Source: Salibacter halophilus
GTDB taxonomy: Bacteria; Bacteroidota; Bacteroidia; Flavobacteriales_G; Salibacteraceae
Reading direction: 5' to 3'
Length of the DNA stretch: 64,000 nt
Assembly: GCF_008806325.1 (NCBI RefSeq)
Contig: NZ_WACR01000010.1
Location: forward strand, 1 to 64,000
The first letter of the stretch is position 1, and every line of letters begins with the position of its first letter. A model generated the notes under the pieces. The model searched no databases and was not told the origin of the DNA. It saw only the letters and a program-made list of their open reading frames with translations. Shown in pieces: positions 1-64,000 of this stretch. Position numbers and translations under genes: made by a program.

Positions 1-1176
1 GCAGTTAGCAGGCGAAGTCACCTGCACAGTGTAGAGTCCGGTATCGTTAACGAGCGTGAAAGAATCGGTAGAAGAAGTGTTCCATAAGTAAGTAAAACCG
101 GAATCAGCACCAATTACATAAAGTGAATCGCCACAACTGTTAGTAACAGGAGGAACAATCGAAATATCAGGAAATGAATCTAGAGTAAAGGAATACGTAA
201 CAGAATCGGGGCAAATCGTAGAGTTGCGGTAGAGTTTGAATTCGTAGTAGCCTCCTGATTGAATTTGGATCTGAAAGGTGTCGTGATTTTGAGTAAAAGA
301 AGTATCAGGAGTGTTGACAACCCACGTTTTAGAAAAAACATTGTTGGTGTCAGAAGAATATCCAGTAAGGATATCACCGAGACACAGGTTATTTGAATCG
401 AGCCCGAAAAAGCTTATTCCGGAAAAGTTAATATCAAAGAGATTTTGGATTTCGGTTGTTGTCAGCTCTCTGTCCCAAAACCCAACATCATCTATCTTTC
501 CTTTGAATTCGTACAGTATGCTTTGATTACTACAAAATCTACCCGCACCAAATCTGTAAGGAACACTTGAGCTGTTGTTACCTGTAGAAGGGATATTTAT
601 TTGATTTTGGTAAACCCCATTGAGGTATGACTTTAAAATGTCGTTTTGAGCATCTTTTACATAAGTAATCATTTGCCATTGGCTACATGGATTGAAAGGG
701 GCTCCTGTTCTGTAGTATGTACCTGAAGCGCTACTTCGGTAGTTAAACTTAATGGTATCCTGAAAGTAGATGCCAAAAATATCATCCCCTGCTCCGTATG
801 GACAGGCATACTTTTGAACTATTTTTTGATTTGCATTAAAGGGCTGAGTAGTGTCAATTAAAGCCCATACATTTATTGTAAAGGATTCGTTAGTGCCAAA
901 TTGAAGTTGATGTGGGTCTTGAACTTCTATGAAATCTCCATTTCCATCGAAATAGAATGCACTATTAGGATTTCCAAATCTATCAGTTGTAGATGATACA
1001 TTACCAAAAAGGGCGCCATCATTGTTGAAAGTACTTTCGTCATTGGCATTTCCATTGAATGGATACCAGGCAACTAGACCATTTGATGGAACATTAGGAG
1101 GAAGTGTTTGTCCATTTGAGAAAAAGGAAACAAACACAAAAACGAAAAATAAAATGGTCTTTAATATGGTAGGCAT
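1..1176 (-). CDS. Secreted LamG-domain (concanavalin A-like) surface protein, partial
   Basis: The reading frame is open from the ATG at 1176 to the left edge of the window (392 codons, no stop), so the C terminus is missing. The first ~22 residues form a signal peptide (MPTILKTILFFVFVFVSFF, then SNGQ). Next comes a LamG/jelly-roll signature, GLVAWYPFNGNANDES, with the later strands FYFDGNGDFIEV and GKIDDVGFWDREL, typical of Bacteroidota LamG domains that bind glycans or act as adhesin modules. The last visible part (CGDSLYVIGADSGFTYLW, then LVNDTGLYTVQVTSPA) resembles PKD/Ig-like repeats that usually precede a T9SS sorting tail. The surface location and adhesive role are inferred. A -7 box lies just upstream on the same strand. 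Confidence 0.85.
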   Translation of the reverse strand, partial: MPTILKTILFFVFVFVSFFSNGQTLPPNVPSNGLVAWYPFNGNANDESTFNNDGALFGNVSSTTDRFGNPNSAFYFDGNGDFIEVQDPHQLQFGTNESFTINVWALIDTTQPFNANQKIVQKYACPYGAGDDIFGIYFQDTIKFNYRSSASGTYYRTGAPFNPCSQWQMITYVKDAQNDILKSYLNGVYQNQINIPSTGNNSSSVPYRFGAGRFCSNQSILYEFKGKIDDVGFWDRELTTTEIQNLFDINFSGISFFGLDSNNLCLGDILTGYSSDTNNVFSKTWVVNTPDTSFTQNHDTFQIQIQSGGYYEFKLYRNSTICPDSVTYSFTLDSFPDISIVPPVTNSCGDSLYVIGADSGFTYLWNTSSTDSFTLVNDTGLYTVQVTSPANC

Positions 1177-1193
1177 GTCTGATTAATTCCTTC

Positions 1194-1201
1194 CAAAACT
1201 A
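1194..1201 (-). promoter_or_regulatory. -7 box of the LamG protein gene
   Basis: On the minus strand this reads TAGTTTTG, an exact TAnnTTTG box. A TTTC lies 20 nt upstream as a near -33 element (consensus TTTG). It sits 17 nt before the start codon. Confidence 0.6.
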
Positions 1202-1244
1202 ATGAATTGAAATAATTTATTGAAATAAGTCTCATAAACAATAA

Positions 1245-1275
1245 AGCCTTCGCTCAAAAATGTTGAACGAAGGCT
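1245..1275 (-). terminator. Hairpin terminator of glutaryl-CoA dehydrogenase gene
   Basis: AGCCTTCG and CGAAGGCT form a perfect 8-bp stem with a 15-nt loop. On the minus strand it is followed by a T-rich stretch (TTATTGTTT), 22 nt beyond the stop codon of the dehydrogenase gene. The T-run is imperfect. Confidence 0.6.
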
Positions 1276-1297
1276 AATGATTTCCTTTAATGTGCTC

Positions 1298-2473
1298 CTA
1301 TTTAAAGGCGTTAATTCCTGTAATATCCATTCCAGTTATAAGGAGATGAATATCATGCGTTCCTTCATATGTGATAACTGACTCGAGGTTAGCCATGTGG
1401 CGCATAATCGGATATTCATTCGTGATTCCCATTCCGCCAAGTATTTGGCGAGCTTCACGGCCAATTTTCAGAGCCATATCTACATTGTTTCGTTTAGCCA
1501 TAGAGATTTGTCCGGGAGTTGCTCTTCCTTCATCTCTCAATTGGCCAAGTCGAAAAGTCAATGTTTGAGCTTTCGTGATTTCGGTAATCATCTCAGCTAA
1601 TTTTTTTTGCTGAAGTTGAAATGACGCGATGGGCTTACCAAATTGTGTTCTTTCTTTAGCATATTTTAATGCCGCATCATAGCAATCCATAGCTGCGCCA
1701 ATAGCTCCCCATGCGATTCCGTACCGGGCAGAGTTTAAGCAGGAGAGTGGTCCGCCAAGTCCTTTCTTGCCTTCGAAAACATTTTCTTTAGGGACTTTAA
1801 CATCATTGAAGATCAGTTCTCCGGTTGCTGATGCACGTAAAGAGTGCTTTCCCTTCATCTCAGGAGTTTCAAATCCTTCCATTCCTCTTTCAACAACTAA
1901 ACCCTGAATTTCATCATTTTCATTTTTAGCCCAAACGACTGCGATATCTGCAAAAGGAGCATTTGAAATCCACATTTTAGCTCCGTTCAAAATGACATGG
2001 TCGCCATCTTCTTTGAAATTTGTGATCATACTTCCCGGGTCAGATCCGTGGTCTGGCTCGGTGAGACCAAAACAGCCAATCATTTCTCCAGTAGCGAGCT
2101 TTGGTAAATATTTCTTTTTTTGTTCTTCAGATCCGTACTTCCAAATTGGGAACATTACAAGTGAAGATTGAACAGAAGCAGTTGATCTAACGCCTGAGTC
2201 AACACGTTCAAGTTCCTGCATTAACAATCCGTAAGTAACTTGACTCAATCCCGGTCCTCCATACTCTTCAGGAATGTATGGGCCAAAACACCCGTGATCT
2301 GCCAGTCCTTTGAGAATTTGATTCGGAAACTCTGAGCGTTCGTAATAATCCTCAATGATTGGTGACACCTCTTGCTTTAACCAGGTTCTGAGTGAGTCGC
2401 GCATGAGTTTTTGTTCGTCACTGAAAAACTCATCCATCATATAGTAGTCGTGCGCTTCAAATTTATCAGCCAT
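1298..2473 (-). CDS. Glutaryl-CoA dehydrogenase (acyl-CoA dehydrogenase family)
   Basis: FAD enzyme that oxidises and decarboxylates glutaryl-CoA to crotonyl-CoA in lysine/tryptophan breakdown; cytoplasmic. It is 391 residues, full length for the family. The flavin/substrate motif LTEPDHGSDP (about 137-146), the stretch RSTASVQSSLVMFPI (96-110) and the C-terminal TYEGTHDIH with the catalytic-base Glu at about 370 are the glutaryl-CoA dehydrogenase pattern rather than that of short-chain enzymes. It is transcribed alone: a -7 box precedes it and a hairpin follows. One copy of the recurrent word GGTCAGANCC lies inside at 2038-2047. Main alternative: another acyl-CoA dehydrogenase, which I consider unlikely. 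Confidence 0.93.
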   Translation of the reverse strand: MADKFEAHDYYMMDEFFSDEQKLMRDSLRTWLKQEVSPIIEDYYERSEFPNQILKGLADHGCFGPYIPEEYGGPGLSQVTYGLLMQELERVDSGVRSTASVQSSLVMFPIWKYGSEEQKKKYLPKLATGEMIGCFGLTEPDHGSDPGSMITNFKEDGDHVILNGAKMWISNAPFADIAVVWAKNENDEIQGLVVERGMEGFETPEMKGKHSLRASATGELIFNDVKVPKENVFEGKKGLGGPLSCLNSARYGIAWGAIGAAMDCYDAALKYAKERTQFGKPIASFQLQQKKLAEMITEITKAQTLTFRLGQLRDEGRATPGQISMAKRNNVDMALKIGREARQILGGMGITNEYPIMRHMANLESVITYEGTHDIHLLITGMDITGINAFK

Positions 2474-2507
2474 ATCTTTGTTTTTTGCCTTGTCAATAAG
2501 TTGAGTT

Positions 2508-2515
2508 CAAAAGTA
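2508..2515 (-). promoter_or_regulatory. -7 box for glutaryl-CoA dehydrogenase gene
   Basis: Minus strand reads TACTTTTG, an exact TAnnTTTG box 34 nt before the ATG. A TTTG lies 17 nt upstream, a little closer than the usual 19-21. Confidence 0.6.
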
Positions 2516-2542
2516 TTTAATTTACCTCGTTTCAAAACTTCA

Positions 2543-2576
2543 TTGAGCCACTTTATAAATACTAACCTACTTTTGC
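2543..2576 (+). promoter_or_regulatory. Promoter of the DUF4271-hemD unit
   Basis: -7 box TACTTTTGC at 2568-2576 with TTG at 2543-2545 about 22 nt upstream. The box ends only 3 nt before the GTG at 2580, so the transcript would begin at or just inside the assumed start codon: either a leaderless message or a later true start. Confidence 0.6.
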
Positions 2577-2579
2577 ATT

Positions 2580-3401
2580 GTGGTAACAAACCAAAATCCA
2601 TATTGGTTGAGTCCTTCCAACGATTCAGTATTTGTTGGAGTGAAACCTTATGTTGTATACGGATCTGACAGTGATCAGTTTTTTCATCGTTCACTTTCAG
2701 AACCGGATCAAGCCGACTACAGTCAGTATTTTACACAGCGTTCGACTTCCTTCACGGCAGACTGGATTTTCTTTTTATTGCTGGGGGTTCTCTTTCTTTT
2801 CGCATACCTGAGAAGATACAGCGGAAGACAGATGAATGAAGTCCTGGCTTCTTTTTGGAATAGCAGGTTTGCTAACCAGTTGATTAGGGAAGAGGGAGCT
2901 TTCGTTGGTAATGTCAATATAGTGCTGTTGCTCAATGCTTTTTTGTTGCTAGGCTTTTTCGGATTTAAGCTTTGGCTTTTTGTTTTTGGAGATAACCCAG
3001 GTGAACTACCGGCTCTTGGTGTTTATGCAGTTATCACTGCCTCTATGGTGGTATTGTTTCTACTAAAATTGCTTGTTCATCGCTTGTTTGCAGGGCTGTT
3101 TCAGGTTGGTGATTTCTTAAAGGATTATCTCTGGCATTATTTTCAATTTTTTCAAATGCTTGGTGTAGGGCTATTACCCATAGCAATTATTAGTAGCTAT
3201 ACACCTTCATTCACGAGCTTTACATGGCTTATTGTGGTGGTATGTATTTTGTTAATCGTATTCGTAATCAGGTTGCTGAAAACATTTTATCGATCTGTGG
3301 CTGAGTATAAAATTTCTCCTTTATACATTATTTTGTACCTTTGCGCCTTCGAAATTCTACCTTGGATTATTGCTTGTAAGTGGCTATTGGAAGTCGTTTA
3401 A
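2580..3401 (+). CDS. DUF4271 integral membrane protein
   Basis: 273 residues if the GTG at 2580 is used. It has a hydrophilic N-terminal segment of about 58 residues and then six or seven hydrophobic helices (first ADWIFFLLLGVLFLFAYL), matching the DUF4271 membrane family of Bacteroidota. Function is unknown. It sits directly upstream of hemD in the same direction, the arrangement I recall for this family, which hints at a link with the cell envelope or haem pathway but proves nothing. The start is uncertain: there is no Shine-Dalgarno sequence, and the promoter box is only a few bases away; an in-frame GTG at 2640 is an alternative. Confidence 0.8.
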   Translation: MVTNQNPYWLSPSNDSVFVGVKPYVVYGSDSDQFFHRSLSEPDQADYSQYFTQRSTSFTADWIFFLLLGVLFLFAYLRRYSGRQMNEVLASFWNSRFANQLIREEGAFVGNVNIVLLLNAFLLLGFFGFKLWLFVFGDNPGELPALGVYAVITASMVVLFLLKLLVHRLFAGLFQVGDFLKDYLWHYFQFFQMLGVGLLPIAIISSYTPSFTSFTWLIVVVCILLIVFVIRLLKTFYRSVAEYKISPLYIILYLCAFEILPWIIACKWLLEVV

Positions 3402-3447
3402 TCTGGTAGTTGAGTAGGTAAACGCAAAAAATACGGAGGGATTCACG

Positions 3448-4197
3448 TTGAAAGTTAAAAGTATCTTAGTTTCACAGCCCAAGCCCGACAATGAAAGATC
3501 GCCTTATTTTGATCTGGCAGACAGGCTAAAGCTCAAGATTGATTTTAGGCCATTCATTCACGTTGAAGGTGTACCCGCGCAGGAATTCAGAAAGCAAAAG
3601 GTTGGTATCCTCGAGCACTCGGCAGTAATTTTTACAAGCCGAAATGCTGTTGATCACTTCTTTAGAATGTGTGAAGAAATGCGCGTTAACGTGCCAGAAT
3701 CGATGAAATACTTTTGTATTTCTGAGTCTACGGCCTATTATCTTCAAAAGTATGTGGTGTACAGAAAGCGTAAAATTTTCCACGGAAAACAACGCTTTGT
3801 CGACTTGATCGATGTTATGAAGCGCCACAAGAAGGAAAAGTTCCTTTTACCGTGCTCTGATATCCTCAAAAAAGATATCCCTAAATTGCTCGATAAAGAA
3901 GGTTACTCTTACACTAAAGCGGTTTTTTACCGCACAGTGTGTTCAGATCTCAGTGATTTGGAATCTGTAAAATACGATATGCTGGTATTCTTTAGTCCGG
4001 CAGGTATTGAATCACTCTTTAAAAACTTCCCCAACTTTGAACAGGGAGATACTCGTTTGGCAGTTTTTGGTCCCACAACAACCAAAGCTGTTAAAGACCG
4101 TGGTTTGAGAGTAGATATTCAGGCTCCAACGAAAAATGCTCCATCCATGACGATGGCAATTGAGCAATACGTTAAGGAAAAGAATAAAAAGAAGTAA
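3448..4197 (+). CDS. hemD: Uroporphyrinogen-III synthase
   Basis: Cyclises and inverts ring D of hydroxymethylbilane to give uroporphyrinogen III in tetrapyrrole biosynthesis; cytoplasmic. It is 249 residues, standard length, with the two-lobed HemD pattern: N-terminal ILVSQPKP, then AVIFTSRNAVDHFF (60-73), then the second-lobe VFFSPAGIESLF and a terminal AVFGPTTTKAV segment. HemD is poorly conserved, so the call rests on these motifs and on the DUF4271 neighbour. The start is TTG at 3448, supported by the Shine-Dalgarno-like GGAGGG at 3435-3440. It ends shortly before a promoter and hairpin belonging to rnpA. Confidence 0.9.
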   Translation: MKVKSILVSQPKPDNERSPYFDLADRLKLKIDFRPFIHVEGVPAQEFRKQKVGILEHSAVIFTSRNAVDHFFRMCEEMRVNVPESMKYFCISESTAYYLQKYVVYRKRKIFHGKQRFVDLIDVMKRHKKEKFLLPCSDILKKDIPKLLDKEGYSYTKAVFYRTVCSDLSDLESVKYDMLVFFSPAGIESLFKNFPNFEQGDTRLAVFGPTTTKAVKDRGLRVDIQAPTKNAPSMTMAIEQYVKEKNKKK

Positions 4198-4209
4198 ATT
4201 ATTTACGAT

Positions 4210-4217
4210 TACTTTTG
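4210..4217 (+). promoter_or_regulatory. -7 box in front of rnpA
   Basis: TACTTTTG, an exact TAnnTTTG box 12 nt after the hemD stop. No clear -33 element. Transcripts starting about 6 nt later would begin inside the hairpin at 4220-4251. Confidence 0.5.
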
Positions 4218-4219
4218 AA

Positions 4220-4251
4220 GGGGTAACGGCTTTGCTCGTTGCCCCTTTTTT
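4220..4251 (+). terminator. Hairpin with T-run between hemD and rnpA
   Basis: GGGG-T-AACG pairs with CGTT-G-CCCC (one G-U pair) around an 8-nt loop and is followed by six T. It looks like an intrinsic terminator for hemD. The T-run ends 5 nt before the rnpA ATG at 4257, so the hairpin may also act on rnpA expression. Confidence 0.75.
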
Positions 4252-4256
4252 GTATC

Positions 4257-4655
4257 ATGGAAAACAGGCTTACAAAACAAGAACGACTCAATAAACAGAA
4301 TGCTATTCAGGCACTTTTTAAAAAAGGTACATCTTTAAAAGCAAGGCCTTTCAAAACATTGTTTATTGTTGAAGAAAGTGATGCTGAAGCACCTGTAAGT
4401 GTTTTGTTTGTTGTTCCAAAAAGAAACTTAAAACTAGCTGTCGATCGCAATAGGATGAAGCGGTTGATGCGTGAAGTATACAGAAAAAATAAATCCGGAA
4501 TAAATGAAGCTGCAGTATCTGCAGGTAAAACAGTAACTTTAGCCTTGATCTTTACAGGTCATAAACCCGTTGCTTATTCAACTGTTGAAGATAAAATAAT
4601 CCTAATTTTACAGCGTTTACAAAAAACGCTAATTAATGAAACCTCAAACTCGTAA
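4257..4655 (+). CDS. rnpA: Ribonuclease P protein component
   Basis: Protein subunit that helps the RNase P RNA cut 5' leaders from tRNA precursors. From the ATG at 4257 it is 132 residues, normal for the family. The diagnostic RNR motif is present as VDRNRMKRLMREVYRKN, with the preceding VPKRNLKLAV segment in place of the usual SKKxG core. An earlier in-frame TTG at 4239 lies within the upstream terminator hairpin and would add MPLFCI, so I prefer 4257. rpmH is not adjacent, and ctpA follows. The C-terminal part is Bacteroidota-style and weakly conserved. Confidence 0.93.
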   Translation: MENRLTKQERLNKQNAIQALFKKGTSLKARPFKTLFIVEESDAEAPVSVLFVVPKRNLKLAVDRNRMKRLMREVYRKNKSGINEAAVSAGKTVTLALIFTGHKPVAYSTVEDKIILILQRLQKTLINETSNS

Positions 4656-4714
4656 TTCTCGCACATTAATTGAGTTATTTTTAAAGTCAATTGAGGTAAA
4701 CAAGTTTTAGATAA

Positions 4715-6400
4715 ATGAAACGAGCGCTAAAAATTCTATCCATTTCAATATTTTCAGTAGTGTTGATAGGTAGTGGAATTCTGTTCACTGCCGGTAAATC
4801 TGCTGATAATTATTTCCAAATTGCTAAGAACATTGACATTTTCAACACGCTTTACAAGCAAATCAATGTTTACTACGTAGACGAAACAAAACCGGGTAAG
4901 CTGATTAAAACAGCGATCGATGCAATGTTGGATTCGCTCGACCCGTACACGGTTTTTTATCCCGAAAGCGATATCGAAGATTACAAGTTCATGACCACAG
5001 GTCAGTACGGTGGAATTGGAGCATTGATCAGAACCGTGGATAATCACGTTGTAATTGCTGAACCTTATGAGAACTTTCCGGCCCAAAAGGCTGGACTGAG
5101 AGCAGGTGACCGAATCATTACAGTTGACGGAGATACGGCTATCGGGAAAAACTCTTCTGAGATGAGCAAGGTTCTGAAAGGACAACCGGGCACGAAGCTC
5201 AAAATGGTTGTCGATAGACCTGGATCTGACCAATACCTGGAAGTAGAAGTGATCAGAGAAGAAGTGAAAATCGATGAAGTTCCTTATTACGGGGAAGTTG
5301 AAGAAGGTGTGGGGTATATCAAACTCAACAGCTTTACAGAAACGGCTTCGAGCAATGTGAAAAAAGCTCTTGTTGATTTGAAGGAAAATGAAGGAGTTGA
5401 ATCTGTCATTTTGGATCTACGCGGAAATGGTGGTGGTTTGCTTCGCGAAGCAGTAAATATTGTAAACCTTTTTGTGCCCAAAGGAACTGAGGTTGTTTAC
5501 ACAAAAGGGAAAAACGAAGAGTGGAACCGTAGTCATCGCACGATAAACGATCCGGTTGATCTCGAAATTCCATTAACTGTTTTGATCGATGGTTCTTCTG
5601 CATCAGCATCTGAGATTGTTGCGGGAACGATTCAGGATCTCGATCGCGGTGTTGTGATCGGTCAAAATTCTTTTGGGAAAGGTCTTGTTCAGCAAACAAA
5701 AGATCTTTCATACAACACAAAAATGAAAGTGACGGTTGCCAAGTACTACATTCCAAGCGGCCGCTGTATTCAACGACTCGATTACTCTCACAAAGATGAA
5801 GAAGGAAATGCAACCGAAGTTCCTGATTCTTTGCGTAAAGAATTTGAAACTGAAAATGGCAGAACTGTTTTAGACGGAGCCGGAATTGAGCCTGATATCA
5901 AGGTAGAAAACCAAAAAGCGTCACCTATTTTACAGGTGCTTTTGGGAAAGAGTTTGATTTTTGATTACGCCACACACTTTAGGAATGAAAATGACTCAAT
6001 TTCGCCTGCTTCAACTTTTCAAATATCTGATGAGCAATATGCTGATTTTGAGAAGTGGTTGAGTACTAAAGATTACGAGTACACAACCCGCACAGAAAAG
6101 ATGCTGGAAAAGCTAGAAGAAGCAACGAAAAAAGAAAAGTATTACAACGAGATAAAAGATTCATATGCTGAGCTCAAACAGCAGATGCATCACAATAAAG
6201 GCAGAGATTTAAAAACCTTCCGCGATCAAATTGATAAAGTACTGGAAAACGAAATAGCATCGCGTTACTACTATCAAAAGGGGAGGATTCAGGCATCTCT
6301 CAATGAAGATGATGATGTAGCAAAAGCAGTCGAGGTTCTGAACAACAACGAGAAGTATTCTGGAATCTTAACAGTTTCGGCTAATACCCAGGAAAAGTAA
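4715..6400 (+). CDS. ctpA: C-terminal processing protease, S41 family
   Basis: Periplasmic serine protease (Prc/CtpA type) that degrades or trims envelope proteins. It is 561 residues: an N-terminal membrane anchor or signal (LSISIFSVVLIGSGILFTAG), a PDZ domain (about 98-178, with the GYGGIG-like loop as GQYGGIGAL), and the S41 fold. The Ser-Lys dyad is visible: Ser297 in DGSSASASE and Lys322 in NSFGKGLVQ. After about residue 400 there is a long charged, helical C-terminal extension common in Bacteroidota homologues. It follows rnpA by 59 nt and is followed, with 1 nt between stop and start, by the O-antigen-ligase-like gene. The word GGATCTGACC occurs at 5222-5231. Confidence 0.93.
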   Translation: MKRALKILSISIFSVVLIGSGILFTAGKSADNYFQIAKNIDIFNTLYKQINVYYVDETKPGKLIKTAIDAMLDSLDPYTVFYPESDIEDYKFMTTGQYGGIGALIRTVDNHVVIAEPYENFPAQKAGLRAGDRIITVDGDTAIGKNSSEMSKVLKGQPGTKLKMVVDRPGSDQYLEVEVIREEVKIDEVPYYGEVEEGVGYIKLNSFTETASSNVKKALVDLKENEGVESVILDLRGNGGGLLREAVNIVNLFVPKGTEVVYTKGKNEEWNRSHRTINDPVDLEIPLTVLIDGSSASASEIVAGTIQDLDRGVVIGQNSFGKGLVQQTKDLSYNTKMKVTVAKYYIPSGRCIQRLDYSHKDEEGNATEVPDSLRKEFETENGRTVLDGAGIEPDIKVENQKASPILQVLLGKSLIFDYATHFRNENDSISPASTFQISDEQYADFEKWLSTKDYEYTTRTEKMLEKLEEATKKEKYYNEIKDSYAELKQQMHHNKGRDLKTFRDQIDKVLENEIASRYYYQKGRIQASLNEDDDVAKAVEVLNNNEKYSGILTVSANTQEK

Positions 6401-6401
6401 G

Positions 6402-7973
6402 ATGCTGTTTGGTTCAAAATGGCATAGAATAATAGATATCATAGCCCTTTCGCTCCTCTGCGTAGGGCTATTTTTTTCAAAAGCTTTTATCAGCATTGGG
6501 GCAATCACATTTGCCGTCAACTGGTTTTTAAAAAAAGACTTACTGGTCAGAACCAAAAGCTTTTTCACCGATCGGCTGGCATGGATTCTATTGATCGTAT
6601 TTCTTTTACATGTCATTGGATTGAGCTGGACGCACGACTTTGATTACGCACTCAAAGACTTGCGAATAAAACTTCCGCTACTTCTTTTTCCAATTGCATT
6701 TTCAGCATTTAAACGATTTTCAGATCTCGAAACAAAGATCATTTTAGGTTTTTTCATTTCTAGTGCCCTGGTGAGCACCATTATTAGCTACAACCTCTAT
6801 TTGACGCAATACCCTGATCAGATTTCTGATATCCGCAACATCTCAAAATACATCTCTCATATTCGGTTTAGCTTGCTGATTGTGATGGCGATAATTTTCA
6901 TCGCTGAAGGTATCAGGCAGCGGTATATTTTGGGGAAATGGAAAGTTATTGGAGCTATTTTGATTTTGTGGTTCATCTACTTCCTTTCGGTTATTAATGT
7001 TATTGGCGGGTATGTTGCTCTCGGGTTAGGAGCTCTAACAGCTCTAATCTACTTTACACGTGAAGCGTCTAAAAAATTGGCAACCTTTTTTTGGAGTGCG
7101 TTTATTGTGTTATTCATAGCTACAGGTTGGTGGATGTACGATACGGCAAAGAGCTACCTCACAGTAAAACAGGATTTTGATTATTCGCAAGAATACACTC
7201 CTTACGGTGATATTTACGTGACTGATCGTGAGGATAAACGAGTTGAAAACGGTTATTACATCACTCATTTTGTCGCTTACGGGGAATTGCGAAAAACCTG
7301 GGAAAAGCGGAGTGATATTCCGTTCGATAGCCTTGACGCAAAAGGTCAGCGAATTGAAATGACGATGAAGCGCTTTATCACATCAAAAGGACTCAAAAAA
7401 GATCGGGATGGGGTTATGGCTCTGACCGATGAAGAAATTAAAGCCATTGAAAATGGTGTGGCAAGTGTACGTTACATGGATGCGAGCGGAATAGAACTAC
7501 GCTATCTCAAAATTTTGTTCGAGTTCAATAATTATCTCGAAGGATTTAATCCGCAGGGAAATTCCCTCACGATGAGACTCGAATACATGAAAACAGGTTG
7601 GCATATTTTCACTCAAAATCCTTTTTTAGGAGTTGGAACGGGTGATGTTCAGGCTAGTTTTGACAGGGCTTACGATGAACTCAATTCCCCGCTAAAAGGA
7701 GATTACAGGCGAAGAGCACACAATCAATTACTCACTTTTTTAATCACATTTGGAGCAATTGGTTTTGCTTTGGTTCTTTTCAGTTTTGTAGCACCATTTT
7801 GGTCAGAGCCAAATGCCCGATCATTGGTTTACATTCTTTTCTTCGTTGTTGTGATGTCTTCGATGTTGAGTGAGGATACACTGGAAACGCAAGTAGGCGT
7901 TACATTCTTTGCGTTTTTCAACTCTTTCTTGTTGCAGGGGCTACCTCGTCAATTTTCTAATAAAGATCGGTAG
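6402..7973 (+). CDS. O-antigen ligase / polymerase-like membrane protein (Wzy/WaaL superfamily)
   Basis: Multi-spanning inner-membrane protein of 523 residues: about ten hydrophobic helices with a large periplasmic loop (about residues 250-385) between the later helices. The region WHIFTQNPFLGVGTGDVQ followed by RRAHNQLLTFLITFGAIG is the O-antigen ligase/polymerase signature (essential Arg/His in the loop, HNxxL). These enzymes transfer or polymerise lipid-linked glycans. Two glycosyltransferase genes face it on the other strand, consistent with a surface polysaccharide role. It starts 1 nt after ctpA and its last 25 nt overlap the convergent glycosyltransferase gene. Three copies of the recurrent word lie inside (6545, 7418, 7801). 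Confidence 0.85.
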   Translation: MLFGSKWHRIIDIIALSLLCVGLFFSKAFISIGAITFAVNWFLKKDLLVRTKSFFTDRLAWILLIVFLLHVIGLSWTHDFDYALKDLRIKLPLLLFPIAFSAFKRFSDLETKIILGFFISSALVSTIISYNLYLTQYPDQISDIRNISKYISHIRFSLLIVMAIIFIAEGIRQRYILGKWKVIGAILILWFIYFLSVINVIGGYVALGLGALTALIYFTREASKKLATFFWSAFIVLFIATGWWMYDTAKSYLTVKQDFDYSQEYTPYGDIYVTDREDKRVENGYYITHFVAYGELRKTWEKRSDIPFDSLDAKGQRIEMTMKRFITSKGLKKDRDGVMALTDEEIKAIENGVASVRYMDASGIELRYLKILFEFNNYLEGFNPQGNSLTMRLEYMKTGWHIFTQNPFLGVGTGDVQASFDRAYDELNSPLKGDYRRRAHNQLLTFLITFGAIGFALVLFSFVAPFWSEPNARSLVYILFFVVVMSSMLSEDTLETQVGVTFFAFFNSFLLQGLPRQFSNKDR

Positions 7974-9052
7974 ACTTCAAGCGTCTTTTGCGCTGTTGCT
8001 TCTTTTGTGAAGTTTTCGAGCAGATTTGTAGCTCCCTCAATCATTTCGTTTTTCAAAGCTTCGTCCTTGAGTAACCGCTCGACTTGATCAGCAAGTTTTT
8101 TGGGGCTCTTTACCGGAGCTATTAATCCTGTTTTTTCATTTTGAACAATCTCTGGAATTCCGCCAGCTTGAGTAGCTACAACCGGAACTTTACACCCAAA
8201 TGCATCCAGGATGGATGTCCCTAATCCTTCTGTCTTTGAGGTGATGAGGAAAATGTCAAAATCTGAAATGATTTCGAGAACGTCTTTTTGGAATCCGGTC
8301 ATGAAAATATGATCAGCAATTCCTGAGTTTTTGACGAGCTCTTGAACATCACTTTTGAGCGGACCATCACCAACTATCACAAATTGTGCATCAGAGCCTC
8401 GGCTAACGATTTCTTTAGCAGTTTCAATGAATGTTGGATAATCCTTGTGATCAGCTAGAGCTGCTACATTTCCGATTATCGTTTTGTTTGGATTTAGCCC
8501 GAATTTTTCAATTAGAGGATGACTGAGCTTGCGCTTCTCGTAGCGTGATTTATCAACTCCTGAGTAGACTGTTTTTAATAGAGATTTGTCGCGAATTGAA
8601 GGTGCTGTAATCTCTTTAATCATGTCACTAACGCACAGTATGGCTCTGACCATTGGATGATTGTACTTCCATTTTGAGAGCGGTGATTTAGAAACAGGAA
8701 AATCAACTCGCCTGCTCACGACTATAGGGCAATCATTCCCGAAAAAAGAAGCGGCCATTACAGCGAAAGTATGCGCGTGAGAATCGTGAACGTGAATAAT
8801 ATCGATGTTTTCTTTCCTGCAAACACGCCTTACAGCTTTTGCAAAAAGTGGATTCACAGAAAAGCGTTCTTTAACCTCAGTACATGGCCAGTTTTGACTT
8901 TTACAACGCTGGGCCATTTCACCGTCTTTTGCACAGAGGATATGTTGATCAATGTCTTTTTTAAAGAGTTCTTCAGCGAGATACGCGAGTTGTTGCTCGC
9001 CTCCGCGCCACGATGTTGGCGTTGATATGTGCAGTATTTTAGGGTTACGCAC
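7949..9052 (-). CDS. Glycosyltransferase family 4
   Basis: Retaining GT-B transferase of 367 residues, likely adding a sugar to LPS or another surface glycan on the cytoplasmic face. N-terminal Rossmann lobe begins KILHISTPTSWRGGEQQL with the glycine loop typical of GT4. The C-terminal nucleotide-sugar site is seen in GDGPLKSDVQEL, the TEGLGTSILDAFGCKVPVVA block (the EX7E-type motif, with Asp in place of the second Glu) and GGIPEIV. It overlaps the upstream family 2 transferase by 8 nt, so the two are translationally coupled, and its 3' end overlaps the O-antigen-ligase-like gene by 25 nt. Sugar donor and acceptor cannot be read from sequence. Confidence 0.9.
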   Translation of the reverse strand: MRNPKILHISTPTSWRGGEQQLAYLAEELFKKDIDQHILCAKDGEMAQRCKSQNWPCTEVKERFSVNPLFAKAVRRVCRKENIDIIHVHDSHAHTFAVMAASFFGNDCPIVVSRRVDFPVSKSPLSKWKYNHPMVRAILCVSDMIKEITAPSIRDKSLLKTVYSGVDKSRYEKRKLSHPLIEKFGLNPNKTIIGNVAALADHKDYPTFIETAKEIVSRGSDAQFVIVGDGPLKSDVQELVKNSGIADHIFMTGFQKDVLEIISDFDIFLITSKTEGLGTSILDAFGCKVPVVATQAGGIPEIVQNEKTGLIAPVKSPKKLADQVERLLKDEALKNEMIEGATNLLENFTKEATAQKTLEVYRSLLEN

Positions 9053-9800
9053 CGCGCTGAATTTTAAGTAATTTGGAATATTTCAAATAAGTAGCGTAAG
9101 CAGAGTACCAGGCGATTTTGAATCCGGCTTTGCCATCGAGTAGTCCTAGTCTCAATAGATAACCGCCAACAAATTTTGCAAAAGGGTTAATGATTAATTT
9201 CAACCAGTTTGATTTTTTGCCTTTTTTGAAAGCGGCTTTACTCGAAATATCAGTGAATTTATGAATTTGCTTGAGATGTTGATCGAATGAATAAAAACTG
9301 TAATGAAGTAAGTGTCCGTCAAGTAATTTTTCAGAACTGCCTTTTTCTAATTCATAACGATCGTGCGGATTGAGGCCTGTCCATTTCCCCTTTCGTGAAT
9401 CCCAAAGTCGAAGCTTGATATCAGGGTACCAGTTTCCGTGCCTGATCCAGGAGCCGCAATAGTTGGTGAGTCGCCTAATTTTGTAGCCGTCAACTGAAAA
9501 ACTTTCCTTGGCTTTTTTGATGCTTTTTGTGAGTTCTTCATCTAGCGCTTCATCGGCATCGAGCGAAAGGACATGCGGATATTTGGCTTGTGTAATCGCC
9601 CAGTTTTTTTGCTCGATGTGTCCGTCAAATTTATGTGTGACAAAACGTGCCCCTTTTTCCTCACAAATTTCTTTTGTGCGATCGGTAGAAAAGCTGTCAA
9701 CCACCACGATATCATCAGCTACTGGCTTGAGCGAATCGAGGCAACGACCAATATTCTGTTCCTCGTTGAAGGTTATTATGACGGCACTGATCGGTGTCAT
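9045..9800 (-). CDS. Glycosyltransferase family 2, WaaE/KdtX-like
   Basis: Inverting GT-A transferase of 251 residues resembling the LPS-core glucosyltransferase WaaE. It has the family 2 start ISAVIITFNEEQNIGRCLDS, VVVDSFSTDRT, the metal-binding DxD as SLDADEAL, and the acceptor-side block LWDSRKGKWTGLNPHD. The C-terminal segment has amphipathic helices suited to membrane contact. It overlaps the alr gene upstream by 4 nt (9797-9800) and the GT4 gene downstream by 8 nt, so alr, GT2 and GT4 form one minus-strand operon, linking peptidoglycan precursor supply with envelope glycan assembly. Substrate is inferred only at class level. Confidence 0.9.
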   Translation of the reverse strand: MTPISAVIITFNEEQNIGRCLDSLKPVADDIVVVDSFSTDRTKEICEEKGARFVTHKFDGHIEQKNWAITQAKYPHVLSLDADEALDEELTKSIKKAKESFSVDGYKIRRLTNYCGSWIRHGNWYPDIKLRLWDSRKGKWTGLNPHDRYELEKGSSEKLLDGHLLHYSFYSFDQHLKQIHKFTDISSKAAFKKGKKSNWLKLIINPFAKFVGGYLLRLGLLDGKAGFKIAWYSAYATYLKYSKLLKIQRGA

Positions 9801-11362
9801 TCCTGCAAATAAACACGTTTTACCCGACCTGAGACACTTGTGAGCACTTCATACGGAATCGTTTCCATGATTTTGGCGAGTTGTTGTACTGTTTGGTTCT
9901 GACCAAAAACAATGACTTCGTCACCTTCTTTTACATCGGTCAGATCCGTAATATCCAGCATGCACATGTCCATGCAAATATTTCCAATGATAGGAGCCGG
10001 TTGGTTGTTGATCAACATATGGGCTTTTCGGTTTCCGAGTCTGCGATCGAGGCCATCAGCGTAACCGATGCTTACCGTTGCGATACGCATTTTTTTAGAT
10101 GCCTTTTCTGCACGTCCGTAACCAACCGTTTCACCAGCTTCAATTTCGCGTATTTGTACAATCTCTGATCGAAGCGAAGAAATGTGTTTCAGTTTTGGTT
10201 GAAGTTCTTTGTCACCGGTAACCCCGTAAATTCCGAGTCCGAGACGAACCATGTCGAATTGCGCATCGGGGAAACGTGAAATACCTGATGAATTGAGAAT
10301 GTGTTTTTGGAAACTGTAACCGAGTTCTTTTTCCAGCTTTTGTGCGATACGCTCAAACTTTTCGATTTGACCGAGGGTGAAATCGTTTTCATTTGGATCT
10401 TCGCTCACGGCAAGGTGCGACATCACAGAGGTTACTCTTACGCTCGGTTCTGACCGTAATTGTTCGATTAATTCATCAATTTGATGTTCCTCAAATCCGA
10501 GTCGGTTCATGCCGGTATCAACCTTGATATGAATGGGATAAGGATTTTCAAACTCACTGGCTGATTTCTTCAACTTTTCAGTAAAAGCACGAAATCCTCG
10601 CAAATTGTAAATCTCAGGCTCCAGGTTAAAACGAATCATCGCTTCGTAGCCGCTCTGTTCAGGACTCAAAACCATAATGGGTAATTCTACACCGGCAAGC
10701 CTCAGGTTGATGCCTTCATCGGGATAAGCAACACCAAGATAATCGACATCATTTGCCTGGAGTAAATTTCCTATTTGCGTGATTCCACTTCCGTAAGCAG
10801 CGGCTTTCACCATGACCATCAACTTCACATTTGGCTTGAGAACACTGCGGTAAACATTGAGGTTGTGGATGAGGTTATCGAGCGAAATGTTCAGTATTGT
10901 CTCGTGTGTCTTTTCCTGAAAAACGTAATCGAGCTTTTGAAAATTAGATTTTGACGACCCGGCAACTAAAATGAAGTGTTCTTCAAATGAGAGGAGGTCT
11001 TCATTCTCGAGAAACTTGCTAACGTTCTTGTAAAACGCCTGATTTTGGTATTTGAACTGTTCACGGTTTTCGCAAAATCCCGGGCCAATTCCTATAAATC
11101 GCTCAATGATATTCTGCTGCAAGATATTTGCAATTTCCTCATATAGTTGTGGTTTAGGTTTACCGGCAGGATCTGAAAGAATAACCGTTTTCCTGGCATT
11201 CTTTCCCTGCTGCAGGAGAAAATTCATGGATTTGCGAATATCGCTGAGATCTTCACATTTGAGGTTACTCACGAGAGTAGATCCGTAAATCCCTGATTTC
11301 ATCTCCATAGCGTTTTCACGCATATCGAGTAGTTTGCTATTTTGTCGCGCTTTGAATTTCAT
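9797..11362 (-). CDS. alr: Alanine racemase with an N-terminal remnant of MurF
   Basis: PLP enzyme interconverting L- and D-alanine for peptidoglycan. The racemase occupies about residues 155-521: PLP lysine K186 in [25 protein letters not shown], the Tyr of GETVGYGR, and the substrate-side [13 protein letters not shown]. Alanine racemases are normally ~370 residues; here ~150 extra residues precede it. They match, as I recall it, the last domain of MurF in the MurF-Alr fusions of Bacteroidota ([26 protein letters not shown]), but MurF's ATP-binding and N-terminal domains are absent because tdk begins immediately upstream (26-nt overlap). It holds three copies of the recurrent word, two as a close inverted pair. 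Confidence 0.9.
9895..9947. repeat. Close inverted pair of the recurrent decamer inside alr
   Basis: GGTTCTGACC at 9895-9904 and GGTCAGATCC at 9938-9947 face each other across 33 nt. They are complementary at nine of ten positions (N differs) and could form a cruciform or an RNA hairpin in the alr coding region. Confidence 0.8.
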
Positions 11363-11921
11363 AAAAACATTTTCGGCAAAGAGGCTGATAATCTTCTTTT
11401 TCTCCTAAATGAACGAGTGCCTCTGCTTTGCTTATACGGTTTGAGTGGTTGGCGAGGTTTCCGCATTTGACACAAACAGCATGAACTTTGGTGACGTATT
11501 CGGCAACAGCCATAAGGTTAGGGATGGGACCAAAAGGATGACCTTTAAAATCCATGTCGAGTCCGGCTACAATAACTCTTGCGCCTCTGTTTGCCAGTTG
11601 AACACAAACCTCAGTGAGTTCATCGTCAAAAAACTGGGCTTCATCAATTCCCACCACATCAACGTTATCAGCCAAAATAGCGATGTTTCCTGATGATGGA
11701 ACCGGAGTTGAGCTAATCGAGTTTTCATCGTGGCTCACAACTTCTTCTTCGTGATAACGAGTATCGATTTGTGGCTTGAAAATTTCAACGCGTTGTTTGG
11801 CAAATTCGGCACGTTTTAATCGTCTTATTAATTCCTCGGTCTTGCCCGAGAACATTGATCCACATATGACTTCTATCCAACCACTTTTAGCGTGGTGATT
11901 GATTGTATCTTCTAAAAACAT
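11337..11921 (-). CDS. tdk: Thymidine kinase, type II
   Basis: Phosphorylates thymidine in pyrimidine salvage; cytosolic tetramer. It is 194 residues, normal length. Visible are the P-loop [11 protein letters not shown] (21-31), the Walker-B-like [13 protein letters not shown], the lasso region, and the structural zinc site as two cysteine pairs, CVKCG and CRKC. The 3' end overlaps alr by 26 nt. A -7 box lies about 40 nt upstream and overlaps that of the divergent coiled-coil gene. Confidence 0.96.
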
Positions 11922-11955
11922 TTAGGATGATTAAAAAATCAACATAGGAGACACA

Positions 11956-11973
11956 CAAATCTAACTAAATTTG
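11956..11973. promoter_or_regulatory. Overlapping divergent -7 boxes for tdk and the acidic protein gene
   Basis: The 18-nt stretch CAAATCTAACTAAATTTG holds TAAATTTG on the plus strand (11966-11973) and TAGATTTG on the minus strand (11956-11963). The two -7 boxes are back to back with 2 nt between, so two polymerases cannot open both at once. For tdk a TTTG lies 17 nt upstream of its box. Confidence 0.65.
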
Positions 11974-12005
11974 CGTTGTACAAAGGTGAATATAATTGAA
12001 CCAAA

Positions 12006-12854
12006 ATGCCGATAAAAACAGAAGAATTAAAAGAGATTGCCCTTAAACAAATTGAGTTGCTCAACAGTGATGCTGATGTGTTGAAATCATCTCAGCAGTT
12101 GAGTGAGAAACAAATCGATGAACTTTTAAGTCACGTTCAGCAGGTTCAACAAAAATTATCGGTGCTGAAGTTTATGTTGGAATTACCTGATGGCGAAGAA
12201 GTGGTTGTGACGCAAAACGCTGTTGAATCGAATAGCGAAAAAGAAGAAAAACCTGCTCAACACGAATCAATCATGCATCAGGTAGATGATTTTGAGGAAT
12301 CAATTGCTGAGGATGCTGAAGAAGTGAAAGAAGATGAACGGTCAGAGCCTGAATCCGAAACCTTAAGTGGAGAAAAGCCTGATGAGCAAAAGACAGAGCC
12401 GGTTGAGGAAAAGAAAGAAGAAGAAATCGAAGAGGAACAGCCAAAAGCAGATTCTGAAGATTCGGCTGAGAAAACCGAAGATCGCTCTGAGGAAAAAAGT
12501 GAGGAAGTTGAAGAAAAGTCGGCTGAGAAGGGATCTGACCATGAAGTTGAAGAAAAATCAACCATTGAAGATTCTTCACCATCAAATAATTCACTTGCCG
12601 ATTATCTCGGCAGCAAAAGAATCGATGACCTGAAAACGGCAATCGGGTTGAACGAACGCTTTTTGTTTTCAAATGAACTGTTCGATGGAAATATGGAAGC
12701 GTTTAACAGGGCATTGAGTGAATTGAATCATTTGGAAAGTTACGAACACGCAAATAATTACGTTGAAAAACAACTCAAACCAACTTATGAGTGGGACATG
12801 GAAAGTGAGACAACTGTTGCTTTTATGTCGTTAATTCAACGTAGATTTATGTAA
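12006..12854 (+). CDS. Acidic low-complexity protein with conserved C-terminal helical domain
   Basis: 282 residues, function unknown. Residues 1-60 are predicted coiled coil (LKEIALKQIELLNSDADVL). Residues about 75-195 are a Glu/Ser/Lys-rich, probably disordered stretch. Residues about 198-282 form a conserved module (SLADYLGSKRIDDLKTAIGL, NERFLFSNELFDGN, ending FMSLIQRRFM), which I recognise from many Bacteroidota proteins of unknown role. It lies 17 nt before the TerB-like gene and is likely co-transcribed with it and rsmI. It has no signal peptide, so cytosolic. Start ATG 12006 follows an exact -7 box by 32 nt. Two copies of the recurrent word fall in the disordered part. Confidence 0.8.
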   Translation: MPIKTEELKEIALKQIELLNSDADVLKSSQQLSEKQIDELLSHVQQVQQKLSVLKFMLELPDGEEVVVTQNAVESNSEKEEKPAQHESIMHQVDDFEESIAEDAEEVKEDERSEPESETLSGEKPDEQKTEPVEEKKEEEIEEEQPKADSEDSAEKTEDRSEEKSEEVEEKSAEKGSDHEVEEKSTIEDSSPSNNSLADYLGSKRIDDLKTAIGLNERFLFSNELFDGNMEAFNRALSELNHLESYEHANNYVEKQLKPTYEWDMESETTVAFMSLIQRRFM

Positions 12855-12871
12855 AAATTTTTAACCGTTTT

Positions 12872-13288
12872 ATGGAGACTGAAAACAAGCTTAAAAACAA
12901 AGAACATTTTCGCCACTTGCTCAGTATAGCAATGGCTGACGGTATTTTAGATAAAGCAGAACTCGATTTTTTATTTAAAATCTCAAACCAGTTTTATATC
13001 ACTCGTGAAGAGTTGAGCGAGATCATTCAAAAACCGAATGAGTTTCACGATGAAAACATCAAACTCACTCAGCAAGATAGAGCTGAGCAACTTTACGACC
13101 TCGTTGAAATGATGAGCCTTGACGGTGAAGCCGATCAGCGGGAGCAGGAGCTTTGCATGAGCTTTGGCGTTGCTATGGGGATTGACTCTGAAAAAATTGA
13201 AGATTTCATCAAAACTGTTGCAGAAAAAATTGAGTCTGGCGAATCGAAAGAAGCTATCGCGAGCAGCTTAGTTGAAAAAGCCATTTAA
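12872..13288 (+). CDS. TerB-like helical protein
   Basis: 138 residues, no signal peptide. All-helical with the TerB/DjlA-N pattern: FRHLLSIAMADGILDKAELDFL and a second copy of the same layout, LYDLVEMMSLDGEADQREQELC, in which acidic residues follow the first helix. TerB folds bind metal or membranes in other systems; nothing here fixes the role. It is sandwiched between the acidic protein and rsmI; the rsmI ATG comes 1 nt after its stop codon. Confidence 0.7.
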   Translation: METENKLKNKEHFRHLLSIAMADGILDKAELDFLFKISNQFYITREELSEIIQKPNEFHDENIKLTQQDRAEQLYDLVEMMSLDGEADQREQELCMSFGVAMGIDSEKIEDFIKTVAEKIESGESKEAIASSLVEKAI

Positions 13289-13289
13289 T

Positions 13290-13970
13290 ATGGCAGGCCT
13301 TTATCTGGTTCCCACGCCAATTGGCAATTTAGAGGATATTACGGTCAGAGCCCTTTCAGTCCTCAAAGAGGTGGATTTGATTCTGGCCGAGGATACCCGG
13401 CAAACCGGAAAGCTCCTCAAGCATTTTAGTATTGACAAGCCGCTCAAATCTTTTCATCAGCACAACGAACACAAGCAGGTAGAAAAAGTAGTTGAATTAC
13501 TCGAAGAAGGGCAAACACTAGCATTGGTCTCTGATGCGGGAACCCCCGGAATTTCAGATCCGGGATTTTTACTCGTTCGCGAATGCGTGGCTCACGATAT
13601 TGATGTGCAAACGCTTCCCGGAGCAACCGCTTTTGTCCCTGCTCTTGTAAACTCAGGTTTGCCGTGCGATCGTTTTTTGTTTGAAGGCTTTCTTCCTCAC
13701 AAAAAAGGAAGACAAACACGCCTTACAAAACTGGCTGAAGAGGAACGGACAATCGTTTTTTATGAATCGCCTCATCGGTTGGTGAAAACACTCAAGCAAC
13801 TCAGCGAATATTTTGGATCTGACCGAAAAGCAGCAGTTTGCAGAGAATTGACTAAAATACACGAGGAAACAAAACGCGGCTCGCTTCATGAGTTACATGA
13901 CTATTACGACTCTAAAGGTGTTAAAGGCGAAATAGTGGTCGTTGTTGAAGGACTCGGCAGAAAATCGTGA
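13290..13970 (+). CDS. rsmI: 16S rRNA (cytidine-1402-2'-O)-methyltransferase
   Basis: SAM-dependent enzyme methylating the ribose of C1402 in the 16S rRNA P site. It is 226 residues from the ATG at 13290; shorter than E. coli RsmI because it lacks the C-terminal extension, as in other Bacteroidota. The tetrapyrrole-methylase fold is evident: LYLVPTPIGNLEDIT at the N terminus, LILAEDTRQTGKLL, LVSDAGTPGISDPG and LPGATAFVPALV. An in-frame TTG at 13272 inside the TerB-like gene is less likely. The stop overlaps the GTG start of bioY by 4 nt. Copies of the recurrent word lie at 13343 and 13815. Confidence 0.96.
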   Translation: MAGLYLVPTPIGNLEDITVRALSVLKEVDLILAEDTRQTGKLLKHFSIDKPLKSFHQHNEHKQVEKVVELLEEGQTLALVSDAGTPGISDPGFLLVRECVAHDIDVQTLPGATAFVPALVNSGLPCDRFLFEGFLPHKKGRQTRLTKLAEEERTIVFYESPHRLVKTLKQLSEYFGSDRKAAVCRELTKIHEETKRGSLHELHDYYDSKGVKGEIVVVVEGLGRKS

Positions 13971-14494
13971 ATACAAAGCAAATAGCCATATTCTTCATTT
14001 TATTGGGACTGGCCTGCCTAAGCGGACCACTGAGTATCCCGATTCCCGGAACTGAGGTAGATATATCGCTTCAAACCCTTTTTCTCGTTTTACCCGCTTT
14101 TGTTTTTCCTTTGAAAAAAGCATTGCTGTTGGTGTTGAGCTATTTGTTCCTGGGTGCGTTGGGGTTACCGGTTTTTTCAGATGGCTCTTCTGGGATAGAT
14201 GTTTTATTGGGACCTCATATTGGCTTTTTCATTGGTTTTTTGATTTCAAATGTTGTTGCAAGTGCTCTTAAAGTATTCCTCAATAATAGGTTTTGGTCAA
14301 CATTTATTAACTTTAGCATCAGTCAATTTGTGACCTTGATAACCGGATTTATCGTATTATCTATAAAACAGGACAGTCTTCATATTATGCTCGAAAGCCT
14401 GAATTTTATTCCGGGCCTACTCGTGAAATCACTGATTGGTTCTGGTGTAGTAGGCTGGCTGAGAGTTAAAAATCTAATTTGGCACGAACATTGA
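13967..14494 (+). CDS. bioY: BioY-family biotin transporter component
   Basis: Small integral membrane S-component for biotin uptake (ECF-type transport). 175 residues, about six helices. Family marks: PIPIPGTEVDISLQTLFLVL (the P-x-P-x-S/T-LQT segment), YLFLGALGLPVFSDGSSG and GPHIGFFIGFLIS. Biotin-synthesis genes and the EcfA/EcfT partners are not in the window, so it may work alone or with a distant energiser. The GTG start overlaps the rsmI stop by 4 nt, indicating coupled translation. Confidence 0.85.
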   Translation: MNTKQIAIFFILLGLACLSGPLSIPIPGTEVDISLQTLFLVLPAFVFPLKKALLLVLSYLFLGALGLPVFSDGSSGIDVLLGPHIGFFIGFLISNVVASALKVFLNNRFWSTFINFSISQFVTLITGFIVLSIKQDSLHIMLESLNFIPGLLVKSLIGSGVVGWLRVKNLIWHEH

Positions 14495-14520
14495 ACTATA
14501 TGATGCAAAAGGAGGAAATC

Positions 14521-15336
14521 ATGAAAAGAATAGGAATCGTTTTCGTGGTGTTATTTGGCCTCAGCATGCTTCATGCCCAAAAGCCCGAAATCAAAAGAAT
14601 TGAACAGGATATCAGTGAACTTCACAGAGTAGACTATCCCGTTTTTCAAAAAGGTGAACGTATTGAATATCTCGTGCATTACGGGATTGTTGATGCAGGT
14701 AAAGCTGTAATTGAAATTAAAAACGAAACACATTATTACGGAAGTCGTGAAGCACTTCACGTAGTAGGTAAAGGTAGAAGTGTTGGTGCTTTTGACTGGG
14801 TTTTTAAAGTAAGAGATACTTACGAGAGTTTTATCGATGCTAAAAACATTCACCCATACGAGTTTAAGCGCGATGTAAGTGAAGGTGGTTATGAGTTCAA
14901 ACAACACTACAAGTTTGAACATGACGAAAACAAAGTGAAAACTGAAAAAGGTGAAGTGAAAAGAGTTCCTTACGGAATACAGGATATGATTAGTGCATTT
15001 TACTTTGCCCGCACGCTCGACCTCAGTAAATATGAAAAAGGTGAAATAATCGTTTTACAAGCATTCATGGACGGAAAAATTGAACCTTTAAAAATTCGCT
15101 ACACAGGTAGAGAAACGATTAAAACTGAAGCAGGTAAGTTCAGGTGCTTAAAGTTTGAACCAATCGTTCAGCCGGGAAGGGTTTTTGACGAACCGGGAGA
15201 TCTCACAGTGTATATTACTGATGATAAAAACAGAATACCGGTCTTGGCTAAAGCAGGAATTTTGGTAGGCTCAATAAAAATGGAACTTACCAATTACAGC
15301 CAGCTTTCACATCCTGTAGCTTTAGTGAGTAAATAA
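14521..15336 (+). CDS. DUF3108 secreted protein
   Basis: 271 residues from the ATG at 14521, which has one of the few strong Shine-Dalgarno sequences here (AAAGGAGG, ending 6 nt before it); an earlier in-frame start at 14479 overlaps bioY and is less likely. A signal peptide (KRIGIVFVVLFGLSMLHAQ) directs it to the periplasm or outer membrane. The body has the DUF3108 layout: FQKGERIEYLVHYGIVDAGK, then GKGRSVGAFDWVF, and a late RYTGRETIKTEAGKFRCLKF. DUF3108 folds are beta-rich and of unknown function. A good terminator follows. Confidence 0.85.
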   Translation: MKRIGIVFVVLFGLSMLHAQKPEIKRIEQDISELHRVDYPVFQKGERIEYLVHYGIVDAGKAVIEIKNETHYYGSREALHVVGKGRSVGAFDWVFKVRDTYESFIDAKNIHPYEFKRDVSEGGYEFKQHYKFEHDENKVKTEKGEVKRVPYGIQDMISAFYFARTLDLSKYEKGEIIVLQAFMDGKIEPLKIRYTGRETIKTEAGKFRCLKFEPIVQPGRVFDEPGDLTVYITDDKNRIPVLAKAGILVGSIKMELTNYSQLSHPVALVSK

Positions 15337-15364
15337 TTTTCACAATTCATTGTGAATCAAATTT

Positions 15365-15396
15365 AAAGCAGGTCTAATTTTTAGGCCTGCTTTTCG
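15365..15396 (+). terminator. Intrinsic terminator after the DUF3108 gene
   Basis: AAAGCAGG-T-CTAA pairs with TTAG-G-CCTGCTTT (12-13 bp with one mismatch, 3-nt loop), followed by TTTTCGTTTT. It closes the unit running from 12006. Confidence 0.85.
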
Positions 15397-15418
15397 TTTT
15401 CTTTGGATAAATGAGTTG

Positions 15419-15426
15419 TATATTCG
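15419..15426 (+). promoter_or_regulatory. Possible -7 box for the M23 peptidase gene
   Basis: TATATTCG, a TAnnTTTG box with one change, 70 nt before the ATG. No -33 element at the right distance. Confidence 0.35.
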
Positions 15427-15495
15427 CAGCCGTTTTAGCGAACCTCATAGAGAAGAACTCGTAAATAACGCGAATTATCAGCCAAAATACCTGAC

Positions 15496-16797
15496 ATGGC
15501 GAAACATAAATTAGCTTACATCTTACTGGGAATCACAGTTGCCGTTTTTGCCGGCCTTCTTTTATTTTGTGAAAATAACAGTCAGAACCCGCAAACCCTC
15601 GCGCAATCGTCTACCGTAGCCGACACGCTCACTCCCGATTCCAGTGAACTCAACATGGAATACGGAATGATTGCCGACTCATTTTCTGTGTACAAAGGAA
15701 AGATTGAACGCAATCAGTTTTTGGCAGATATCCTGCTCAAGTACAATGTTTCATATCCTGAGATTGACAGGTTGGTGAAAAATGCCAAAGACATTTTTGA
15801 TGTCCGCGATATCCGTCACGGTCGCGATTACGCAGTTTATTGCAAGAAAGACAGCACTGGAAAAGCTGCTTGTTTTGTTTATGAACCCAACCCAACAGAG
15901 TATGTTGTTTTTGATTTGAGAGATAGTATTTCTGTCTTTAAAGGACAAAAAGAGATTGAAGTCAGAACGAAAGAAGCCTCAGGTGTAATAACATCATCTC
16001 TTTTTGAAACATTAGTCGATAATGATTTGAGTCCGGCACTTGCTTTGGAGTTAAGCGACATTTATGCCTGGACAATCGACTTCTACCGCATTCAAAAAGG
16101 AGATTATTTTAAAGTAGTTTTTGATGAGCATTACGTTGATGATGAATTCATTGGCGTAGGTAAAATTCATGCTGCAAACTTCAACCACATGGGGAATCCA
16201 TTTTACGCTTTCAGCTTTAACGATGGCGACTTTGAAGATTACTACGATGAAAATGGAGAGAGTTTGCGCAAAGCATTCCTAAAATCCCCACTCAAGTTTG
16301 GCCGATTGACTTCAGGCTACACAAAACGCAGATTCCACCCGGTTCAAAAGCGTTGGAAAGCTCATCTTGGAACCGATTATGCTGCTCCGCGCGGAACGCC
16401 TATTATGAGTACAGGTGACGGTGTTGTTATAGCGGCTCAATACAGCAAGTACAACGGGAATTACGTAAAAATCCGTCACAACGGAACTTATACCACTCAG
16501 TATCTTCACATGACCAAGATCAAGAGCGGAATTAGAGCTGGTGTAAAAGTTAAGCAGAGCGATATTATCGGTTATGTTGGAAGCACAGGCTTAGCGACCG
16601 GACCTCACGTTTGCTACCGCTTTTGGAAAAACGGAAGTCAGGTTGATCACAGACGCGAAAAATTGCCTCCATCAAAACCGGTTAAAGAAGATATGCGCGA
16701 AGAGTTTGAGCAGGAAATGCACGAACAAAAACAGCAACTCGATAGTATTCCAATCGATACTGATGCTGTAAAAGGTGAAAAACTAGCGTCTATTTAA
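15496..16797 (+). CDS. M23-family (LytM) peptidoglycan peptidase-like protein
   Basis: 433 residues: N-terminal anchor (LAYILLGITVAVFAGLLLFC), a central LysM/OapA-like region (about 60-250) and a C-terminal LytM domain (about 265-390). The first zinc motif is intact (KAHLGTDYAAP, H-x3-D) and QYLHM supplies the catalytic His. The last motif, normally GPHLHYE with a zinc-ligand His, reads GPHVCYRF: the ligand position is Cys. I recall the same form in other Bacteroidota M23 proteins, so it may be a lineage variant that uses Cys, or a non-hydrolytic activator like EnvC/NlpD. Periplasmic. Convergent with the GDPD gene, overlapping by 8 nt. Confidence 0.88.
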   Translation: MAKHKLAYILLGITVAVFAGLLLFCENNSQNPQTLAQSSTVADTLTPDSSELNMEYGMIADSFSVYKGKIERNQFLADILLKYNVSYPEIDRLVKNAKDIFDVRDIRHGRDYAVYCKKDSTGKAACFVYEPNPTEYVVFDLRDSISVFKGQKEIEVRTKEASGVITSSLFETLVDNDLSPALALELSDIYAWTIDFYRIQKGDYFKVVFDEHYVDDEFIGVGKIHAANFNHMGNPFYAFSFNDGDFEDYYDENGESLRKAFLKSPLKFGRLTSGYTKRRFHPVQKRWKAHLGTDYAAPRGTPIMSTGDGVVIAAQYSKYNGNYVKIRHNGTYTTQYLHMTKIKSGIRAGVKVKQSDIIGYVGSTGLATGPHVCYRFWKNGSQVDHRREKLPPSKPVKEDMREEFEQEMHEQKQQLDSIPIDTDAVKGEKLASI

Positions 16798-17677
16798 TTT
16801 CGGTCAGAACCTCAGTTAACCTGTTGGGGTAATCCGTGATAATTCCGTCAATGCCCCAGTTGATCAGGTTTATCATGTCGTCTTTTTCGTTGACTGTCCA
16901 GGAAATTACCCGAATATTTTGTTCGTGTAAATTCTCAATGTCTTGAGCATTTAAAAGTTCAAAATCTGGACTGTAGATGTCTGGTTTAAAACCGAGCTCA
17001 GCGATGTTTTCTTCAAATGGTTTTACATTCTCAATAAGCAAAGCAATCTCTACTTCAGGATGGTTTTCATGAGCGTATTGCAGAGTTCTAATATCAAATG
17101 ATTGAAGCGTAAACCGATCAGTCAATCCGTGCTTCTTAATAGTTTGAATCAGTAATTCAGCAAACTCATTTGGCTCAGGATGGTAGATGTTATCCGTTTC
17201 GGGAATGCATTTTGTTTCTATGTTGAAGTGAACCGGAGGAGTATTGTTCTTTTCACTGAAAGACTTAGCCAGTTCAATTACTTCAGTCAGAGTAGGTTTA
17301 TAGGTTTTAATTTTTTTTTGTTCAGGAAATCTGGGATTGAACTTTGTTCCGCAGTCGAAATTCCGGATCTGACCGTGATCCATTTTATAGATGTTTAGCT
17401 TGTCGCTATTTTGCGGAATTGAGTCTGGAATATCACAAATCTCCTTGCTGATATAAGGCTCGTGTGAGACGATCAACCTGTTTTCTCCAGATACCACAAC
17501 ATCCATTTCGAGAGTAGTTACACCGATTTCCAGGGCTTTTTCAAATGCTTCGAGAGAATTTTCCGGGAGTAAGCCACGGCATCCGCGGTGACCCTGAATG
17601 TCGAAGTTTTCGTTATTCATATTCGTGCAATTTAGCATTAGCGACAGACAAATAGAGATGACGACAATAAATCTCAT
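16790..17677 (-). CDS. Glycerophosphodiester phosphodiesterase (GDPD), probable lipoprotein
   Basis: Hydrolyses glycerophosphodiesters to glycerol-3-phosphate and an alcohol. From the ATG at 17677 it has 295 residues; the longer ORF start at 17734 would hide the signal peptide MRFIVVISICLSLMLNC, whose Cys suggests a lipoprotein despite an imperfect lipobox. GDPD motifs: QGHRGCRGLLPENSLEAF (HR..x..PENT type), TLEMDVVVSGENRLIVSHEP (ExD and His), HFNIETK, and the ending NWGIDGIITDYPNR. Probably periplasmic, with lipid- or phosphate-salvage function. It carries two recurrent words (16802, 17365) and its 3' end overlaps the M23 gene by 8 nt. Confidence 0.92.
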   Translation of the reverse strand: MRFIVVISICLSLMLNCTNMNNENFDIQGHRGCRGLLPENSLEAFEKALEIGVTTLEMDVVVSGENRLIVSHEPYISKEICDIPDSIPQNSDKLNIYKMDHGQIRNFDCGTKFNPRFPEQKKIKTYKPTLTEVIELAKSFSEKNNTPPVHFNIETKCIPETDNIYHPEPNEFAELLIQTIKKHGLTDRFTLQSFDIRTLQYAHENHPEVEIALLIENVKPFEENIAELGFKPDIYSPDFELLNAQDIENLHEQNIRVISWTVNEKDDMINLINWGIDGIITDYPNRLTEVLTEIK

Positions 17678-17724
17678 AATTTTGAAAATTGTAAGTGAAA
17701 GTACATAATCGGCATTAAGTGAAT

Positions 17725-18519
17725 ATGACCTCAAAAAGAAATATTTGGATAACGGGCGCTAGCTCAGGAATAGGAGAGGCTTTATGTTTTGAGTACGCTG
17801 AACAGGGCTGCAATTTAATTGTAAGTGCCCGTAGAGTAGAAAAGTTGAAGGAACTCAAAGAGAACCTTTCTCAGTTTGATGTTGAGGTTGTCGTTCAGCC
17901 ATTGGATATTTCTGATATTGCTTCTCACCAAAAAGTAGTCGATGACATCATTGAGAAAGTTGGAAGGGTAGATGAGGTTTTGCACAACGCAGGAATCAGT
18001 CAGCGAGCTTTTGCGATAGAAACAGATCTCGAGGTTGATCGCAAAATAATGGATGTCAATTATTTTGGTACTATTTCCTTGACGAAGGCACTGCTCACGC
18101 ATTTCATTGAAAATAAAGGAGGAAAAATTGGTGTTACTACGAGTGTGACCGGAATGTACAGTTCACCTTACAGAACAGCTTATGCTGCCTCAAAACACGC
18201 TTTACACGGCTTTTTTGATGGCTTGAGGGCTGAGCATGTTCAGGATAATCTCCAGGTTACGCTTATTTGTCCGGGATTTGTTCGTACTAACATCGCCAAT
18301 AATGCGCTAACCGGAAAAGGAGAGAAGCTGAATAAAATGGATGACGCGCAGGCTAATGGAATGAATCCTAAAGATGTTGCGTCAAAGATCTACAGGGCTA
18401 TGCAATCCGGTAAAAATGAAATTTACATGGGCGGACTCAAAGAGGTGTCAGGTATTTATGTAAAAAGGTTTTTTCCTGCTCTCTTTGCTAAGGTTCTTTC
18501 AAAAGTGAAAGTGAGATAG
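17725..18519 (+). CDS. Short-chain dehydrogenase/reductase (classical SDR)
   Basis: NAD(P)-dependent oxidoreductase, substrate unknown; 264 residues from the ATG at 17725. Rossmann dinucleotide loop ITGASSGIGEALC, active-site NAG as LHNAGIS, catalytic Ser in TTSVTGMY and the YxxxK dyad in YAASKHALHGFF. The final part (RFFPALFAKVL) is hydrophobic, as in DHRS7-like SDRs that associate with membranes. The GTG at 17719 is a less likely start. It runs straight into the MDR gene (1 nt gap), so the two are co-transcribed. Confidence 0.92.
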   Translation: MTSKRNIWITGASSGIGEALCFEYAEQGCNLIVSARRVEKLKELKENLSQFDVEVVVQPLDISDIASHQKVVDDIIEKVGRVDEVLHNAGISQRAFAIETDLEVDRKIMDVNYFGTISLTKALLTHFIENKGGKIGVTTSVTGMYSSPYRTAYAASKHALHGFFDGLRAEHVQDNLQVTLICPGFVRTNIANNALTGKGEKLNKMDDAQANGMNPKDVASKIYRAMQSGKNEIYMGGLKEVSGIYVKRFFPALFAKVLSKVKVR

Positions 18520-18520
18520 T

Positions 18521-19543
18521 ATGAAGGCAATTTACCTCGTAAAAAACGGAGATCCTAAAAAGGCGTTTGAGCTGAGAGATCACAAGATTGAAAGTCCGGG
18601 TGAAGGTCAGTTACTCATCAATGTTGAGTCGTTTGGACTCAATTACGCTGATGTAATGGCCCGAAACGGAATTTACAATGATGCACCGCCACTCCCTGCA
18701 GTTTTGGGTTACGAAGCTGTTGGCCGTGTTGAAGCAGTAGGCTCTGGGGCTGAGAAGTTTAAGAAAGGCGATCGTGTTTTGGCCTTTACTCAATTTGGTG
18801 GTTATGCTCAACAGTGTGTAGCTGACAGCAGGACAACTGTAAAACTTCCCGATTCAATTTCTAATTCTGCCGGAGTAGCATTGGCTACCCAATATTGCAC
18901 AGCTTATTACGCGGCAATAAGAATGGCGAATATTCAGCCACACGAAAGAGTGCTCATTCATGCTTGTGCAGGAGGCGTTGGTATTGCGCTCACTCAGCTC
19001 GCTAAATGGTTAGGCTGTGAGGTTGTTGGTACTGCAGGATCTGACCAAAAAATTGAATTTTTAAAAGAGCAGGGCGTTGATTACCCGATCAATTATAGAA
19101 AAGAAGATTTTGCAACTTCGGTCAGAGCCAAGCTTGGCGAGCACCCAGTTGACGTAATATTCGACCCGATTGGTGGCAAAACCTTCAAAAATGGCAACAA
19201 ACTCGTTCGTTTTGGTGGGCGTCACATCATTTTTGGTGTTTCTTCATGGAGCGGAAGCAAGGGAAATGTATTTGATAAATTGAAACTTGCGTGGGATTTT
19301 GGCTTAATGCATCCCCTTCAGTTCTTATTGAAAAGTAATGGAGTTATTGGACTCAATATGTTACGCATTGCGGAGCAAAACCCTTCTGTACTCGGTGATG
19401 TGATGGCTAAAGTTGTTGAACTCGCTGATCAAAATATTTTAATACCGCATATTAGAGGAGAGTTTAAAGCTGAAGAAATCGCTGATGCACATCACTTACT
19501 TGAAAGTAGAAACTCGATTGGGAAAGTCGTGGTAAACTGGTAG
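18521..19543 (+). CDS. Zinc-free MDR oxidoreductase (quinone oxidoreductase / VAT-1-like)
   Basis: Medium-chain dehydrogenase/reductase, 340 residues, acting on quinones or enones with NADPH. GroES-like N-terminal domain with LNYADVMARNGIY and LGYEAVGRVEAVG, and NADPH loop CAGGVGIALTQLAKWLG. The zinc-ligand cysteines of alcohol dehydrogenases are absent, which places it in the quinone-oxidoreductase/VAT-1 branch. Co-transcribed with the preceding SDR. Recurrent words at 19037 (minus orientation) and 19120 (plus) are 73 nt apart and inverted. Confidence 0.9.
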   Translation: MKAIYLVKNGDPKKAFELRDHKIESPGEGQLLINVESFGLNYADVMARNGIYNDAPPLPAVLGYEAVGRVEAVGSGAEKFKKGDRVLAFTQFGGYAQQCVADSRTTVKLPDSISNSAGVALATQYCTAYYAAIRMANIQPHERVLIHACAGGVGIALTQLAKWLGCEVVGTAGSDQKIEFLKEQGVDYPINYRKEDFATSVRAKLGEHPVDVIFDPIGGKTFKNGNKLVRFGGRHIIFGVSSWSGSKGNVFDKLKLAWDFGLMHPLQFLLKSNGVIGLNMLRIAEQNPSVLGDVMAKVVELADQNILIPHIRGEFKAEEIADAHHLLESRNSIGKVVVNW

Positions 19544-19604
19544 TTTCAAGTTTTATTGAAACATTTGAAAGGGAGGGCTGTTTTATTGGATACAGTCATT
19601 AGAA

Positions 19605-20687
19605 ATGGGAAAAAAAGAAAAACATAATTTCACAAATAGTTGGATTAAACATTCAGATCCGTACCTGATAGCTGGCCCGTGTAGCGCTGAGACAGAAGAT
19701 CAGGTAATGGAAACGGCTCGTCAATTAGTCGAATCGAATAAACCTCATTTATTCAGAGCCGGAATTTGGAAGCCGAGAACAAGGCCCAATTCATTTGAGG
19801 GTGTAGGTGAAAAAGGACTTCCATGGCTCAAAAGAGTGAAAGAAGAGTTCGGTTTACCAGTCACAATTGAAGTAGCAAATACTGATCATGTTGAGAAAGC
19901 GCTCAAATACGATATTGATGTTTTGTGGATTGGAGCTCGTACTACGGTTTCCCCCTTTGCCGTGCAGGAAATAGCAGAGTCGCTGCGAGGAGTTGATATT
20001 CCTGTTATGATTAAAAACCCGATCAATCCAGATTACGCATTATGGGTTGGCGCGATTGAAAGATTACTGAATACTGGGAACAATAAATTAGCAGCTATTC
20101 ACCGCGGATTTTCATCCATTAGCTCTGAGTATAGAAATACGCCAAACTGGGAAATTCCTATTAAGCTAAAAACAGATTTCCCTGATTTGAAAATCATTTG
20201 TGATCCCAGCCACATCTCAGGGCAGCGCAATAAAGTTTTCAATGTTGCTCAAAAAGCACTCGACCTCGATTTTGACGGACTCATGATCGAAACTCATATC
20301 ACACCTGATGATGCCTGGAGTGATGCCCAGCAACAAATTACTCCTCAACAACTAAGTGAGACTATGTCGCTATTGACTGTGAGGAGCAATACGAGTAAGT
20401 CAAAAACTTTTCAGAACCAGCTCGAACAGTTGCGTAGCCAGATTGATGAAATAGATGCAGAAATATTGAAATCACTCGCTAAACGGAAAGAAATCGTGGG
20501 CCAAATCGGTTCTTACAAAAAAGAGAACGATGTTACTATTCTCCAGTTAGAGCGATGGAGAGAAATTCTAGATACTCGAATACCTTTTGGTGAGGGAGAA
20601 GGACTCGATAAGCAGTTTGTAGAGTTGTTGCTTCAATTGATTCACGATGAGTCAATTAAAGTTCAAACCGATATTCTCAACGAATGA
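19605..20687 (+). CDS. Bifunctional DAHP synthase / chorismate mutase
   Basis: Makes 3-deoxy-D-arabino-heptulosonate-7-phosphate from PEP and erythrose-4-phosphate, and converts chorismate to prephenate, so it catalyses the entry and one branch step of aromatic amino acid synthesis. 360 residues. Residues ~10-255 are a KDO8P-synthase-type DAHP synthase (YLIAGPCSAET, FRAGIWKPRTRPNSFEG, ICDPSHISGQR). Residues ~270-360 are an AroQ chorismate mutase (LRSQIDEIDAEILKSLAKR, then VGQIGSYKKEND). This fusion is common in Bacteroidota. No other aro/trp/phe genes lie nearby. Confidence 0.94.
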   Translation: MGKKEKHNFTNSWIKHSDPYLIAGPCSAETEDQVMETARQLVESNKPHLFRAGIWKPRTRPNSFEGVGEKGLPWLKRVKEEFGLPVTIEVANTDHVEKALKYDIDVLWIGARTTVSPFAVQEIAESLRGVDIPVMIKNPINPDYALWVGAIERLLNTGNNKLAAIHRGFSSISSEYRNTPNWEIPIKLKTDFPDLKIICDPSHISGQRNKVFNVAQKALDLDFDGLMIETHITPDDAWSDAQQQITPQQLSETMSLLTVRSNTSKSKTFQNQLEQLRSQIDEIDAEILKSLAKRKEIVGQIGSYKKENDVTILQLERWREILDTRIPFGEGEGLDKQFVELLLQLIHDESIKVQTDILNE

Positions 20688-20755
20688 GTTTTACCTGATA
20701 AAAAAGGGTGAACCATTGGTTGAGTGGAATTATTTCTCAAAAAAATCATTTTTGA

Positions 20756-20788
20756 TTTGGCTAGAGAAATAAAGTTGTCTTATATTTG
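20756..20788 (+). promoter_or_regulatory. Strong promoter in a convergent intergenic gap
   Basis: TTTG at 20756-20759, 21-nt spacer, TATATTTG at 20781-20788: one of the two best matches to the Bacteroidota promoter in the window. It points into a gap between convergent genes and drives no protein gene. Confidence 0.75.
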
Positions 20789-20793
20789 TACTC

Positions 20794-20848
20794 AAGTAGG
20801 TGGTTAGTGGGGGGAGTCACTTAGCGTAATGCGGTGGCTCCCTTTTTT
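20794..20848 (+). ncRNA. Candidate tiny RNA ending in an intrinsic terminator
   Basis: A transcript started ~6 nt after the -7 box would run ~18 nt single-stranded and then fold into GGGAGTCAC / GTGGCTCCC (9 bp with one G-U, ~13-nt loop, 20812-20842) followed by six T. Predicted size is about 55 nt. No Shine-Dalgarno-led ORF is present. Alternatives are the leader of a lost gene or a decoy that blocks read-through. Expression is unproven. Confidence 0.5.
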
Positions 20849-20859
20849 ATTTTCAATTT

Positions 20860-20885
20860 ATCCGGTTATTCAACCGGATTTTTTG
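20860..20885 (+). terminator. Second terminator hairpin after the candidate RNA
   Basis: ATCCGGTT and AACCGGAT form a perfect 8-bp stem with a 4-nt loop, followed by a run of T on the plus strand. It ends 4 nt before the 3' end of the DUF819 gene and would stop transcripts passing the first terminator. Confidence 0.75.
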
Positions 20886-20888
20886 TTT

Positions 20889-22007
20889 CTACAGGTTTTT
20901 GAAGATCTCAAAGAGTAGAATTCCAAGATAAGTTCCAACAGCATTTCCAAAGATGGCCATAGCAACTCCGGGAGCGATGAGCTTTTGATTTCCCGTTGCG
21001 TTTGCAACAGGACCAATGAAAGGCGGACCAAAGACTCCGGCTGTCGAGCTGATCATGAAGTGATCAGTATCCACTTTCAACAATCTGGAAAAAGAGATGT
21101 GAAGAATCAGCATTACGCCAAAAATGATAGCGCACATAGCAAAGCTACGCCAGTCACTGCTCACGAGCTTATCGAATTGAGCGAGCGTCCCCATTCCAAA
21201 TGCAAAAATTAAGAGAAGGTAATCTGCGGTTTCATAGGTGAGAGGAAGGGCTCTGATCCGTTTATTGAAAGAAAATAGAATCCCTAAACTCGAAGCTCCA
21301 ATCACGACAAACAATGCATTTAACTCATCAAAGAACAAAAAGGACAGTCCAATTGTGAGACCAACTGATCCTATTCCCCAGAGTAATGCCACAATCACAT
21401 TTTTGAGATGACCCTTGAAACTTTTTAGTGTCACATTTTGAAATTGAAGAGGTACTTCCTTTTTCTTTTCACCTTTCTCTTTTGAAGGAAGAACCTTGCT
21501 GAGTAATGGCCTGGCTATAGAGACGAGTAGAAAGAAATAACTACCACTCAATATAACATCATATCCGTTGAGTAGTACAAACATTTCATCGCCAGCGTTG
21601 AGCGCAATCCCAATAGCGTTGAGGTTTGGTGTTCCGCCAGAAATCACTCCACTGTACATGGAAGCGATTATCGGTGCATCAGCTAGTTCATTGAAAGCGT
21701 AAAACCCTACAAAGGATGCAATGGTTACAGAGACTAAAAGTAATCCGTAAGATTTGAGCATCATCCCGGGATTTTTGAGCCACCCTTTGAAATCTGACGA
21801 AAAAAGAAGGAGAGGTAAAGCCAAGACTACCATGACTTCAATAATAGATCTTACCGTGTCGTGAGCAACATACTCCGGAATGGTATTCCCGATTAATATT
21901 CCGGCCGCGTAACACAGGATGATAGCATTTAGTGCCGGTATGCGTTGAGCGATCAATATTGCTACAGCAGGAAAAACCAGAAGAATTACGATGTTGAGTA
22001 TTTCCAT
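20889..22007 (-). CDS. DUF819 integral membrane protein
   Basis: 372 residues with about ten transmembrane helices in two halves. Family marks of DUF819 (YjcL-like): GVISGGTPNLNAIGIALNAG in the middle and GPVANATGNQKLIAPGVAMA with AVGTYLGILLFE near the end. The repeated glycine-rich loops suggest a transporter fold, but no substrate is known. It stands alone on the minus strand; recJ diverges from it with only about 55 nt between start codons. No signal of transfer. Confidence 0.85.
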   Translation of the reverse strand: MEILNIVILLVFPAVAILIAQRIPALNAIILCYAAGILIGNTIPEYVAHDTVRSIIEVMVVLALPLLLFSSDFKGWLKNPGMMLKSYGLLLVSVTIASFVGFYAFNELADAPIIASMYSGVISGGTPNLNAIGIALNAGDEMFVLLNGYDVILSGSYFFLLVSIARPLLSKVLPSKEKGEKKKEVPLQFQNVTLKSFKGHLKNVIVALLWGIGSVGLTIGLSFLFFDELNALFVVIGASSLGILFSFNKRIRALPLTYETADYLLLIFAFGMGTLAQFDKLVSSDWRSFAMCAIIFGVMLILHISFSRLLKVDTDHFMISSTAGVFGPPFIGPVANATGNQKLIAPGVAMAIFGNAVGTYLGILLFEIFKNL

Positions 22008-22049
22008 ATTTTAACCTTCAATGCGGCCAAAAATACATTCAAAATTTTT

Positions 22050-22057
22050 CATCTTTG
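22050..22057 (+). promoter_or_regulatory. Near-consensus -7 box abutting recJ
   Basis: CATCTTTG (one change from TAnnTTTG), ending 5 nt before the recJ ATG at 22063. Initiation about 6 nt later would fall on the start codon, implying a leaderless message. Confidence 0.4.
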
Positions 22058-22062
22058 AAGTA

Positions 22063-23796
22063 ATGGAAAAAAGATGGCACTTTATACCACCTGTTGACGA
22101 ATCGAAATCGCTTGAACTTTCATCAGCGATAAACTGTCCGCTACCGCTTGCAACAATTCTTGTAAATCGCGGTGTTAGCAGTTTTGAAGAAGCGCGAGAT
22201 TTTTTCAATCCGAACCTTGCAAACCTCCATGATCCGCTCATTATGGCTGATATGAAAACGGCTGTTGACCGGGTTCTGACCGCGAAAAAAAACGGTGAAG
22301 CAATTCTTATCTATGGCGATTACGATGTCGATGGAACAACATCAGTATCCATGATGTACAGTTTTCTAAAGCCGCATTTTGATGAAATTGATTATTACAT
22401 TCCAGATCGTTACACTGAGGGTTACGGAATTTCTAAAGCTGGTATTGATTACGCGTCAGAAAATAATTTTTCTGTCGTAATAGCGCTCGACTGCGGAATT
22501 AAGGCCATCGAGCAAATGGAGTATGCCCGTGAGAAAGGAATTGATTTCATTATTTGTGATCACCACCGGCCGGGTGATGAATTACCGGCAGCTTTGGCTG
22601 TTTTAGATCCCAAACGATCAGATTGTGACTATCCTTTTAAAGAACTTTCAGGTTGTGGAGTGGGATATAAATTGATGCAGGCTCTTTGTGCAATTGAGCC
22701 GGAACTAGCCAATGCTAATCCACCGGCAAATTTTTTAGATCTGTTGGCGGTGAGTATAGCTTGTGATATTGTTCCTGTAAACGGTGAAAACAGGATTCTG
22801 CTGTTCCACGGTCTAAAGAAGATCAACGAAAATCCATCGCCCGGTATAAAGCGACTTTTAGGCGAGCACGCTGCTAATGATCGCGAAATCACTGTTAGCG
22901 ATTTGGTTTTTATTGTGGGGCCTCGAATAAATGCTGCCGGCCGAATGGAACGTGCAACAAAAGCTGTTGCGTTACTCACAAACTCTGATGAGGCTCAGCT
23001 AAGCGAATTAGGATCCTTGATTAACAGTCAGAACCAGGAGCGGAAAGATTTGGATAGAGCGATCAATGAGGAGGCTCTCCAAATGATTGCTGAGGATAAT
23101 TGGTATGAAAGCGCTGTATCTACAGTCGTTTACAAGCCGGGATGGCATAAAGGAGTCATCGGGATTGTTGCTTCTCGATTGATTGAAACACATTATAAAC
23201 CAACGATAGTCTTAACCGAATATGACGGAAAAGTAACCGGCTCGGCACGTAGTGTGAGAGGCTTTGATATTTATGAGGCTATTGATGCCTGTAGTGACAT
23301 CATTGAGCAATTTGGAGGTCATAAATACGCAGCCGGCTTGTCCATTTCTCCTAACAAGGTGGATGAGTTTAAAGAGAAGTTTGATCAATCGGTTAGGGAG
23401 CGGATAAAAGAGGAGCACAAGCAGCCTATCCAGGATATTGATGCTGTATTAACTCTCGATGAAATCAACAATAGCTTCTATAAAATCCTGAAAAGAATGG
23501 GACCGTTTGGTCCTAAAAATATGCTTCCTGTTTTTGCTACCCATTATTTGGATGATGCCGGATATTCAAAAGTCGTGGGAAGTGACGAAACTCATTTACG
23601 TGTTGTTGTGAAAAATGAAGGTTCAAATATCATGATTTCAGGAATAGGTTTTGGAATGGCCGATAAAATTGAAATTGTTCAATCAGGAGAACCTTTTAGT
23701 ATTGCTTACACAATTGAGGAAAATACTTTTAACGGGAAAACGTCACTTCAAATGAAAGTAAAGGACATTCAATTTACGGATGAGCTACTCCAATAA
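22063..23796 (+). CDS. recJ: Single-stranded-DNA-specific exonuclease RecJ
   Basis: 5'-3' exonuclease for recombination and mismatch/base-excision repair. 577 residues from the ATG at 22063; an upstream in-frame ATG at 22021 is possible but has no supporting signal. DHH-family motifs: IYGDYDVDGTTS (motif I), VVIALDCGI, IICDHHRPGD (DHH), then the DHHA1 domain with GWHKGVIGIVASRL and SARSVRGFDIYEAI plus FGGHKYAAGLS. The C-terminal OB domain follows to the end. The final 23 nt overlap the convergent PKD lipoprotein gene. Word GGTTCTGACC at 22272. Confidence 0.95.
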   Translation: MEKRWHFIPPVDESKSLELSSAINCPLPLATILVNRGVSSFEEARDFFNPNLANLHDPLIMADMKTAVDRVLTAKKNGEAILIYGDYDVDGTTSVSMMYSFLKPHFDEIDYYIPDRYTEGYGISKAGIDYASENNFSVVIALDCGIKAIEQMEYAREKGIDFIICDHHRPGDELPAALAVLDPKRSDCDYPFKELSGCGVGYKLMQALCAIEPELANANPPANFLDLLAVSIACDIVPVNGENRILLFHGLKKINENPSPGIKRLLGEHAANDREITVSDLVFIVGPRINAAGRMERATKAVALLTNSDEAQLSELGSLINSQNQERKDLDRAINEEALQMIAEDNWYESAVSTVVYKPGWHKGVIGIVASRLIETHYKPTIVLTEYDGKVTGSARSVRGFDIYEAIDACSDIIEQFGGHKYAAGLSISPNKVDEFKEKFDQSVRERIKEEHKQPIQDIDAVLTLDEINNSFYKILKRMGPFGPKNMLPVFATHYLDDAGYSKVVGSDETHLRVVVKNEGSNIMISGIGFGMADKIEIVQSGEPFSIAYTIEENTFNGKTSLQMKVKDIQFTDELLQ

Positions 23797-24901
23797 ATCC
23801 GGTTGCGTTGATGAAGTCCATTTTTTGCGAAACATCATTCACTTTGTATAGCTGAACGTTGCAGTTAAATTCTAGACGTTTTGTGTTCTGACCAAAACGG
23901 TTTTGCTCATAACTCTCCATTTCAACGATCTCGAAGTTTGCCCAACCCGGCTGTTCTTTAAGTTGTGATGTGTATTTGTCTCCGTTTTCATCAACATATT
24001 CTACCACAACTTCATTGTAATCGTGTTGATTAAATGAGTATTGTTTTGAAGTTGTATAACTGAAATTTCCAACTGTAAATGCTGATGTAGCTGATGAATC
24101 AACTAAAAGTGTTTTACACATAATAGCTTCACAGTTTACAGCATCAATGATTTTCAAACAAGCTGAAACAGTATCCTGTCCGCTAAAGTTTAAATTGGGT
24201 TGTTGATTGAGTGGCATAAAACCATTTCCAAAATCCCACAAATAAGTAAATGGCGCAACTCCGTTTTCAATAGCGTTGACTGTTACGTTACCGCCTGATG
24301 AAAAACTGTAGGTAAAATCTGCATAACAGCTTTTTGTTGGTGAAATTGTATTACAAGTTGTGACACTCGTATTGGAATCGAGATTTGTTACTGTCATGCA
24401 GGCTGTAATTGTTCCAACGGGAGTCTGGAAAAACACTGTTGGATTTTCTGACGTGCTTGTTTCGCCATTACTGAATGTCCATTCAACTTTGTAATTACCT
24501 CCGGGAGGTTCAATGTTGGAGTTGAAGGAGACATTGTATCCCGCCAGGCTAGAATCTGAAATGCTGCGGAAAGTTTTTTGTTGCGGTGAGAGCGTTGAGT
24601 CAACATGGCTCTGACCATTAGCGCGGAACTTGAAAGTCAATGCGTTTTCACAGGGATTGTCCATTTCACAGTCAGAACCGGCCATCATACCAACATATGA
24701 ATTGATATTGGCGCTGTCAGAATTGTAATTGGTGTGCATGAAGTTGTTATCAATGCCACCTTTTAAGCTGATGGGGTTTTCACCCATTTGTCCATCGACA
24801 TAGAAAACCACATCATTGCTGGATACTTCAGGAGTATCCTTGTCGCAGCTCAAAAGGAATAACGATGCGACAGCAATTGAAATGGATACAATTTTATTCA
24901 T
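23774..24901 (-). CDS. PKD-domain lipoprotein
   Basis: 375 residues. Lipoprotein signal VSISIAVASLFLLSC with cleavage before Cys, so membrane anchored on the periplasmic or outer face. Two PKD-like Ig folds are visible: YKVEWTFSNGETSTSENP and PFTYLWDFGNGFMPLNQQP (the WDFGDG-type signature), with paired cysteines (MTVTNLDS..TTC and ACLKII..CKTL). Function unknown. It is the third gene of an operon: sigma factor, anti-sigma-like/barrel protein, this protein; its ATG overlaps the previous stop by 1 nt. The 3' end overlaps recJ by 23 nt. Confidence 0.8.
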   Translation of the reverse strand: MNKIVSISIAVASLFLLSCDKDTPEVSSNDVVFYVDGQMGENPISLKGGIDNNFMHTNYNSDSANINSYVGMMAGSDCEMDNPCENALTFKFRANGQSHVDSTLSPQQKTFRSISDSSLAGYNVSFNSNIEPPGGNYKVEWTFSNGETSTSENPTVFFQTPVGTITACMTVTNLDSNTSVTTCNTISPTKSCYADFTYSFSSGGNVTVNAIENGVAPFTYLWDFGNGFMPLNQQPNLNFSGQDTVSACLKIIDAVNCEAIMCKTLLVDSSATSAFTVGNFSYTTSKQYSFNQHDYNEVVVEYVDENGDKYTSQLKEQPGWANFEIVEMESYEQNRFGQNTKRLEFNCNVQLYKVNDVSQKMDFINATGFIGVAHP

Positions 24902-26166
24902 TACAGATTCGCCAGGTTGTATTTAGCGTAAATGCGTACGTTGAGGTTGTTGTCAACAGCAGAGTGATTGTAGTAATCATCTTTTACGACATCAGCAAAA
25001 CCGTAAGATCCGCGAACACCCAAATTCAATTTGTTGAGAACAAGTCTCTCATAACCAAATTGAACAGAATAATCTATTTTGTTGAATCCGTCATTGTGAC
25101 CGTACTCTGTTGAGGTTGAAACCTGTTGCTCAAAAGGTGTGTTGTGAATGTGTTCAACTGTACTTTTAGAGTTGATGAGATAACTAACACCAACACCGGC
25201 TTTAATCATATTATTCCCGATTCTGTAATTTGCAAAAACCGGCAACTCAAGATAATGTAGCACCTCATGATTGATGTTGTAAATATCAGTAACCCGACCA
25301 AAGCTGTACTCACCGCTCTCAATTGTTTTTGTCGTGTTAACACCGCTACGGTGGAGGTAAAGTACATCTGCCTCAAGTGAGAAGTTTGGATTGATGAGGT
25401 ATTCGTAACCAAATCCACCAAAAGGATCTATCGCGTAATTTTTAGAGTAGTCTCCAGTTTTGTAAGCATTGCTTACCATTCCACCACCTATGAGGAAGAA
25501 TCTGTGCTTCACGACTGGCGTGAAATCTGGAATCTTATCAGTGTAAATTGTATGATCGAGTGAATTTTCTTCTTTTGAATTGCTCAATAATTTCTCTAGA
25601 AGAGGGATTTCACTTAATGAATAAGTTCTTTTACCCTGTTTTATTTCGGTTGAAGAACTACTTTTCACATCAGAAAGTGATGATTGTTCTCTTGGATACG
25701 TTTGCCCCGCAGCGGCCCTGTTGGGCTCGCTGGTTTTGGCAAATCGCATTTGATCAGCACGCTTTTGGTTCCTTTTCGAAGTAGCGGAAAATGTTGACTT
25801 CATCTCTTCTTTCGCGAGCTGATCTTTGGGATTTTGGTTTGTTTTGGGGGTATCGTTTTCTTGTTCAAAAACATCTTTTCCAGAAAGTTTTTCCTGGTTG
25901 TTTTGAGACTGAGAATCACTGTCTTTTGTTTCTTGTTTCTCAGCGAGTTGATTATTTGAAGTTGAGTCAACAACAAAATAAGCACCTACTGAAAGTGAAA
26001 CTAACAGCAATGCTGCAGCAGCAGCTTTCCACCACACAAAGCCTTTTCTCGAATTGCCCTGCTCTTTATTGAGCATAGCTTCAGCTTTATCCCAGGCACC
26101 TGGGTTAAAGGAGACTTTGCGGTCTTTCAGTCCTTCTTTAAAAATTTCATCTAAATCCTTGCTCAT
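24901..26166 (-). CDS. Anti-sigma-like membrane protein fused to an outer-membrane-type beta-barrel domain
   Basis: 421 residues. Residues 1-45 resemble the cytoplasmic tail of Bacteroidota anti-sigma proteins (DLDEIFKEGLKDRKVSFNPGAWDKAEAML); 46-66 is one membrane helix (WWKAAAAALLLVSLSVGAYF); 70-190 is a polar, Gln/Ser/Lys-rich linker; about 215-421 is an 8-strand-like OMP_b-brl domain (FLIGGGMVSNAY, DPFGGFGYEYLINPNFSLE, final YAKYNLANL). The ATG overlaps the sigma-factor stop by 4 nt, a classic sigma/anti-sigma arrangement. A single chain with an inner-membrane helix and a barrel domain is topologically odd; the barrel may be a periplasmic sensor fold. Confidence 0.75.
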   Translation of the reverse strand: MSKDLDEIFKEGLKDRKVSFNPGAWDKAEAMLNKEQGNSRKGFVWWKAAAAALLLVSLSVGAYFVVDSTSNNQLAEKQETKDSDSQSQNNQEKLSGKDVFEQENDTPKTNQNPKDQLAKEEMKSTFSATSKRNQKRADQMRFAKTSEPNRAAAGQTYPREQSSLSDVKSSSSTEIKQGKRTYSLSEIPLLEKLLSNSKEENSLDHTIYTDKIPDFTPVVKHRFFLIGGGMVSNAYKTGDYSKNYAIDPFGGFGYEYLINPNFSLEADVLYLHRSGVNTTKTIESGEYSFGRVTDIYNINHEVLHYLELPVFANYRIGNNMIKAGVGVSYLINSKSTVEHIHNTPFEQQVSTSTEYGHNDGFNKIDYSVQFGYERLVLNKLNLGVRGSYGFADVVKDDYYNHSAVDNNLNVRIYAKYNLANL

Positions 26167-26738
26167 GCTGTAATACTCTGAGAGTTACTTGCTTTATTTT
26201 TATTCTTTTCAATTTGCTCCTTCAACAGTTTTCGTGCGTTGGACACGTGCCACTTTGAAGTTCCTACAGATATGCTGAGCATATCACTAACTTCTTTGTG
26301 ACTGTAGCCATCAATTACATGAAGGTTAAAAACCTTTTGTGTAACATTTGGCAAATTTTGCAGCATTAGCTCCAGCTCTTCAGCATCAAAGCGTAAGTCT
26401 GCATCATTCATTTCAACTTGTCGGTGGTGGTGTTGGTCGTCAAAGTCGGTGTATTCTATGGTCTCTTGCTCTTTCTTCCTTTTCCTAAACTCATCTATCA
26501 CAGTGTTGATCATTATACGCCTGATCCACGCTTCAAAGGGAATATCGGAATTGTATTTGTCGAGCTTGGTGACGATTTTGAGAAACCCCATGTTAACAAG
26601 CTCTTCTGCATCCTCTTTGTTGCGCTCATAGCGTAAACATACAGCCATAAGAATTCCGTAACACTGCTTGTAAAGCGTAAACTGTGCTTTTCGATCTTCC
26701 TTCTTACATAACTGTATAAGTTCCTGATCAACGATCAT
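26163..26738 (-). CDS. ECF-type RNA polymerase sigma factor
   Basis: 191 residues with sigma region 2 (about 15-85: LYKQCYGILMAVCLRYERN, then DAEELVNMGFLKI) and region 4 (about 125-175: LELMLQNLPNVTQKVFNLHV, DGYSHKEVSDMLSISVGT). Directs polymerase to a small regulon, probably controlled by the protein encoded immediately downstream. First gene of a three-gene minus-strand operon. I see no clean TAnnTTTG box upstream, which would fit autoregulation from an ECF promoter, but I cannot identify that promoter. Confidence 0.93.
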   Translation of the reverse strand: MIVDQELIQLCKKEDRKAQFTLYKQCYGILMAVCLRYERNKEDAEELVNMGFLKIVTKLDKYNSDIPFEAWIRRIMINTVIDEFRKRKKEQETIEYTDFDDQHHHRQVEMNDADLRFDAEELELMLQNLPNVTQKVFNLHVIDGYSHKEVSDMLSISVGTSKWHVSNARKLLKEQIEKNKNKASNSQSITA

Positions 26739-26855
26739 TCATTTTTAACTCAAGGCCTGTCTTTACTTGTTAACACATTAAGGTAAACGGGCATTATTTC
26801 ACAATGGTTGGGTAAGTGGGTTAGTTTTAATAAACTTAGATTGGTTCTATATTAC

Positions 26856-28835
26856 TTATCGGATAACGACTGACCCGCGCATTTCTGATAATTTCATCTT
26901 GATTTTATCCAATTCTCTCTGCTCTAAAAGAATGTCATCGATAGGTTCTTCGCTCTTGAAAGCGGTTTTCATCTTGTTTTGATTTGCCTGGATCATTTGG
27001 TTAATACAGGCCAGTTTGTACTTGTAAAGGGTCTTTTCAACATGATTGCCAACATGTTGTTCTTCGCGCTTTACAAATATGTTTTTCTTTTCCCAATCGT
27101 GTAGTTCGTAGCGTTCAGCCAGTAAATCAACCACAAACTCTCTTATTTTATCATTTTCGTGATGGATAAAGTGTTGTTCATCGATTGCTCCATCTCGTTC
27201 GATCAATTCAGCTATTTCTTCAAAAATGGTGTCATGGAGCTGACTTTGAAATGTGAGTTCGTCTGCTATGATTTCACTCACAAGAAACTCTCCCACAGCA
27301 ACAGAAACCTCTTCTTCTTTTTGACTTTCCTCTAAAAAAATATTGGTATTTATCAATTCAGAGCCATACCTCAGGATTAATCTCAGGATCTCGCGTTCCT
27401 GATTTTTGATTTCGTCCTGAATAACAGGCTTTGTGTTTTCCTCTAAGAAATTCTCCGGTTCAGATTCAGGTAGGTTGCTTTCCCTTTCTTCGCGCTGTTG
27501 TTCCCTGAGTTTCTCTCTTCGTTGCTGGTTGAACTGATTTCGCCTGATCTTGTTTGTCTCAGCAATGATCGCTTTTTCCGGAACATCGAGTTTAGAACTG
27601 CATTCCTGGATAAAAACGGCTCGTGAAATATGATCGGGAACCTGCGCAATGGAGTTCACGATATCGCGAATCGCCTGTGATTTTTTGAGCGGATCGTTTT
27701 CTACGTCTTTTAGAAGAACGTTGGTTTTAAATGTGATGAAGTCGGTTTGGTTCTGACCAACATAATCCAGTGTTTTTTCCTTGCCGTAATTTTTTGCGTA
27801 CGAATCTGGATCGTCCCCTTCAGGCAACAACACAACTTTCACGTTCATGCCTTCCTGCAGGATAAGGTCGATTCCGCGAAAGGATGCTTTAATTCCGGCC
27901 GGGTCACCATCGTAAAGGATTGTGACGTTTTGGGTGTAGCGTTTTATGAGTTTTATTTGGCCTTCGGTCAGAGCCGTACCAGACGAAGCTACCGCGTTTT
28001 CAATGCCGGCCTGGTGTAGCGAGATAACATCGGTGTAGCCCTCAACTAAAAAGCAGAGGTCGTTTTTGATGATGGAGTGCTTGGCCTGAAAAATCCCGTA
28101 GAGAATGCGGTTTTTCTTGTAGATGTCACTCTCAGGGGAGTTGATGTACTTTGGAACTTTGGGATCTGACCGTAAAGTGCGAGCACCAAAGCCTACTGGT
28201 CTTCCTGAAAGATCGTGAATGGGAAAAATGACACGCTCGCGAAATCCATCGTATTTACCGCGATCATTTTGTTTGATTAGTCCGGTTTCGAGGAGGTATT
28301 CGTCTTTGTAGCCTTTTTCCTCAGCGGTTTTGGTAAATATGTTTTTGCCCGGAGCATACCCGAGATCAAATTTTTTGATGATGTCGGTTTCGAACTGGCG
28401 CTCCTTGAAGTAACTCAAACCAATTGCCTGGCCGTCTTCTGTTTCGTGAAGTTGGTCCTTAAAAAAGTCTAAAGCAAAGTTTGTGACGATGTAAAGGCTC
28501 TCACGCTTGTTTTGTTCTTCGAGCTGTTCTGGCGTTTGCTCACCATCTTCCTCAATGGTGATGTTGTATTTGTCTGCTAGGAAGCGGAGTGCCTCAGGAT
28601 ACGACATGTGTTCGTGTTCCTGGAGGAAAGTGACTACGTTACCGCCTTTGCCTGAGCTGAAATCCTTGAAGATTTGCTTGGCAGGCGAAACCATGAAAGA
28701 AGGTGTTTTCTCATTGACGAATGGTGAGAGCGCCTTGAGGTTTGAACCTGCTCGCTTTAGGTGAAGAAAGTCACCAATGACTTCTTCAATACGAGCGGTT
28801 TGCATGATTTCATCTATGGTCTTCCGCGCTATCAC
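26856..28835 (-). CDS. dnaG: DNA primase, zinc-ligand-less variant
   Basis: Synthesises RNA primers at the replication fork; 659 residues, full length. Order: CHC2-type N-terminal domain (~1-100), RNAP-like catalytic domain with Toprim (EGYTD at FLVEGYTDVISL, then YDGDPAGIKAS and EGDDPDSY), and a C-terminal helicase-binding region (~450-659). In the N-terminal domain all four zinc ligands are replaced: Ser37 and Val40 for the CPFH pair, Asp58 and Ser61 for the CxxC pair, although the rest of the fold motif (NEKTPSF, GKGGNVVTF) is kept. Last gene of the nfu-MORN-dnaG unit. Three recurrent words inside (27749, 27966, 28162). Confidence 0.95.
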   Translation of the reverse strand: MIARKTIDEIMQTARIEEVIGDFLHLKRAGSNLKALSPFVNEKTPSFMVSPAKQIFKDFSSGKGGNVVTFLQEHEHMSYPEALRFLADKYNITIEEDGEQTPEQLEEQNKRESLYIVTNFALDFFKDQLHETEDGQAIGLSYFKERQFETDIIKKFDLGYAPGKNIFTKTAEEKGYKDEYLLETGLIKQNDRGKYDGFRERVIFPIHDLSGRPVGFGARTLRSDPKVPKYINSPESDIYKKNRILYGIFQAKHSIIKNDLCFLVEGYTDVISLHQAGIENAVASSGTALTEGQIKLIKRYTQNVTILYDGDPAGIKASFRGIDLILQEGMNVKVVLLPEGDDPDSYAKNYGKEKTLDYVGQNQTDFITFKTNVLLKDVENDPLKKSQAIRDIVNSIAQVPDHISRAVFIQECSSKLDVPEKAIIAETNKIRRNQFNQQRREKLREQQREERESNLPESEPENFLEENTKPVIQDEIKNQEREILRLILRYGSELINTNIFLEESQKEEEVSVAVGEFLVSEIIADELTFQSQLHDTIFEEIAELIERDGAIDEQHFIHHENDKIREFVVDLLAERYELHDWEKKNIFVKREEQHVGNHVEKTLYKYKLACINQMIQANQNKMKTAFKSEEPIDDILLEQRELDKIKMKLSEMRGSVVIR

Positions 28836-28844
28836 CTGCTGGCA

Positions 28845-29291
28845 TTAATATGATTCTGTTTTTAGTAGCTTTCCGTTTTTGTCCCAAAAGTGCCAGCTAC
28901 CAGATCTTTTTCCGTTTTTGTATTTGCCCTCGTACCGTTTTTGGCCGTTGTCATAATAAACGGTTCTTTTTCCGCTGGCTTTATCGTTCTCAAAAGAGCC
29001 TTCGCTCTTAATTTTACCGTTTTGAAAGTATGCTTTCCAGTGCCCGTTTCGTTTTCCATCTGGCGTAACAGGCCCCTCCATTAGCTTTTCTCCACTGTCG
29101 TAAAAATACTCTTTTTTGACTTGATAAACAGTGTCTTCTCTCATTTGATAATGGAGGACTACATGTTTTTTGCCGTTGGAATACGTTTTTTCGATTTTGG
29201 AGAAAGTCTCATAACTTTCCTCCGTATTGCAATTTGAGAAAAGGGCAATACTGATAAAGGCAACACATAAAAAGTTGAATAATCTACGCAT
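28845..29291 (-). CDS. MORN-repeat lipoprotein (YwqK-like)
   Basis: 148 residues. Signal peptide with lipobox FLCVAFISIALFSNC. The body is three or four MORN-variant repeats (YFYDSGEKLMEG, YFQNGKIKSEGSFENDK, YYDNGQKRYEGKYKNGK, FWDKNGKLLK) of the kind annotated as YwqK-like. It overlaps nfu by 8 nt upstream and ends 9 nt before the dnaG start, so the three are one operon although their functions are unrelated. Role unknown. Confidence 0.85.
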   Translation of the reverse strand: MRRLFNFLCVAFISIALFSNCNTEESYETFSKIEKTYSNGKKHVVLHYQMREDTVYQVKKEYFYDSGEKLMEGPVTPDGKRNGHWKAYFQNGKIKSEGSFENDKASGKRTVYYDNGQKRYEGKYKNGKRSGSWHFWDKNGKLLKTESY

Positions 29292-29904
29292 CTTCAGCTA
29301 CTACTTCTTGAACTTCAGGTAAATGTTCTTTGAAAAGGTTTTCAATTCCAAATTTAAGTGTTTGAGTTGAAGAAGGGCAACCACTACAAGCTCCACTCAA
29401 TTTAACAGTAACTTTTCCTTCATCAAAGGATTTGAAGTGAATAGCTCCACCATCTCCTTCAACTGCCGGACGAACATATTCTTCGAGCAAGTTGATGATC
29501 TTTTCTTCCATCTCATTTTGCGGAGTGGAAGTTACTTTGATCTTTTCAGATTGATTGTCTTCGTTTTTGGTTTCGTGTCCGGTTGTTTTGGGCGGTTTTG
29601 TAAAAACAGGCTGATCAGCACGGAGATAATTGGTGAGGTATTCTCTCATTTCCATCACGACATCATCCCATTCGATGAAATCTTTTTTCGTTATTGAAAC
29701 AAAGTTGCTCGAAAAGAATAGACTCTCCACGAATGGAAAAGTAAAGAGAACTTTCGCGAGAGGTGCGTCCTGGCACTCGAGCTCTGAAGTGTATTCAACT
29801 GATGCTCCGTAAGGAACCAGAATCTTGTTGGCCACAAACTTCATCGTTTTAGGGTTGGGAGTGGTTTCAGCGTATATTGTAAAAGGAACTTCTTTTTCGC
29901 TCAT
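29284..29904 (-). CDS. Nfu-type iron-sulfur cluster scaffold/carrier
   Basis: 206 residues: an N-terminal Nfu_N domain (about 5-95, starting IYAETTPNPKTMKFVANK), a linker rich in Lys/Glu, and a C-terminal NifU domain (about 130-206) with the cluster-binding CxxC in LSGACSGCPSSTQTLK. Delivers Fe-S clusters to client enzymes in the cytosol. First gene of a minus-strand unit with an exact -7 box (TAAATTTG) 21 nt upstream. Not the full three-domain NifU: the N-terminal IscU-like domain is absent. Confidence 0.92.
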   Translation of the reverse strand: MSEKEVPFTIYAETTPNPKTMKFVANKILVPYGASVEYTSELECQDAPLAKVLFTFPFVESLFFSSNFVSITKKDFIEWDDVVMEMREYLTNYLRADQPVFTKPPKTTGHETKNEDNQSEKIKVTSTPQNEMEEKIINLLEEYVRPAVEGDGGAIHFKSFDEGKVTVKLSGACSGCPSSTQTLKFGIENLFKEHLPEVQEVVAEDA

Positions 29905-29925
29905 GATTGCGTTGTTTTAAGAATG

Positions 29926-29933
29926 CAAATTTA
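29926..29933 (-). promoter_or_regulatory. -7 box of the nfu-MORN-dnaG unit
   Basis: Minus strand TAAATTTG followed by C, an exact box 21 nt before the nfu ATG. No clear -33. Confidence 0.6.
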
Positions 29934-29948
29934 GTAAGTGATGGACAA

Positions 29949-29979
29949 TTGAATACGTCATTTTTATGAATTAGGTTTG
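29949..29979 (+). promoter_or_regulatory. Promoter of the gamma-carbonic anhydrase gene
   Basis: TTG at 29949-29951, 20-nt spacer, TAGGTTTG at 29972-29979; transcript start expected near 29985 with a ~20-nt leader. Confidence 0.75.
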
Positions 29980-30005
29980 TATTTAACACCATAAAAAGAT
30001 TAAAG

Positions 30006-30524
30006 ATGGCATTAATAAAGTCGTGCAGAGGTTTTAAACCCAAATTTGGCGATGATTGTTATTTAGCTGAGAACAGTACAATCGTTGGAGATGTGACATG
30101 CGGAGACGAGTGCAGCTTTTGGTTTAACTCGGTTGTTCGCGGAGATGTTAACTCGATCAAGCTCGGGAATCGTGTAAATGTTCAGGACGGTGCGGTTATT
30201 CACTGCACGTATGAAAAAACGCGTACGATTGTCGGGAACAATGTTTCAATTGGTCACAATGCTTTGGTTCACGGATGCACAGTTGAGGATAATGTGCTCA
30301 TCGGGATGGGAGCTATAGTGATGGATAACGCTCACATTCCTGAGAATGTGATCATCGCAGCCGGGGCGGTCGTCCTTGAAGGATCAAAGCTCGAGAGTGG
30401 CAGTATTTATGCTGGAGTTCCGGCTAAAAAGGTGAAAGACTTGAGCGAGGATTTATTCAAGGGTGAAGTGCAGCGTATCGCGCAGAATTATGTGAAATAT
30501 TCCGGTTGGTTTAAAGAGGAGTAA
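30006..30524 (+). CDS. Gamma-carbonic anhydrase family protein
   Basis: 172 residues of left-handed beta-helix (hexapeptide repeats), the gamma-CA/YrdA fold. Metal ligands appear in place: His of VNVQDGAVIHC and the HNAL-type pair in SIGHNALVHGC. Hydrates CO2 or acts as a small-molecule acyltransferase-like protein; real carbonic anhydrase activity is not certain in the YrdA branch. Stand-alone plus-strand gene with a good promoter; its last 14 nt overlap murI on the other strand. Confidence 0.88.
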   Translation: MALIKSCRGFKPKFGDDCYLAENSTIVGDVTCGDECSFWFNSVVRGDVNSIKLGNRVNVQDGAVIHCTYEKTRTIVGNNVSIGHNALVHGCTVEDNVLIGMGAIVMDNAHIPENVIIAAGAVVLEGSKLESGSIYAGVPAKKVKDLSEDLFKGEVQRIAQNYVKYSGWFKEE

Positions 30525-31296
30525 CTTTAATAGCTCTGTTTGGCTGTAGTCTTTTCGCCAATTCAGTCATGATTTCTTTTGATCCGGTGGTGTACATTTG
30601 GTCAGATCCGAGTGGCTTGTCGGCTAACGCGTTTAGCTCGGTCAAAATCCGCTTAGTCTGTTTGGCTACTGCTTCACCTGAATCGATGATTTCAACGTTG
30701 GTCGGAACCAGGTTCTGAATGATGTCTTTGAAAAAAGGGTAGTGCGTGCAGCCGAGGACGATTTGATCAGCATTTTGCTCCAGCATTGGTGCGATATAGC
30801 GTTCGAGCAGTTTTTTTGACTCTTCAGACTCGATGCGGTTTTCCTCAACCAACTTAACAAGTCCTTCACCAATTTGCATCACAGATTCTATATCGTTTCC
30901 AAATCTGCTGTAAGTATCGTGAAAGTGCGGACTATTTAGCGTTCCTTTCGTGGCTAAAATACCTATACAGTTTGTCCTGGTGTTTTGAGTTGCTGGTTTC
31001 ACAGCAGGCTCTACTCCTACAAACTGAAGGCCCCGGTACTTTTCTCGTAAGTGCTGAATTGCTTGAGTTGTAGCTGTGTTGCAAGCTACAATGATAATCT
31101 TGGCATTGTGGTTGAGTAGAAAATCTGTGTTTTTTTCTGATAGATGAATGATTTCATCTGTCGATTTGTTACCGTATGGGGCATTTATGCTATCACCCAA
31201 ATAAAAAAACTGCTCACGAGGGAGCAGTTTCACAAGTTCATTCCAGATGGTAAGACCACCCAGTCCAGAATCAAATATACCTACAGGTGCATTCAA
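30511..31296 (-). CDS. murI: Glutamate racemase
   Basis: Cofactor-free racemase giving D-glutamate for peptidoglycan. 261 residues. Both catalytic cysteines are seen: VACNTATT and LGCTHYPFF; also the N-terminal IFDSGLGGLTIW and YLGDSINAPYGNKS. One nucleotide separates it from the ompH-like gene upstream, so it closes the long minus-strand outer-membrane/envelope unit. 3' overlap of 14 nt with the gamma-CA gene. Word GGTCAGATCC at 30600. Confidence 0.96.
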   Translation of the reverse strand: MNAPVGIFDSGLGGLTIWNELVKLLPREQFFYLGDSINAPYGNKSTDEIIHLSEKNTDFLLNHNAKIIIVACNTATTQAIQHLREKYRGLQFVGVEPAVKPATQNTRTNCIGILATKGTLNSPHFHDTYSRFGNDIESVMQIGEGLVKLVEENRIESEESKKLLERYIAPMLEQNADQIVLGCTHYPFFKDIIQNLVPTNVEIIDSGEAVAKQTKRILTELNALADKPLGSDQMYTTGSKEIMTELAKRLQPNRAIKVTPL

Positions 31297-31297
31297 T

Positions 31298-31798
31298 TTA
31301 CTGTATATCTAAATGCTTTTTAACAGCGGGTAACAAATTATCTCCATCAGGGTAGTGGAGTAGCATTCCGTTACTTGTGTCAAAAACATAATCGTAACCT
31401 TTTTCTTCAGCAACAGCATCAATTGCTTTTTGGGCTTTGTCGAGTACCGGTTGTAGCAGTTCCTGTTCTTTTTCAGAAAGTGATTTTTGAGCAGTTTGCT
31501 GGAACTTGTTGATACGCTTTTCCAACGAGCCGATCTCTTCCACTTTGGATTCTTTTACCGGATCTGACCAAAGCGCTTGATTTGATTGGTACTCTGAAAC
31601 TTTTGATTCGTACTCTGTAGACATTGTTGTCAATTGCGATTCGAGCTCTTTGGCATATTTTTCTAATTCAGCCTGTACCTGTTGACTGGCTGGCATTGCA
31701 GCTAAAAGCTCGTTAGAGTTGATGTACCCAATTTTTTGTGCTAGTCCACTAGTTGCGATTCCCGTAAGAAGTGTTGCAATTATGATAAAGGTTCTCAT
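31298..31798 (-). CDS. OmpH/Skp-like periplasmic chaperone (second copy)
   Basis: 166 residues. Signal peptide IATLLTGIATSGLAQ, then the OmpH start KIGYINSNELLAAMP, a long coiled-coil (about 40-125) forming the tentacle, and the closing strand YDYVFDTSNGMLLHYPDG. Holds unfolded outer-membrane proteins in the periplasm. It follows another ompH-like gene and bamA, a conserved arrangement. Word GGATCTGACC at 31560. Confidence 0.9.
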   Translation of the reverse strand: MRTFIIIATLLTGIATSGLAQKIGYINSNELLAAMPASQQVQAELEKYAKELESQLTTMSTEYESKVSEYQSNQALWSDPVKESKVEEIGSLEKRINKFQQTAQKSLSEKEQELLQPVLDKAQKAIDAVAEEKGYDYVFDTSNGMLLHYPDGDNLLPAVKKHLDIQ

Positions 31799-31833
31799 AT
31801 TCTATTGTGTTTATTTAAAAATGGTTTACAAAA

Positions 31834-32358
31834 TTATTCATCAGATGTTGATAAGCCTAACTTTCTTATGATAACATCGCTTTTATCGTAGCGAGGATCA
31901 GAAAAAAGTATATTTGAGTTACCGGCACTTTTATCGAAAATCACAGCGTAGCTGCGGTCTCGGGCCAGTTCCTTTATGGCTTCAAAAATCTCATCCTGTA
32001 GGGGTTGTATTAATTCCTGTCTTTTCTTGAAGAGTTCGCCTTCAACACCAAACTTATCACGTTGATATTTACGGGCTTCTTCTTCTTTTTCTTTTATTTC
32101 AGCCTCTCTTTTCTTACGCATATCAGGCGTTAAGAGAATTTTCTCTGCCTGGTAGGCCTTTTTCATTTTATCGATTTCAGCATATTTTGCCTCAACCGTT
32201 TCCTGCCAGCGAGAGCTCAAAGCATCTAATTCTTTTTGAGCTTCTTTGTACTCGGGCATTTGTTTTAAAATGTACTGAGCATCAACGTAAGCAAAACGCT
32301 GTGCTTGCATGCTAACAGCAACTGCGAGAAAGGTGAATATGACCAGTAACTTTTTCAT
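31834..32358 (-). CDS. OmpH/Skp-like periplasmic chaperone (first copy)
   Basis: 174 residues from the ATG at 32358; a longer ORF to 32445 overlaps bamA and would bury the signal peptide KKLLVIFTFLAVAVSMQAQ, so it is rejected. Body: RFAYVDAQYILKQMPEY, Lys/Glu-rich coiled coil (about 45-130), and the end strand SYAVIFDKSAGNSNILFSDP. Chaperone for outer-membrane protein precursors, next to bamA (7 nt). The two OmpH copies differ enough to be old paralogues. Confidence 0.9.
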   Translation of the reverse strand: MKKLLVIFTFLAVAVSMQAQRFAYVDAQYILKQMPEYKEAQKELDALSSRWQETVEAKYAEIDKMKKAYQAEKILLTPDMRKKREAEIKEKEEEARKYQRDKFGVEGELFKKRQELIQPLQDEIFEAIKELARDRSYAVIFDKSAGNSNILFSDPRYDKSDVIIRKLGLSTSDE

Positions 32359-32365
32359 AGTGATA

Positions 32366-35041
32366 CTATAGTTGACCAAGATTTGTGCCAATCGTGAAAT
32401 GCACCTGTGAGCGTTCCATTCCGCTGCGGCCAGGAACTTCGTCAAATCTGTAACCCCAATCGAGGCCTAGCAAGCCAAACATCGGTAAATAAACTCTCAC
32501 ACCCACACCGGCACTTCGGTAAACGTCAAATGGATTCCAATCGTAAAGGTTTCCCCAACTGTTACCCATTTCAAAGAATGTGAGGCCGTAAATCATGGCC
32601 TGTGGGTTTGTTGAGAATGGGTAGCGCAATTCAGTGGTGTATTTATTGATGAGAATTCCACCAACATTTTCTTCATTACCTCTAATGCCACTGTTTGTTA
32701 CAGTTTGATCACCATAACCGCGCAATGCAATAATTTCACGTGCATCAAGGTTAAACCCTGTGAGACCGGAACCACCTAAGTAAAAGCGCTCAAACGGAGC
32801 GTTTCCTACTTCAGGTGTGTAGCGGAACAAACCGCCAAAGCCAACTTTGGTGTAGAGCACAAACTTGTCAAAGATTTTAGAGTACCATTTAGAAGTAAAC
32901 TTCCATTTGTGATATTCAACAAATTTGAATCGCTCCTTCGTTGATAGCGTTGTGTAATCTTTTCCGTTGAACCATGAATATGGAGGTGTTAGCTGAGCAG
33001 AAATGGTTGTTTGAGATCCTGAAGTAGGGAAGTAGAGGTCATCCATTGAACTTCTCGATAGCGAAATTTTATAAAAGATGTTGTTAGCGTGTCCATCAGA
33101 GAAGTTTTCAAAAGTTCTCCATTGGTTAACATCGTAGTTTTGATAGGCAATTTCCTGTTGTAGTTGGAAATTGTCATCTGGCCATCTCAGTCTTTTTCCC
33201 AAACCGATAGAAGCACCAAAGATGTTTAATGCTCTACGGTTATCGCTATCTCTCTTTTCACCATTTGTTTGGATGGAGTAATAAGTACTTACCGTAAGTG
33301 CATTAGGGCGTTTACCGCCAAGCCATGGTTCAGTAAAGCTGATGTTGTAAGACTGGTAAAAAGTACCGTTAGTTTGCGCTCTAATACTCAACGATTGGCC
33401 ATCACCTGATGGTAAAGGTCGCCATGCTTCTTTGTTGAATAAGTTGCTGGTTGAGAAGTTAGAGAAACGCAAACCGAGCGTACCTACGATAAAGTTTCCA
33501 CCCCACCCACCAGAGAGTTCAATCTGGTCAGATGGTTTCTCCACAACCTGATATTCGATATCAACTGTTCCGTCTTGCGGATTAGGAGTTGGAACAACAT
33601 TCATTTGTTGTTGATCGAAATATCCGAGCATTGATAACTCGCGCTGAGTACGCATGATATCACTTCTGCTGAAAAGATCACCGGGCTTGGTTCTGATTTG
33701 ACGCCTCACTACGTGATCGTGCGTTTTCGTGTTTCCTGAGATTGTTACTTCGTCAATTCGTGCTTGTTTTCCTTCGTAAACTCTCAGTTCAAGGTCGATA
33801 GAGTCATTTTCAACTCTCGTTTCAACAGGCTCAACCTGGAAAAACAAGTAGCCGTTATCCATGTAAAGCGAACTCACATCAAGTCCTGCCTGATTCATGA
33901 ATAATCGTCTTTCCAGTATTGTGGGGTCGTACACATCTCCTCTTTCAATGCCGAGTATGCGTGATAACCTGGCAGTTGAATATTTCGAATTTCCTATCCA
34001 CTTGATGTTTCTAAAATAATAACGATCGCCTTCTTCAACTTTGATGTGAATATTAACCAGTTTGTCGTTTATCTTTTCTACGGAATCGGTAACAATTTCA
34101 GCATCACGATAACCCATTTCGCGGTATGCACTAATCAGTTTTTTCTTATCCTCTTTGTACTTTGAGCGAAGGAACTTTGCATTCTTAAAAATCCTGAATC
34201 TTACTCGGTTCTGAAAGTAATTTAAACTGAGGGTGGAAAGTGTATCAGTATTTCCTTTCCAGGTTTCTTTTGCCAGGCTTTTGATAAAGTCATCCATTTT
34301 ATAAAATGGCTTGAAAACAGACTTCTCATGGGTTTCCTTCATCGCTCGCTTGAGCTTGGCATCGCTGATAGCTTCGTTGCCATTGATGAAAATCCGATTG
34401 ATTTTCACCTTTTTCTTTTTGTCGACTTTTATAATGACGAAGATGTGGTTATCGAATAAAGTGTCTTGCTTTTGAACAACCTCCACCTGAGTGTTCAGGT
34501 ACCCTTTATCTACGAAGTGGTTGCGGATTTTGCGCTTGGTGTTTGCTACAACACTATTCGTGAGGATCTTCTCTTTGTAGAGATTGATTTTTTCGCGAAT
34601 ATCATCAGCTTCAGATTTTTTAACACCTTCAATTCTAAATCTCGACATTCTGGGCTGTTCCTGAACATAAAAGTCGAGTGAAATTCTTTCTCCTTCAATC
34701 TTTTTGTAAGAAACCTGAATATCAGAAAATAAACCTTGTTGCCACAAGTTTCTTATCGCACTTGAAATTTCATCTCCTGGAATTGTTACGCGGTCTCCAA
34801 TGGTCAGACCCGTAAGCAGAATGATGGCATTTTTATCGAGCGATTGGGTTCCGGATATCGTAATGTCGCTAATTATGTACTCTTTAGGAGCAGAGTAGTT
34901 GATGGATGATGACGATCCTGAACCTCTGTTCGATTGAAGTTGTAATTGAGCTATGGCCGGTGAAAAGGCGCAAGACACAATGAGCACAACTAAAGTAAAT
35001 AGCGCTTTATTTAACTGCGTATTGTTCGCTCGTTTTGCCAA
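32366..35041 (-). CDS. bamA: Outer-membrane assembly factor BamA (Omp85)
   Basis: Central component that inserts beta-barrels into the outer membrane. About 891 residues: signal peptide, five POTRA domains (roughly 45-420; e.g. YIISDITISGTQSLDKNAI), then a 16-strand barrel with the conserved loop-6 motif in IIALRGYGDQ. The frame has no ATG before the signal peptide. The best start I see is TTG at 35041, which gives AKRANNTQLNKALFTLVVLI; this overlaps uppS by 35 nt. Longer starts reach 35122 but add a non-signal extension. Word GGTCAGACCC at 34802, the single copy with C at the variable position. Confidence 0.93.
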   Translation of the reverse strand: MAKRANNTQLNKALFTLVVLIVSCAFSPAIAQLQLQSNRGSGSSSSINYSAPKEYIISDITISGTQSLDKNAIILLTGLTIGDRVTIPGDEISSAIRNLWQQGLFSDIQVSYKKIEGERISLDFYVQEQPRMSRFRIEGVKKSEADDIREKINLYKEKILTNSVVANTKRKIRNHFVDKGYLNTQVEVVQKQDTLFDNHIFVIIKVDKKKKVKINRIFINGNEAISDAKLKRAMKETHEKSVFKPFYKMDDFIKSLAKETWKGNTDTLSTLSLNYFQNRVRFRIFKNAKFLRSKYKEDKKKLISAYREMGYRDAEIVTDSVEKINDKLVNIHIKVEEGDRYYFRNIKWIGNSKYSTARLSRILGIERGDVYDPTILERRLFMNQAGLDVSSLYMDNGYLFFQVEPVETRVENDSIDLELRVYEGKQARIDEVTISGNTKTHDHVVRRQIRTKPGDLFSRSDIMRTQRELSMLGYFDQQQMNVVPTPNPQDGTVDIEYQVVEKPSDQIELSGGWGGNFIVGTLGLRFSNFSTSNLFNKEAWRPLPSGDGQSLSIRAQTNGTFYQSYNISFTEPWLGGKRPNALTVSTYYSIQTNGEKRDSDNRRALNIFGASIGLGKRLRWPDDNFQLQQEIAYQNYDVNQWRTFENFSDGHANNIFYKISLSRSSMDDLYFPTSGSQTTISAQLTPPYSWFNGKDYTTLSTKERFKFVEYHKWKFTSKWYSKIFDKFVLYTKVGFGGLFRYTPEVGNAPFERFYLGGSGLTGFNLDAREIIALRGYGDQTVTNSGIRGNEENVGGILINKYTTELRYPFSTNPQAMIYGLTFFEMGNSWGNLYDWNPFDVYRSAGVGVRVYLPMFGLLGLDWGYRFDEVPGRSGMERSQVHFTIGTNLGQL

Positions 35042-35753
35042 ATCGTCTTTCTCTTTTTTGGTATTCCTGAATTGCTTGATGAAGATCGGGTTTCCTGAAG
35101 TCTGGCCAAAACTTGTTAACAAAGATTAACTCCGTGTAAGCCAGTTGCCACAGCAAAAAGTTGGAGATGCGATACTCGCCACTGGTTCTGATCATTAATT
35201 CTGGATCAGGGTAGTTTGCCGTAGCTAAAAAAGACCCAAATACTTTTTCATCAATATCGTCTATATCGATTTTATCATCTTTAACTTCCTGTGCGATTTT
35301 TTTTGTTGCGTTGAGTATTTCCCACCGCGCACTATAGCTCAAAGCGAGTATAACACTCATGTGAGAGTTATCTTTTGTCGCTTCAATCGCCTTGTTGAGC
35401 TCTCTTTGACATCTTTTTGGCAAGCTGTGTAAATCACCAATTGCCAATAAACGGATGTTATTTTTGTTTAGTGTGTTGACTTCTTTGCTGATGGTATTCA
35501 CTAATAACTCCATCAAAGCCTGGACTTCGAGTTTTGGTCTGTTCCAGTTTTCTGAAGAAAAGGCGTAAAGAGTGAGGTATTTCACACCGAGCTCTGCCGA
35601 TCCTTCAATGGTATCGCGCACTGCTGAGATAGCATTTTTATGGCCAAAAATACGAGCCTTACCCTGGCTCTTGGCCCACCTGCCATTTCCATCCATGATG
35701 ATGGCAATGTGTTCAGGTACTCTCTCTGGTATGATGCCTTTAACTTTCTCCAT
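35007..35753 (-). CDS. uppS: Isoprenyl transferase (undecaprenyl diphosphate synthase)
   Basis: Condenses isopentenyl diphosphate to make the C55 lipid carrier for peptidoglycan and O-antigen. 248 residues from ATG 35753. Family motifs in order: IAIIMDGNGRWAKSQGK (active-site Asp), YLTLYAFSSENWNRP, ILALSYSARWEI, PDPELMIRTSGEYRISNFLL and FWPDF. Lies between a DUF6089 gene and bamA on the same strand, and overlaps bamA. Fits with the glycan genes elsewhere in the window. Confidence 0.96.
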   Translation of the reverse strand: MEKVKGIIPERVPEHIAIIMDGNGRWAKSQGKARIFGHKNAISAVRDTIEGSAELGVKYLTLYAFSSENWNRPKLEVQALMELLVNTISKEVNTLNKNNIRLLAIGDLHSLPKRCQRELNKAIEATKDNSHMSVILALSYSARWEILNATKKIAQEVKDDKIDIDDIDEKVFGSFLATANYPDPELMIRTSGEYRISNFLLWQLAYTELIFVNKFWPDFRKPDLHQAIQEYQKRERRFGKTSEQYAVK

Positions 35754-35802
35754 AAACAAAAAAATCGCCCTTATTGACGACTTTCGCGCAAATATACTTT
35801 AA

Positions 35803-36633
35803 CTATCTCGATTTCCACTGATTGAAGTGGCAATGATTTGGGTTCTTGTGTATGTTGTATGTTAGTGTAATGCCGGCAAATGAAAACCAATCAGTTGTTT
35901 GTGAGTTTCCTCTTTGAGTTCCCCAGTTAGATCCGTCTTTTCCCTGTTGCTTTACGCTTCGGTCTGATAGATCGGCACCAGTTTCACTGAGTTGTTGTGG
36001 ACTGTCAGGGTACATGCCGCTTACATCATCCAGGTAATCGGTGAAGGTTTTTCGCATTCCCCATTCTGTTGTTACAATTAACCTGTCAGAAAGCCTGAAT
36101 TTAAACCCGCCACCAAATGGAATGGCAATACTTGTTCTACTGTATTCTTCTAACTCTGTTGTGTAAGCACGTAATTCGTATTCGTTTTGTCCGATCCTTG
36201 CTTTTGGGTTGAAATTGAAGACGCTCAACCCACCGTAAATAAAAGGTGTGAATTTATCAGGCCCTTTAAAATAACTCATGGGATTATAAGGATCAAAGTA
36301 GAGGAAATTGAATTCCATCACGGCTGAAGCCTCATTGATTGAAGAGTAGAAACTCAGGTTGCGGTTTTGCTGGAAGGGATCAGTTGAGTTTCCATCATTA
36401 CCAGAAATATTCCCATGTGTTAAGTTAAAACGCATGGCCCAGCGGCTATTAAAATTGTAGCGGCCGGCTAATCCCAGCGCCATGTGAGTATTTTCAAGAG
36501 GGAAGTATGCGTTGGGGTTTAGATCACCTGTATAATAAGAAACTCCCCCAAAGACACCTAATTCAAGGTACCGTTGGGGAAGTGCTTTAATTCCAATTAT
36601 TAAAAAGACTGCTATTAAAAGGCTGTTCTTCAT
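35803..36633 (-). CDS. DUF6089 outer-membrane protein, copy 3
   Basis: 276 residues. Signal peptide MKNSLLIAVFLIIGIKALPQ, then an 8-strand-like barrel: YLELGVFGGVSYYTGDLNP, YGGLSVFNFNPKA, and the family hallmark TFTDYLDDVSGMY. Probably an outer-membrane barrel; exact role unknown. Third of three tandem paralogues (with 36670-37587 and 37679-38599) and the most divergent: it has lost the long insert around the middle strands. It has its own -7 box overlapping the upstream gene's end. Unlike the others it ends in a His/Asn-rich tail. Confidence 0.85.
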   Translation of the reverse strand: MKNSLLIAVFLIIGIKALPQRYLELGVFGGVSYYTGDLNPNAYFPLENTHMALGLAGRYNFNSRWAMRFNLTHGNISGNDGNSTDPFQQNRNLSFYSSINEASAVMEFNFLYFDPYNPMSYFKGPDKFTPFIYGGLSVFNFNPKARIGQNEYELRAYTTELEEYSRTSIAIPFGGGFKFRLSDRLIVTTEWGMRKTFTDYLDDVSGMYPDSPQQLSETGADLSDRSVKQQGKDGSNWGTQRGNSQTTDWFSFAGITLTYNIHKNPNHCHFNQWKSR

Positions 36634-36658
36634 TTTCAGTTCGCTAACGAAACAGCCA

Positions 36659-36666
36659 CAAAATTA
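36659..36666 (-). promoter_or_regulatory. -7 box of DUF6089 copy 3
   Basis: Minus strand TAATTTTG, exact box, 25 nt before the ATG at 36633 and directly beside the stop codon region of copy 2. Confidence 0.55.
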
Positions 36667-36669
36667 TTT

Positions 36670-37587
36670 TTAGAATCGAGTTCTGCCAGGTCCTTTTGAC
36701 TTCATTTTGTAACTTAATGTTAAAAAGCCAAACATATAAGTATCTAACCTGTCAGGATTTCCTCTTGTACCGTACTGTTCGCGGGTTAATCCTGATGGTG
36801 GGTTGCTACTCAATCTTTTATCTGCCATATCAACGGCTTCTTGGCCATATTCTGCAGCTAGTACATCTGGATTGTAATATTTTCCGCTCACATCATCGAG
36901 GTAATCAGTTGTTGTCATGCGCAAACCGTACTCGAGACCGATTGACCACTGACGATCGATTGCATATTTAAACCCAAAACCGATTGGGAATGCAATTGAT
37001 ACTTGTGAGTAATCATCTGGTCCGCCCGGTAGGCCTTGACCTTCAGTGTTCAATGGAGCAAGTTTCACCCATTCGTTGTCAGCGTTCTGACCCTGAGGAT
37101 CAAAATAGAATGCTCCAATTCCACCGAATAAATATCCTGAGAAGCTCTCGAGAGTTTGACCTCTCAATCCAGGTAAGCGATAAACAGGACCAACTTTTTC
37201 CTTGATGAAGTAATATTCACCCTGAACAGAAAGTTCAATCACATCTGAACGGAAGTTTAGGTTTCTGTTTTCACGCCCCGGGTTTCCTGCGTATTCATCA
37301 GATCCGTAAATTCTGCCGTAAGCGAGGTTTCCTTTGAAAGCAACACGCTCAAGAGCTCTGTACTTGTAGGAACCTTTCACCGAAGGCCTGGATACAACAA
37401 ACTGGAAATCGCCAAAGCGCGTACCGTCTCCGGTAGTGGCTCCACCCAGGTCACCGAGATAGTTTGACGCTCCAACGCCAAGACTGAACTCATGCCTGTA
37501 ACGCTTCCAGCGCTGACCATAAGAATTTAAAACTGTACCAAATAATAAGAATAGAAGGAAGGCCTGAAGAATGTTTCTAGCCTTCAT
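36670..37587 (-). CDS. DUF6089 outer-membrane protein, copy 2
   Basis: 305 residues: signal peptide (ILQAFLLFLLFGTVLNSYGQ), then RWKRYRHEFSLGVGASNYLGDLGG, VAFKGNLAYGRIYGSDEYAGN, the YFDPQGQN strand and TTTDYLDDVSGKYY. Very similar in layout to copy 1 (GxxxYLGDLGG / GCLTDLGGG; NLNFRSDVIEL / NLNFRSNILEL). Predicted outer-membrane beta-barrel, unknown cargo. A full promoter lies upstream. Confidence 0.87.
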   Translation of the reverse strand: MKARNILQAFLLFLLFGTVLNSYGQRWKRYRHEFSLGVGASNYLGDLGGATTGDGTRFGDFQFVVSRPSVKGSYKYRALERVAFKGNLAYGRIYGSDEYAGNPGRENRNLNFRSDVIELSVQGEYYFIKEKVGPVYRLPGLRGQTLESFSGYLFGGIGAFYFDPQGQNADNEWVKLAPLNTEGQGLPGGPDDYSQVSIAFPIGFGFKYAIDRQWSIGLEYGLRMTTTDYLDDVSGKYYNPDVLAAEYGQEAVDMADKRLSSNPPSGLTREQYGTRGNPDRLDTYMFGFLTLSYKMKSKGPGRTRF

Positions 37588-37629
37588 AATAATGGTTGTT
37601 TGTAAAAGAGTTTAAAAGGTAAGGTGCTA

Positions 37630-37662
37630 CAAATATAGAGTTATTATTTGTAAATCAGCAAA
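37630..37662 (-). promoter_or_regulatory. Promoter of DUF6089 copy 2
   Basis: On the minus strand TTTG (37662-37659), a 21-nt spacer and TATATTTG (37637-37630): an exact consensus promoter with a leader of about 35-40 nt. Confidence 0.78.
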
Positions 37663-37678
37663 TTTTATTTGAAATGAA

Positions 37679-38599
37679 TTAGAATTTGGGTCTTTTTTTC
37701 CGTTTAAAAATATTGAGTTGTAGTTTTTGATCTTTAGCTAATTTATAATTAAACGTGAAAAAGCCTGCAAAATAAAGGTCGTTTCTATCGGGGTTGCCTC
37801 GAATACCTCCGCTATTTCCCCTCCTGTCACTCAACCTTCTATCGGCCAAGCGGGCAGATTGAGCCCCAACTTCACTTCTCAATTCACTTTGGTCGTAATA
37901 TGTGGTACTCACATCATCGAGATAATCAGTAGTGGTGAACCGCACACCAGTTTCAAATCCAATACTCATTTGTCTGTTGATTAGGTATTTAAAACCCACT
38001 CCAAATGGGAAAGATACCGCTATGCTACCGTATTCTGATGCACCACCTTCTAATCCCTGACCTTCCGTTTTGAGTGGACGGAGGTCAACCCAACTACCAT
38101 TTATTTGTCCCTGTGGATTGTAATAGAATGGAGCGATTCCACCAAAAAGGTAAAGCGAATAATCAAATCTTTTGTCATCTCTGTATGTTACCCCGGGACC
38201 GTTATATCTACCGAGTGGTTCTTCGACAATATAGTATTCAAATTGTGCTTTGAGCTCCAGGATATTTGAACGAAAATTGAGGTTTCTGTTTCTGCGACCT
38301 TCATTTCCTGAAAATTCATCACTTCCGGTAACATGTAGAAAAGAAAAGGTTGTTTTGAAAGCCGTTCGGTCGCTGGTTCTAAGTCTGTAACCGACCTGAG
38401 CTGAATAGCGAATAGTTTGAAAGTCAATATCTTTCACGTAGCCGCCATCTCCTGTTCCGCCACCGAGGTCGGTGAGGCAACCGGCATATCCGGCTCCTGC
38501 TATAAACTCATTTTTGTAATAGCGCCATGAATTTTGCGCACAAAGGTTTACAGCCAGGAACGCGAATACCATAAGGGATATGAGGTACTTTTGGTTCAC
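37679..38599 (-). CDS. DUF6089 outer-membrane protein, copy 1
   Basis: 306 residues. Signal peptide (LISLMVFAFLAVNLCAQ), NSWRYYKNEFIAGAGYAG, YRLRTSDRTAFKTTFSFLHV, YYNPQGQINGSWVDLRPLK and TTTDYLDDVSTTYY. The end is Lys/Arg-rich (KRKKRPKF). First of the three tandem paralogues; separated from copy 2 by 91 nt carrying copy 2's promoter. Role unknown; location next to bamA and nadK is typical of Flavobacteriales. Confidence 0.87.
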   Translation of the reverse strand: MNQKYLISLMVFAFLAVNLCAQNSWRYYKNEFIAGAGYAGCLTDLGGGTGDGGYVKDIDFQTIRYSAQVGYRLRTSDRTAFKTTFSFLHVTGSDEFSGNEGRRNRNLNFRSNILELKAQFEYYIVEEPLGRYNGPGVTYRDDKRFDYSLYLFGGIAPFYYNPQGQINGSWVDLRPLKTEGQGLEGGASEYGSIAVSFPFGVGFKYLINRQMSIGFETGVRFTTTDYLDDVSTTYYDQSELRSEVGAQSARLADRRLSDRRGNSGGIRGNPDRNDLYFAGFFTFNYKLAKDQKLQLNIFKRKKRPKF

Positions 38600-38618
38600 T
38601 GTTAGGCTTAAGGTGCGC

Positions 38619-38626
38619 CAAATCTA
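38619..38626 (-). promoter_or_regulatory. -7 box of DUF6089 copy 1
   Basis: Minus strand TAGATTTG, exact box 19 nt before the ATG; no clear -33. Confidence 0.55.
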
Positions 38627-38648
38627 CAAAAATATTAACGTTGGAATG

Positions 38649-39527
38649 TTAATTTCTTTTGTCGAGTCCCCAATTGAGTTTGTTGCGTAGTGTTGTGAGG
38701 TAGGAGTGATCTTTTAATGTTATAAGGTTCAGTTTTTCAGGGAAGAGCGAGATATGGAGATCTGTATTGTGGTCTATTTTGTGAATTCGCGAGTCCAGGC
38801 TTACCATGTAATTGTTGATTCTTCCCTCAATGCTCAATCGGATCTGACTATTATCAGGGATTACAATGGGGCGCACGTTTAAATTGTGTGGAGCAACCGG
38901 AGTAATGATGAAGTTTTCAGAACCGGGCATAATAATGGGGCCACCGCAACTCATCGAGTAAGCAGTAGAGCCGGTTGGTGTGGCGATTATCAATCCATCG
39001 GCCCAGTAGGTGTTTAGGTATTCATCATTGAGCCAGGTTTTCACGATGATCATGGATGATGTATCGTTCTTGTGAACGGTAAACTCATTGAGAGCGAAAT
39101 TGTCAGAGCCGAATAAATCGCCCTCAGTTTTGAGCTGTAGCATTGCTCGTTGCTCAATTCCGTAATCGCGGTTTTTGAGTTGAACGAGAGCTTCTTTGAG
39201 ATCTGACGATGAAATGCGTGATAAAAATCCTAGCCGACCGGTGTTGAACCCGATGATTGGAACTGAGCTTCCTGCAACTTGCCTGGCCGATTCTAAAAAT
39301 GTTCCGTCTCCGCCAATGCTCATGAAAACATCCAGTTCATTGAGAATGTCTTTACTGTTTGAAAAAACATCAATATTACCAGTGGAGAAATGATCTTTAA
39401 TGGCATCGTGAAATGGTGCGCAAATGAAAATTTTCACATCCCATTCTAGTAACGTGTCGATCAAAAACTCAATTTGCTCGATGTGTTCCCTGTTGACTGT
39501 TTTTCCGTAAAGTGCAACTGCTTTCAT
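38649..39527 (-). CDS. nadK: NAD kinase
   Basis: Phosphorylates NAD to NADP using ATP or polyphosphate; cytosolic. 292 residues. Motifs: the GGDG signature in FMSIGGDGTFLESAR, GFNTGRLGFLS, and the second substrate site TGSTAYSMSCGGPI. The ATG at 39527 abuts the stop of the TamA-like gene (1 nt shared), so the unit is CBS protein, TamA-like, nadK. Confidence 0.96.
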   Translation of the reverse strand: MKAVALYGKTVNREHIEQIEFLIDTLLEWDVKIFICAPFHDAIKDHFSTGNIDVFSNSKDILNELDVFMSIGGDGTFLESARQVAGSSVPIIGFNTGRLGFLSRISSSDLKEALVQLKNRDYGIEQRAMLQLKTEGDLFGSDNFALNEFTVHKNDTSSMIIVKTWLNDEYLNTYWADGLIIATPTGSTAYSMSCGGPIIMPGSENFIITPVAPHNLNVRPIVIPDNSQIRLSIEGRINNYMVSLDSRIHKIDHNTDLHISLFPEKLNLITLKDHSYLTTLRNKLNWGLDKRN

Positions 39528-40918
39528 TAAATCGGTTTTACAAAATGTAAGAAAAAGCCGCTTTGTCCCTCAATATTAAATGAGTATTCTGTTCTTACGA
39601 TTAAATCGTAATAAGTTACAAAATCGAGCCCGGCTCCGTAACCAACAAGCCATTTGTTGGCGAGGTTATTATTCGTTTGATAGCGAAGCTCAGATCCGTA
39701 ACCCACATCGATGTAAGCGTTGGTGTAGATAGCCAAAGGTATGGTTTTGAATTGTTCCAGCGGAATGAAATCGATACGCTTTAGTTTGGGCTTGAGCAGG
39801 TGGAATTTAATATTGTTTCGCGATAAAAAATAATCCTGTGCATCAATGACGTAGAGTTCGTAACCGCGTACAAAATCGTTGTAACCGAGTCCGCTTTGAA
39901 GCATGTAAGGTGGGTTTTCCAGGAAGTTGAGATATGAATATATTCCGTTCGATAAGGTGAAGCGTTCCCCAATTGGTTGGTGGTGATGAGCTTCCATTCT
40001 TGCTGTCAGTACATCGAGGCCTTCATCGTTGACAATGCCAAATCCTTTTTTCATGATATTGGCGTGGAGCATCAATCCATCGAGCGGATAGTTGATGTAA
40101 TCTCTTTTGTCAAACTTGATGTCGTAACTAAAACTGAAAAATTCAGATTTTGATGAGTTACCGGTAAGGAGTTCAAACGGCTGACCTAGCTCTTGCAGTG
40201 TATCGGTCACTGAAATGCGGTCGTAAAATAACGTGAAATGCTGACGGGTGTAAAGTTTATCTCGCCAGGTAAAACGCATATTCGCGTAGGAATTTCGCCT
40301 TTGTGGTGTTTCGATTTCCTTGTAAAAAAGCCTCTTGTTTTCGCTACTCCCGTAATTGACTTCTTTGTTCATGGAATAACCAACTTCCAATTTGAGTCCG
40401 AACTTTTTCTCGCGATCTAAATAAGGAATTCCATAAGCTAAACTCAGTCGCTCCTGGAAACCTGCTTTACCGGTCAGAACCAGGGTTTCGTTTCTGCCTC
40501 TAAAGTTGTTCCACACCAGTCGCATTCCGTAGGATAGCCGGTCAAAATCCTTGTTTTGCCACCATACATTAAAGTTCCTATCGGCATTTTCAATGAGCGG
40601 AAAAGGCCAAACGTACCAGCGCTCAAAAACGAAAATGGAAAAAGCTACTGTGTTGTCCTCAAACTCGGGGATAATGGTGACGTAATTGAAAAGTGTGGTG
40701 TTAAAGATGTTGTTCTCTGACCGCTCGATGTTGTAGCTCATTCTTTCCAGCGATAATGTATCACCAACTTTAAAAGTGAGCTCTCGCGTAATGATCTCGT
40801 TTTTCGTCACGTCATTGCCATTGACCTCGATACCTGTAACGCGGTATTGGTTTTGCTGGGCTCTGACCGAAACAGAAAGCAGAACAACAAAAAGTGTATT
40901 TAGCAACCAAAAACGCAT
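39527..40918 (-). CDS. POTRA-barrel outer-membrane protein (Omp85/TamA-like)
   Basis: 463 residues. Signal peptide WLLNTLFVVLLSVSVRAQ, one POTRA domain (YRVTGIEVNGNDVTKNEIIT, about 25-100), then an Omp85-type barrel, with FVRGYELYVIDAQ as the loop-6 RGY motif. A short single-POTRA member of the BamA/TamA family, probably for insertion or translocation of some outer-membrane or surface protein. Sits between nadK and the CBS protein. Words at 40472 and 40859. Confidence 0.88.
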   Translation of the reverse strand: MRFWLLNTLFVVLLSVSVRAQQNQYRVTGIEVNGNDVTKNEIITRELTFKVGDTLSLERMSYNIERSENNIFNTTLFNYVTIIPEFEDNTVAFSIFVFERWYVWPFPLIENADRNFNVWWQNKDFDRLSYGMRLVWNNFRGRNETLVLTGKAGFQERLSLAYGIPYLDREKKFGLKLEVGYSMNKEVNYGSSENKRLFYKEIETPQRRNSYANMRFTWRDKLYTRQHFTLFYDRISVTDTLQELGQPFELLTGNSSKSEFFSFSYDIKFDKRDYINYPLDGLMLHANIMKKGFGIVNDEGLDVLTARMEAHHHQPIGERFTLSNGIYSYLNFLENPPYMLQSGLGYNDFVRGYELYVIDAQDYFLSRNNIKFHLLKPKLKRIDFIPLEQFKTIPLAIYTNAYIDVGYGSELRYQTNNNLANKWLVGYGAGLDFVTYYDLIVRTEYSFNIEGQSGFFLHFVKPI

Positions 40919-40927
40919 ACTGCCTTA

Positions 40928-41593
40928 CTAAATGTTGAGGTAATTCATGAGGTTGTCGTAGCGGTTTTGCAAATCGTCATTTTCATTGTTCTGGTAAAAT
41001 CTAGCTGCAATGGTGTATTCGTATCGCTCAAAAGTTTGCACCACGGCTGATAGATCTGATTTGTTGATTTTTAACGCCACATGAATCTTTCGCGAGTCAG
41101 GGTGGTTGCGGATGTACATACCCAGTATTTTAGCGTTGTTGCTCTCAACGATATTGGCAATTTCAGAGAGTGAATAATCGATGATATTCATTTCGAGCTC
41201 TAGGATTCCGCCATGATCTTGAAATAGCGCTAACTGACTGATGATTTTCATGAGATGGTAAATGGAAATGGCGCCAATAAATTGTTTCTTTTCGCTCACA
41301 ACGGCTATGCAACTACTGTTGCTTTCTCCCATCTGCTTGATTACCGTAAAAATGTGGTCGTTTTCCTTCACTGAAATATCGACAAGAGTCGATTTGTAAG
41401 ATTCTACGGGAGCGTCCCAGTCGTCAACATCGAAAAGTGCTGATTCGCTCAGCATTCCCAGAAGCTGGTTCTGACCATTAATCACGGGAAGATGCGTCAT
41501 GCGAAATTCATCCATTAACGTGCTGGCTTTTTGCCCGTTATCACTCGGTGAAATTTCAGGTACATCGTCAGATATGAGTTCTTTTGCTATCAT
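40928..41593 (-). CDS. CBS-domain protein
   Basis: 221 residues. Two CBS motifs (about 5-60 and 70-130: MRLPVING-type strand as THLPVINGQNQLLGML, and SCIAVVSEKKQFIGAISIY) that usually bind adenosyl nucleotides, followed by a C-terminal ACT-like region (about 135-215). Cytosolic regulator, partner unknown; conserved next to pdxJ/nadK in Flavobacteriales. -7 box TAATTTTG upstream, interleaved with that of pdxJ. Confidence 0.85.
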   Translation of the reverse strand: MIAKELISDDVPEISPSDNGQKASTLMDEFRMTHLPVINGQNQLLGMLSESALFDVDDWDAPVESYKSTLVDISVKENDHIFTVIKQMGESNSSCIAVVSEKKQFIGAISIYHLMKIISQLALFQDHGGILELEMNIIDYSLSEIANIVESNNAKILGMYIRNHPDSRKIHVALKINKSDLSAVVQTFERYEYTIAARFYQNNENDDLQNRYDNLMNYLNI

Positions 41594-41618
41594 GAACTTT
41601 CGTTGATTTGAATTGCTT

Positions 41619-41626
41619 TACTTTTG
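41619..41626 (+). promoter_or_regulatory. -7 box of pdxJ
   Basis: TACTTTTG, exact TAnnTTTG, 30 nt before the pdxJ ATG at 41657. Start site expected near 41633. Confidence 0.6.
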
Positions 41627-41639
41627 AACGCTCAACAGC

Positions 41640-41647
41640 CAAAATTA
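41640..41647 (-). promoter_or_regulatory. -7 box of the CBS protein gene
   Basis: Minus strand TAATTTTG, exact. Start site expected near 41634, so it fires across the pdxJ -7 box while pdxJ transcription fires across this one. Confidence 0.6.
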
Positions 41648-41656
41648 GCCTTTTTA

Positions 41657-42376
41657 ATGACGCGATTAAGTGTAAATATCAATAAGGTTGCCACAATTCG
41701 CAATGCGCGAGGCGGCAACATACCCAATGTTTTTCAGGTAGCAATGGATTGCGAGCGTTTTGGCGCTCAGGGAATCACGGTTCATCCACGTCCCGATGAA
41801 CGTCATATTCGTTACAGCGATGTTCGCGAAATTGCTCCACATGTAAAGACAGAATTTAACATCGAGGGATATCCAACCCGCAAGTTTTTGGACTTAGTGA
41901 CTGAAGTTAAACCTACTCAGGTTACGCTTGTCCCCGATCCGCCAGATGTACTCACATCAAATGCCGGCTGGGACACAGTTAAGCACAAAACGCTTTTGCA
42001 GGACGTTGTTGCCGAGTTGCACGAGCACAACATTCGCGCGAGTATCTTCATTGAGACTGATGCCAAAATGATTGAAGCGGCTCCTGAAACAAAAACTGAT
42101 AGGATTGAATTGTACACTGAGTCGTATGCAGTTGGTTTCGGTCAGAACCGTGAGCAAGCGGTGAGTCCTTTTGCTGAAAGTGCTGAGCTGGCTCATTCAA
42201 TCGGACTCGGAATTAATGCGGGTCACGATCTCAATCTCGATAACCTGGAATACTTTGCTCAAAATGTACCGCACCTCGATGAGGTGTCGATCGGGCATGC
42301 ATTGATATCAGATGCTCTTTATATAGGATTGGAAAATACGATCCAGCTTTACTTGCGAAAACTACAATCGGCTTAA
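41657..42376 (+). CDS. pdxJ: Pyridoxine 5'-phosphate synthase
   Basis: Final ring-forming step of the deoxyxylulose-5-phosphate-dependent vitamin B6 pathway. 239 residues from ATG 41657, where the family's usual start [19 protein letters not shown] begins; the TTG at 41624 falls inside the -7 box and is rejected. TIM-barrel motifs: [47 protein letters not shown]. Followed 15 nt later by an alpha/beta hydrolase. Word GGTCAGAACC at 42140. Confidence 0.97.
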
Positions 42377-42391
42377 TACGTTTTTTGAAAG

Positions 42392-43156
42392 ATGGAATTG
42401 AATTTTAAAAAGTACGGAGACTCAGGAGAACCACTTATCATCATTCACGGATTATTGGGAATGTTGGATAACTGGTCTAGTCATGCTCGTTTTTTTAAAG
42501 ATCAGGGTTACAGAGTCTATTTAGTTGATGCTCGTAATCATGGCCGCTCTCCGTGGAGTGACGAAATGAATTACGAGGTGATGATGGAAGATCTCAAAGA
42601 GTTTTTAGATAGCCAGAGTATCAATGAGGCGCATTTACTTGGCCACTCAATGGGCGGAAAAATTGTGATGAAATTCGCACAGAATTATGCTTACCGCGTG
42701 AAGAAACTCATTGTGGCTGATATTTCCCCCATGTCTTATCCGGTTCACCACGAACTTATTCTTAAAAGTTTGCGCAACGTTCCGCTCGATAAAATTGAAA
42801 AACGGACAGAAGCTGATGAATTTTTAGCAGAGTACATCAAGGTAGTTGGTATTCGTCAATTCCTGATGAAAAGTCTTCACAGAAAGAAAGACAAAACATT
42901 TGGCTGGCGATTCAATGTTGATGCTATTGAAGCCAACATCGAAAGAATGGGCGATGCCGTGATGGATTCACGCTATCAGGGAAAAACGCTTTTCATTCGC
43001 GGTGGAGCGTCAGATTACATCAAGGATAATCAACTTGACGAACTCAAAGTTAGCTTTCCCAATAGTGAAATTAAAACCATTGAAAAAGCCGGACACTGGC
43101 TTCACGCTGAAGAACCGAAAGTCTTTGACGAATATGTAATCAATTTTCTCGGTTAA
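42392..43156 (+). CDS. Alpha/beta hydrolase (YbfF-like esterase)
   Basis: 254 residues. Oxyanion segment IHGLLGMLDNWSSHA, DARNHGRSPWS, the nucleophile elbow LLGHSMGGKIVMKF (Ser), acidic residue in the late strand and catalytic His in KAGHWLHAEEP. The pattern matches YbfF/ABHD11-type esterases acting on short acyl esters; true substrate unknown. Co-directional with pdxJ. Its last 4 nt overlap the convergent lipoprotein gene. Confidence 0.9.
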   Translation: MELNFKKYGDSGEPLIIIHGLLGMLDNWSSHARFFKDQGYRVYLVDARNHGRSPWSDEMNYEVMMEDLKEFLDSQSINEAHLLGHSMGGKIVMKFAQNYAYRVKKLIVADISPMSYPVHHELILKSLRNVPLDKIEKRTEADEFLAEYIKVVGIRQFLMKSLHRKKDKTFGWRFNVDAIEANIERMGDAVMDSRYQGKTLFIRGGASDYIKDNQLDELKVSFPNSEIKTIEKAGHWLHAEEPKVFDEYVINFLG

Positions 43157-44340
43157 TCGAAATCGAGTGTCAGCTTGAAACGGAGAACGCGTCCGTTGTC
43201 GGCATCAGCTACGTAGAGGATCTCGTCAGCATATGCGACTCCCATCGGGTTGTTGAATTCAGTTGGAGCATTTCCTGTTCCGCCAAAGGATGTTTTGATG
43301 TACTTTGTTTCATTTGAACCCGGAGGTGGGCGAACACCTTCATATCCTTCGCGCGTAAATTGATAAAGCGAATCGGTTCCGGCATCCGTCACGAATATGA
43401 AGTTGGAACCGTCACCTGTAGTTGTAACATCAGTAGGATCGATAAACTTGTCCACATCAGTTATGAAACTATTTGCTTTTGATGTATCACGCGATGTTGA
43501 AGCCGGAGTGTAACTAATTCCGTTTGCACTTTCATTGTAGCGAATAAAGCGAAATTTCACACTTTCATTAGGGTCTGCAAGTGTTACCATGAAGTCACGA
43601 CTGGCAGTAGCTTCAATTTGCGGTGGACGAACCAGTGAAGTAACGCTTGAAGGTTGTTTGAAGTAATTCCTGAAAAGTCCCTGAGAAGTAGTGACGTTGA
43701 TCGGAGTTACAAATTCATCATCTTCATTGAAGCGCAAAACAGCATCATCAGGAGGGAGGATGGATGACTCGTTGTTGTTTTTTGGGCCGGTACGCGTAAC
43801 GTAAAATTCGTTTACATCAGCGATCGCAATTCCGGTAAACTTCACATCAATCGCATCACTTTTTGAAAAGACAGACTTGTAGTAGAACGGATGTACGATT
43901 TTGTTGGTGATCTGACCAAACTGCAAGCCGTAGTTCCCGGCTCCTCCCAGTTCAATTCGATATATACAAGGCAAAGTGTAAGTGGAATCCTGAATCGTTG
44001 TATCTGTTTTTCCAAGTGCCAGCAGGTTGAGTCTGCGGTCTTGAACAACCTCAGTCACACCGGGAACAGATAGCCTGCTCAACTCACGCCCCGAGTAGTC
44101 GAATGAAATAATTTCTTCACTTCCTTCATCCACAACATACATCAGTTGATCGAAACCTGCTACGATATCAACTGGTTTAACAAAATTGGTCAGAGCCGGC
44201 TGAATGGGAACATAAGCAGCCTGGCGAGCATCGAACTCGGGCGGTTCAATGAAATCGAGATCGGTTTTATCACCAAAATAATCACTGCACGAAACGAGCA
44301 GAAATACAGATGCTATATAAAGTGCAATCTTTTTCATCAT
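43153..44340 (-). CDS. Beta-propeller (NHL-like) lipoprotein
   Basis: 395 residues. Lipobox in ALYIASVFLLVSC. Repeated strands suit a six-bladed propeller: VDIVAGFDQLMYVVDEGSEE, FIFVTDAGTDSLYQF and the last blade GVAYADEILYVADADNGRVL. Probably faces the periplasm or cell surface. ATG 44340 overlaps the PorV-like gene's TGA. Last gene of the surface locus; likely an accessory of the transporter/nuclease set. Word at 44188. Confidence 0.82.
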   Translation of the reverse strand: MMKKIALYIASVFLLVSCSDYFGDKTDLDFIEPPEFDARQAAYVPIQPALTNFVKPVDIVAGFDQLMYVVDEGSEEIISFDYSGRELSRLSVPGVTEVVQDRRLNLLALGKTDTTIQDSTYTLPCIYRIELGGAGNYGLQFGQITNKIVHPFYYKSVFSKSDAIDVKFTGIAIADVNEFYVTRTGPKNNNESSILPPDDAVLRFNEDDEFVTPINVTTSQGLFRNYFKQPSSVTSLVRPPQIEATASRDFMVTLADPNESVKFRFIRYNESANGISYTPASTSRDTSKANSFITDVDKFIDPTDVTTTGDGSNFIFVTDAGTDSLYQFTREGYEGVRPPPGSNETKYIKTSFGGTGNAPTEFNNPMGVAYADEILYVADADNGRVLRFKLTLDFD

Positions 44341-45341
44341 CAATTTCTTTCCATTTTATTGATCGACAAACCAAAGCTCACAGCATGTTGTACGCCAAGA
44401 TAATTGGTCGGGTTTACTGCGTAGTTGATTTGCATCGGGTGAGCACCTATGCTGTGACGTATCCCAATTCCAAAAGTCGGGAAGCGCTGACCAAGCACAT
44501 TGAACTTGTATCCGGCTCTCACCTGTAAAAGATCTAAATACTGGTATTCAGCTCCAATTCGGTAGTTTTCAGCGTTGTCATTTGGGTGGTTCAATTCAAA
44601 TGTTGTGAGTAGCGCGTGATTACCAACTTCAACCGGCTTCATGGAAACGCCTAATTTGAACACGTTCGGAACCGTGTAATTGTCGAGGCTCATGCCTGAT
44701 CTATTGAAATCAACTTCTCGTTCATCTCCACTGAGTGATGAACTTCCACTGAAGTTTTGCATCATCACGGCAAATGATAAATCTTTAAAATCGGTGTTGT
44801 ATTTGAAGCCCACATCAACTGCCGCAGTGTGATTGTAATATTCTGCTAGTTGCTCGTAGATGTACTTCATGGTTACACCAAAAGAAAACTGATCACTGAG
44901 AATTTTGCTGTATGTCAATCCGGCTGCTAAATTGTTAGCGTAGGTTTTTTGTCCGGTTCCCATCGGTTGAAATTCCGTTCTCACTTCCATCGCTCCTGAG
45001 TTGAGCGTGTTGACCGTAATGCCAAATGAAGATGCGCTTTTTGTCGGGATAATGGCTGTTACCAATCCCTGGTTAGCTCCGGCTCCAACGAAGTAGTTGG
45101 AAACGCCAAATGAGAGATCTTTCACTTCTGATACTGAAGCGGGGTTTGTGTAAACCGACATGATGTCTCCCGGCAATGCAACAGAAGCTCCGCCCATTGC
45201 AACAGATCGTGGATTCATATCATTTTTCAAAAAGCTCAGTGTTGAGAGGCCGGCTCTTTGCCCACCAAAGTTGGGTAGGATCTGACCGAAAGCCTGAGCT
45301 GAAATAATGATCAATGCGATATGTACTATAAATTTCTTCAT
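44340..45341 (-). CDS. PorV/PorQ-family outer-membrane protein
   Basis: 333 residues with signal peptide (FIVHIALIIISAQAFGQ) and a FadL-like 14-strand barrel: NPRSVAMGGASVALPGDIMS, VYTNPASVSEVKDLSFGVS and IGAHPMQINYAVNPTNYLG. PorV shuttles T9SS cargo from the translocon; this member lies in a T9SS-cargo/TonB locus and may do the same for the local proteins. It abuts the TonB receptor upstream (1 shared nt) and the propeller lipoprotein downstream. Word GGATCTGACC at 45278. Confidence 0.85.
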   Translation of the reverse strand: MKKFIVHIALIIISAQAFGQILPNFGGQRAGLSTLSFLKNDMNPRSVAMGGASVALPGDIMSVYTNPASVSEVKDLSFGVSNYFVGAGANQGLVTAIIPTKSASSFGITVNTLNSGAMEVRTEFQPMGTGQKTYANNLAAGLTYSKILSDQFSFGVTMKYIYEQLAEYYNHTAAVDVGFKYNTDFKDLSFAVMMQNFSGSSSLSGDEREVDFNRSGMSLDNYTVPNVFKLGVSMKPVEVGNHALLTTFELNHPNDNAENYRIGAEYQYLDLLQVRAGYKFNVLGQRFPTFGIGIRHSIGAHPMQINYAVNPTNYLGVQHAVSFGLSINKMERN

Positions 45342-48232
45342 TAGAATTTAAAGCTTATGCCGTACAACAATTGACGCGGAGGTAGGTAACGTGCGGGATT
45401 ATTGGGTAGAGCTCCAGTTTCCTGCGGACCTAAGTAACGCGGATCACGGTAGCTGTTTGTTACAGGGTCACCCTGCTCATAAGCTGTTCCGGTTACCGGG
45501 TTCACGATTTGAGCTCGTTTGTTATCGAGTGCATTACGCAATTCAATACTGAGTGTAATGCCTGTTTTGCTGTTATCGTTGAAGTAGAAAGTTTTGGAAA
45601 CTTTGATGTCTGTGCTGATCCACGGTGTTCCGATTTCCTGCAGGTAACGGTCGTTATCCGGTGCGTAAATCGGGCGGCCTAGGTCATTTGTTCCCACTTG
45701 TTCAACGGGTGTGTAGCGATAGCCGCTGCGGTAACTCTGCTTGAGGAAAACTCTCCATCCGCCAAGACTGTATCCCCAAAGTTTGAGTGTGCTATCCGGT
45801 GAGAATGTAACTCCTCCGTTGAAGTTCCACGGGCGATCAAATGCGAGGTATTGTTCGCGGGTTAACTCGACTTCACCATTTTGCTCAATTTGAAGTCCGG
45901 CCTCACGAGCAGAGTTCGATTTACCACGAGCAACCTGATAGGTTCCGTTAGCAAATGCTTTGAAATGCTCGCCAATACGGAGGAAAACACCGAGCTCAAC
46001 ACCTTGTATTTTGGCGTAATCCTGGTTGATATACATCTGCTTACTAACCGGGCGACCAGTTTGATCTTCTACCAAAACTCGTCTCGATACGATGTAATCA
46101 AAACGGTTGTTGTTAAATGCTGAAAGCGTGAAAGCTAGATCTTTCGTGAGCTGAGACTTCATCCCAACTTCATAAGAAACGTTCACCTCAGGATTGATAT
46201 TCGGGTTTCCGAGGTTGCTCAGGAATGAGCGGTCCTGGAAGTCAGGGTCTAATCCCTGATAAACAAATCGTGGGTGAGGTAAGCGCATCGAGTGGCTGTA
46301 GTTGAAATAGAGCACGTTGTTTTCTGTAACCGGGAAAGAAACGTTGATACGTGGTAACAATCTCGCTTTCCAGCGTTGACCAAACAAACCAAATGTTTCT
46401 TCTTCATAATTCTGACGAACCTGATCGACAACAGGAGAATTAGGATTCTCTACTGCATCATCAGCGAATTTACCCGGTGCCCAATAATTGAGTCGCATAC
46501 CGAGTGTAGCGATAATTCCTTTGTAAGTGATGACATCCTGAGCGAAGAGACCTCCGTTCATGGCGTTTACACTCCAAATATCGAATGAACTCCCGATACT
46601 TCTGTTAGGTGTTGTTGTGTTCTCATCGATCCTGATTGGAGCTCCAACCCACGGACGCGTAACATCAACCCACTGGTATCCTGTGAACTTGTGTTCGTGG
46701 CCAAATGTGATCTTGTGAATTTTACTGTTCGGGTAAAAACGGAACTTGTATTTGAGTGTGTATTCCTGTGCGTAGTGATCGTGCCATAATGAAGAAATAC
46801 CTCCGTTATTGATCAACCACGGTGATGGAATTGTATAAACGATTTCATCGCCCGGATTGTAGAGTTGAACTGGATCAGTAATAATCGATTGCTCATCGAG
46901 AATTTGATCAACAGTTTCGGTTCTGAATGGGCGACCGTTTGCGTCTGCTCTCAGGTTTGTAAAGAGTCGGCCAACAGAAACGTCAAGGTTCCACTTATCA
47001 TTTAAAAAGTGGTTAAAGTTCAGAGCCGTTAGGTTTGAGTGGTGCGTGTAGGTTGTGGCATTGTCGAGGTTTAAACTTCTGCGGAATTGAAAACCGGGAA
47101 GGAGAATCGCATCAAACCCCACAATTTGAAGTGTTCTTGTATTTTGGTTGATGTTGAGGCTGTGCTGATTGGTGAGTGAAAGTCTCGTCCCTTCTTTTAT
47201 TTGCCACGATAACTTGAGCGTGTGCGACCAGTTGTTGCGTTGACGGGGAGCCCAAAATTTTCCCTGGTTCAAGGGATCAATAACATTATCATTCAGCCAG
47301 TCATTTCCTGATCGATTGTAATTCGTTCTTAGGATACTACTTTCGAGTTGATTGGCAGTCGGCCCAAAGTAGTTGTCACTCATGATCGACTGAATGGCTG
47401 TAAAGAACTTCACCTTCTTTTTTGTTCCGGGAACTGGTCCGCCCATGTTGAGCTCGATGATATCAGTATTCCAGGAGTAAGCATTGTCTTTATCAAAGCC
47501 GAGGTTGTCGCGTTGCCAGCTACCACCAATTTGGAACTTGTCACCACCTTCGCGAATTTTCGTTGAGATAACCCCAGCCGAACTACCGCCAAACTCAGCT
47601 CCCTGGCCACCGGTAATTACTGTTACATCAGCCGCTGCATTTGCTGATACATCTGCACCCGAACCACTACCTGCCAGCGGATCCTGAGCTGAGATTCCAT
47701 CGATCAAATATTCGGTTTCGTAAACACGACCACCTCGGATCTGAATACCATCAGTTGTTGTGTTGACACCGGCCTGCATACTCACAACTTCCTTGACATC
47801 GCGAACGTTCATCTCCTCGATGTCGTCCTGCCCGATGCTCACTTCAGATTTTCCAGATTCGAGGTCAACGAGGTTTGCTTCACCAACAATTGTTACCTCC
47901 TGAAGCGTTTGTGAGCGCGGTTCAAGCGATGCATCCAATTTAGTGGTTTCACCATCTTTAATCGTTATCCCGTTGAAAACCTTAGCCGCAAAACCGATGA
48001 ACGATATCTTGATCGAGTAGTCACCCGGCTTGATATCTTTAATCTCGTATTTGCCGTCAACATCAGCCGATGTCCCTTTATAAGTCCCCACAATTTGCAC
48101 GGTGGCACCAATCAGTGGCTGTCCCGTTTCACTATCTGTGAGGGTTCCTTTTAGTTTTCCCTGAGCTGTTACGGTCAGAACCGAAAGCAACAAGCCGAGG
48201 GTCGCGATGATGTGTTTACCAGTCAAATTCAT
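45341..48232 (-). CDS. TonB-dependent outer-membrane transporter with carboxypeptidase-like N-domain
   Basis: 963 residues: signal peptide (IIATLGLLLSVLTVTAQG), a CarboxypepD_reg-like domain (about 25-110: GTLTDSETGQPLIGATVQIV), plug (about 120-270, with QTLQEVTIVGEANLV and TDGIQIRGGRVYETEYLIDG), and a 22-strand barrel. Imports a large ligand with TonB energy; not a SusC with a neighbouring SusD, so the substrate is not obviously a glycan. Surrounded by a surface nuclease-like set. Overlaps the upstream lipoprotein gene by 17 nt. Word at 48173. Confidence 0.93.
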   Translation of the reverse strand: MNLTGKHIIATLGLLLSVLTVTAQGKLKGTLTDSETGQPLIGATVQIVGTYKGTSADVDGKYEIKDIKPGDYSIKISFIGFAAKVFNGITIKDGETTKLDASLEPRSQTLQEVTIVGEANLVDLESGKSEVSIGQDDIEEMNVRDVKEVVSMQAGVNTTTDGIQIRGGRVYETEYLIDGISAQDPLAGSGSGADVSANAAADVTVITGGQGAEFGGSSAGVISTKIREGGDKFQIGGSWQRDNLGFDKDNAYSWNTDIIELNMGGPVPGTKKKVKFFTAIQSIMSDNYFGPTANQLESSILRTNYNRSGNDWLNDNVIDPLNQGKFWAPRQRNNWSHTLKLSWQIKEGTRLSLTNQHSLNINQNTRTLQIVGFDAILLPGFQFRRSLNLDNATTYTHHSNLTALNFNHFLNDKWNLDVSVGRLFTNLRADANGRPFRTETVDQILDEQSIITDPVQLYNPGDEIVYTIPSPWLINNGGISSLWHDHYAQEYTLKYKFRFYPNSKIHKITFGHEHKFTGYQWVDVTRPWVGAPIRIDENTTTPNRSIGSSFDIWSVNAMNGGLFAQDVITYKGIIATLGMRLNYWAPGKFADDAVENPNSPVVDQVRQNYEEETFGLFGQRWKARLLPRINVSFPVTENNVLYFNYSHSMRLPHPRFVYQGLDPDFQDRSFLSNLGNPNINPEVNVSYEVGMKSQLTKDLAFTLSAFNNNRFDYIVSRRVLVEDQTGRPVSKQMYINQDYAKIQGVELGVFLRIGEHFKAFANGTYQVARGKSNSAREAGLQIEQNGEVELTREQYLAFDRPWNFNGGVTFSPDSTLKLWGYSLGGWRVFLKQSYRSGYRYTPVEQVGTNDLGRPIYAPDNDRYLQEIGTPWISTDIKVSKTFYFNDNSKTGITLSIELRNALDNKRAQIVNPVTGTAYEQGDPVTNSYRDPRYLGPQETGALPNNPARYLPPRQLLYGISFKF

Positions 48233-49652
48233 CATTCAGTATTGTGTCAAATAGGTTTTCCAAATTTTGTTGGTTACCGCTCAACGTGTAGAGTTCAACA
48301 GCGAAAAGTATTTGGTTGACGTTGTTATTTGCGCCTGTTCTTTTTATTCCGATTACGTTGTCGCTCCAATTTTGGTAGTTATTAAAATTGGCGAAGTAAA
48401 ACGGCTCTGCATCGGCAGTGGGAACTACCGGATCCATACTGAATACAACTGATCCTGATTTGAGATTTGGATAGTTGCTGTCATTCGAGTACACGGTACT
48501 GTCTGGATAGAGATCAGCACTTCCCGGACCGGTTGAAAGCTCCTCAAATGGAAGAACTCCGGCAATTGCGCTGAGATCTTGTCCACTGGTGAATGAAGTC
48601 GTGATGAATAGTTTTCCTCCGTCATTCGTAAACTCGAGTAGAGAAGGAGTGGCAAAATTTAAAAGCAGTCCTTCCTGTTGGTTGTTCAGATTAGTGAAAA
48701 TTTGCGAATCCGTATTGAAGAATACCTTATCAAATTGTTGGATAAGCAACTTAAATGTTGGGTTGAAATAACGCGGTAGTCTCGTGTTCTGACTGATATT
48801 GTAAATGTTGTAATTCGGGTAAACATTGTTGAGGATAGAGCGGTATTGATCAGTAACGGTTTCCGGCTGACCGGTAACCATCAATAAATCAGAGTTGATG
48901 TCGCGGAAGAATACTGTATTCGAAGTATCAGGTTCACTTTCCTTTCCTGCAATATCAGCTACTTTGATGTAAAATGTGTTTGAGTCACCGTTGATAAAGC
49001 CATCAATTGTGGCATTTGGTGAATCTTCCTGGCCGATGTAAATATCAGCAGATTGTTGTCCTTGTTGATCAGGTTGGGAGGGAACAACAGAAATGAGGTT
49101 TGTTCCCTGGCTGAAGTCGAGTTCTGACCACGAGCCGTTATTTGCTTTGATATAAGCTTTTTCGAGTGTTTCGAAACCATCCGGGTCTGTTCCTTCCCAA
49201 TCGAAAGAAAGAACAACTAATGTGCTGTCACCTTTGATGGTGCTGTTGTCGATGGTCGCTATTGGAGTACTGTTTTTGATTGGAACCGAAAGTATAGCAG
49301 GACTCTGATCGATATTGTCATCATTGTCGATTGCGCGTACGGCAAATTCTATGTCGGCTGAGTCACTCCCGGCTGGAATGCTGAACTTGAAAGTGCTATC
49401 CTGGGCGTTCGTGTACTGCCATTCGCCATCATCAATTGAAATTTCAAATCCTGTGATGTAGCCATCGGAATCGGTTCCGAACCAACTCAGTCTAACACTG
49501 CTGCTGAGGCGATCATCACCGCTGAGATCAATCGACTCAAAAGCGATTTTTGTCTCGGGATACTTATTTTCATTTCTGTCTCCTGTTTTTTCACAGGAAG
49601 AAAGAAAGGCAAGAACCACGATTGATAGTATTTGAAGATAGACTTTGTTCAT
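48216..49652 (-). CDS. Surface lipoprotein with fibronectin-III-like domains
   Basis: 478 residues. Lipobox in LQILSIVVLAFLSSC. Two Fn3/Ig-like domains (about 35-130 and 130-250: VRLSWFGTDSDGYITGFEIS; LSFDWEGTDPDGFE), then a second half (about 255-478) starting LLMVTGQPETVTDQYRSIL that resembles a glutamine-amidotransferase-like or Rossmann sensor fold; I cannot assign it. Directly precedes and overlaps the TonB receptor gene, so it may be the ligand-binding partner in place of SusD. A terminator separates it from the OB-fold gene upstream. Confidence 0.8.
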   Translation of the reverse strand: MNKVYLQILSIVVLAFLSSCEKTGDRNENKYPETKIAFESIDLSGDDRLSSSVRLSWFGTDSDGYITGFEISIDDGEWQYTNAQDSTFKFSIPAGSDSADIEFAVRAIDNDDNIDQSPAILSVPIKNSTPIATIDNSTIKGDSTLVVLSFDWEGTDPDGFETLEKAYIKANNGSWSELDFSQGTNLISVVPSQPDQQGQQSADIYIGQEDSPNATIDGFINGDSNTFYIKVADIAGKESEPDTSNTVFFRDINSDLLMVTGQPETVTDQYRSILNNVYPNYNIYNISQNTRLPRYFNPTFKLLIQQFDKVFFNTDSQIFTNLNNQQEGLLLNFATPSLLEFTNDGGKLFITTSFTSGQDLSAIAGVLPFEELSTGPGSADLYPDSTVYSNDSNYPNLKSGSVVFSMDPVVPTADAEPFYFANFNNYQNWSDNVIGIKRTGANNNVNQILFAVELYTLSGNQQNLENLFDTILNDEFDW

Positions 49653-49715
49653 CAGCTTAAAATCTATACACGAAACGATCAGTTGATTTGAATGCGTTTC
49701 TTAAAAGGATTAAAA

Positions 49716-49757
49716 GAAAACGTCTGCCATTGATTGACTCAACAGCAGACGTTTTAT
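49716..49757. terminator. Bidirectional-looking hairpin between the lipoprotein and OB-fold genes
   Basis: AAAACGTCTGC and GCAGACGTTTT form a perfect 11-bp stem with a 17-nt loop; on the minus strand the second arm runs into TTTTCTTTT. It lies 10 nt past the stop of the OB-fold gene and splits the surface locus into two transcripts or attenuates it. Confidence 0.8.
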
Positions 49758-49766
49758 AAAATATGG

Positions 49767-52022
49767 TTATTGAATAATGATCTTTTCAGTTTGAACTTTT
49801 ACACCCTCAGTTTTGATAACTGCGAGGTAAACGCCAGCCTGTAGGTTAGCAATGTCAATTTGGTTCTGACCGTTATTCACGCGAACTGTTTTTACATTGC
49901 GACCGCTCAGGTCGTAAAGTTCAACTGTTGTAAGATCCTGAGCACCTTTTACGCGAACGTTCAATCTGTTGCTCGCAGGATTTGGATAAAGAGCCGTTTC
50001 AACAGTGTTTCCGTTGATTACAGCAAGACCAGTTGGTAATTGAGTATCTTCAAGTTGTGCAGAATCCAAAGGAACGCTAAACCCGATAATATCATCGTTG
50101 TTACGTGGAGTGAGCTTATAGTCTTCATATCTCGAAGTCATAACACCGCGAATAGCATCCATTGATTGAGTTGTGTCAGTTAATATGTGATCTACTTCTA
50201 AGATACTTTGTTGAACTGTGTCTTGCGTAACAACAGAAACATAAAGTGATGAGAAGTTTTGTTCTGCTTCAATACCTGACATTACCAGTGAAGACTGATC
50301 ATTTGGAGCTTGATCAATCGAGGATACCATCCATGATCCATAATAATCATAAAAGTCGTCAGTAACATGAATTCTGTTGTTAATAGAACTGTACTCAACC
50401 AACATTCCTTCGTATTTTTCCCAGCCTCTGTTGGCTTTAGATGCTGTGTCAGCTGGATCGAGAACGATTGGTGAAATTGTATCGAGCGTTGTGGAGTCAA
50501 TTGATACAATATCTGAAACATTTAGTTGAGTTACTTCCTGGCCGGTTTCCTGTACAGTTCCGGTTACAGTCACGATATTATGACGTTGGAGTTCTGCCAG
50601 TTGAAGAGCTCCAACAAGCATAATGCCACCAAACTCACTTGCGTTTTGGTCCTGAATATAAACATATCCAAGGTCGTAATCCTTTAAAGAAGCAGTTACG
50701 ACACCTGTTACAGTCACTTCTTCACCTACAAAGCTGGAAGCATCGTTTTGGTTTGGATATGGAATATATTGAAGATCGTAAATTGAAAGTCCATTATCAC
50801 GAACCGTGTAGAATTCAACATTTTGTTGTTGTCCGGCATTTGTGATTGGGAAATAAGACATGTTTCCGTCATTGTCCTCTGCTTCGATGTAATAACCTAC
50901 TGTTGTGCCATCTCCCTGAGCAGGAATAGTAGCTTCATAAGTATCAGCACTTGTATTGCTCATATTTACTGACGTGAAATTAACAGAGCCTGCATTGAGG
51001 TTTGTTGAGTAATAAAGCGTAGTGTTTACAACAGATCCATCAGGGTCAACAATGTCAGCTGAAATTGTTACGTCATCTGAAGAAGTTGGAATGGCTACAT
51101 CTTTCTCAACATTAGTTATAATAGCTGGAGAAATACCACGAACAATGTCGGAATTATAAACTGGTGATATTCTGTAGCCACCTGAAAAGTCTTCTGGTCC
51201 AAAGCATCCATTAGAATTATGGTCAATAATTCCTCTTAACGTATCTAATACCTGGCCAGGTTGGAGAGGTGTAAAAGAACCGTTAGCTACTGGTGAATTT
51301 GGATTGTAAGTGGACCAATTGCTATTTTTCATTCCTAAAAACTTGTCATAGATCCAAATTAGATTTCCACTTTGGTCTTGGACAATATATTGGTTTCTGG
51401 TATCTCCACTTGATGTATATGATTCATCAGTTACAACTGTCAAATTAGTAAGCTCAACATAAGATCCTTCCCATTGCTCTCCAGTTTCAATTTGATTGTT
51501 CCCATTTCCATCCTGAAGATCTGAAAGGTTAATACTAACCGGATTGATTTCGTTTACAGAAATACCAGGAACAACAATATGTGTTTGAGTGTTTGTTAAA
51601 GGATAAATCTGAGTTTCATTGTCGTAAGCATCAACTATGCCGGTAATATAAACAAGTTGATTTGCTGGAATATTATTAAGCGTACTAGCAGTAATAGTAT
51701 TATTATTTTCATCTTCCCAGTAACCATGAATTTGAACGCCATGGAATGGGCCGCCAGCTCCCTGATTCATCGTGTCCACGATGTTTAAAAGTGGACGTTG
51801 GCCTGTTGGAGAGCTGCCAGATGCTAATTCTGAGTATCCACCCGGAGTAACAACATAACCGGCAACGGTTACGGTATCACCGAGGTATGAGCTCGTGTCG
51901 TTGCAGCTTTGTAAGCTGCTCTGGTCAACGTACTGGATGTCGTACACGCTAACCGTGTCAAACTGGGCCTGCGCTGTTGCAAGTCCCAAAAATGCTGCTG
52001 CGCTGAGTAGTAATTGTTTCAT
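49767..52022 (-). CDS. T9SS-secreted protein with two OB-fold (YhcR-like) domains
   Basis: 751 residues from the ATG at 52022. Signal peptide KQLLLSAAAFLGLATAQAQ. Two OB-fold modules of the kind found N-terminal to EEP domains in secreted nucleases: VSVYDIQYVDQSSLQSC with VTVAGYVVTPGG (about 22-300), and LSIYDLQYIPYPNQNDASS with EEVTVTGVVTAS (about 405-640). A Big/Fn3-like domain lies between. The tail (ALYPNPASNRLNVRVKGA to TEKIIIQ) is a type A T9SS sorting signal. It lacks the EEP catalytic domain, which is encoded by the first gene of this locus. Word GGTTCTGACC at 49862. Confidence 0.85.
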   Translation of the reverse strand: MKQLLLSAAAFLGLATAQAQFDTVSVYDIQYVDQSSLQSCNDTSSYLGDTVTVAGYVVTPGGYSELASGSSPTGQRPLLNIVDTMNQGAGGPFHGVQIHGYWEDENNNTITASTLNNIPANQLVYITGIVDAYDNETQIYPLTNTQTHIVVPGISVNEINPVSINLSDLQDGNGNNQIETGEQWEGSYVELTNLTVVTDESYTSSGDTRNQYIVQDQSGNLIWIYDKFLGMKNSNWSTYNPNSPVANGSFTPLQPGQVLDTLRGIIDHNSNGCFGPEDFSGGYRISPVYNSDIVRGISPAIITNVEKDVAIPTSSDDVTISADIVDPDGSVVNTTLYYSTNLNAGSVNFTSVNMSNTSADTYEATIPAQGDGTTVGYYIEAEDNDGNMSYFPITNAGQQQNVEFYTVRDNGLSIYDLQYIPYPNQNDASSFVGEEVTVTGVVTASLKDYDLGYVYIQDQNASEFGGIMLVGALQLAELQRHNIVTVTGTVQETGQEVTQLNVSDIVSIDSTTLDTISPIVLDPADTASKANRGWEKYEGMLVEYSSINNRIHVTDDFYDYYGSWMVSSIDQAPNDQSSLVMSGIEAEQNFSSLYVSVVTQDTVQQSILEVDHILTDTTQSMDAIRGVMTSRYEDYKLTPRNNDDIIGFSVPLDSAQLEDTQLPTGLAVINGNTVETALYPNPASNRLNVRVKGAQDLTTVELYDLSGRNVKTVRVNNGQNQIDIANLQAGVYLAVIKTEGVKVQTEKIIIQ

Positions 52023-52033
52023 ATTTGTTTGCA

Positions 52034-54109
52034 TTATTTAATAACCATGAATTTGCCTTTGTGAATTTTTCCGGTTCCCAAATCTTCAACCGTAAAGAGG
52101 TAGAGTCCTCTCGATATAATTTGGTTGTTTTGGGAGAGTAAATCCCAGGCGTGAATACCACCTGAGAAAACGTTTTCGTCTGGATCTTCAGCTCCAAAAG
52201 TCTGGAACCATCTTATGTCTGATCCATTGTAGTCCTGGTCGTGGCGAATTTCGTCAATCAAATCACCAGCCGGGGTAAATACCCGAATTACACATTCTGC
52301 CGGTAAATTGGCGAAATACATTTTTCTACTTTCTTCCTGGAAGTTACTGGTTCCCTCCCAGGCTGCACCGCTGTAATACGGATTTGGATAAGCAAAAGGC
52401 TCTTCGCTGTCGGGATCATCGTTTACCGGAGTTCCGGTAAATACGCGTTTGAGGTTTGAAGCCGGTGAACTCTCCAGTGACTCCAAATTATTTTCGGGTT
52501 CGCCACGGTCAAATGATGTCACCGCAACTGCGTATTGCCAGCCCGGTTGTACATCATTGATTGTGTACTTGTAGTAATAAGTTTCGCCTTCAAAGGTGTA
52601 AGGCTCTTCAAGCCTAACGCTGTTGAGGCCTATGTCGTAAGCTATCCCGTTATCATCGAGGTCGTACTCGGCAATTTTGAAGAGTTCTTCTTCAAAGTCG
52701 AGATCTGATGTTCCCACAACATCAAAACCGAGTTTAGAAAGGTAAACGCGGTAGCCTTCAAAATCCTGTTCCAATGAAATAGGATCTACTGATGACTCGG
52801 CATTATCACCCCAGTAGAGCTGAATACTATCACCTTCAGCAATGACTTTTGTTTTTGGGATATCGGGTGGAGTAGGAAGGATATAGCGATCGATCTTGTT
52901 ATCACCATCGAGATCTTCATCAGGAGTCAAGATTCCATCTCCGTTTGCGTCTTCACCGAGGTATGCTGTTTGTGCCCAATCTGCATTGCGGTAGAAAATT
53001 TCGCGTTGAGCAAGTGTATTCGCACTGTTCGGATTTCCGTCTTCCTTCTTTTGCCCCATGATGAAAGCAAAAGCTAAGCTGATCGTATCACCGGGCTGGT
53101 AGTTGTAAAAGGGTCCTGCACTCACGAGATCTGAACGGTTACCAGGCTGACTGATGTCGTTTTGGATTTGATCCCAGTTTTGCTCGTAATTGAGTCCACG
53201 TGTCATTTTTTGGAAGCGCGCATTTTCACTTGTAGGGAACGCCAATGTTGCCGATCCCGAGTTGAATTGCCAGGTGTTATAATGAACATTAAAGCCCGGT
53301 GTGTTTTGCGGATTGTAGAATGCCCCGTTGTAATCGGCACCGAGGAATTTTTGACCGATGTAACTTTCCGTGAAACCAACATCACCTGCAACATCCCAGC
53401 AATAAGCCATATTCAGCGAATCGGAGTATCCGTTTCCTCCTTGAGAGTAAAAAGCAGATCCACCTGATCCTGCCGGAGTAACATTCACATTTCGGACAAC
53501 AGTATTTGACCACAGGCCAACGTACATAGAGTCGTAAGTGCGGTTTGAGTAATTTACAATATCGAAACTTACAATCACGAAAAAGTCACTAAAAGCGTAA
53601 TTCCAGTTGTAAGCTTCCATGTGAACACCAATATTCAATGGATCGTTGTGATCTGAAATAGGTGTGTTCGTTCCGGGAACCACAACATTGCTATCGGTGA
53701 AATCTGCGATGAAATCCTGTTGTGAAATAGCATTTGTCGCATAATTAGGACTGTCAAAAAGCGTTGATTTTTCGTTCAGAACCGATCCGACAGGAACTGT
53801 CATCTCAAAGCCTTGTCCGCCTGTAGCATAACCACTTGGCGCATCATAAGCTGCAGTAGAAACCTGATCGGGATTAGCTGCAATCCATATTCCGGATTCG
53901 AAAAGGTGCTCAATTCCTGAGCCTGCAGGGTACTCGCAGGAAGGGGTACCTGAGCCATCGCGATATCCTCTGAAAGCGTTTCCGAATGTTCCTACATTCG
54001 TAACATTTAGCCTCACTCTTGATGAAGAGGTTACCTTTTCGTCAAACGATTGAGACCAGCCGCTAAGCGACAGCCCCAGAATAAAAAATGATACAATTAT
54101 CTTTTTCAT
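52034..54109 (-). CDS. Large secreted protein with Fn3-like module and T9SS/FlgD-Ig-like tail
   Basis: 691 residues. Signal peptide IIVSFFILGLSLSGWSQ. Central part unknown, with a dockerin/EF-hand-like calcium loop DANGDGILTPDEDLDGDNK (about 410-430) and an Fn3-like segment around SIQLYWGDNAESSVDP. The end (FAYPNPYYSGAAWEG, RVFTPAGDLIDEIRHD, GKFMVIK) resembles FlgD-Ig/T9SS sorting tails. The -7 box TAATTTTG ends 7 nt before the ATG, suggesting little or no leader. Probably a secreted or surface scaffold; no catalytic motif seen. Confidence 0.8.
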   Translation of the reverse strand: MKKIIVSFFILGLSLSGWSQSFDEKVTSSSRVRLNVTNVGTFGNAFRGYRDGSGTPSCEYPAGSGIEHLFESGIWIAANPDQVSTAAYDAPSGYATGGQGFEMTVPVGSVLNEKSTLFDSPNYATNAISQQDFIADFTDSNVVVPGTNTPISDHNDPLNIGVHMEAYNWNYAFSDFFVIVSFDIVNYSNRTYDSMYVGLWSNTVVRNVNVTPAGSGGSAFYSQGGNGYSDSLNMAYCWDVAGDVGFTESYIGQKFLGADYNGAFYNPQNTPGFNVHYNTWQFNSGSATLAFPTSENARFQKMTRGLNYEQNWDQIQNDISQPGNRSDLVSAGPFYNYQPGDTISLAFAFIMGQKKEDGNPNSANTLAQREIFYRNADWAQTAYLGEDANGDGILTPDEDLDGDNKIDRYILPTPPDIPKTKVIAEGDSIQLYWGDNAESSVDPISLEQDFEGYRVYLSKLGFDVVGTSDLDFEEELFKIAEYDLDDNGIAYDIGLNSVRLEEPYTFEGETYYYKYTINDVQPGWQYAVAVTSFDRGEPENNLESLESSPASNLKRVFTGTPVNDDPDSEEPFAYPNPYYSGAAWEGTSNFQEESRKMYFANLPAECVIRVFTPAGDLIDEIRHDQDYNGSDIRWFQTFGAEDPDENVFSGGIHAWDLLSQNNQIISRGLYLFTVEDLGTGKIHKGKFMVIK

Positions 54110-54116
54110 TTCGCGG

Positions 54117-54124
54117 CAAAATTA
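54117..54124 (-). promoter_or_regulatory. -7 box directly before the large secreted protein gene
   Basis: Minus strand TAATTTTG with C following, exact box; only 7 nt separate it from the ATG at 54109. Confidence 0.55.
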
Positions 54125-54157
54125 CCTTTGAATATTTCCCTGATTGTTAGGTTAAGA

Positions 54158-55438
54158 TTAAATTATAACTATACGGAAAGGAGTTGATTCCTTTTTGTTG
54201 ATTTTCAATATATAGTTACCTTTTTTAGTTTTTGAGTCGAGCTGAATGTTATTCACTCCGGGAATAATATGAATGTCCTGTATTTTGCGGCCCGTTAAGT
54301 CGTAAAGCGTAGCCGTTGTTTGTCGGTTGTAACTGCTTCTAATGATCAGAGCCTTGTTGCGAACAGGGTTCTGAATTTTAATGAGGTTTTTATTGAACTC
54401 TGGTTCATGAGTAGAACTTGGGTTTCTCGAATATGCTTTGAGATTCACGACAACCGGCAGGTGATCGCTTACGCGGTAAAGTGCGTTTGCCACATTGAGG
54501 CTTACATCAGCATTGCTGGGCGTTACAACATTAGAGTTGAATCGGTTGCCATCCTGCCCGATTACCCGGTAAGAATAGCTATCGTATTCCAGGTAATTTG
54601 AATTATCCATTATCGAGTTGCTGAGCAAGATGAAATCGAAGCGGTCATCCAGTCCGCCACCTGAAAAACACGGATCAGAGCCGGTATGTGTGCTCTGACT
54701 GTGAACGAGCTTGAAGTTGCCACTGCTGCTGTTGTGCCAGGACCCTTCAATTCCCGTTGGGTCATTGAAGTTGTACGAGGCATCGTAGAAATCTGTCAGT
54801 TCCTGATAAGCGGGTTCTGATGCAGCATAAAGATTGAGATCGCCCGCGAGCATAAAGTTTTGAAGATCGTTGTCGCGAACATATTCCATGATGGCTTCAG
54901 CAGCAACGTGACGGTCATCAGGGTTCTGACCACCCTGACCTGCTTTGAAGTGCGCTGCGAATACCGTGAAGTAAGTCGTGTCGGCTCCCGAAGCGAGAGA
55001 AGGGTCTTTGTAGTAAAAGCGGTAAGCATCGATGAGGCGAACGATGTACTCGTTGTTGATGCCGCGCTCAATGCTGTTGTGACCGATGTAACCTATTTTG
55101 TTTTCGTTGAAAAAGCAGTGATTGATGAGGCTTGAGCTGCCTGCATAAGTGGTGTAAGTGTATTTCGTTTCTCCGTCTGTGTTGAGAGAATTATCCAAAA
55201 GATCGAGGATATTCCCCTGACTGTTCCCGATTTCCTGAAATACAACAACATCGGGATTTGCGTATTGAATAACGGTTTTGAGGTTGTCTTCTTTTTGAGC
55301 GGGATCATTGTTGCTGTAATCGCACTGACCTATCGTTGAACGATACAACATGAGGTTGTACGTGAGGACCTTTATGTCCTCCTGGCTGCGAAGTGTTTGA
55401 AGGGATAGCAGCCCGGTAATAAGGAGTATAAAACGCAT
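54158..55438 (-). CDS. Secreted endonuclease/exonuclease/phosphatase (EEP) family protein with T9SS tail
   Basis: 426 residues. Signal peptide (ILLITGLLSLQTLRSQ); EEP domain about 20-335 with the metal and catalytic positions seen as VLTYNLMLYR, VVVFQEIGNS (metal Glu), FAAHFKAG (His), MLAGDLNLY (Asp/Asn), RFDFILLS and VSDHLPVVV (catalytic Asp-His). A degenerate type A T9SS tail follows (IKIQNPVRNKALIIRSS ... FRIVII). EEP proteins cut DNA, RNA or phosphoesters; a nuclease/phosphatase role outside the cell is inferred. First gene of the surface locus; -7 box TACTTTTG upstream. Word GGTTCTGACC at 54922. Confidence 0.9.
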   Translation of the reverse strand: MRFILLITGLLSLQTLRSQEDIKVLTYNLMLYRSTIGQCDYSNNDPAQKEDNLKTVIQYANPDVVVFQEIGNSQGNILDLLDNSLNTDGETKYTYTTYAGSSSLINHCFFNENKIGYIGHNSIERGINNEYIVRLIDAYRFYYKDPSLASGADTTYFTVFAAHFKAGQGGQNPDDRHVAAEAIMEYVRDNDLQNFMLAGDLNLYAASEPAYQELTDFYDASYNFNDPTGIEGSWHNSSSGNFKLVHSQSTHTGSDPCFSGGGLDDRFDFILLSNSIMDNSNYLEYDSYSYRVIGQDGNRFNSNVVTPSNADVSLNVANALYRVSDHLPVVVNLKAYSRNPSSTHEPEFNKNLIKIQNPVRNKALIIRSSYNRQTTATLYDLTGRKIQDIHIIPGVNNIQLDSKTKKGNYILKINKKESTPFRIVII

Positions 55439-55457
55439 AAAATTGTGTTTCTGCCGG

Positions 55458-55465
55458 CAAAAGTA
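55458..55465 (-). promoter_or_regulatory. -7 box of the EEP gene
   Basis: Minus strand TACTTTTG with C following; exact box 19 nt before the ATG. No clear -33. Confidence 0.55.
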
Positions 55466-55601
55466 CGTTCAATTTTCGATCTGTTATGAAAAATTTTGAC
55501 CGCTTTTTGAAAAGTTAATGAATTGGTAATGGGAGATGGTTTACTAAAAACCAGACAATTCAAAATTAAAGTTTGAGAGATGCTATATGCTTATGGATAA
55601 T

Positions 55602-55631
55602 AAAAAAGGAGCTGCTCAGCAGCTCCTTTTT
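55602..55631. terminator. Symmetric terminator below the AT-rich T9SS gene
   Basis: AAAAAAGGAGCTGCT and AGCAGCTCCTTTTTT: a near-perfect palindrome with A-run on one side and T-run on the other, able to stop transcription in both directions. It lies 7 nt past the stop of the 55639-58029 gene. Confidence 0.88.
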
Positions 55632-55638
55632 TGAGGTT

Positions 55639-58029
55639 TTAGTTTATGTATAGGACCTTTTCGTTATCAATCAGTTGATTATTCTTGTCGAATTTTTGGA
55701 TTAGATAAATAGTATTTGCTTCCAATATGTTTTTAATTTCTGGGTTTGTTAAGTTGTTACCAGAATATGCTACTCGGCCTAACATATCAACTATTCTAAT
55801 ATAAGAAACCTCATCTTTATTATGAGGAGGCTGGATTCCCTCAATGCCAGAAGAAGAGGTTGCTTCTCCTTTGCAAGAGGATAAGTTTAATTGAATACTA
55901 TTTTCAAGTTTACATTGAAAGTCTCCATTGTCATCATAGACATTGGTTGTATATGTAGCTGTATAAGAGTCATTAGGCGAGCAGGATCCATTGATGCCTA
56001 TTTCAAATGTCCTAGTACCGTCTTGGTTGTAATTAAAACTTACGATATAAGGTGTTCCCTGTGTCGATCCATTAGGTGTAAAAGAAAGGCCTCCTAGAGT
56101 TGAGTTAACAGTAATGTACCAAGGGCCAGGGCAACAATATGTGAAAGGGTGATCAAACTTAATTGAATTAATAACCTTAACTTTATAAGTAGTAATACAG
56201 CCATCTTGATTTATCGTGTTTATATAATATAAATCAGATAGGTTGCCACTTTGTAGATAAAAGGAGGAAACATCAAATGATTCATTGTCTAAGTATATAT
56301 ATTCTTCAAAGAACTTGCTATAATAGGAGACAGCTAAGATGTCAGAAGAAATAAAATCCGGTGAGAAAGAATCTTCACCACCACACAGGTAATAAGTGTC
56401 GTTTATTTCAATGACTTCATTACAGCAGTTTGTTTCATTCTGAAGACTAGAAGGCCATAGTTCAACTTGTTCTCTCTCTAAATTACTTTCATAAGAATTT
56501 TCGTATTCAAATGATATTGCTGATAGCGTATTAATACCTATAGAAGTGTAATTGTTATTTATCAAGCAGTTTTCTGGATTATAGAGAGATTCTCCTGATC
56601 TTGCCTGGATCTGAATTTCACCATAGTATTGAATTAAATCATTATCTTCATATTTTCCGGTATTAAACGAGTATGTGAGGATATTGTCTTGATTAATTGT
56701 TAAGTCACCAGCTGTTATACTTTCTAATGTGTTTAAGCCAAGGTGAGGGTCTTTTAGCTCAATTGTATTGCATTCACTTTCAATTATTTGTTTAGCTTCA
56801 AACTGAAAGACTTTTTGACCAGTAATCAAGTCTTTAATTTTATACTTTGTTAAAGTAACTTCTTTTAAAAAAGAACCATATAAATATTCTGTTGCTAAGA
56901 CATACAAAAAGTTTTCATGTATTTCAATATCAATTATTTTTCTTTTATTCAAACCATAGTCGGTAGGATAAACGAAGCCAGGACTTACATTTAATTGCAT
57001 AGGGCTTATAACAGCCCTGTTGCCGCCAGAGGTATATGTGTAATCATCTATTATATCAATTCCGATTAACTCTGATGCTTCTGATGCGGATCCGTGAGAA
57101 GTGTAAATGTTGTGATGATTCATTTGAGTGTTAGAAACTATTTCTACCCAGAATCCTTTTCCCTCATCAACCTTATATCCTCCTACACATCCAACAATAG
57201 TGTTTTTATTAAGTTTTGAAACAACATCTATAGCTGTTCCTCCAGCTGTTCTTTCTTGGTTTGTGCCCTTAAGGTAGTGGTTTTCAATTAGCTTAAATTT
57301 GTTGTAGGTGTAGTCCATATTGTAGAGGGAGAGGATGTAAGGGGTTGTATAAGTTACTGCTTGTGCGTAATCATTTGGGGCTTCATCATCATTAATTGAA
57401 AGATAAGAGAAGTGCCCAACAATTTCCCAATGTGAAGAATTTTCATTAAATGATAAATCATAAACTGTAAACCCACATTCTCTTCTTTTTCCGGCTGGAT
57501 CGAATTCATCAGGTGGAGGGATTTGTGAAGAAGATCTAGAGTAACCATATAGTCCAGATTCCTCAAGGAATTCATCACTGGGACATGTGAATGTATAAGA
57601 ATCTAACAAAGTACCATCTGGTGATAGTTTTATGATTTTCGGGAATCCAATATGATGATTATTTGGAAGTTTACACGAAGGATTGGCGCCAACGGCAATT
57701 TCACCAGTTGTTGGATTTTCACCAATTGCTTCATATACAGTGTGGTTGTCGAGTGTGCGAGACCAGATAAGGTCACCGTTCAAATCTATTTTAGCAATTA
57801 CAGAGTACTGGGTGTTTTCCCAATCATCACAAAAAGGAACGAGATCAGCATGTGTTGATAAGGCGATAATATACTCATTTGGATTGAAAGTAGAGCGTAT
57901 GAATTTTCTAACTTTTAAGTCCGAAATTGATGATTTGAACTTTGTCTGATTTGGACTTGTAGCCATTAACTTAAATGGGCTTAATAAGTAAAGCCCTAAT
58001 AATAGTGTAAGATAAATGTTTTTTTTCAT
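55639..58029 (-). CDS. Large AT-rich secreted protein with T9SS sorting tail
   Basis: 796 residues, unrecognised. Signal peptide (NIYLTLLLGLYLLSPFKLMA). The first ~450 residues contain repeated strands of SBBP/kelch-like character (VIAKIDLNGDLIWSRTLDN; PKIIKLSPDGTLLDSYTF) suggesting a propeller; later part has Ig-like strands (FTPNGSTQGTPYIVSFNY). The end, YIRIVDMLGRVAYSGN to EKVLYIN, is a type A T9SS tail. Many stretches are more AT-rich than neighbouring genes (one sampled line has 20% GC) and it contains no copy of the recurrent decamer. Flanked by a palindromic terminator and the longest gene-free gap here. Recent acquisition is possible; fast-evolving surface protein is the alternative. 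Confidence 0.78.
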   Translation of the reverse strand: MKKNIYLTLLLGLYLLSPFKLMATSPNQTKFKSSISDLKVRKFIRSTFNPNEYIIALSTHADLVPFCDDWENTQYSVIAKIDLNGDLIWSRTLDNHTVYEAIGENPTTGEIAVGANPSCKLPNNHHIGFPKIIKLSPDGTLLDSYTFTCPSDEFLEESGLYGYSRSSSQIPPPDEFDPAGKRRECGFTVYDLSFNENSSHWEIVGHFSYLSINDDEAPNDYAQAVTYTTPYILSLYNMDYTYNKFKLIENHYLKGTNQERTAGGTAIDVVSKLNKNTIVGCVGGYKVDEGKGFWVEIVSNTQMNHHNIYTSHGSASEASELIGIDIIDDYTYTSGGNRAVISPMQLNVSPGFVYPTDYGLNKRKIIDIEIHENFLYVLATEYLYGSFLKEVTLTKYKIKDLITGQKVFQFEAKQIIESECNTIELKDPHLGLNTLESITAGDLTINQDNILTYSFNTGKYEDNDLIQYYGEIQIQARSGESLYNPENCLINNNYTSIGINTLSAISFEYENSYESNLEREQVELWPSSLQNETNCCNEVIEINDTYYLCGGEDSFSPDFISSDILAVSYYSKFFEEYIYLDNESFDVSSFYLQSGNLSDLYYINTINQDGCITTYKVKVINSIKFDHPFTYCCPGPWYITVNSTLGGLSFTPNGSTQGTPYIVSFNYNQDGTRTFEIGINGSCSPNDSYTATYTTNVYDDNGDFQCKLENSIQLNLSSCKGEATSSSGIEGIQPPHNKDEVSYIRIVDMLGRVAYSGNNLTNPEIKNILEANTIYLIQKFDKNNQLIDNEKVLYIN

Positions 58030-58367
58030 TGAATAATTATTTATAGGGTTAATATTACTTGGCTAAAGTAGTTAAAAAAGAAGTTGTAATGATGGAGATA
58101 AGTTAACAATACTTTAAGTAGTTGTTTTGTGGTTTTCATTATTGTAGAGTATGGTCTATGATCTGGTATTTTTGGGTATATTTAGTTTTTACTAATTTAT
58201 TAGATAGTAAAAAGGTGTTGTTAAAAAAAGCTGACCGTTTTAGGAATTGATGATTTTATTCCAATTAGTGAGTTAAATGAACGAATTTAAAAGAAGTACG
58301 GGTTTTGATGTTCGATTGAAAACCTTTCCCAAAGTTCAAAACTTTGGAAAAGGTGCTTTAAAAGAAA
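58030..58367. other. Longest gene-free stretch; AT-rich, with two inverted repeats
   Basis: 338 nt between the T9SS gene start and the tyrS stop. Visible: an AT-only inverted repeat TTTTTACTA / TAGTAAAAA (58186-58194 and 58205-58213), and a stronger hairpin near the tyrS end (next entry). A weak -7-like TACTTTAG on the minus strand precedes the T9SS gene. I see no RNA gene and no convincing ORF. Confidence 0.6.
58319..58353 (-). terminator. Probable tyrS terminator hairpin
   Basis: ACCTTT-C-CCAAAGTT and AACTTTGG-A-AAAGGT pair over 14 bp with one mismatch and a 3-nt loop; on the minus strand the second arm ends GGTTTTC, a short T-run. About 15 nt past the tyrS stop. Confidence 0.6.
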
Positions 58368-59660
58368 TTACTTCGCGATAACGAGGAAGTAGTTTTTCTT
58401 TCCGCGTTGGAGGAGGAGGTATTTGTCGTTGATGAGGTTGTCATCAGAAATACTGATTTCTCCCTTAATTTTCTCTTTGTTCAGTTGTAGGGAGTTCTCT
58501 TTGAGTGCCCTGCGAACTTCCCCGTTCGATTTCAAGAAATCTGTTTTGCCGCTGAACAAGTCGTACTCATTACTGCCGATGATTTCATTCCTGGGTATTT
58601 CTGTTTGCGGAACTCCTTCAAAAACACTCAGGAAATCCTCTTCACTGAGCTTACGCAATGATTCTTCAGTCGCTTTACCAAACAAAATGTTGCTGGCCTC
58701 TATTGCAGCTTGGAGATCTTCTTCACCGTGAACCATTATCGTGACTTCCTCAGCGAGTTTCTTTTGTAAAGCTCTTCGGCCGGGAGCTTCTTTGTGTTCT
58801 GAAACGATTTTTTCGATTTCTTCCCTTTTCAACAACGTGAAAATCTTGATGTATTTTTCAGCATCTTCATCGCTGGTGTTAAGCCAAAACTGGTAGAACT
58901 TATAAGGAGATGTCAGTTTTTTGTCGAGCCAAACGTTGCCGCTTTCTGTCTTTCCGAATTTCGATCCATCGGCTTTTGTGATAAGCGGACATGTAAATGC
59001 AAATGCCTCGCCCTGCTCCATTCTGCGGATCATCTCAGTTCCGGTCGTGATATTTCCCCATTGGTCAGATCCGCCCATTTGCAATCTGCAATTTTTTTCG
59101 CGGTACAGGTGGAGGAAATCGTAACCCTGCACCAACTGGTAAGTAAATTCAGTGAACGACATGCCTTCTTTACTTTCAGAACCGAGACGTTTCTTAACCG
59201 AGTCTTTCGCCATCATGTAGTTCACGGTGATGTGCTTACCAATATCACGGATGAATTCGAGGAAAGAGAACTCCTTCATCCAGTCGTAGTTGTTCACGAG
59301 TTCGGCTGCGTTAGGTTCTGACTGGTCAAAATCCAAAAAGCGTTTGAGTTGCTCTTTCAAACAAGCTTCATTGTGGCGAAGTTGTTCTTCATTTAACAAA
59401 TTGCGCTCTTTCGATTTACCTGATGGATCACCGATCATTCCTGTGGCTCCACCAACAAGAGCCAGAGGTTTATGTCCGTGAAGTTGCAGGTGTTTGAGCA
59501 ACATAACTGATACGAGGTGACCGATGTGCAAAGAATCTGCAGTGGGGTCAATGCCAACATAGGCTGTAGTTGATTCTTTCTCGAGTTGTTCTTCAGTTCC
59601 CGGCATGATGTCGTGCACCATTCCGCGCCATTGTAGTTCTTCTATTAATGCTGATGCCAT
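58368..59660 (-). CDS. tyrS: Tyrosyl-tRNA synthetase
   Basis: Charges tRNA-Tyr. 430 residues, class Ic. HIGH motif in [13 protein letters not shown], tyrosine-binding [17 protein letters not shown]-type loop as [12 protein letters not shown], and a C-terminal S4 RNA-binding domain (about 360-430). Bacterial TyrRS of the TyrS type. Single gene with -7 box TATCTTTG 22 nt upstream. Word GGTCAGATCC at 59063 lies in the codons for GSDQW. Confidence 0.97.
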
Positions 59661-59682
59661 TGTTGCGTTTCGTTTTGCGGGC

Positions 59683-59690
59683 CAAAGATA
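59683..59690 (-). promoter_or_regulatory. -7 box of tyrS
   Basis: Minus strand TATCTTTG, exact TAnnTTTG box, 22 nt before the ATG. Confidence 0.6.
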
Positions 59691-59725
59691 GTCAGATTAA
59701 CACTTTAAAAAATCAATTCCCTGAC

Positions 59726-59733
59726 TACCTTTG
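59726..59733 (+). promoter_or_regulatory. -7 box of the epimerase gene
   Basis: TACCTTTG followed by C; exact box ending 4 nt before the GTG at 59738, so the message may be leaderless. Confidence 0.55.
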
Positions 59734-59737
59734 CCAC

Positions 59738-60742
59738 GTGATATTCATTACGGGCGCAACCGGACTTGTAGGCTCTCACTTAGCTTACTTTCTCCTTTCA
59801 AGAGGTGAAAAGTTGCGTGCGCTCAAAAGGGAATCGAGTGATACATCAATTCTCGAAAATCATTTCAAGCATTACGGAGGAGATAGCCAACTGTTGAAAA
59901 ACATCGAATGGGTTGATGGTGATTTATTTGATGTCATCGAGCTGGAAAAACTCGTAAATGGGTGTGATGAGGTTTATCACGCTGCAGCTTATGTGAGTTT
60001 TGATCCGGCTGAGAAAAATAAGTTGTACAAGGTCAATATTGAGGGAACAGCTAATTTGGTTAACATCGCGCTTGATGTCGGTGTCAGGAAGTTTGGCTAC
60101 GTTAGCTCTACGGCTGCAATCGGTTCTGGCCGAAACGGTGACAAAACGGATGAGAACATCAAGTGGAAAGAGGATAAACATACATCTTATTACGCGATTT
60201 CAAAACACTACGGAGAGCGTGAAATATGGCGCGGATCTCAGGAAGGTTTAAACGTGGCGATGGTGAATCCATGTATTGTTGTGGGGCCTGGAAACTGGAA
60301 TACAAGTAGTGCCGCTATGTTTTCTCAGGTTTGGGACGGTCTCAAGTTTTACACAACGGGTTCTAATGCTTTTGTAGATGTTCGCGATGTGGCTCAGGCT
60401 CTCATCGAGGTGATGGATGAAGAGCTTTTTGGAAATCGCTATTTGGTTGTGGGGAAAAACATGAAGTATCGCGATTACTTCAATTTGATTGCTGATGCTC
60501 TGGATAAGAAACGGCCCTCAGTACAGGCGACTAAAACAATGAGCTCCATCGCGTGGCGACTGGAAAAGGTACGCAGCTTTTTTACGGGGAAAAAGCCGTT
60601 GATTACTCGAGAAACGGCTCAATCGGCTAATAGTAATGTGCAGTACAGCAACGAGAAGATTAAAAAGGAATTAGACTTTGAGTTTAACTCAATTGAAAAG
60701 GCTGTAAAGGATACTGCTGAACGGTTTTTAAATGAGCACTAA
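59738..60742 (+). CDS. NAD-dependent epimerase/dehydratase (extended SDR)
   Basis: 334 residues from GTG 59738, the codon just before IFITGATGLVGSHLA; the open frame reaches back to 59648 but that segment lies across the promoter. Rossmann loop TGATGLVG, VYHAAAYVSFDP, catalytic Tyr-Lys in SYYAISKHYGE, and PCIVVGPGNW. Resembles dihydroflavonol-reductase/3-beta-HSD-like SDRs; substrate unknown. Convergent with the DUF4296 gene, overlapping by 4 nt. Confidence 0.9.
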   Translation: MIFITGATGLVGSHLAYFLLSRGEKLRALKRESSDTSILENHFKHYGGDSQLLKNIEWVDGDLFDVIELEKLVNGCDEVYHAAAYVSFDPAEKNKLYKVNIEGTANLVNIALDVGVRKFGYVSSTAAIGSGRNGDKTDENIKWKEDKHTSYYAISKHYGEREIWRGSQEGLNVAMVNPCIVVGPGNWNTSSAAMFSQVWDGLKFYTTGSNAFVDVRDVAQALIEVMDEELFGNRYLVVGKNMKYRDYFNLIADALDKKRPSVQATKTMSSIAWRLEKVRSFFTGKKPLITRETAQSANSNVQYSNEKIKKELDFEFNSIEKAVKDTAERFLNEH

Positions 60743-61134
60743 TTGTCTTTCTTTTTCTCCTTATTTTTTGCTTTTCTTTTGTCGCGAAGGTTGGCTTCTC
60801 GCTGAGAGAGTTCGTTGAGCACTTCATCGTATACATCGGCTAAAATTTTCGGGTGCTCTTCATACCAGGTTAGCGATTGCTTGAATTTTTGCTCATCTAT
60901 TTCATACTTCTCAAAAATCTTTTGATACATTTTGAGAACGTACTTTTTTCCATCGTAATCATCCTTTGGGAAATTTCCACGCTGGTAAATCGCTTCTGCA
61001 ATTTGAATATCGGTCAGAATCTGAACCATTTGTTCCTGTTGGATAATATCATTAGGCGGAGTTGCTTTTTCTTCATCTGAGCTGCAGCCAAACGAAATAA
61101 GCGAAATAAATGCTATGAATAAAAAGTTGCGCAT
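60739..61134 (-). CDS. DUF4296 lipoprotein
   Basis: 131 residues. Lipobox in LFIAFISLISFGC. DUF4296 core: MVQILTDIQIAEAIYQRG, then YEIDEQKFKQSLTWYEEHP. The tail is a Lys/Arg/Glu helix (KRKAKNKEKKKDN). Function unknown; it follows pyrC with 1 shared nt, a pairing I recall in other Bacteroidota. Confidence 0.85.
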   Translation of the reverse strand: MRNFLFIAFISLISFGCSSDEEKATPPNDIIQQEQMVQILTDIQIAEAIYQRGNFPKDDYDGKKYVLKMYQKIFEKYEIDEQKFKQSLTWYEEHPKILADVYDEVLNELSQREANLRDKRKAKNKEKKKDN

Positions 61135-62465
61135 CAGCGGTCAAATGTTAGGCGTTTACCCAGTTGCTGGTCATGGATATGACCATTGTCCCAGGCGAGG
61201 TAGCCGTTCACGAATGTTTTGTCAATGCTGCACTGGAAAGTAGTTCCTTCAAACGGACTCCATCCGCATTTGTAGAGGAGATTGTCTTTTGAAACGGTCA
61301 GTGGTTTTTCAGGATCGATCAGAACCAAATCAGCGTAGTAGCCGGGCTTGATGTAACCGCGTTTTTCAATGCTGAACATATCGGCCACATTGTGACTTGT
61401 TTTGCGCACAATTTTTTCGAGTGTCAACTTGCCCTGTTTCCAAAACTCAAACAGAGCAGGAAGAGCATGTTGAACGAGAGGTCCGCCCGATGGTGCTTTG
61501 AAATACGTGTTGTCTTTTTCTTCAAGCGTATGAGGAGCGTGATCCGTAGCAATTACATCTATTCTATCGTCATTTACAGCCTGCAGAATAGCCTCAGCAT
61601 CTTCACGTTCTTTTACGGCCGGATTCCATTTGATGTGAGTTCCCTTTTCTTTGTAATCTTCTCGTGAAAACCACATGTGGTGGATGCATGCTTCACTCGT
61701 TACATGCTTTTCTTTCATTGGAATATCGTTGCGGAAAAGATCCAGTTCTTCTTTTGAGGAAATATGCAGAATGTGAAGTCGTGTCCCGTATTTGTCAGCC
61801 AGGCTCTTGGCGTAAGAAGAAGACTTGTAGCAAGCTTCTCTACTGCGGATATCAGGATGACATTCTATCGGAACGTTTTCTCCGTATTTTGCGCGGTATT
61901 TTTTTGCGTTTTCACCAATCATCGGGTCGTTTTCGCAATGCGTGGCAATGAGTGTTTTAACTTCTTCAAATGTTTTCTCCAAAGCTTTTTCATCATCTAC
62001 AACCATGTCTCCCGTAGAAGAACCCATGAAGATTTTGACACCGCAAATTTTCTTTTGATCGATCTTGAGCAATTCATCGAGGTTTTTGTTCGTGGTGCCC
62101 ATGTAAAAGGAATAGTTCGCCAGCGAAACCTCATTTGCTCTTTTGTACTTGTCTTCAAGAAGGTCAATCGTTGTGGCCTGTGGGATGGTATTGGGCATTT
62201 CCATATAGCTCGTGATTCCGCCAGCTACAGCTGCCCGTGATTCGGTTTTTATTTCAGCTTTGTGCGTGAGTCCCGGTTCTCTGAAATGCACCTGATCGTC
62301 AATCATGCCCGGGATCAAAATTTTCCCTGAAGCATCAATCGTTTTGTCAGCCGGTTTGTCAAGTGCCTCGCCAACTTCAATGATGAATTCATCTTCGATA
62401 AGCACGTCTCCTACAAATTGCTTATCCTCATTTATGATTGTTGCATTCTTGATGAGTGTGCGCAT
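61134..62465 (-). CDS. pyrC: Dihydroorotase
   Basis: Third step of pyrimidine synthesis (carbamoyl-aspartate to dihydroorotate), amidohydrolase fold, 443 residues. Metal site: IDDQVHFREPG (residues 55-65), carboxylated Lys region CGVKIFMGSS, ATHCEND, LHILHIS and the catalytic Asp in VIATDHAPHT. The first His of the usual HxH is Gln58 (Q-V-H), a form I recall from other Bacteroidota dihydroorotases. The order dpm-like, pyrC, DUF4296 is one minus-strand unit. Confidence 0.93.
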   Translation of the reverse strand: MRTLIKNATIINEDKQFVGDVLIEDEFIIEVGEALDKPADKTIDASGKILIPGMIDDQVHFREPGLTHKAEIKTESRAAVAGGITSYMEMPNTIPQATTIDLLEDKYKRANEVSLANYSFYMGTTNKNLDELLKIDQKKICGVKIFMGSSTGDMVVDDEKALEKTFEEVKTLIATHCENDPMIGENAKKYRAKYGENVPIECHPDIRSREACYKSSSYAKSLADKYGTRLHILHISSKEELDLFRNDIPMKEKHVTSEACIHHMWFSREDYKEKGTHIKWNPAVKEREDAEAILQAVNDDRIDVIATDHAPHTLEEKDNTYFKAPSGGPLVQHALPALFEFWKQGKLTLEKIVRKTSHNVADMFSIEKRGYIKPGYYADLVLIDPEKPLTVSKDNLLYKCGWSPFEGTTFQCSIDKTFVNGYLAWDNGHIHDQQLGKRLTFDR

Positions 62466-62470
62466 AACGA

Positions 62471-63196
62471 TCAGTATTTTTTAAACCACGATTTTATTTT
62501 CATTTCGATAACTCCAAAGAAAGCTTCTTTGAAAATTCCGGTATTCATTTTAGAAGTTCCTTCCTGGCGGTCAGTGAAAATGATCGGAACCTCTACAATG
62601 TTGAAGCCCAACTTCCAGGTTGTGAACTTCATTTCTATTTGAAAGGCGTAACCTTTAAACTTTATCTTGTCGAGATTGATGCGTTGTAATACTTTTTTTG
62701 AGTAGCATTTGAAACCGGCCGTGGCATCCTGAATGGGCATTCCGGTTATCATGCGAACATAAACCGATGCAAAGTAACTCATGAGTACTCTGCCCATCGG
62801 CCAGTTGACCACGTTGACTCCCGAAACATACCGCGATCCAATAGCCATGTCAGCTCCTTTTGTAGCACAGGCTTCATGTAACCGAACGAGGTCTTCAGGG
62901 TTGTGCGAGAAGTCGCAGTCCATTTCGAAAATGTAGTCGTAATCGTTGTCGAGAGCCCATTTAAAGCCGGTGATATAAGCTGTACCCAGACCTAATTTTC
63001 CTCTTCGCTCAATGATGTGGAGTTTTTGAGAAAACTCTTTTTGAAGTGTTTTGACGATTTCTCCGGTTCCATCAGGTGAGCCGTCATCAATAATGAGCAA
63101 GTCGAACGGAATTTCGAGTGAAAACACGGTTCTGACCATGCGTTCCACATTCTCCTTTTCATTATAGGTTGGAATTATTACAACGTTGTTCGACAC
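62471..63196 (-). CDS. Polyprenol-phosphate mannosyltransferase-like (DPM1-type GT2)
   Basis: 241 residues. Transfers a sugar from a nucleotide donor to a polyprenyl phosphate. GT-A motifs: VVIIPTYNEKENVERMV, LLIIDDGSPDGTGEIV, the DxD as FEMDCDFSHNPED, ATAGFKCYSKKVL and the late EVPIIFTDRQEGTSKMN. Lacks the membrane helices of larger DpmI proteins, like DPM1. First gene of the pyrC unit, 5 nt before it. Word GGTTCTGACC at 63128. Confidence 0.92.
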   Translation of the reverse strand: MSNNVVIIPTYNEKENVERMVRTVFSLEIPFDLLIIDDGSPDGTGEIVKTLQKEFSQKLHIIERRGKLGLGTAYITGFKWALDNDYDYIFEMDCDFSHNPEDLVRLHEACATKGADMAIGSRYVSGVNVVNWPMGRVLMSYFASVYVRMITGMPIQDATAGFKCYSKKVLQRINLDKIKFKGYAFQIEMKFTTWKLGFNIVEVPIIFTDRQEGTSKMNTGIFKEAFFGVIEMKIKSWFKKY

Positions 63197-63218
63197 GATT
63201 AAATCAATTATTGAATGG

Positions 63219-63226
63219 CGAAATTA
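63219..63226 (-). promoter_or_regulatory. -7 box variant of the DPM1-like gene
   Basis: Minus strand TAATTTCG (one change) followed by C, 22 nt before the ATG. Confidence 0.4.
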
Positions 63227-63393
63227 CTCAACGGATTTTGTATTCGCTATATTTTGTGTTGGATTTAGGGAAAATTAAGAGAATTTAGAGTAGATAGATT
63301 AGGTTTTTTTTGAGGTTTGACAATGATGTGCTTTACTCATTTGAATAGTTATTTTTAGTTTAGTTGTTGTATTTACTAGTAAACACCTCTACT

Positions 63394-64000
63394 ATGAATT
63401 CAATTAAGATAGCTTGTTTGATATTTTTATTCTCGCCTTCATTCTTATCTGCTCAGAAAGTAGATGACGATACTGTGGATAATGGATCTCCTGCACATCG
63501 GGTTATTTTTGGAGGTGGTTTTGGATTGGGAATGTCCTCTGTGCTTAATGAAAATAACTCAGGTATTAGCCCGGAGAAATATTTTGGGCTCAATTTGGGT
63601 TATCGCTTGAGTCATAATTTCTATTTGGCAACAGGGTTATTGGTAAGCACAGATCATCGTATTCAATTTGAGCGATCTAATAATTCCTCAGCATATTCAG
63701 GGAATACAGCTATTATTCCGCTATCAATAAACTATTCAAAAAATAGTGAGGGTGTTTCCCCTGTTTTTGGCATAGGAGTCTTTTACCGAACTGACCAAAT
63801 GGGAGACGACTCAGAATTAACGATAGGGAATGAAATGAATGATGATGACATAGTATCGAACTTTGGCTCTCACCTCAAGTTAGGATTGGCTTATACTGAC
63901 TATTATTCAAATACTTTCTTTCTTAAAGGTGCCAGGTACGGGATAACTTTTAACAGCTATACTGATACTATTAATGATGAGTTGCAGATTACTTCTTCAG
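63394..64000 (+). CDS. Outer-membrane beta-barrel protein, partial
   Basis: The ATG at 63394 opens a frame without stop to the right edge (202 codons). Signal peptide (IKIACLIFLFSPSFLSAQ), then alternating strands typical of the OMP_b-brl family: HRVIFGGGFGLGMSSVL, YFGLNLGYRLSHNFYLATG, GVSPVFGIGVFYRTD and FLKGARYGITF. Predicted small outer-membrane barrel; C terminus missing. I cannot see a convincing promoter in the 197 nt before it. Confidence 0.8.
   Translation, partial: MNSIKIACLIFLFSPSFLSAQKVDDDTVDNGSPAHRVIFGGGFGLGMSSVLNENNSGISPEKYFGLNLGYRLSHNFYLATGLLVSTDHRIQFERSNNSSAYSGNTAIIPLSINYSKNSEGVSPVFGIGVFYRTDQMGDDSELTIGNEMNDDDIVSNFGSHLKLGLAYTDYYSNTFFLKGARYGITFNSYTDTINDELQITSS

Follow-up and report, generated by a model that had tools for sequence, protein, structure and literature searches.

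How does DNA cross the outer membrane of Bacteroidota? In other Gram-negative bacteria this step is carried out by type IV pili together with a secretin, and to our knowledge the route used in Bacteroidota is largely unexplained. The window analyzed here, a stretch of 64,000 nucleotides from Salibacter halophilus (contig NZ_WACR01000010.1), raises this question by virtue of a surface locus that unites a secreted nuclease with a TonB-dependent transporter (TBDT); our literature search returned no description of this operon, nor of any uptake word in Bacteroidota. From comparison of sequences and predicted structures we consider it somewhat probable that the operon encodes an outer-membrane machine that binds, cuts and imports extracellular nucleic acid, most likely DNA. 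The features from which we argue were computed directly: gene content and order, phylum-wide conservation, the exchange of nucleases, the OB folds, and the homology of one operon protein (OB755) to two proteins of DUF5689 loci.

The genes named by the first-pass annotation (EEP, OB, lipoprotein, TBDT, PorV-like barrel and propeller lipoprotein) all proved to lie at the positions and on the strand that it gave, and the locus comprises seven minus-strand genes (Table 1). P691, encoded between EEP and OB755, was missing from that account, though no other gene marks the operon as constantly. Going from EEP to the NHL-like gene, the successive junctions are a 48-bp gap, a 1-bp overlap, a 114-bp gap, and overlaps of 20, 1 and 4 bp; these short gaps and overlaps suggest that the seven genes form a single transcription unit.

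Table 1. Genes of the operon, running from 55438 down to 43153 of the window.
Gene	Coordinates	Strand	Description
EEP	54158..55438	-	426-aa nuclease/phosphodiesterase of the EEP fold, secreted; has a signal peptide and a T9SS tail; exchangeable component of the locus
P691	52034..54109	-	Exported 691-aa protein; core marker of the operon
OB755	49767..52034	-	T9SS protein with two OB folds, an Ig-like domain and a T9SS tail
LP478	48216..49652	-	Lipoprotein by its N-terminus (LSSC); N-terminal part Fn3-like by eye
TBDT	45341..48235	-	TonB-dependent transporter with carboxypeptidase-regulatory domain, plug and barrel
PorV-like	44340..45341	-	PorV/PorQ-family outer-membrane barrel, operon-specific paralog
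NHL-like lipoprotein	43153..44343	-	Ends the conserved operon; lipobox LVSC recognized by eye

Analysis of the first protein places it in the EEP superfamily: it matches PF03372 at 24.6 bits against a Pfam cut-off of 24.5, and the catalytic-type residues N28, E69, H163, D200, N202, D325 and H326 are invariant across 19 orthologs. It falls short of the ExeM/NucH model NF033681 (31.4 bits versus 300). Both this protein and OB755 are T9SS cargo, as had been proposed, with tails that score 26.7 and 53.2 bits, respectively, against the TIGR04183 cut-off of 23. YhcR-type extracellular nucleases combine OB-fold domains with an EEP domain, and the operon resembles them and ExeM/NucH in pairing an EEP nuclease with OB folds, but here the two are separate chains with P691 encoded between them.

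In OB755 the OB folds span residues 25-165 and 414-522, the Ig-like domain about 301-414, and the T9SS tail 682-755. The protein itself gave only sub-threshold OB matches in Pfam, and OB families are matched by four of its 14 orthologs. Plain Foldseek searches were dominated by multi-Ig proteins, whereas VIA-align with the predicted model (mean pLDDT 68) separated out the two OB folds, whose top structural matches are in both cases anticodon-binding domains: the OB domain of AspRS (6wom; Z 10.3, rmsd 2.5, 99 aligned) for the first and that of AsnRS (6pqh; Z 10.0, rmsd 2.4, 89 aligned) for the second. The earlier assignment of an OB-fold protein is thereby upheld.

The description of the transporter as a TBDT without SusD also holds, since it carries the Pfam domains PF13715, PF07715 and PF00593 and no SusD family was found anywhere in the operon. 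It scores below the SusC/RagA model TIGR04056 (65.9 bits versus 368). Like SusC/RagA polysaccharide-utilization systems, the operon encodes surface lipoproteins, a hydrolase that is secreted, and a TBDT whose N-terminal part is a carboxypeptidase-regulatory domain; it differs from them in the absence of SusD and in that its hydrolase is a nuclease. The barrel encoded next was correctly attributed to the PorV/PorQ family (NF033709, 157.3 bits versus a cut-off of 90) and lies below the PorV equivalog model NF033710 (61.5 bits versus 250). P691, a single-copy protein with 42-62% identity across distant relatives, gave no match in Pfam, NCBIfam or PDB searches; its C-terminus looks T9SS-like by eye (YPNPYY...GKFMVIK) and is missed by TIGR04183, and its predicted model is so poor (mean pLDDT 44) that we claim no fold. 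LP478 gave no significant family or PDB match. The NHL-like lipoprotein matches PF01436 weakly, and its gene keeps the last position in the conserved operon.

Among 373 good-quality Bacteroidota genomes sampled, 113 contain a match to P691, and the order P691-OB755-LP478-TBDT-PorV-NHL is fixed both in the family of the window and in distant classes. The gene beside this core is what varies. A nuclease or phosphodiesterase (EEP, PLD, endonuclease I or PF01663) adjoins 53 of the 82 complete operons that we checked. In the 24 complete operons of the family, EEP is the first gene, 5' of the core, in 16 and endonuclease I lies 3' in 8, while a genome of the same genus has PLD 5' of P691; outside the family, EEP, PLD or PF01663 lies 3' of NHL, with the PF01663 gene restricted to some members of another family. 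Nucleases account for 54 of 207 adjacent genes versus 4 of 377 other flanking genes, a count in which related genomes are not independent and for which the nuclease profiles drew in part on those same adjacent genes. Co-occurrence with unrelated substrates, which the first-pass annotation had named as evidence against its own reading, was looked for, and only occasional ordinary neighbors were seen. Nothing speaks more strongly, in our view, for a nucleic-acid substrate than the way in which unrelated nuclease folds trade places beside the operon, substituting for each other in at least 10 families. The proposal that the locus cuts and imports nucleic acid is favored, far more than the first-pass annotation was able to demonstrate, by the changing fold of the adjacent nuclease, as well as by nuclease fusions of DUF5689 described below; it is weakened by the remaining 29 of the 82 complete operons, spread over many families, which have no nuclease directly adjoining. 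ComEC is so nearly universal in the phylum (380 of 394 genomes; none was seen in one P691-bearing genome, G374) that its co-occurrence with P691 is uninformative and lends no support.

We infer that DNA is the substrate, in which direction it travels and what each protein does, along the following lines. OB755, which has two OB folds, would bind DNA, and the T9SS-exported nuclease, kept near the surface, would cut or trim the bound DNA, the product of which would be passed inward by the TBDT. P691 and LP478 may act as adaptors at the surface, standing where other systems have SusD, the PorV paralog may assist in holding T9SS-exported proteins back or passing them on, and the NHL-like lipoprotein would be accessory. 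A secreted nuclease could, however, destroy DNA as well as prepare it.

Experimental data that bear on this scheme come from Riemerella anatipestifer, in which natural transformation is lost when either a DUF5689 protein or the carboxypeptidase-regulatory barrel encoded next to it (RA0C_RS04915/RA0C_RS04920) is removed by markerless deletion; neither protein recovered in that screen resembles known machinery (PMC8459023). Mutation of tonB in the same species reduces natural transformation (PMC8383284). We judged the kinship through DUF5689/barrel loci of other Bacteroidia, the RA0C pair itself being considered by its published description. These loci, like the operon, have a carboxypeptidase-regulatory barrel beside an OB/DUF5689 protein. 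DUF5689 and EEP form a single chain in a relative's locus, L133, and DUF5689 is fused to PLD in L049 and L106; EEP genes are present in or beside L178, L179, L180, L182, L183 and L187, and PLD in L180 and L185. Profile comparison relates OB755 to the DUF5689 lipoproteins (probability 96.7) and to the T9SS protein that is the third protein in some of these loci (probability 99.7). L178, L181, L183 and L186 have the same chromosomal neighbors as the P691 operon.

The operon differs from the Riemerella-type loci in its six-gene core: P691, LP478, PorV and NHL are all missing from the DUF5689 loci that we examined, and the TBDT appears not to be closely related to the Riemerella-type barrel; both points count against DNA import, as do the operons without an adjoining nuclease. 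A plain HMM search between the two barrels was negative, and the full-length profile match (hhalign probability 96.8 over 827 columns), computed for this pair alone, may come from the kinship of TBDTs in general. The genome of the window has no match to PF18942 (DUF5689) at the Pfam threshold. P691 and strong DUF5689 never occur together in 394 genomes of the phylum, nor in 60 genomes of the class that contain them in 14 and 11 cases, respectively (hypergeometric chance about 0.04); because this mutual exclusion is confounded by phylogeny, we take it as weak. The Riemerella data nevertheless make us lean slightly towards transformation rather than nutrition as the fate of imported DNA. The fuller proposal, namely that in much of Bacteroidota this operon supplies the apparatus by which DNA is taken up across the outer membrane in natural transformation, in place of type IV pili and a secretin, and that this apparatus is TonB-powered, T9SS-assembled and centered on P691, with the Riemerella DUF5689/barrel pair as its counterpart in Flavobacteria, we put forward tentatively, as one that may well fail.

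DNA import has a serious rival, if on the whole an unlikely one, in the scavenging of nucleotides or phosphate. According to this nutritional explanation, the nuclease degrades extracellular nucleic acid, and what the TBDT imports is not long DNA but the resulting oligonucleotides or nucleotides, as a source of phosphate, nitrogen or carbon. A nuclease with a TonB transporter follows the classic logic of substrate utilization, the PF01663 phosphodiesterase/nucleotide pyrophosphatase found at the 3' end in some relatives fits it, and Flavobacterium johnsoniae, when depleted of phosphate, induces several TBDTs as well as EndA1/EndA2 (PF04231), which are secreted endonucleases (PMC8115612). The PUS/PHO-regulon loci of Flavobacterium likewise direct secreted nucleases and TBDTs at phosphorus-rich polymers, but PusCD loci carry SusD homologs together with phosphatases or periplasmic phosphodiesterases (PMC8115612), a combination not found in the window operon, for which Pfam reveals no phosphatase, nucleotidase or SusD. 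Moreover, where no nuclease adjoins the operon, its 3' neighbors are for the most part housekeeping genes of unrelated function, OB755 has its kin in a type of locus that transformation requires (PMC8459023), and the TBDT is more constant across genera (67% mean column identity) than we would expect of a nutrient transporter.

It is improbable that the operon serves another substrate or surface structure, with the nuclease a passenger whose task is to clear extracellular DNA or to protect the cell. The nuclease-free operons would suit such an arrangement, as would P691, LP478 and NHL, for which family searches found no nucleic-acid-specific domain, but the interchange of several unrelated nuclease folds and the kinship of OB755, with its two OB folds, to nuclease-associated DUF5689 both speak against it.

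The genome of the window also contains a repeated DNA word, GGTCAGANCC, in 1482 copies (739/743 by strand) compared with 4 for the reversed control. The uptake-like word suspected by the first-pass annotation is real. The word is confined to the genus of the window and the operon is phylum-wide, so the operon alone does not account for it; it is at background level in all other operon-carrying genera of the family, for which reason we rejected a general link, and word discovery in 107 loci (36-142) brought up none to compare with it that is shared beyond the genus. An association of the word with the secretin that in the window's genome accompanies pilin-like and GspE/GspF-like genes, was likewise unsupported: eight genera have the secretin but lack the word, and searches of the two relatives that bear the word (83% and 94% complete) did not find it. 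That the operon is a sequence-specific receptor for GGTCAGANCC is most improbable of all: the abundance of the word, its failure to track the secretin and the presence of P691 in all three word-bearing genomes would agree with it, but every other genus tested has the operon without the word, and the secretin with its associated genes could itself be the uptake route.

With P691 and LP478, the operon adds conserved proteins that have no family description in the libraries searched. With its exchanging nucleases, it is a concrete and widespread candidate for the entry of DNA into Bacteroidota. A nutritional role would make it a SusD-less utilization locus for nucleic acid; should the imported DNA instead feed transformation, the operon would matter for gene transfer within a major bacterial phylum.

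The first-pass annotation had reported the domains of the surface locus under a title that left out P691, the 691-aa exported protein used here as the core marker; its domain calls were confirmed by family searches, while P691 itself has no family match in Pfam, NCBIfam or PDB. The residues predicted for an active EEP nuclease are all invariant among orthologues of the EEP protein.

Coordinates of the window operon and of other features (window: G000:C10:1-64000, from a Bacteroidota genome of 3.12 Mb, 99.97% complete)
Feature	Location	Direction	Remarks
EEP nuclease, P691, OB755 (two-OB-fold T9SS protein), LP478 (lipoprotein), TBDT (TonB-dependent transporter), PorV-like barrel, NHL-like lipoprotein	window 55438 -> 43153	leftward	seven genes, in this order
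796-aa exported protein	window 55639-58029		directly upstream of the EEP gene; sub-threshold family match only and no counterpart in related loci; looks specific to the window's lineage
Two adjoining ORFs	window 36670-38599		N-termini YRHEFSLGVGASNYLGDLGG and YKNEFIAGAGYAGCLTDLGG similar by eye; seemingly a tandem pair of outer-membrane protein paralogues
Shorter OB755-like gene	L046:7604-11066		additional gene, between P691 and OB755
T9SS PLD-type protein with DUF5689	L049:13999-16242 (G001, genus of the window)		occupies the EEP position
Secretin with pilin-like, GspE-like and GspF-like genes	L175:5384-15880 (G000:C13)

P691 is single-copy in nearly all tested genomes of the window's family, and matches, a few of them partial or weak, were found in 114 of 394 sampled genomes of the phylum (E <= 1e-20; 113 of the 373 of good quality). 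Comparison of P691 regions of about 20 kb taken from 103 genomes, together with four named loci, reveals that the order P691-OB755-LP478-TBDT-PorV-NHL recurs in the family and in distant classes, with 82 loci complete through NHL; a few Bacteroidia families retain just P691-OB755 or P691-OB755-LP478 (L060, L070-L072).

The nuclease beside this conserved order is exchangeable. Within the family a secreted nuclease adjoins all 24 complete operons: 16 have EEP on the 5' side, and the other eight have endonuclease I (PF04231, E 2e-31) on the 3' side; replacement of EEP by the PLD-DUF5689 protein of L049 means that the nuclease has been swapped within one genus. Outside the family, NHL is followed by EEP (L074-L076, L079, L082, L095, L098, L104, L108, L110, L111, L114), by PLD (L077, L078, L081, L083-L089, L091, L106) or by a PF01663 lipoprotein (L103, L112, L113, L127), and in L097 PLD follows PorV. 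Overall, 53 of the 82 complete operons have an adjacent nuclease; among the other 29, L133 carries an EEP-DUF5689-T9SS protein directly upstream in divergent orientation, and L105, L109, L132 and L134 have EEP inside the flank. Of 207 operon-adjacent genes, 54 encode nucleases, as against 4 of the 377 genes elsewhere in the flanks (Fisher p 3e-22); this p-value is nominal because the profiles used for EEP, PLD, endonuclease I and PF01663 derive partly from operon-adjacent genes and the genomes are related. Independently of this statistic, the same locus hosts at least three unrelated nuclease folds, in at least 10 families.

The structural model of OB755 predicts two OB folds, residues 25-165 resembling the anticodon-binding domain of AspRS (6wom, Z 10.3, rmsd 2.5, 99 aligned) and residues 414-522 that of AsnRS (6pqh, Z 10.0, rmsd 2.4, 89 aligned), separated by an Ig-like domain similar to that of peptidylarginine deiminase; a T9SS tail is also present. 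In Riemerella anatipestifer, a transposon screen for natural transformation was carried out, and markerless deletion of either RA0C_RS04915, a carboxypeptidase-regulatory outer-membrane barrel, or RA0C_RS04920, a DUF5689 protein, abolished transformation (PMC8459023). Bacteroidia loci equated with this pair by description, rather than by the Riemerella sequences, encode a barrel roughly 720-960 aa long together with DUF5689 lipoproteins (one or two per locus), carry EEP and/or PLD genes and, in L178, L180 and L183, also encode a T9SS protein. Profile comparison with hhalign pairs the N-terminal half of OB755 with the DUF5689 lipoproteins at a probability of 96.7 (E 3.7e-10) and the second half with the T9SS protein at 99.7 (E 1e-26), so OB755 is, as judged from sequence, homologous to both soluble parts. 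Four DUF5689 loci also share neighbours with the window's operon: L178 (abhydrolase, PdxJ, Om463, NAD kinase), L181 (UppS, CBS), L183 (DPM1-type glycosyltransferase) and L186 (abhydrolase, NAD kinase). The window TBDT is no close relative of their barrels: a plain HMM search gave no match between them, and a full-length profile match may reflect a kinship common to TBDTs. No genome among 394 of the phylum or 60 of the class has both P691 and strong DUF5689, as would be expected had one system replaced the other, but phylogeny confounds this pattern.

The uptake-like word hinted at earlier proved to be real: GGTCAGANCC has 1482 genomic copies (4 for the reversed control), split 739/743 by strand, with 36 in the window, all within ORFs and in both orientations. 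In how densely it occurs and how evenly it is split between the strands, it is like a DNA uptake word. The word is genus-specific: the two further genomes of the genus show it just as clearly, with 486 and 824 copies, and counts in the remaining tested genera of the family are at background or close to it. All of those genera have the P691 marker, so the operon is insufficient for the word, and the counts across genera show no link between the two. The secretin cluster of L175, of a type II secretion or type IV pilus-like kind, is found in some genera of the family, was not found in others, and does not track GGTCAGANCC. Locally enriched words also occur in L097 (G328; AGACGCCCC/AGACGTGCC), L038 (GCTTGCACC/TGCACCAAG), L095 (AGTGAGGAG) and L118 (CCTCTGGCG, 55 copies); these could be repeats or additional words of the uptake-like kind.

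Computation shows that the operon's gene order is conserved, that the nuclease beside it is exchanged, and that OB755 contains OB folds and is homologous to components of the DUF5689 loci. We infer that its substrate is probably nucleic acid; we lean slightly towards DNA imported through the TBDT, and a role of such import in transformation is a tentative suggestion, somewhat less likely than not. The main rival, scavenging of nucleotides or phosphate, is supported by the secreted nucleases that Flavobacterium johnsoniae induces when phosphate is depleted (PMC8115612), but the window operon lacks phosphatase, nucleotidase and SusD, and OB755 is akin to a locus type required for transformation, neither point being decisive. 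A literature search, with most subscription journals outside its reach, found no description of the operon. TonB transporter loci with a dedicated secreted hydrolase are a known kind, of which the window operon is a variant; it would be more than that if DNA uptake were proven, and otherwise not.
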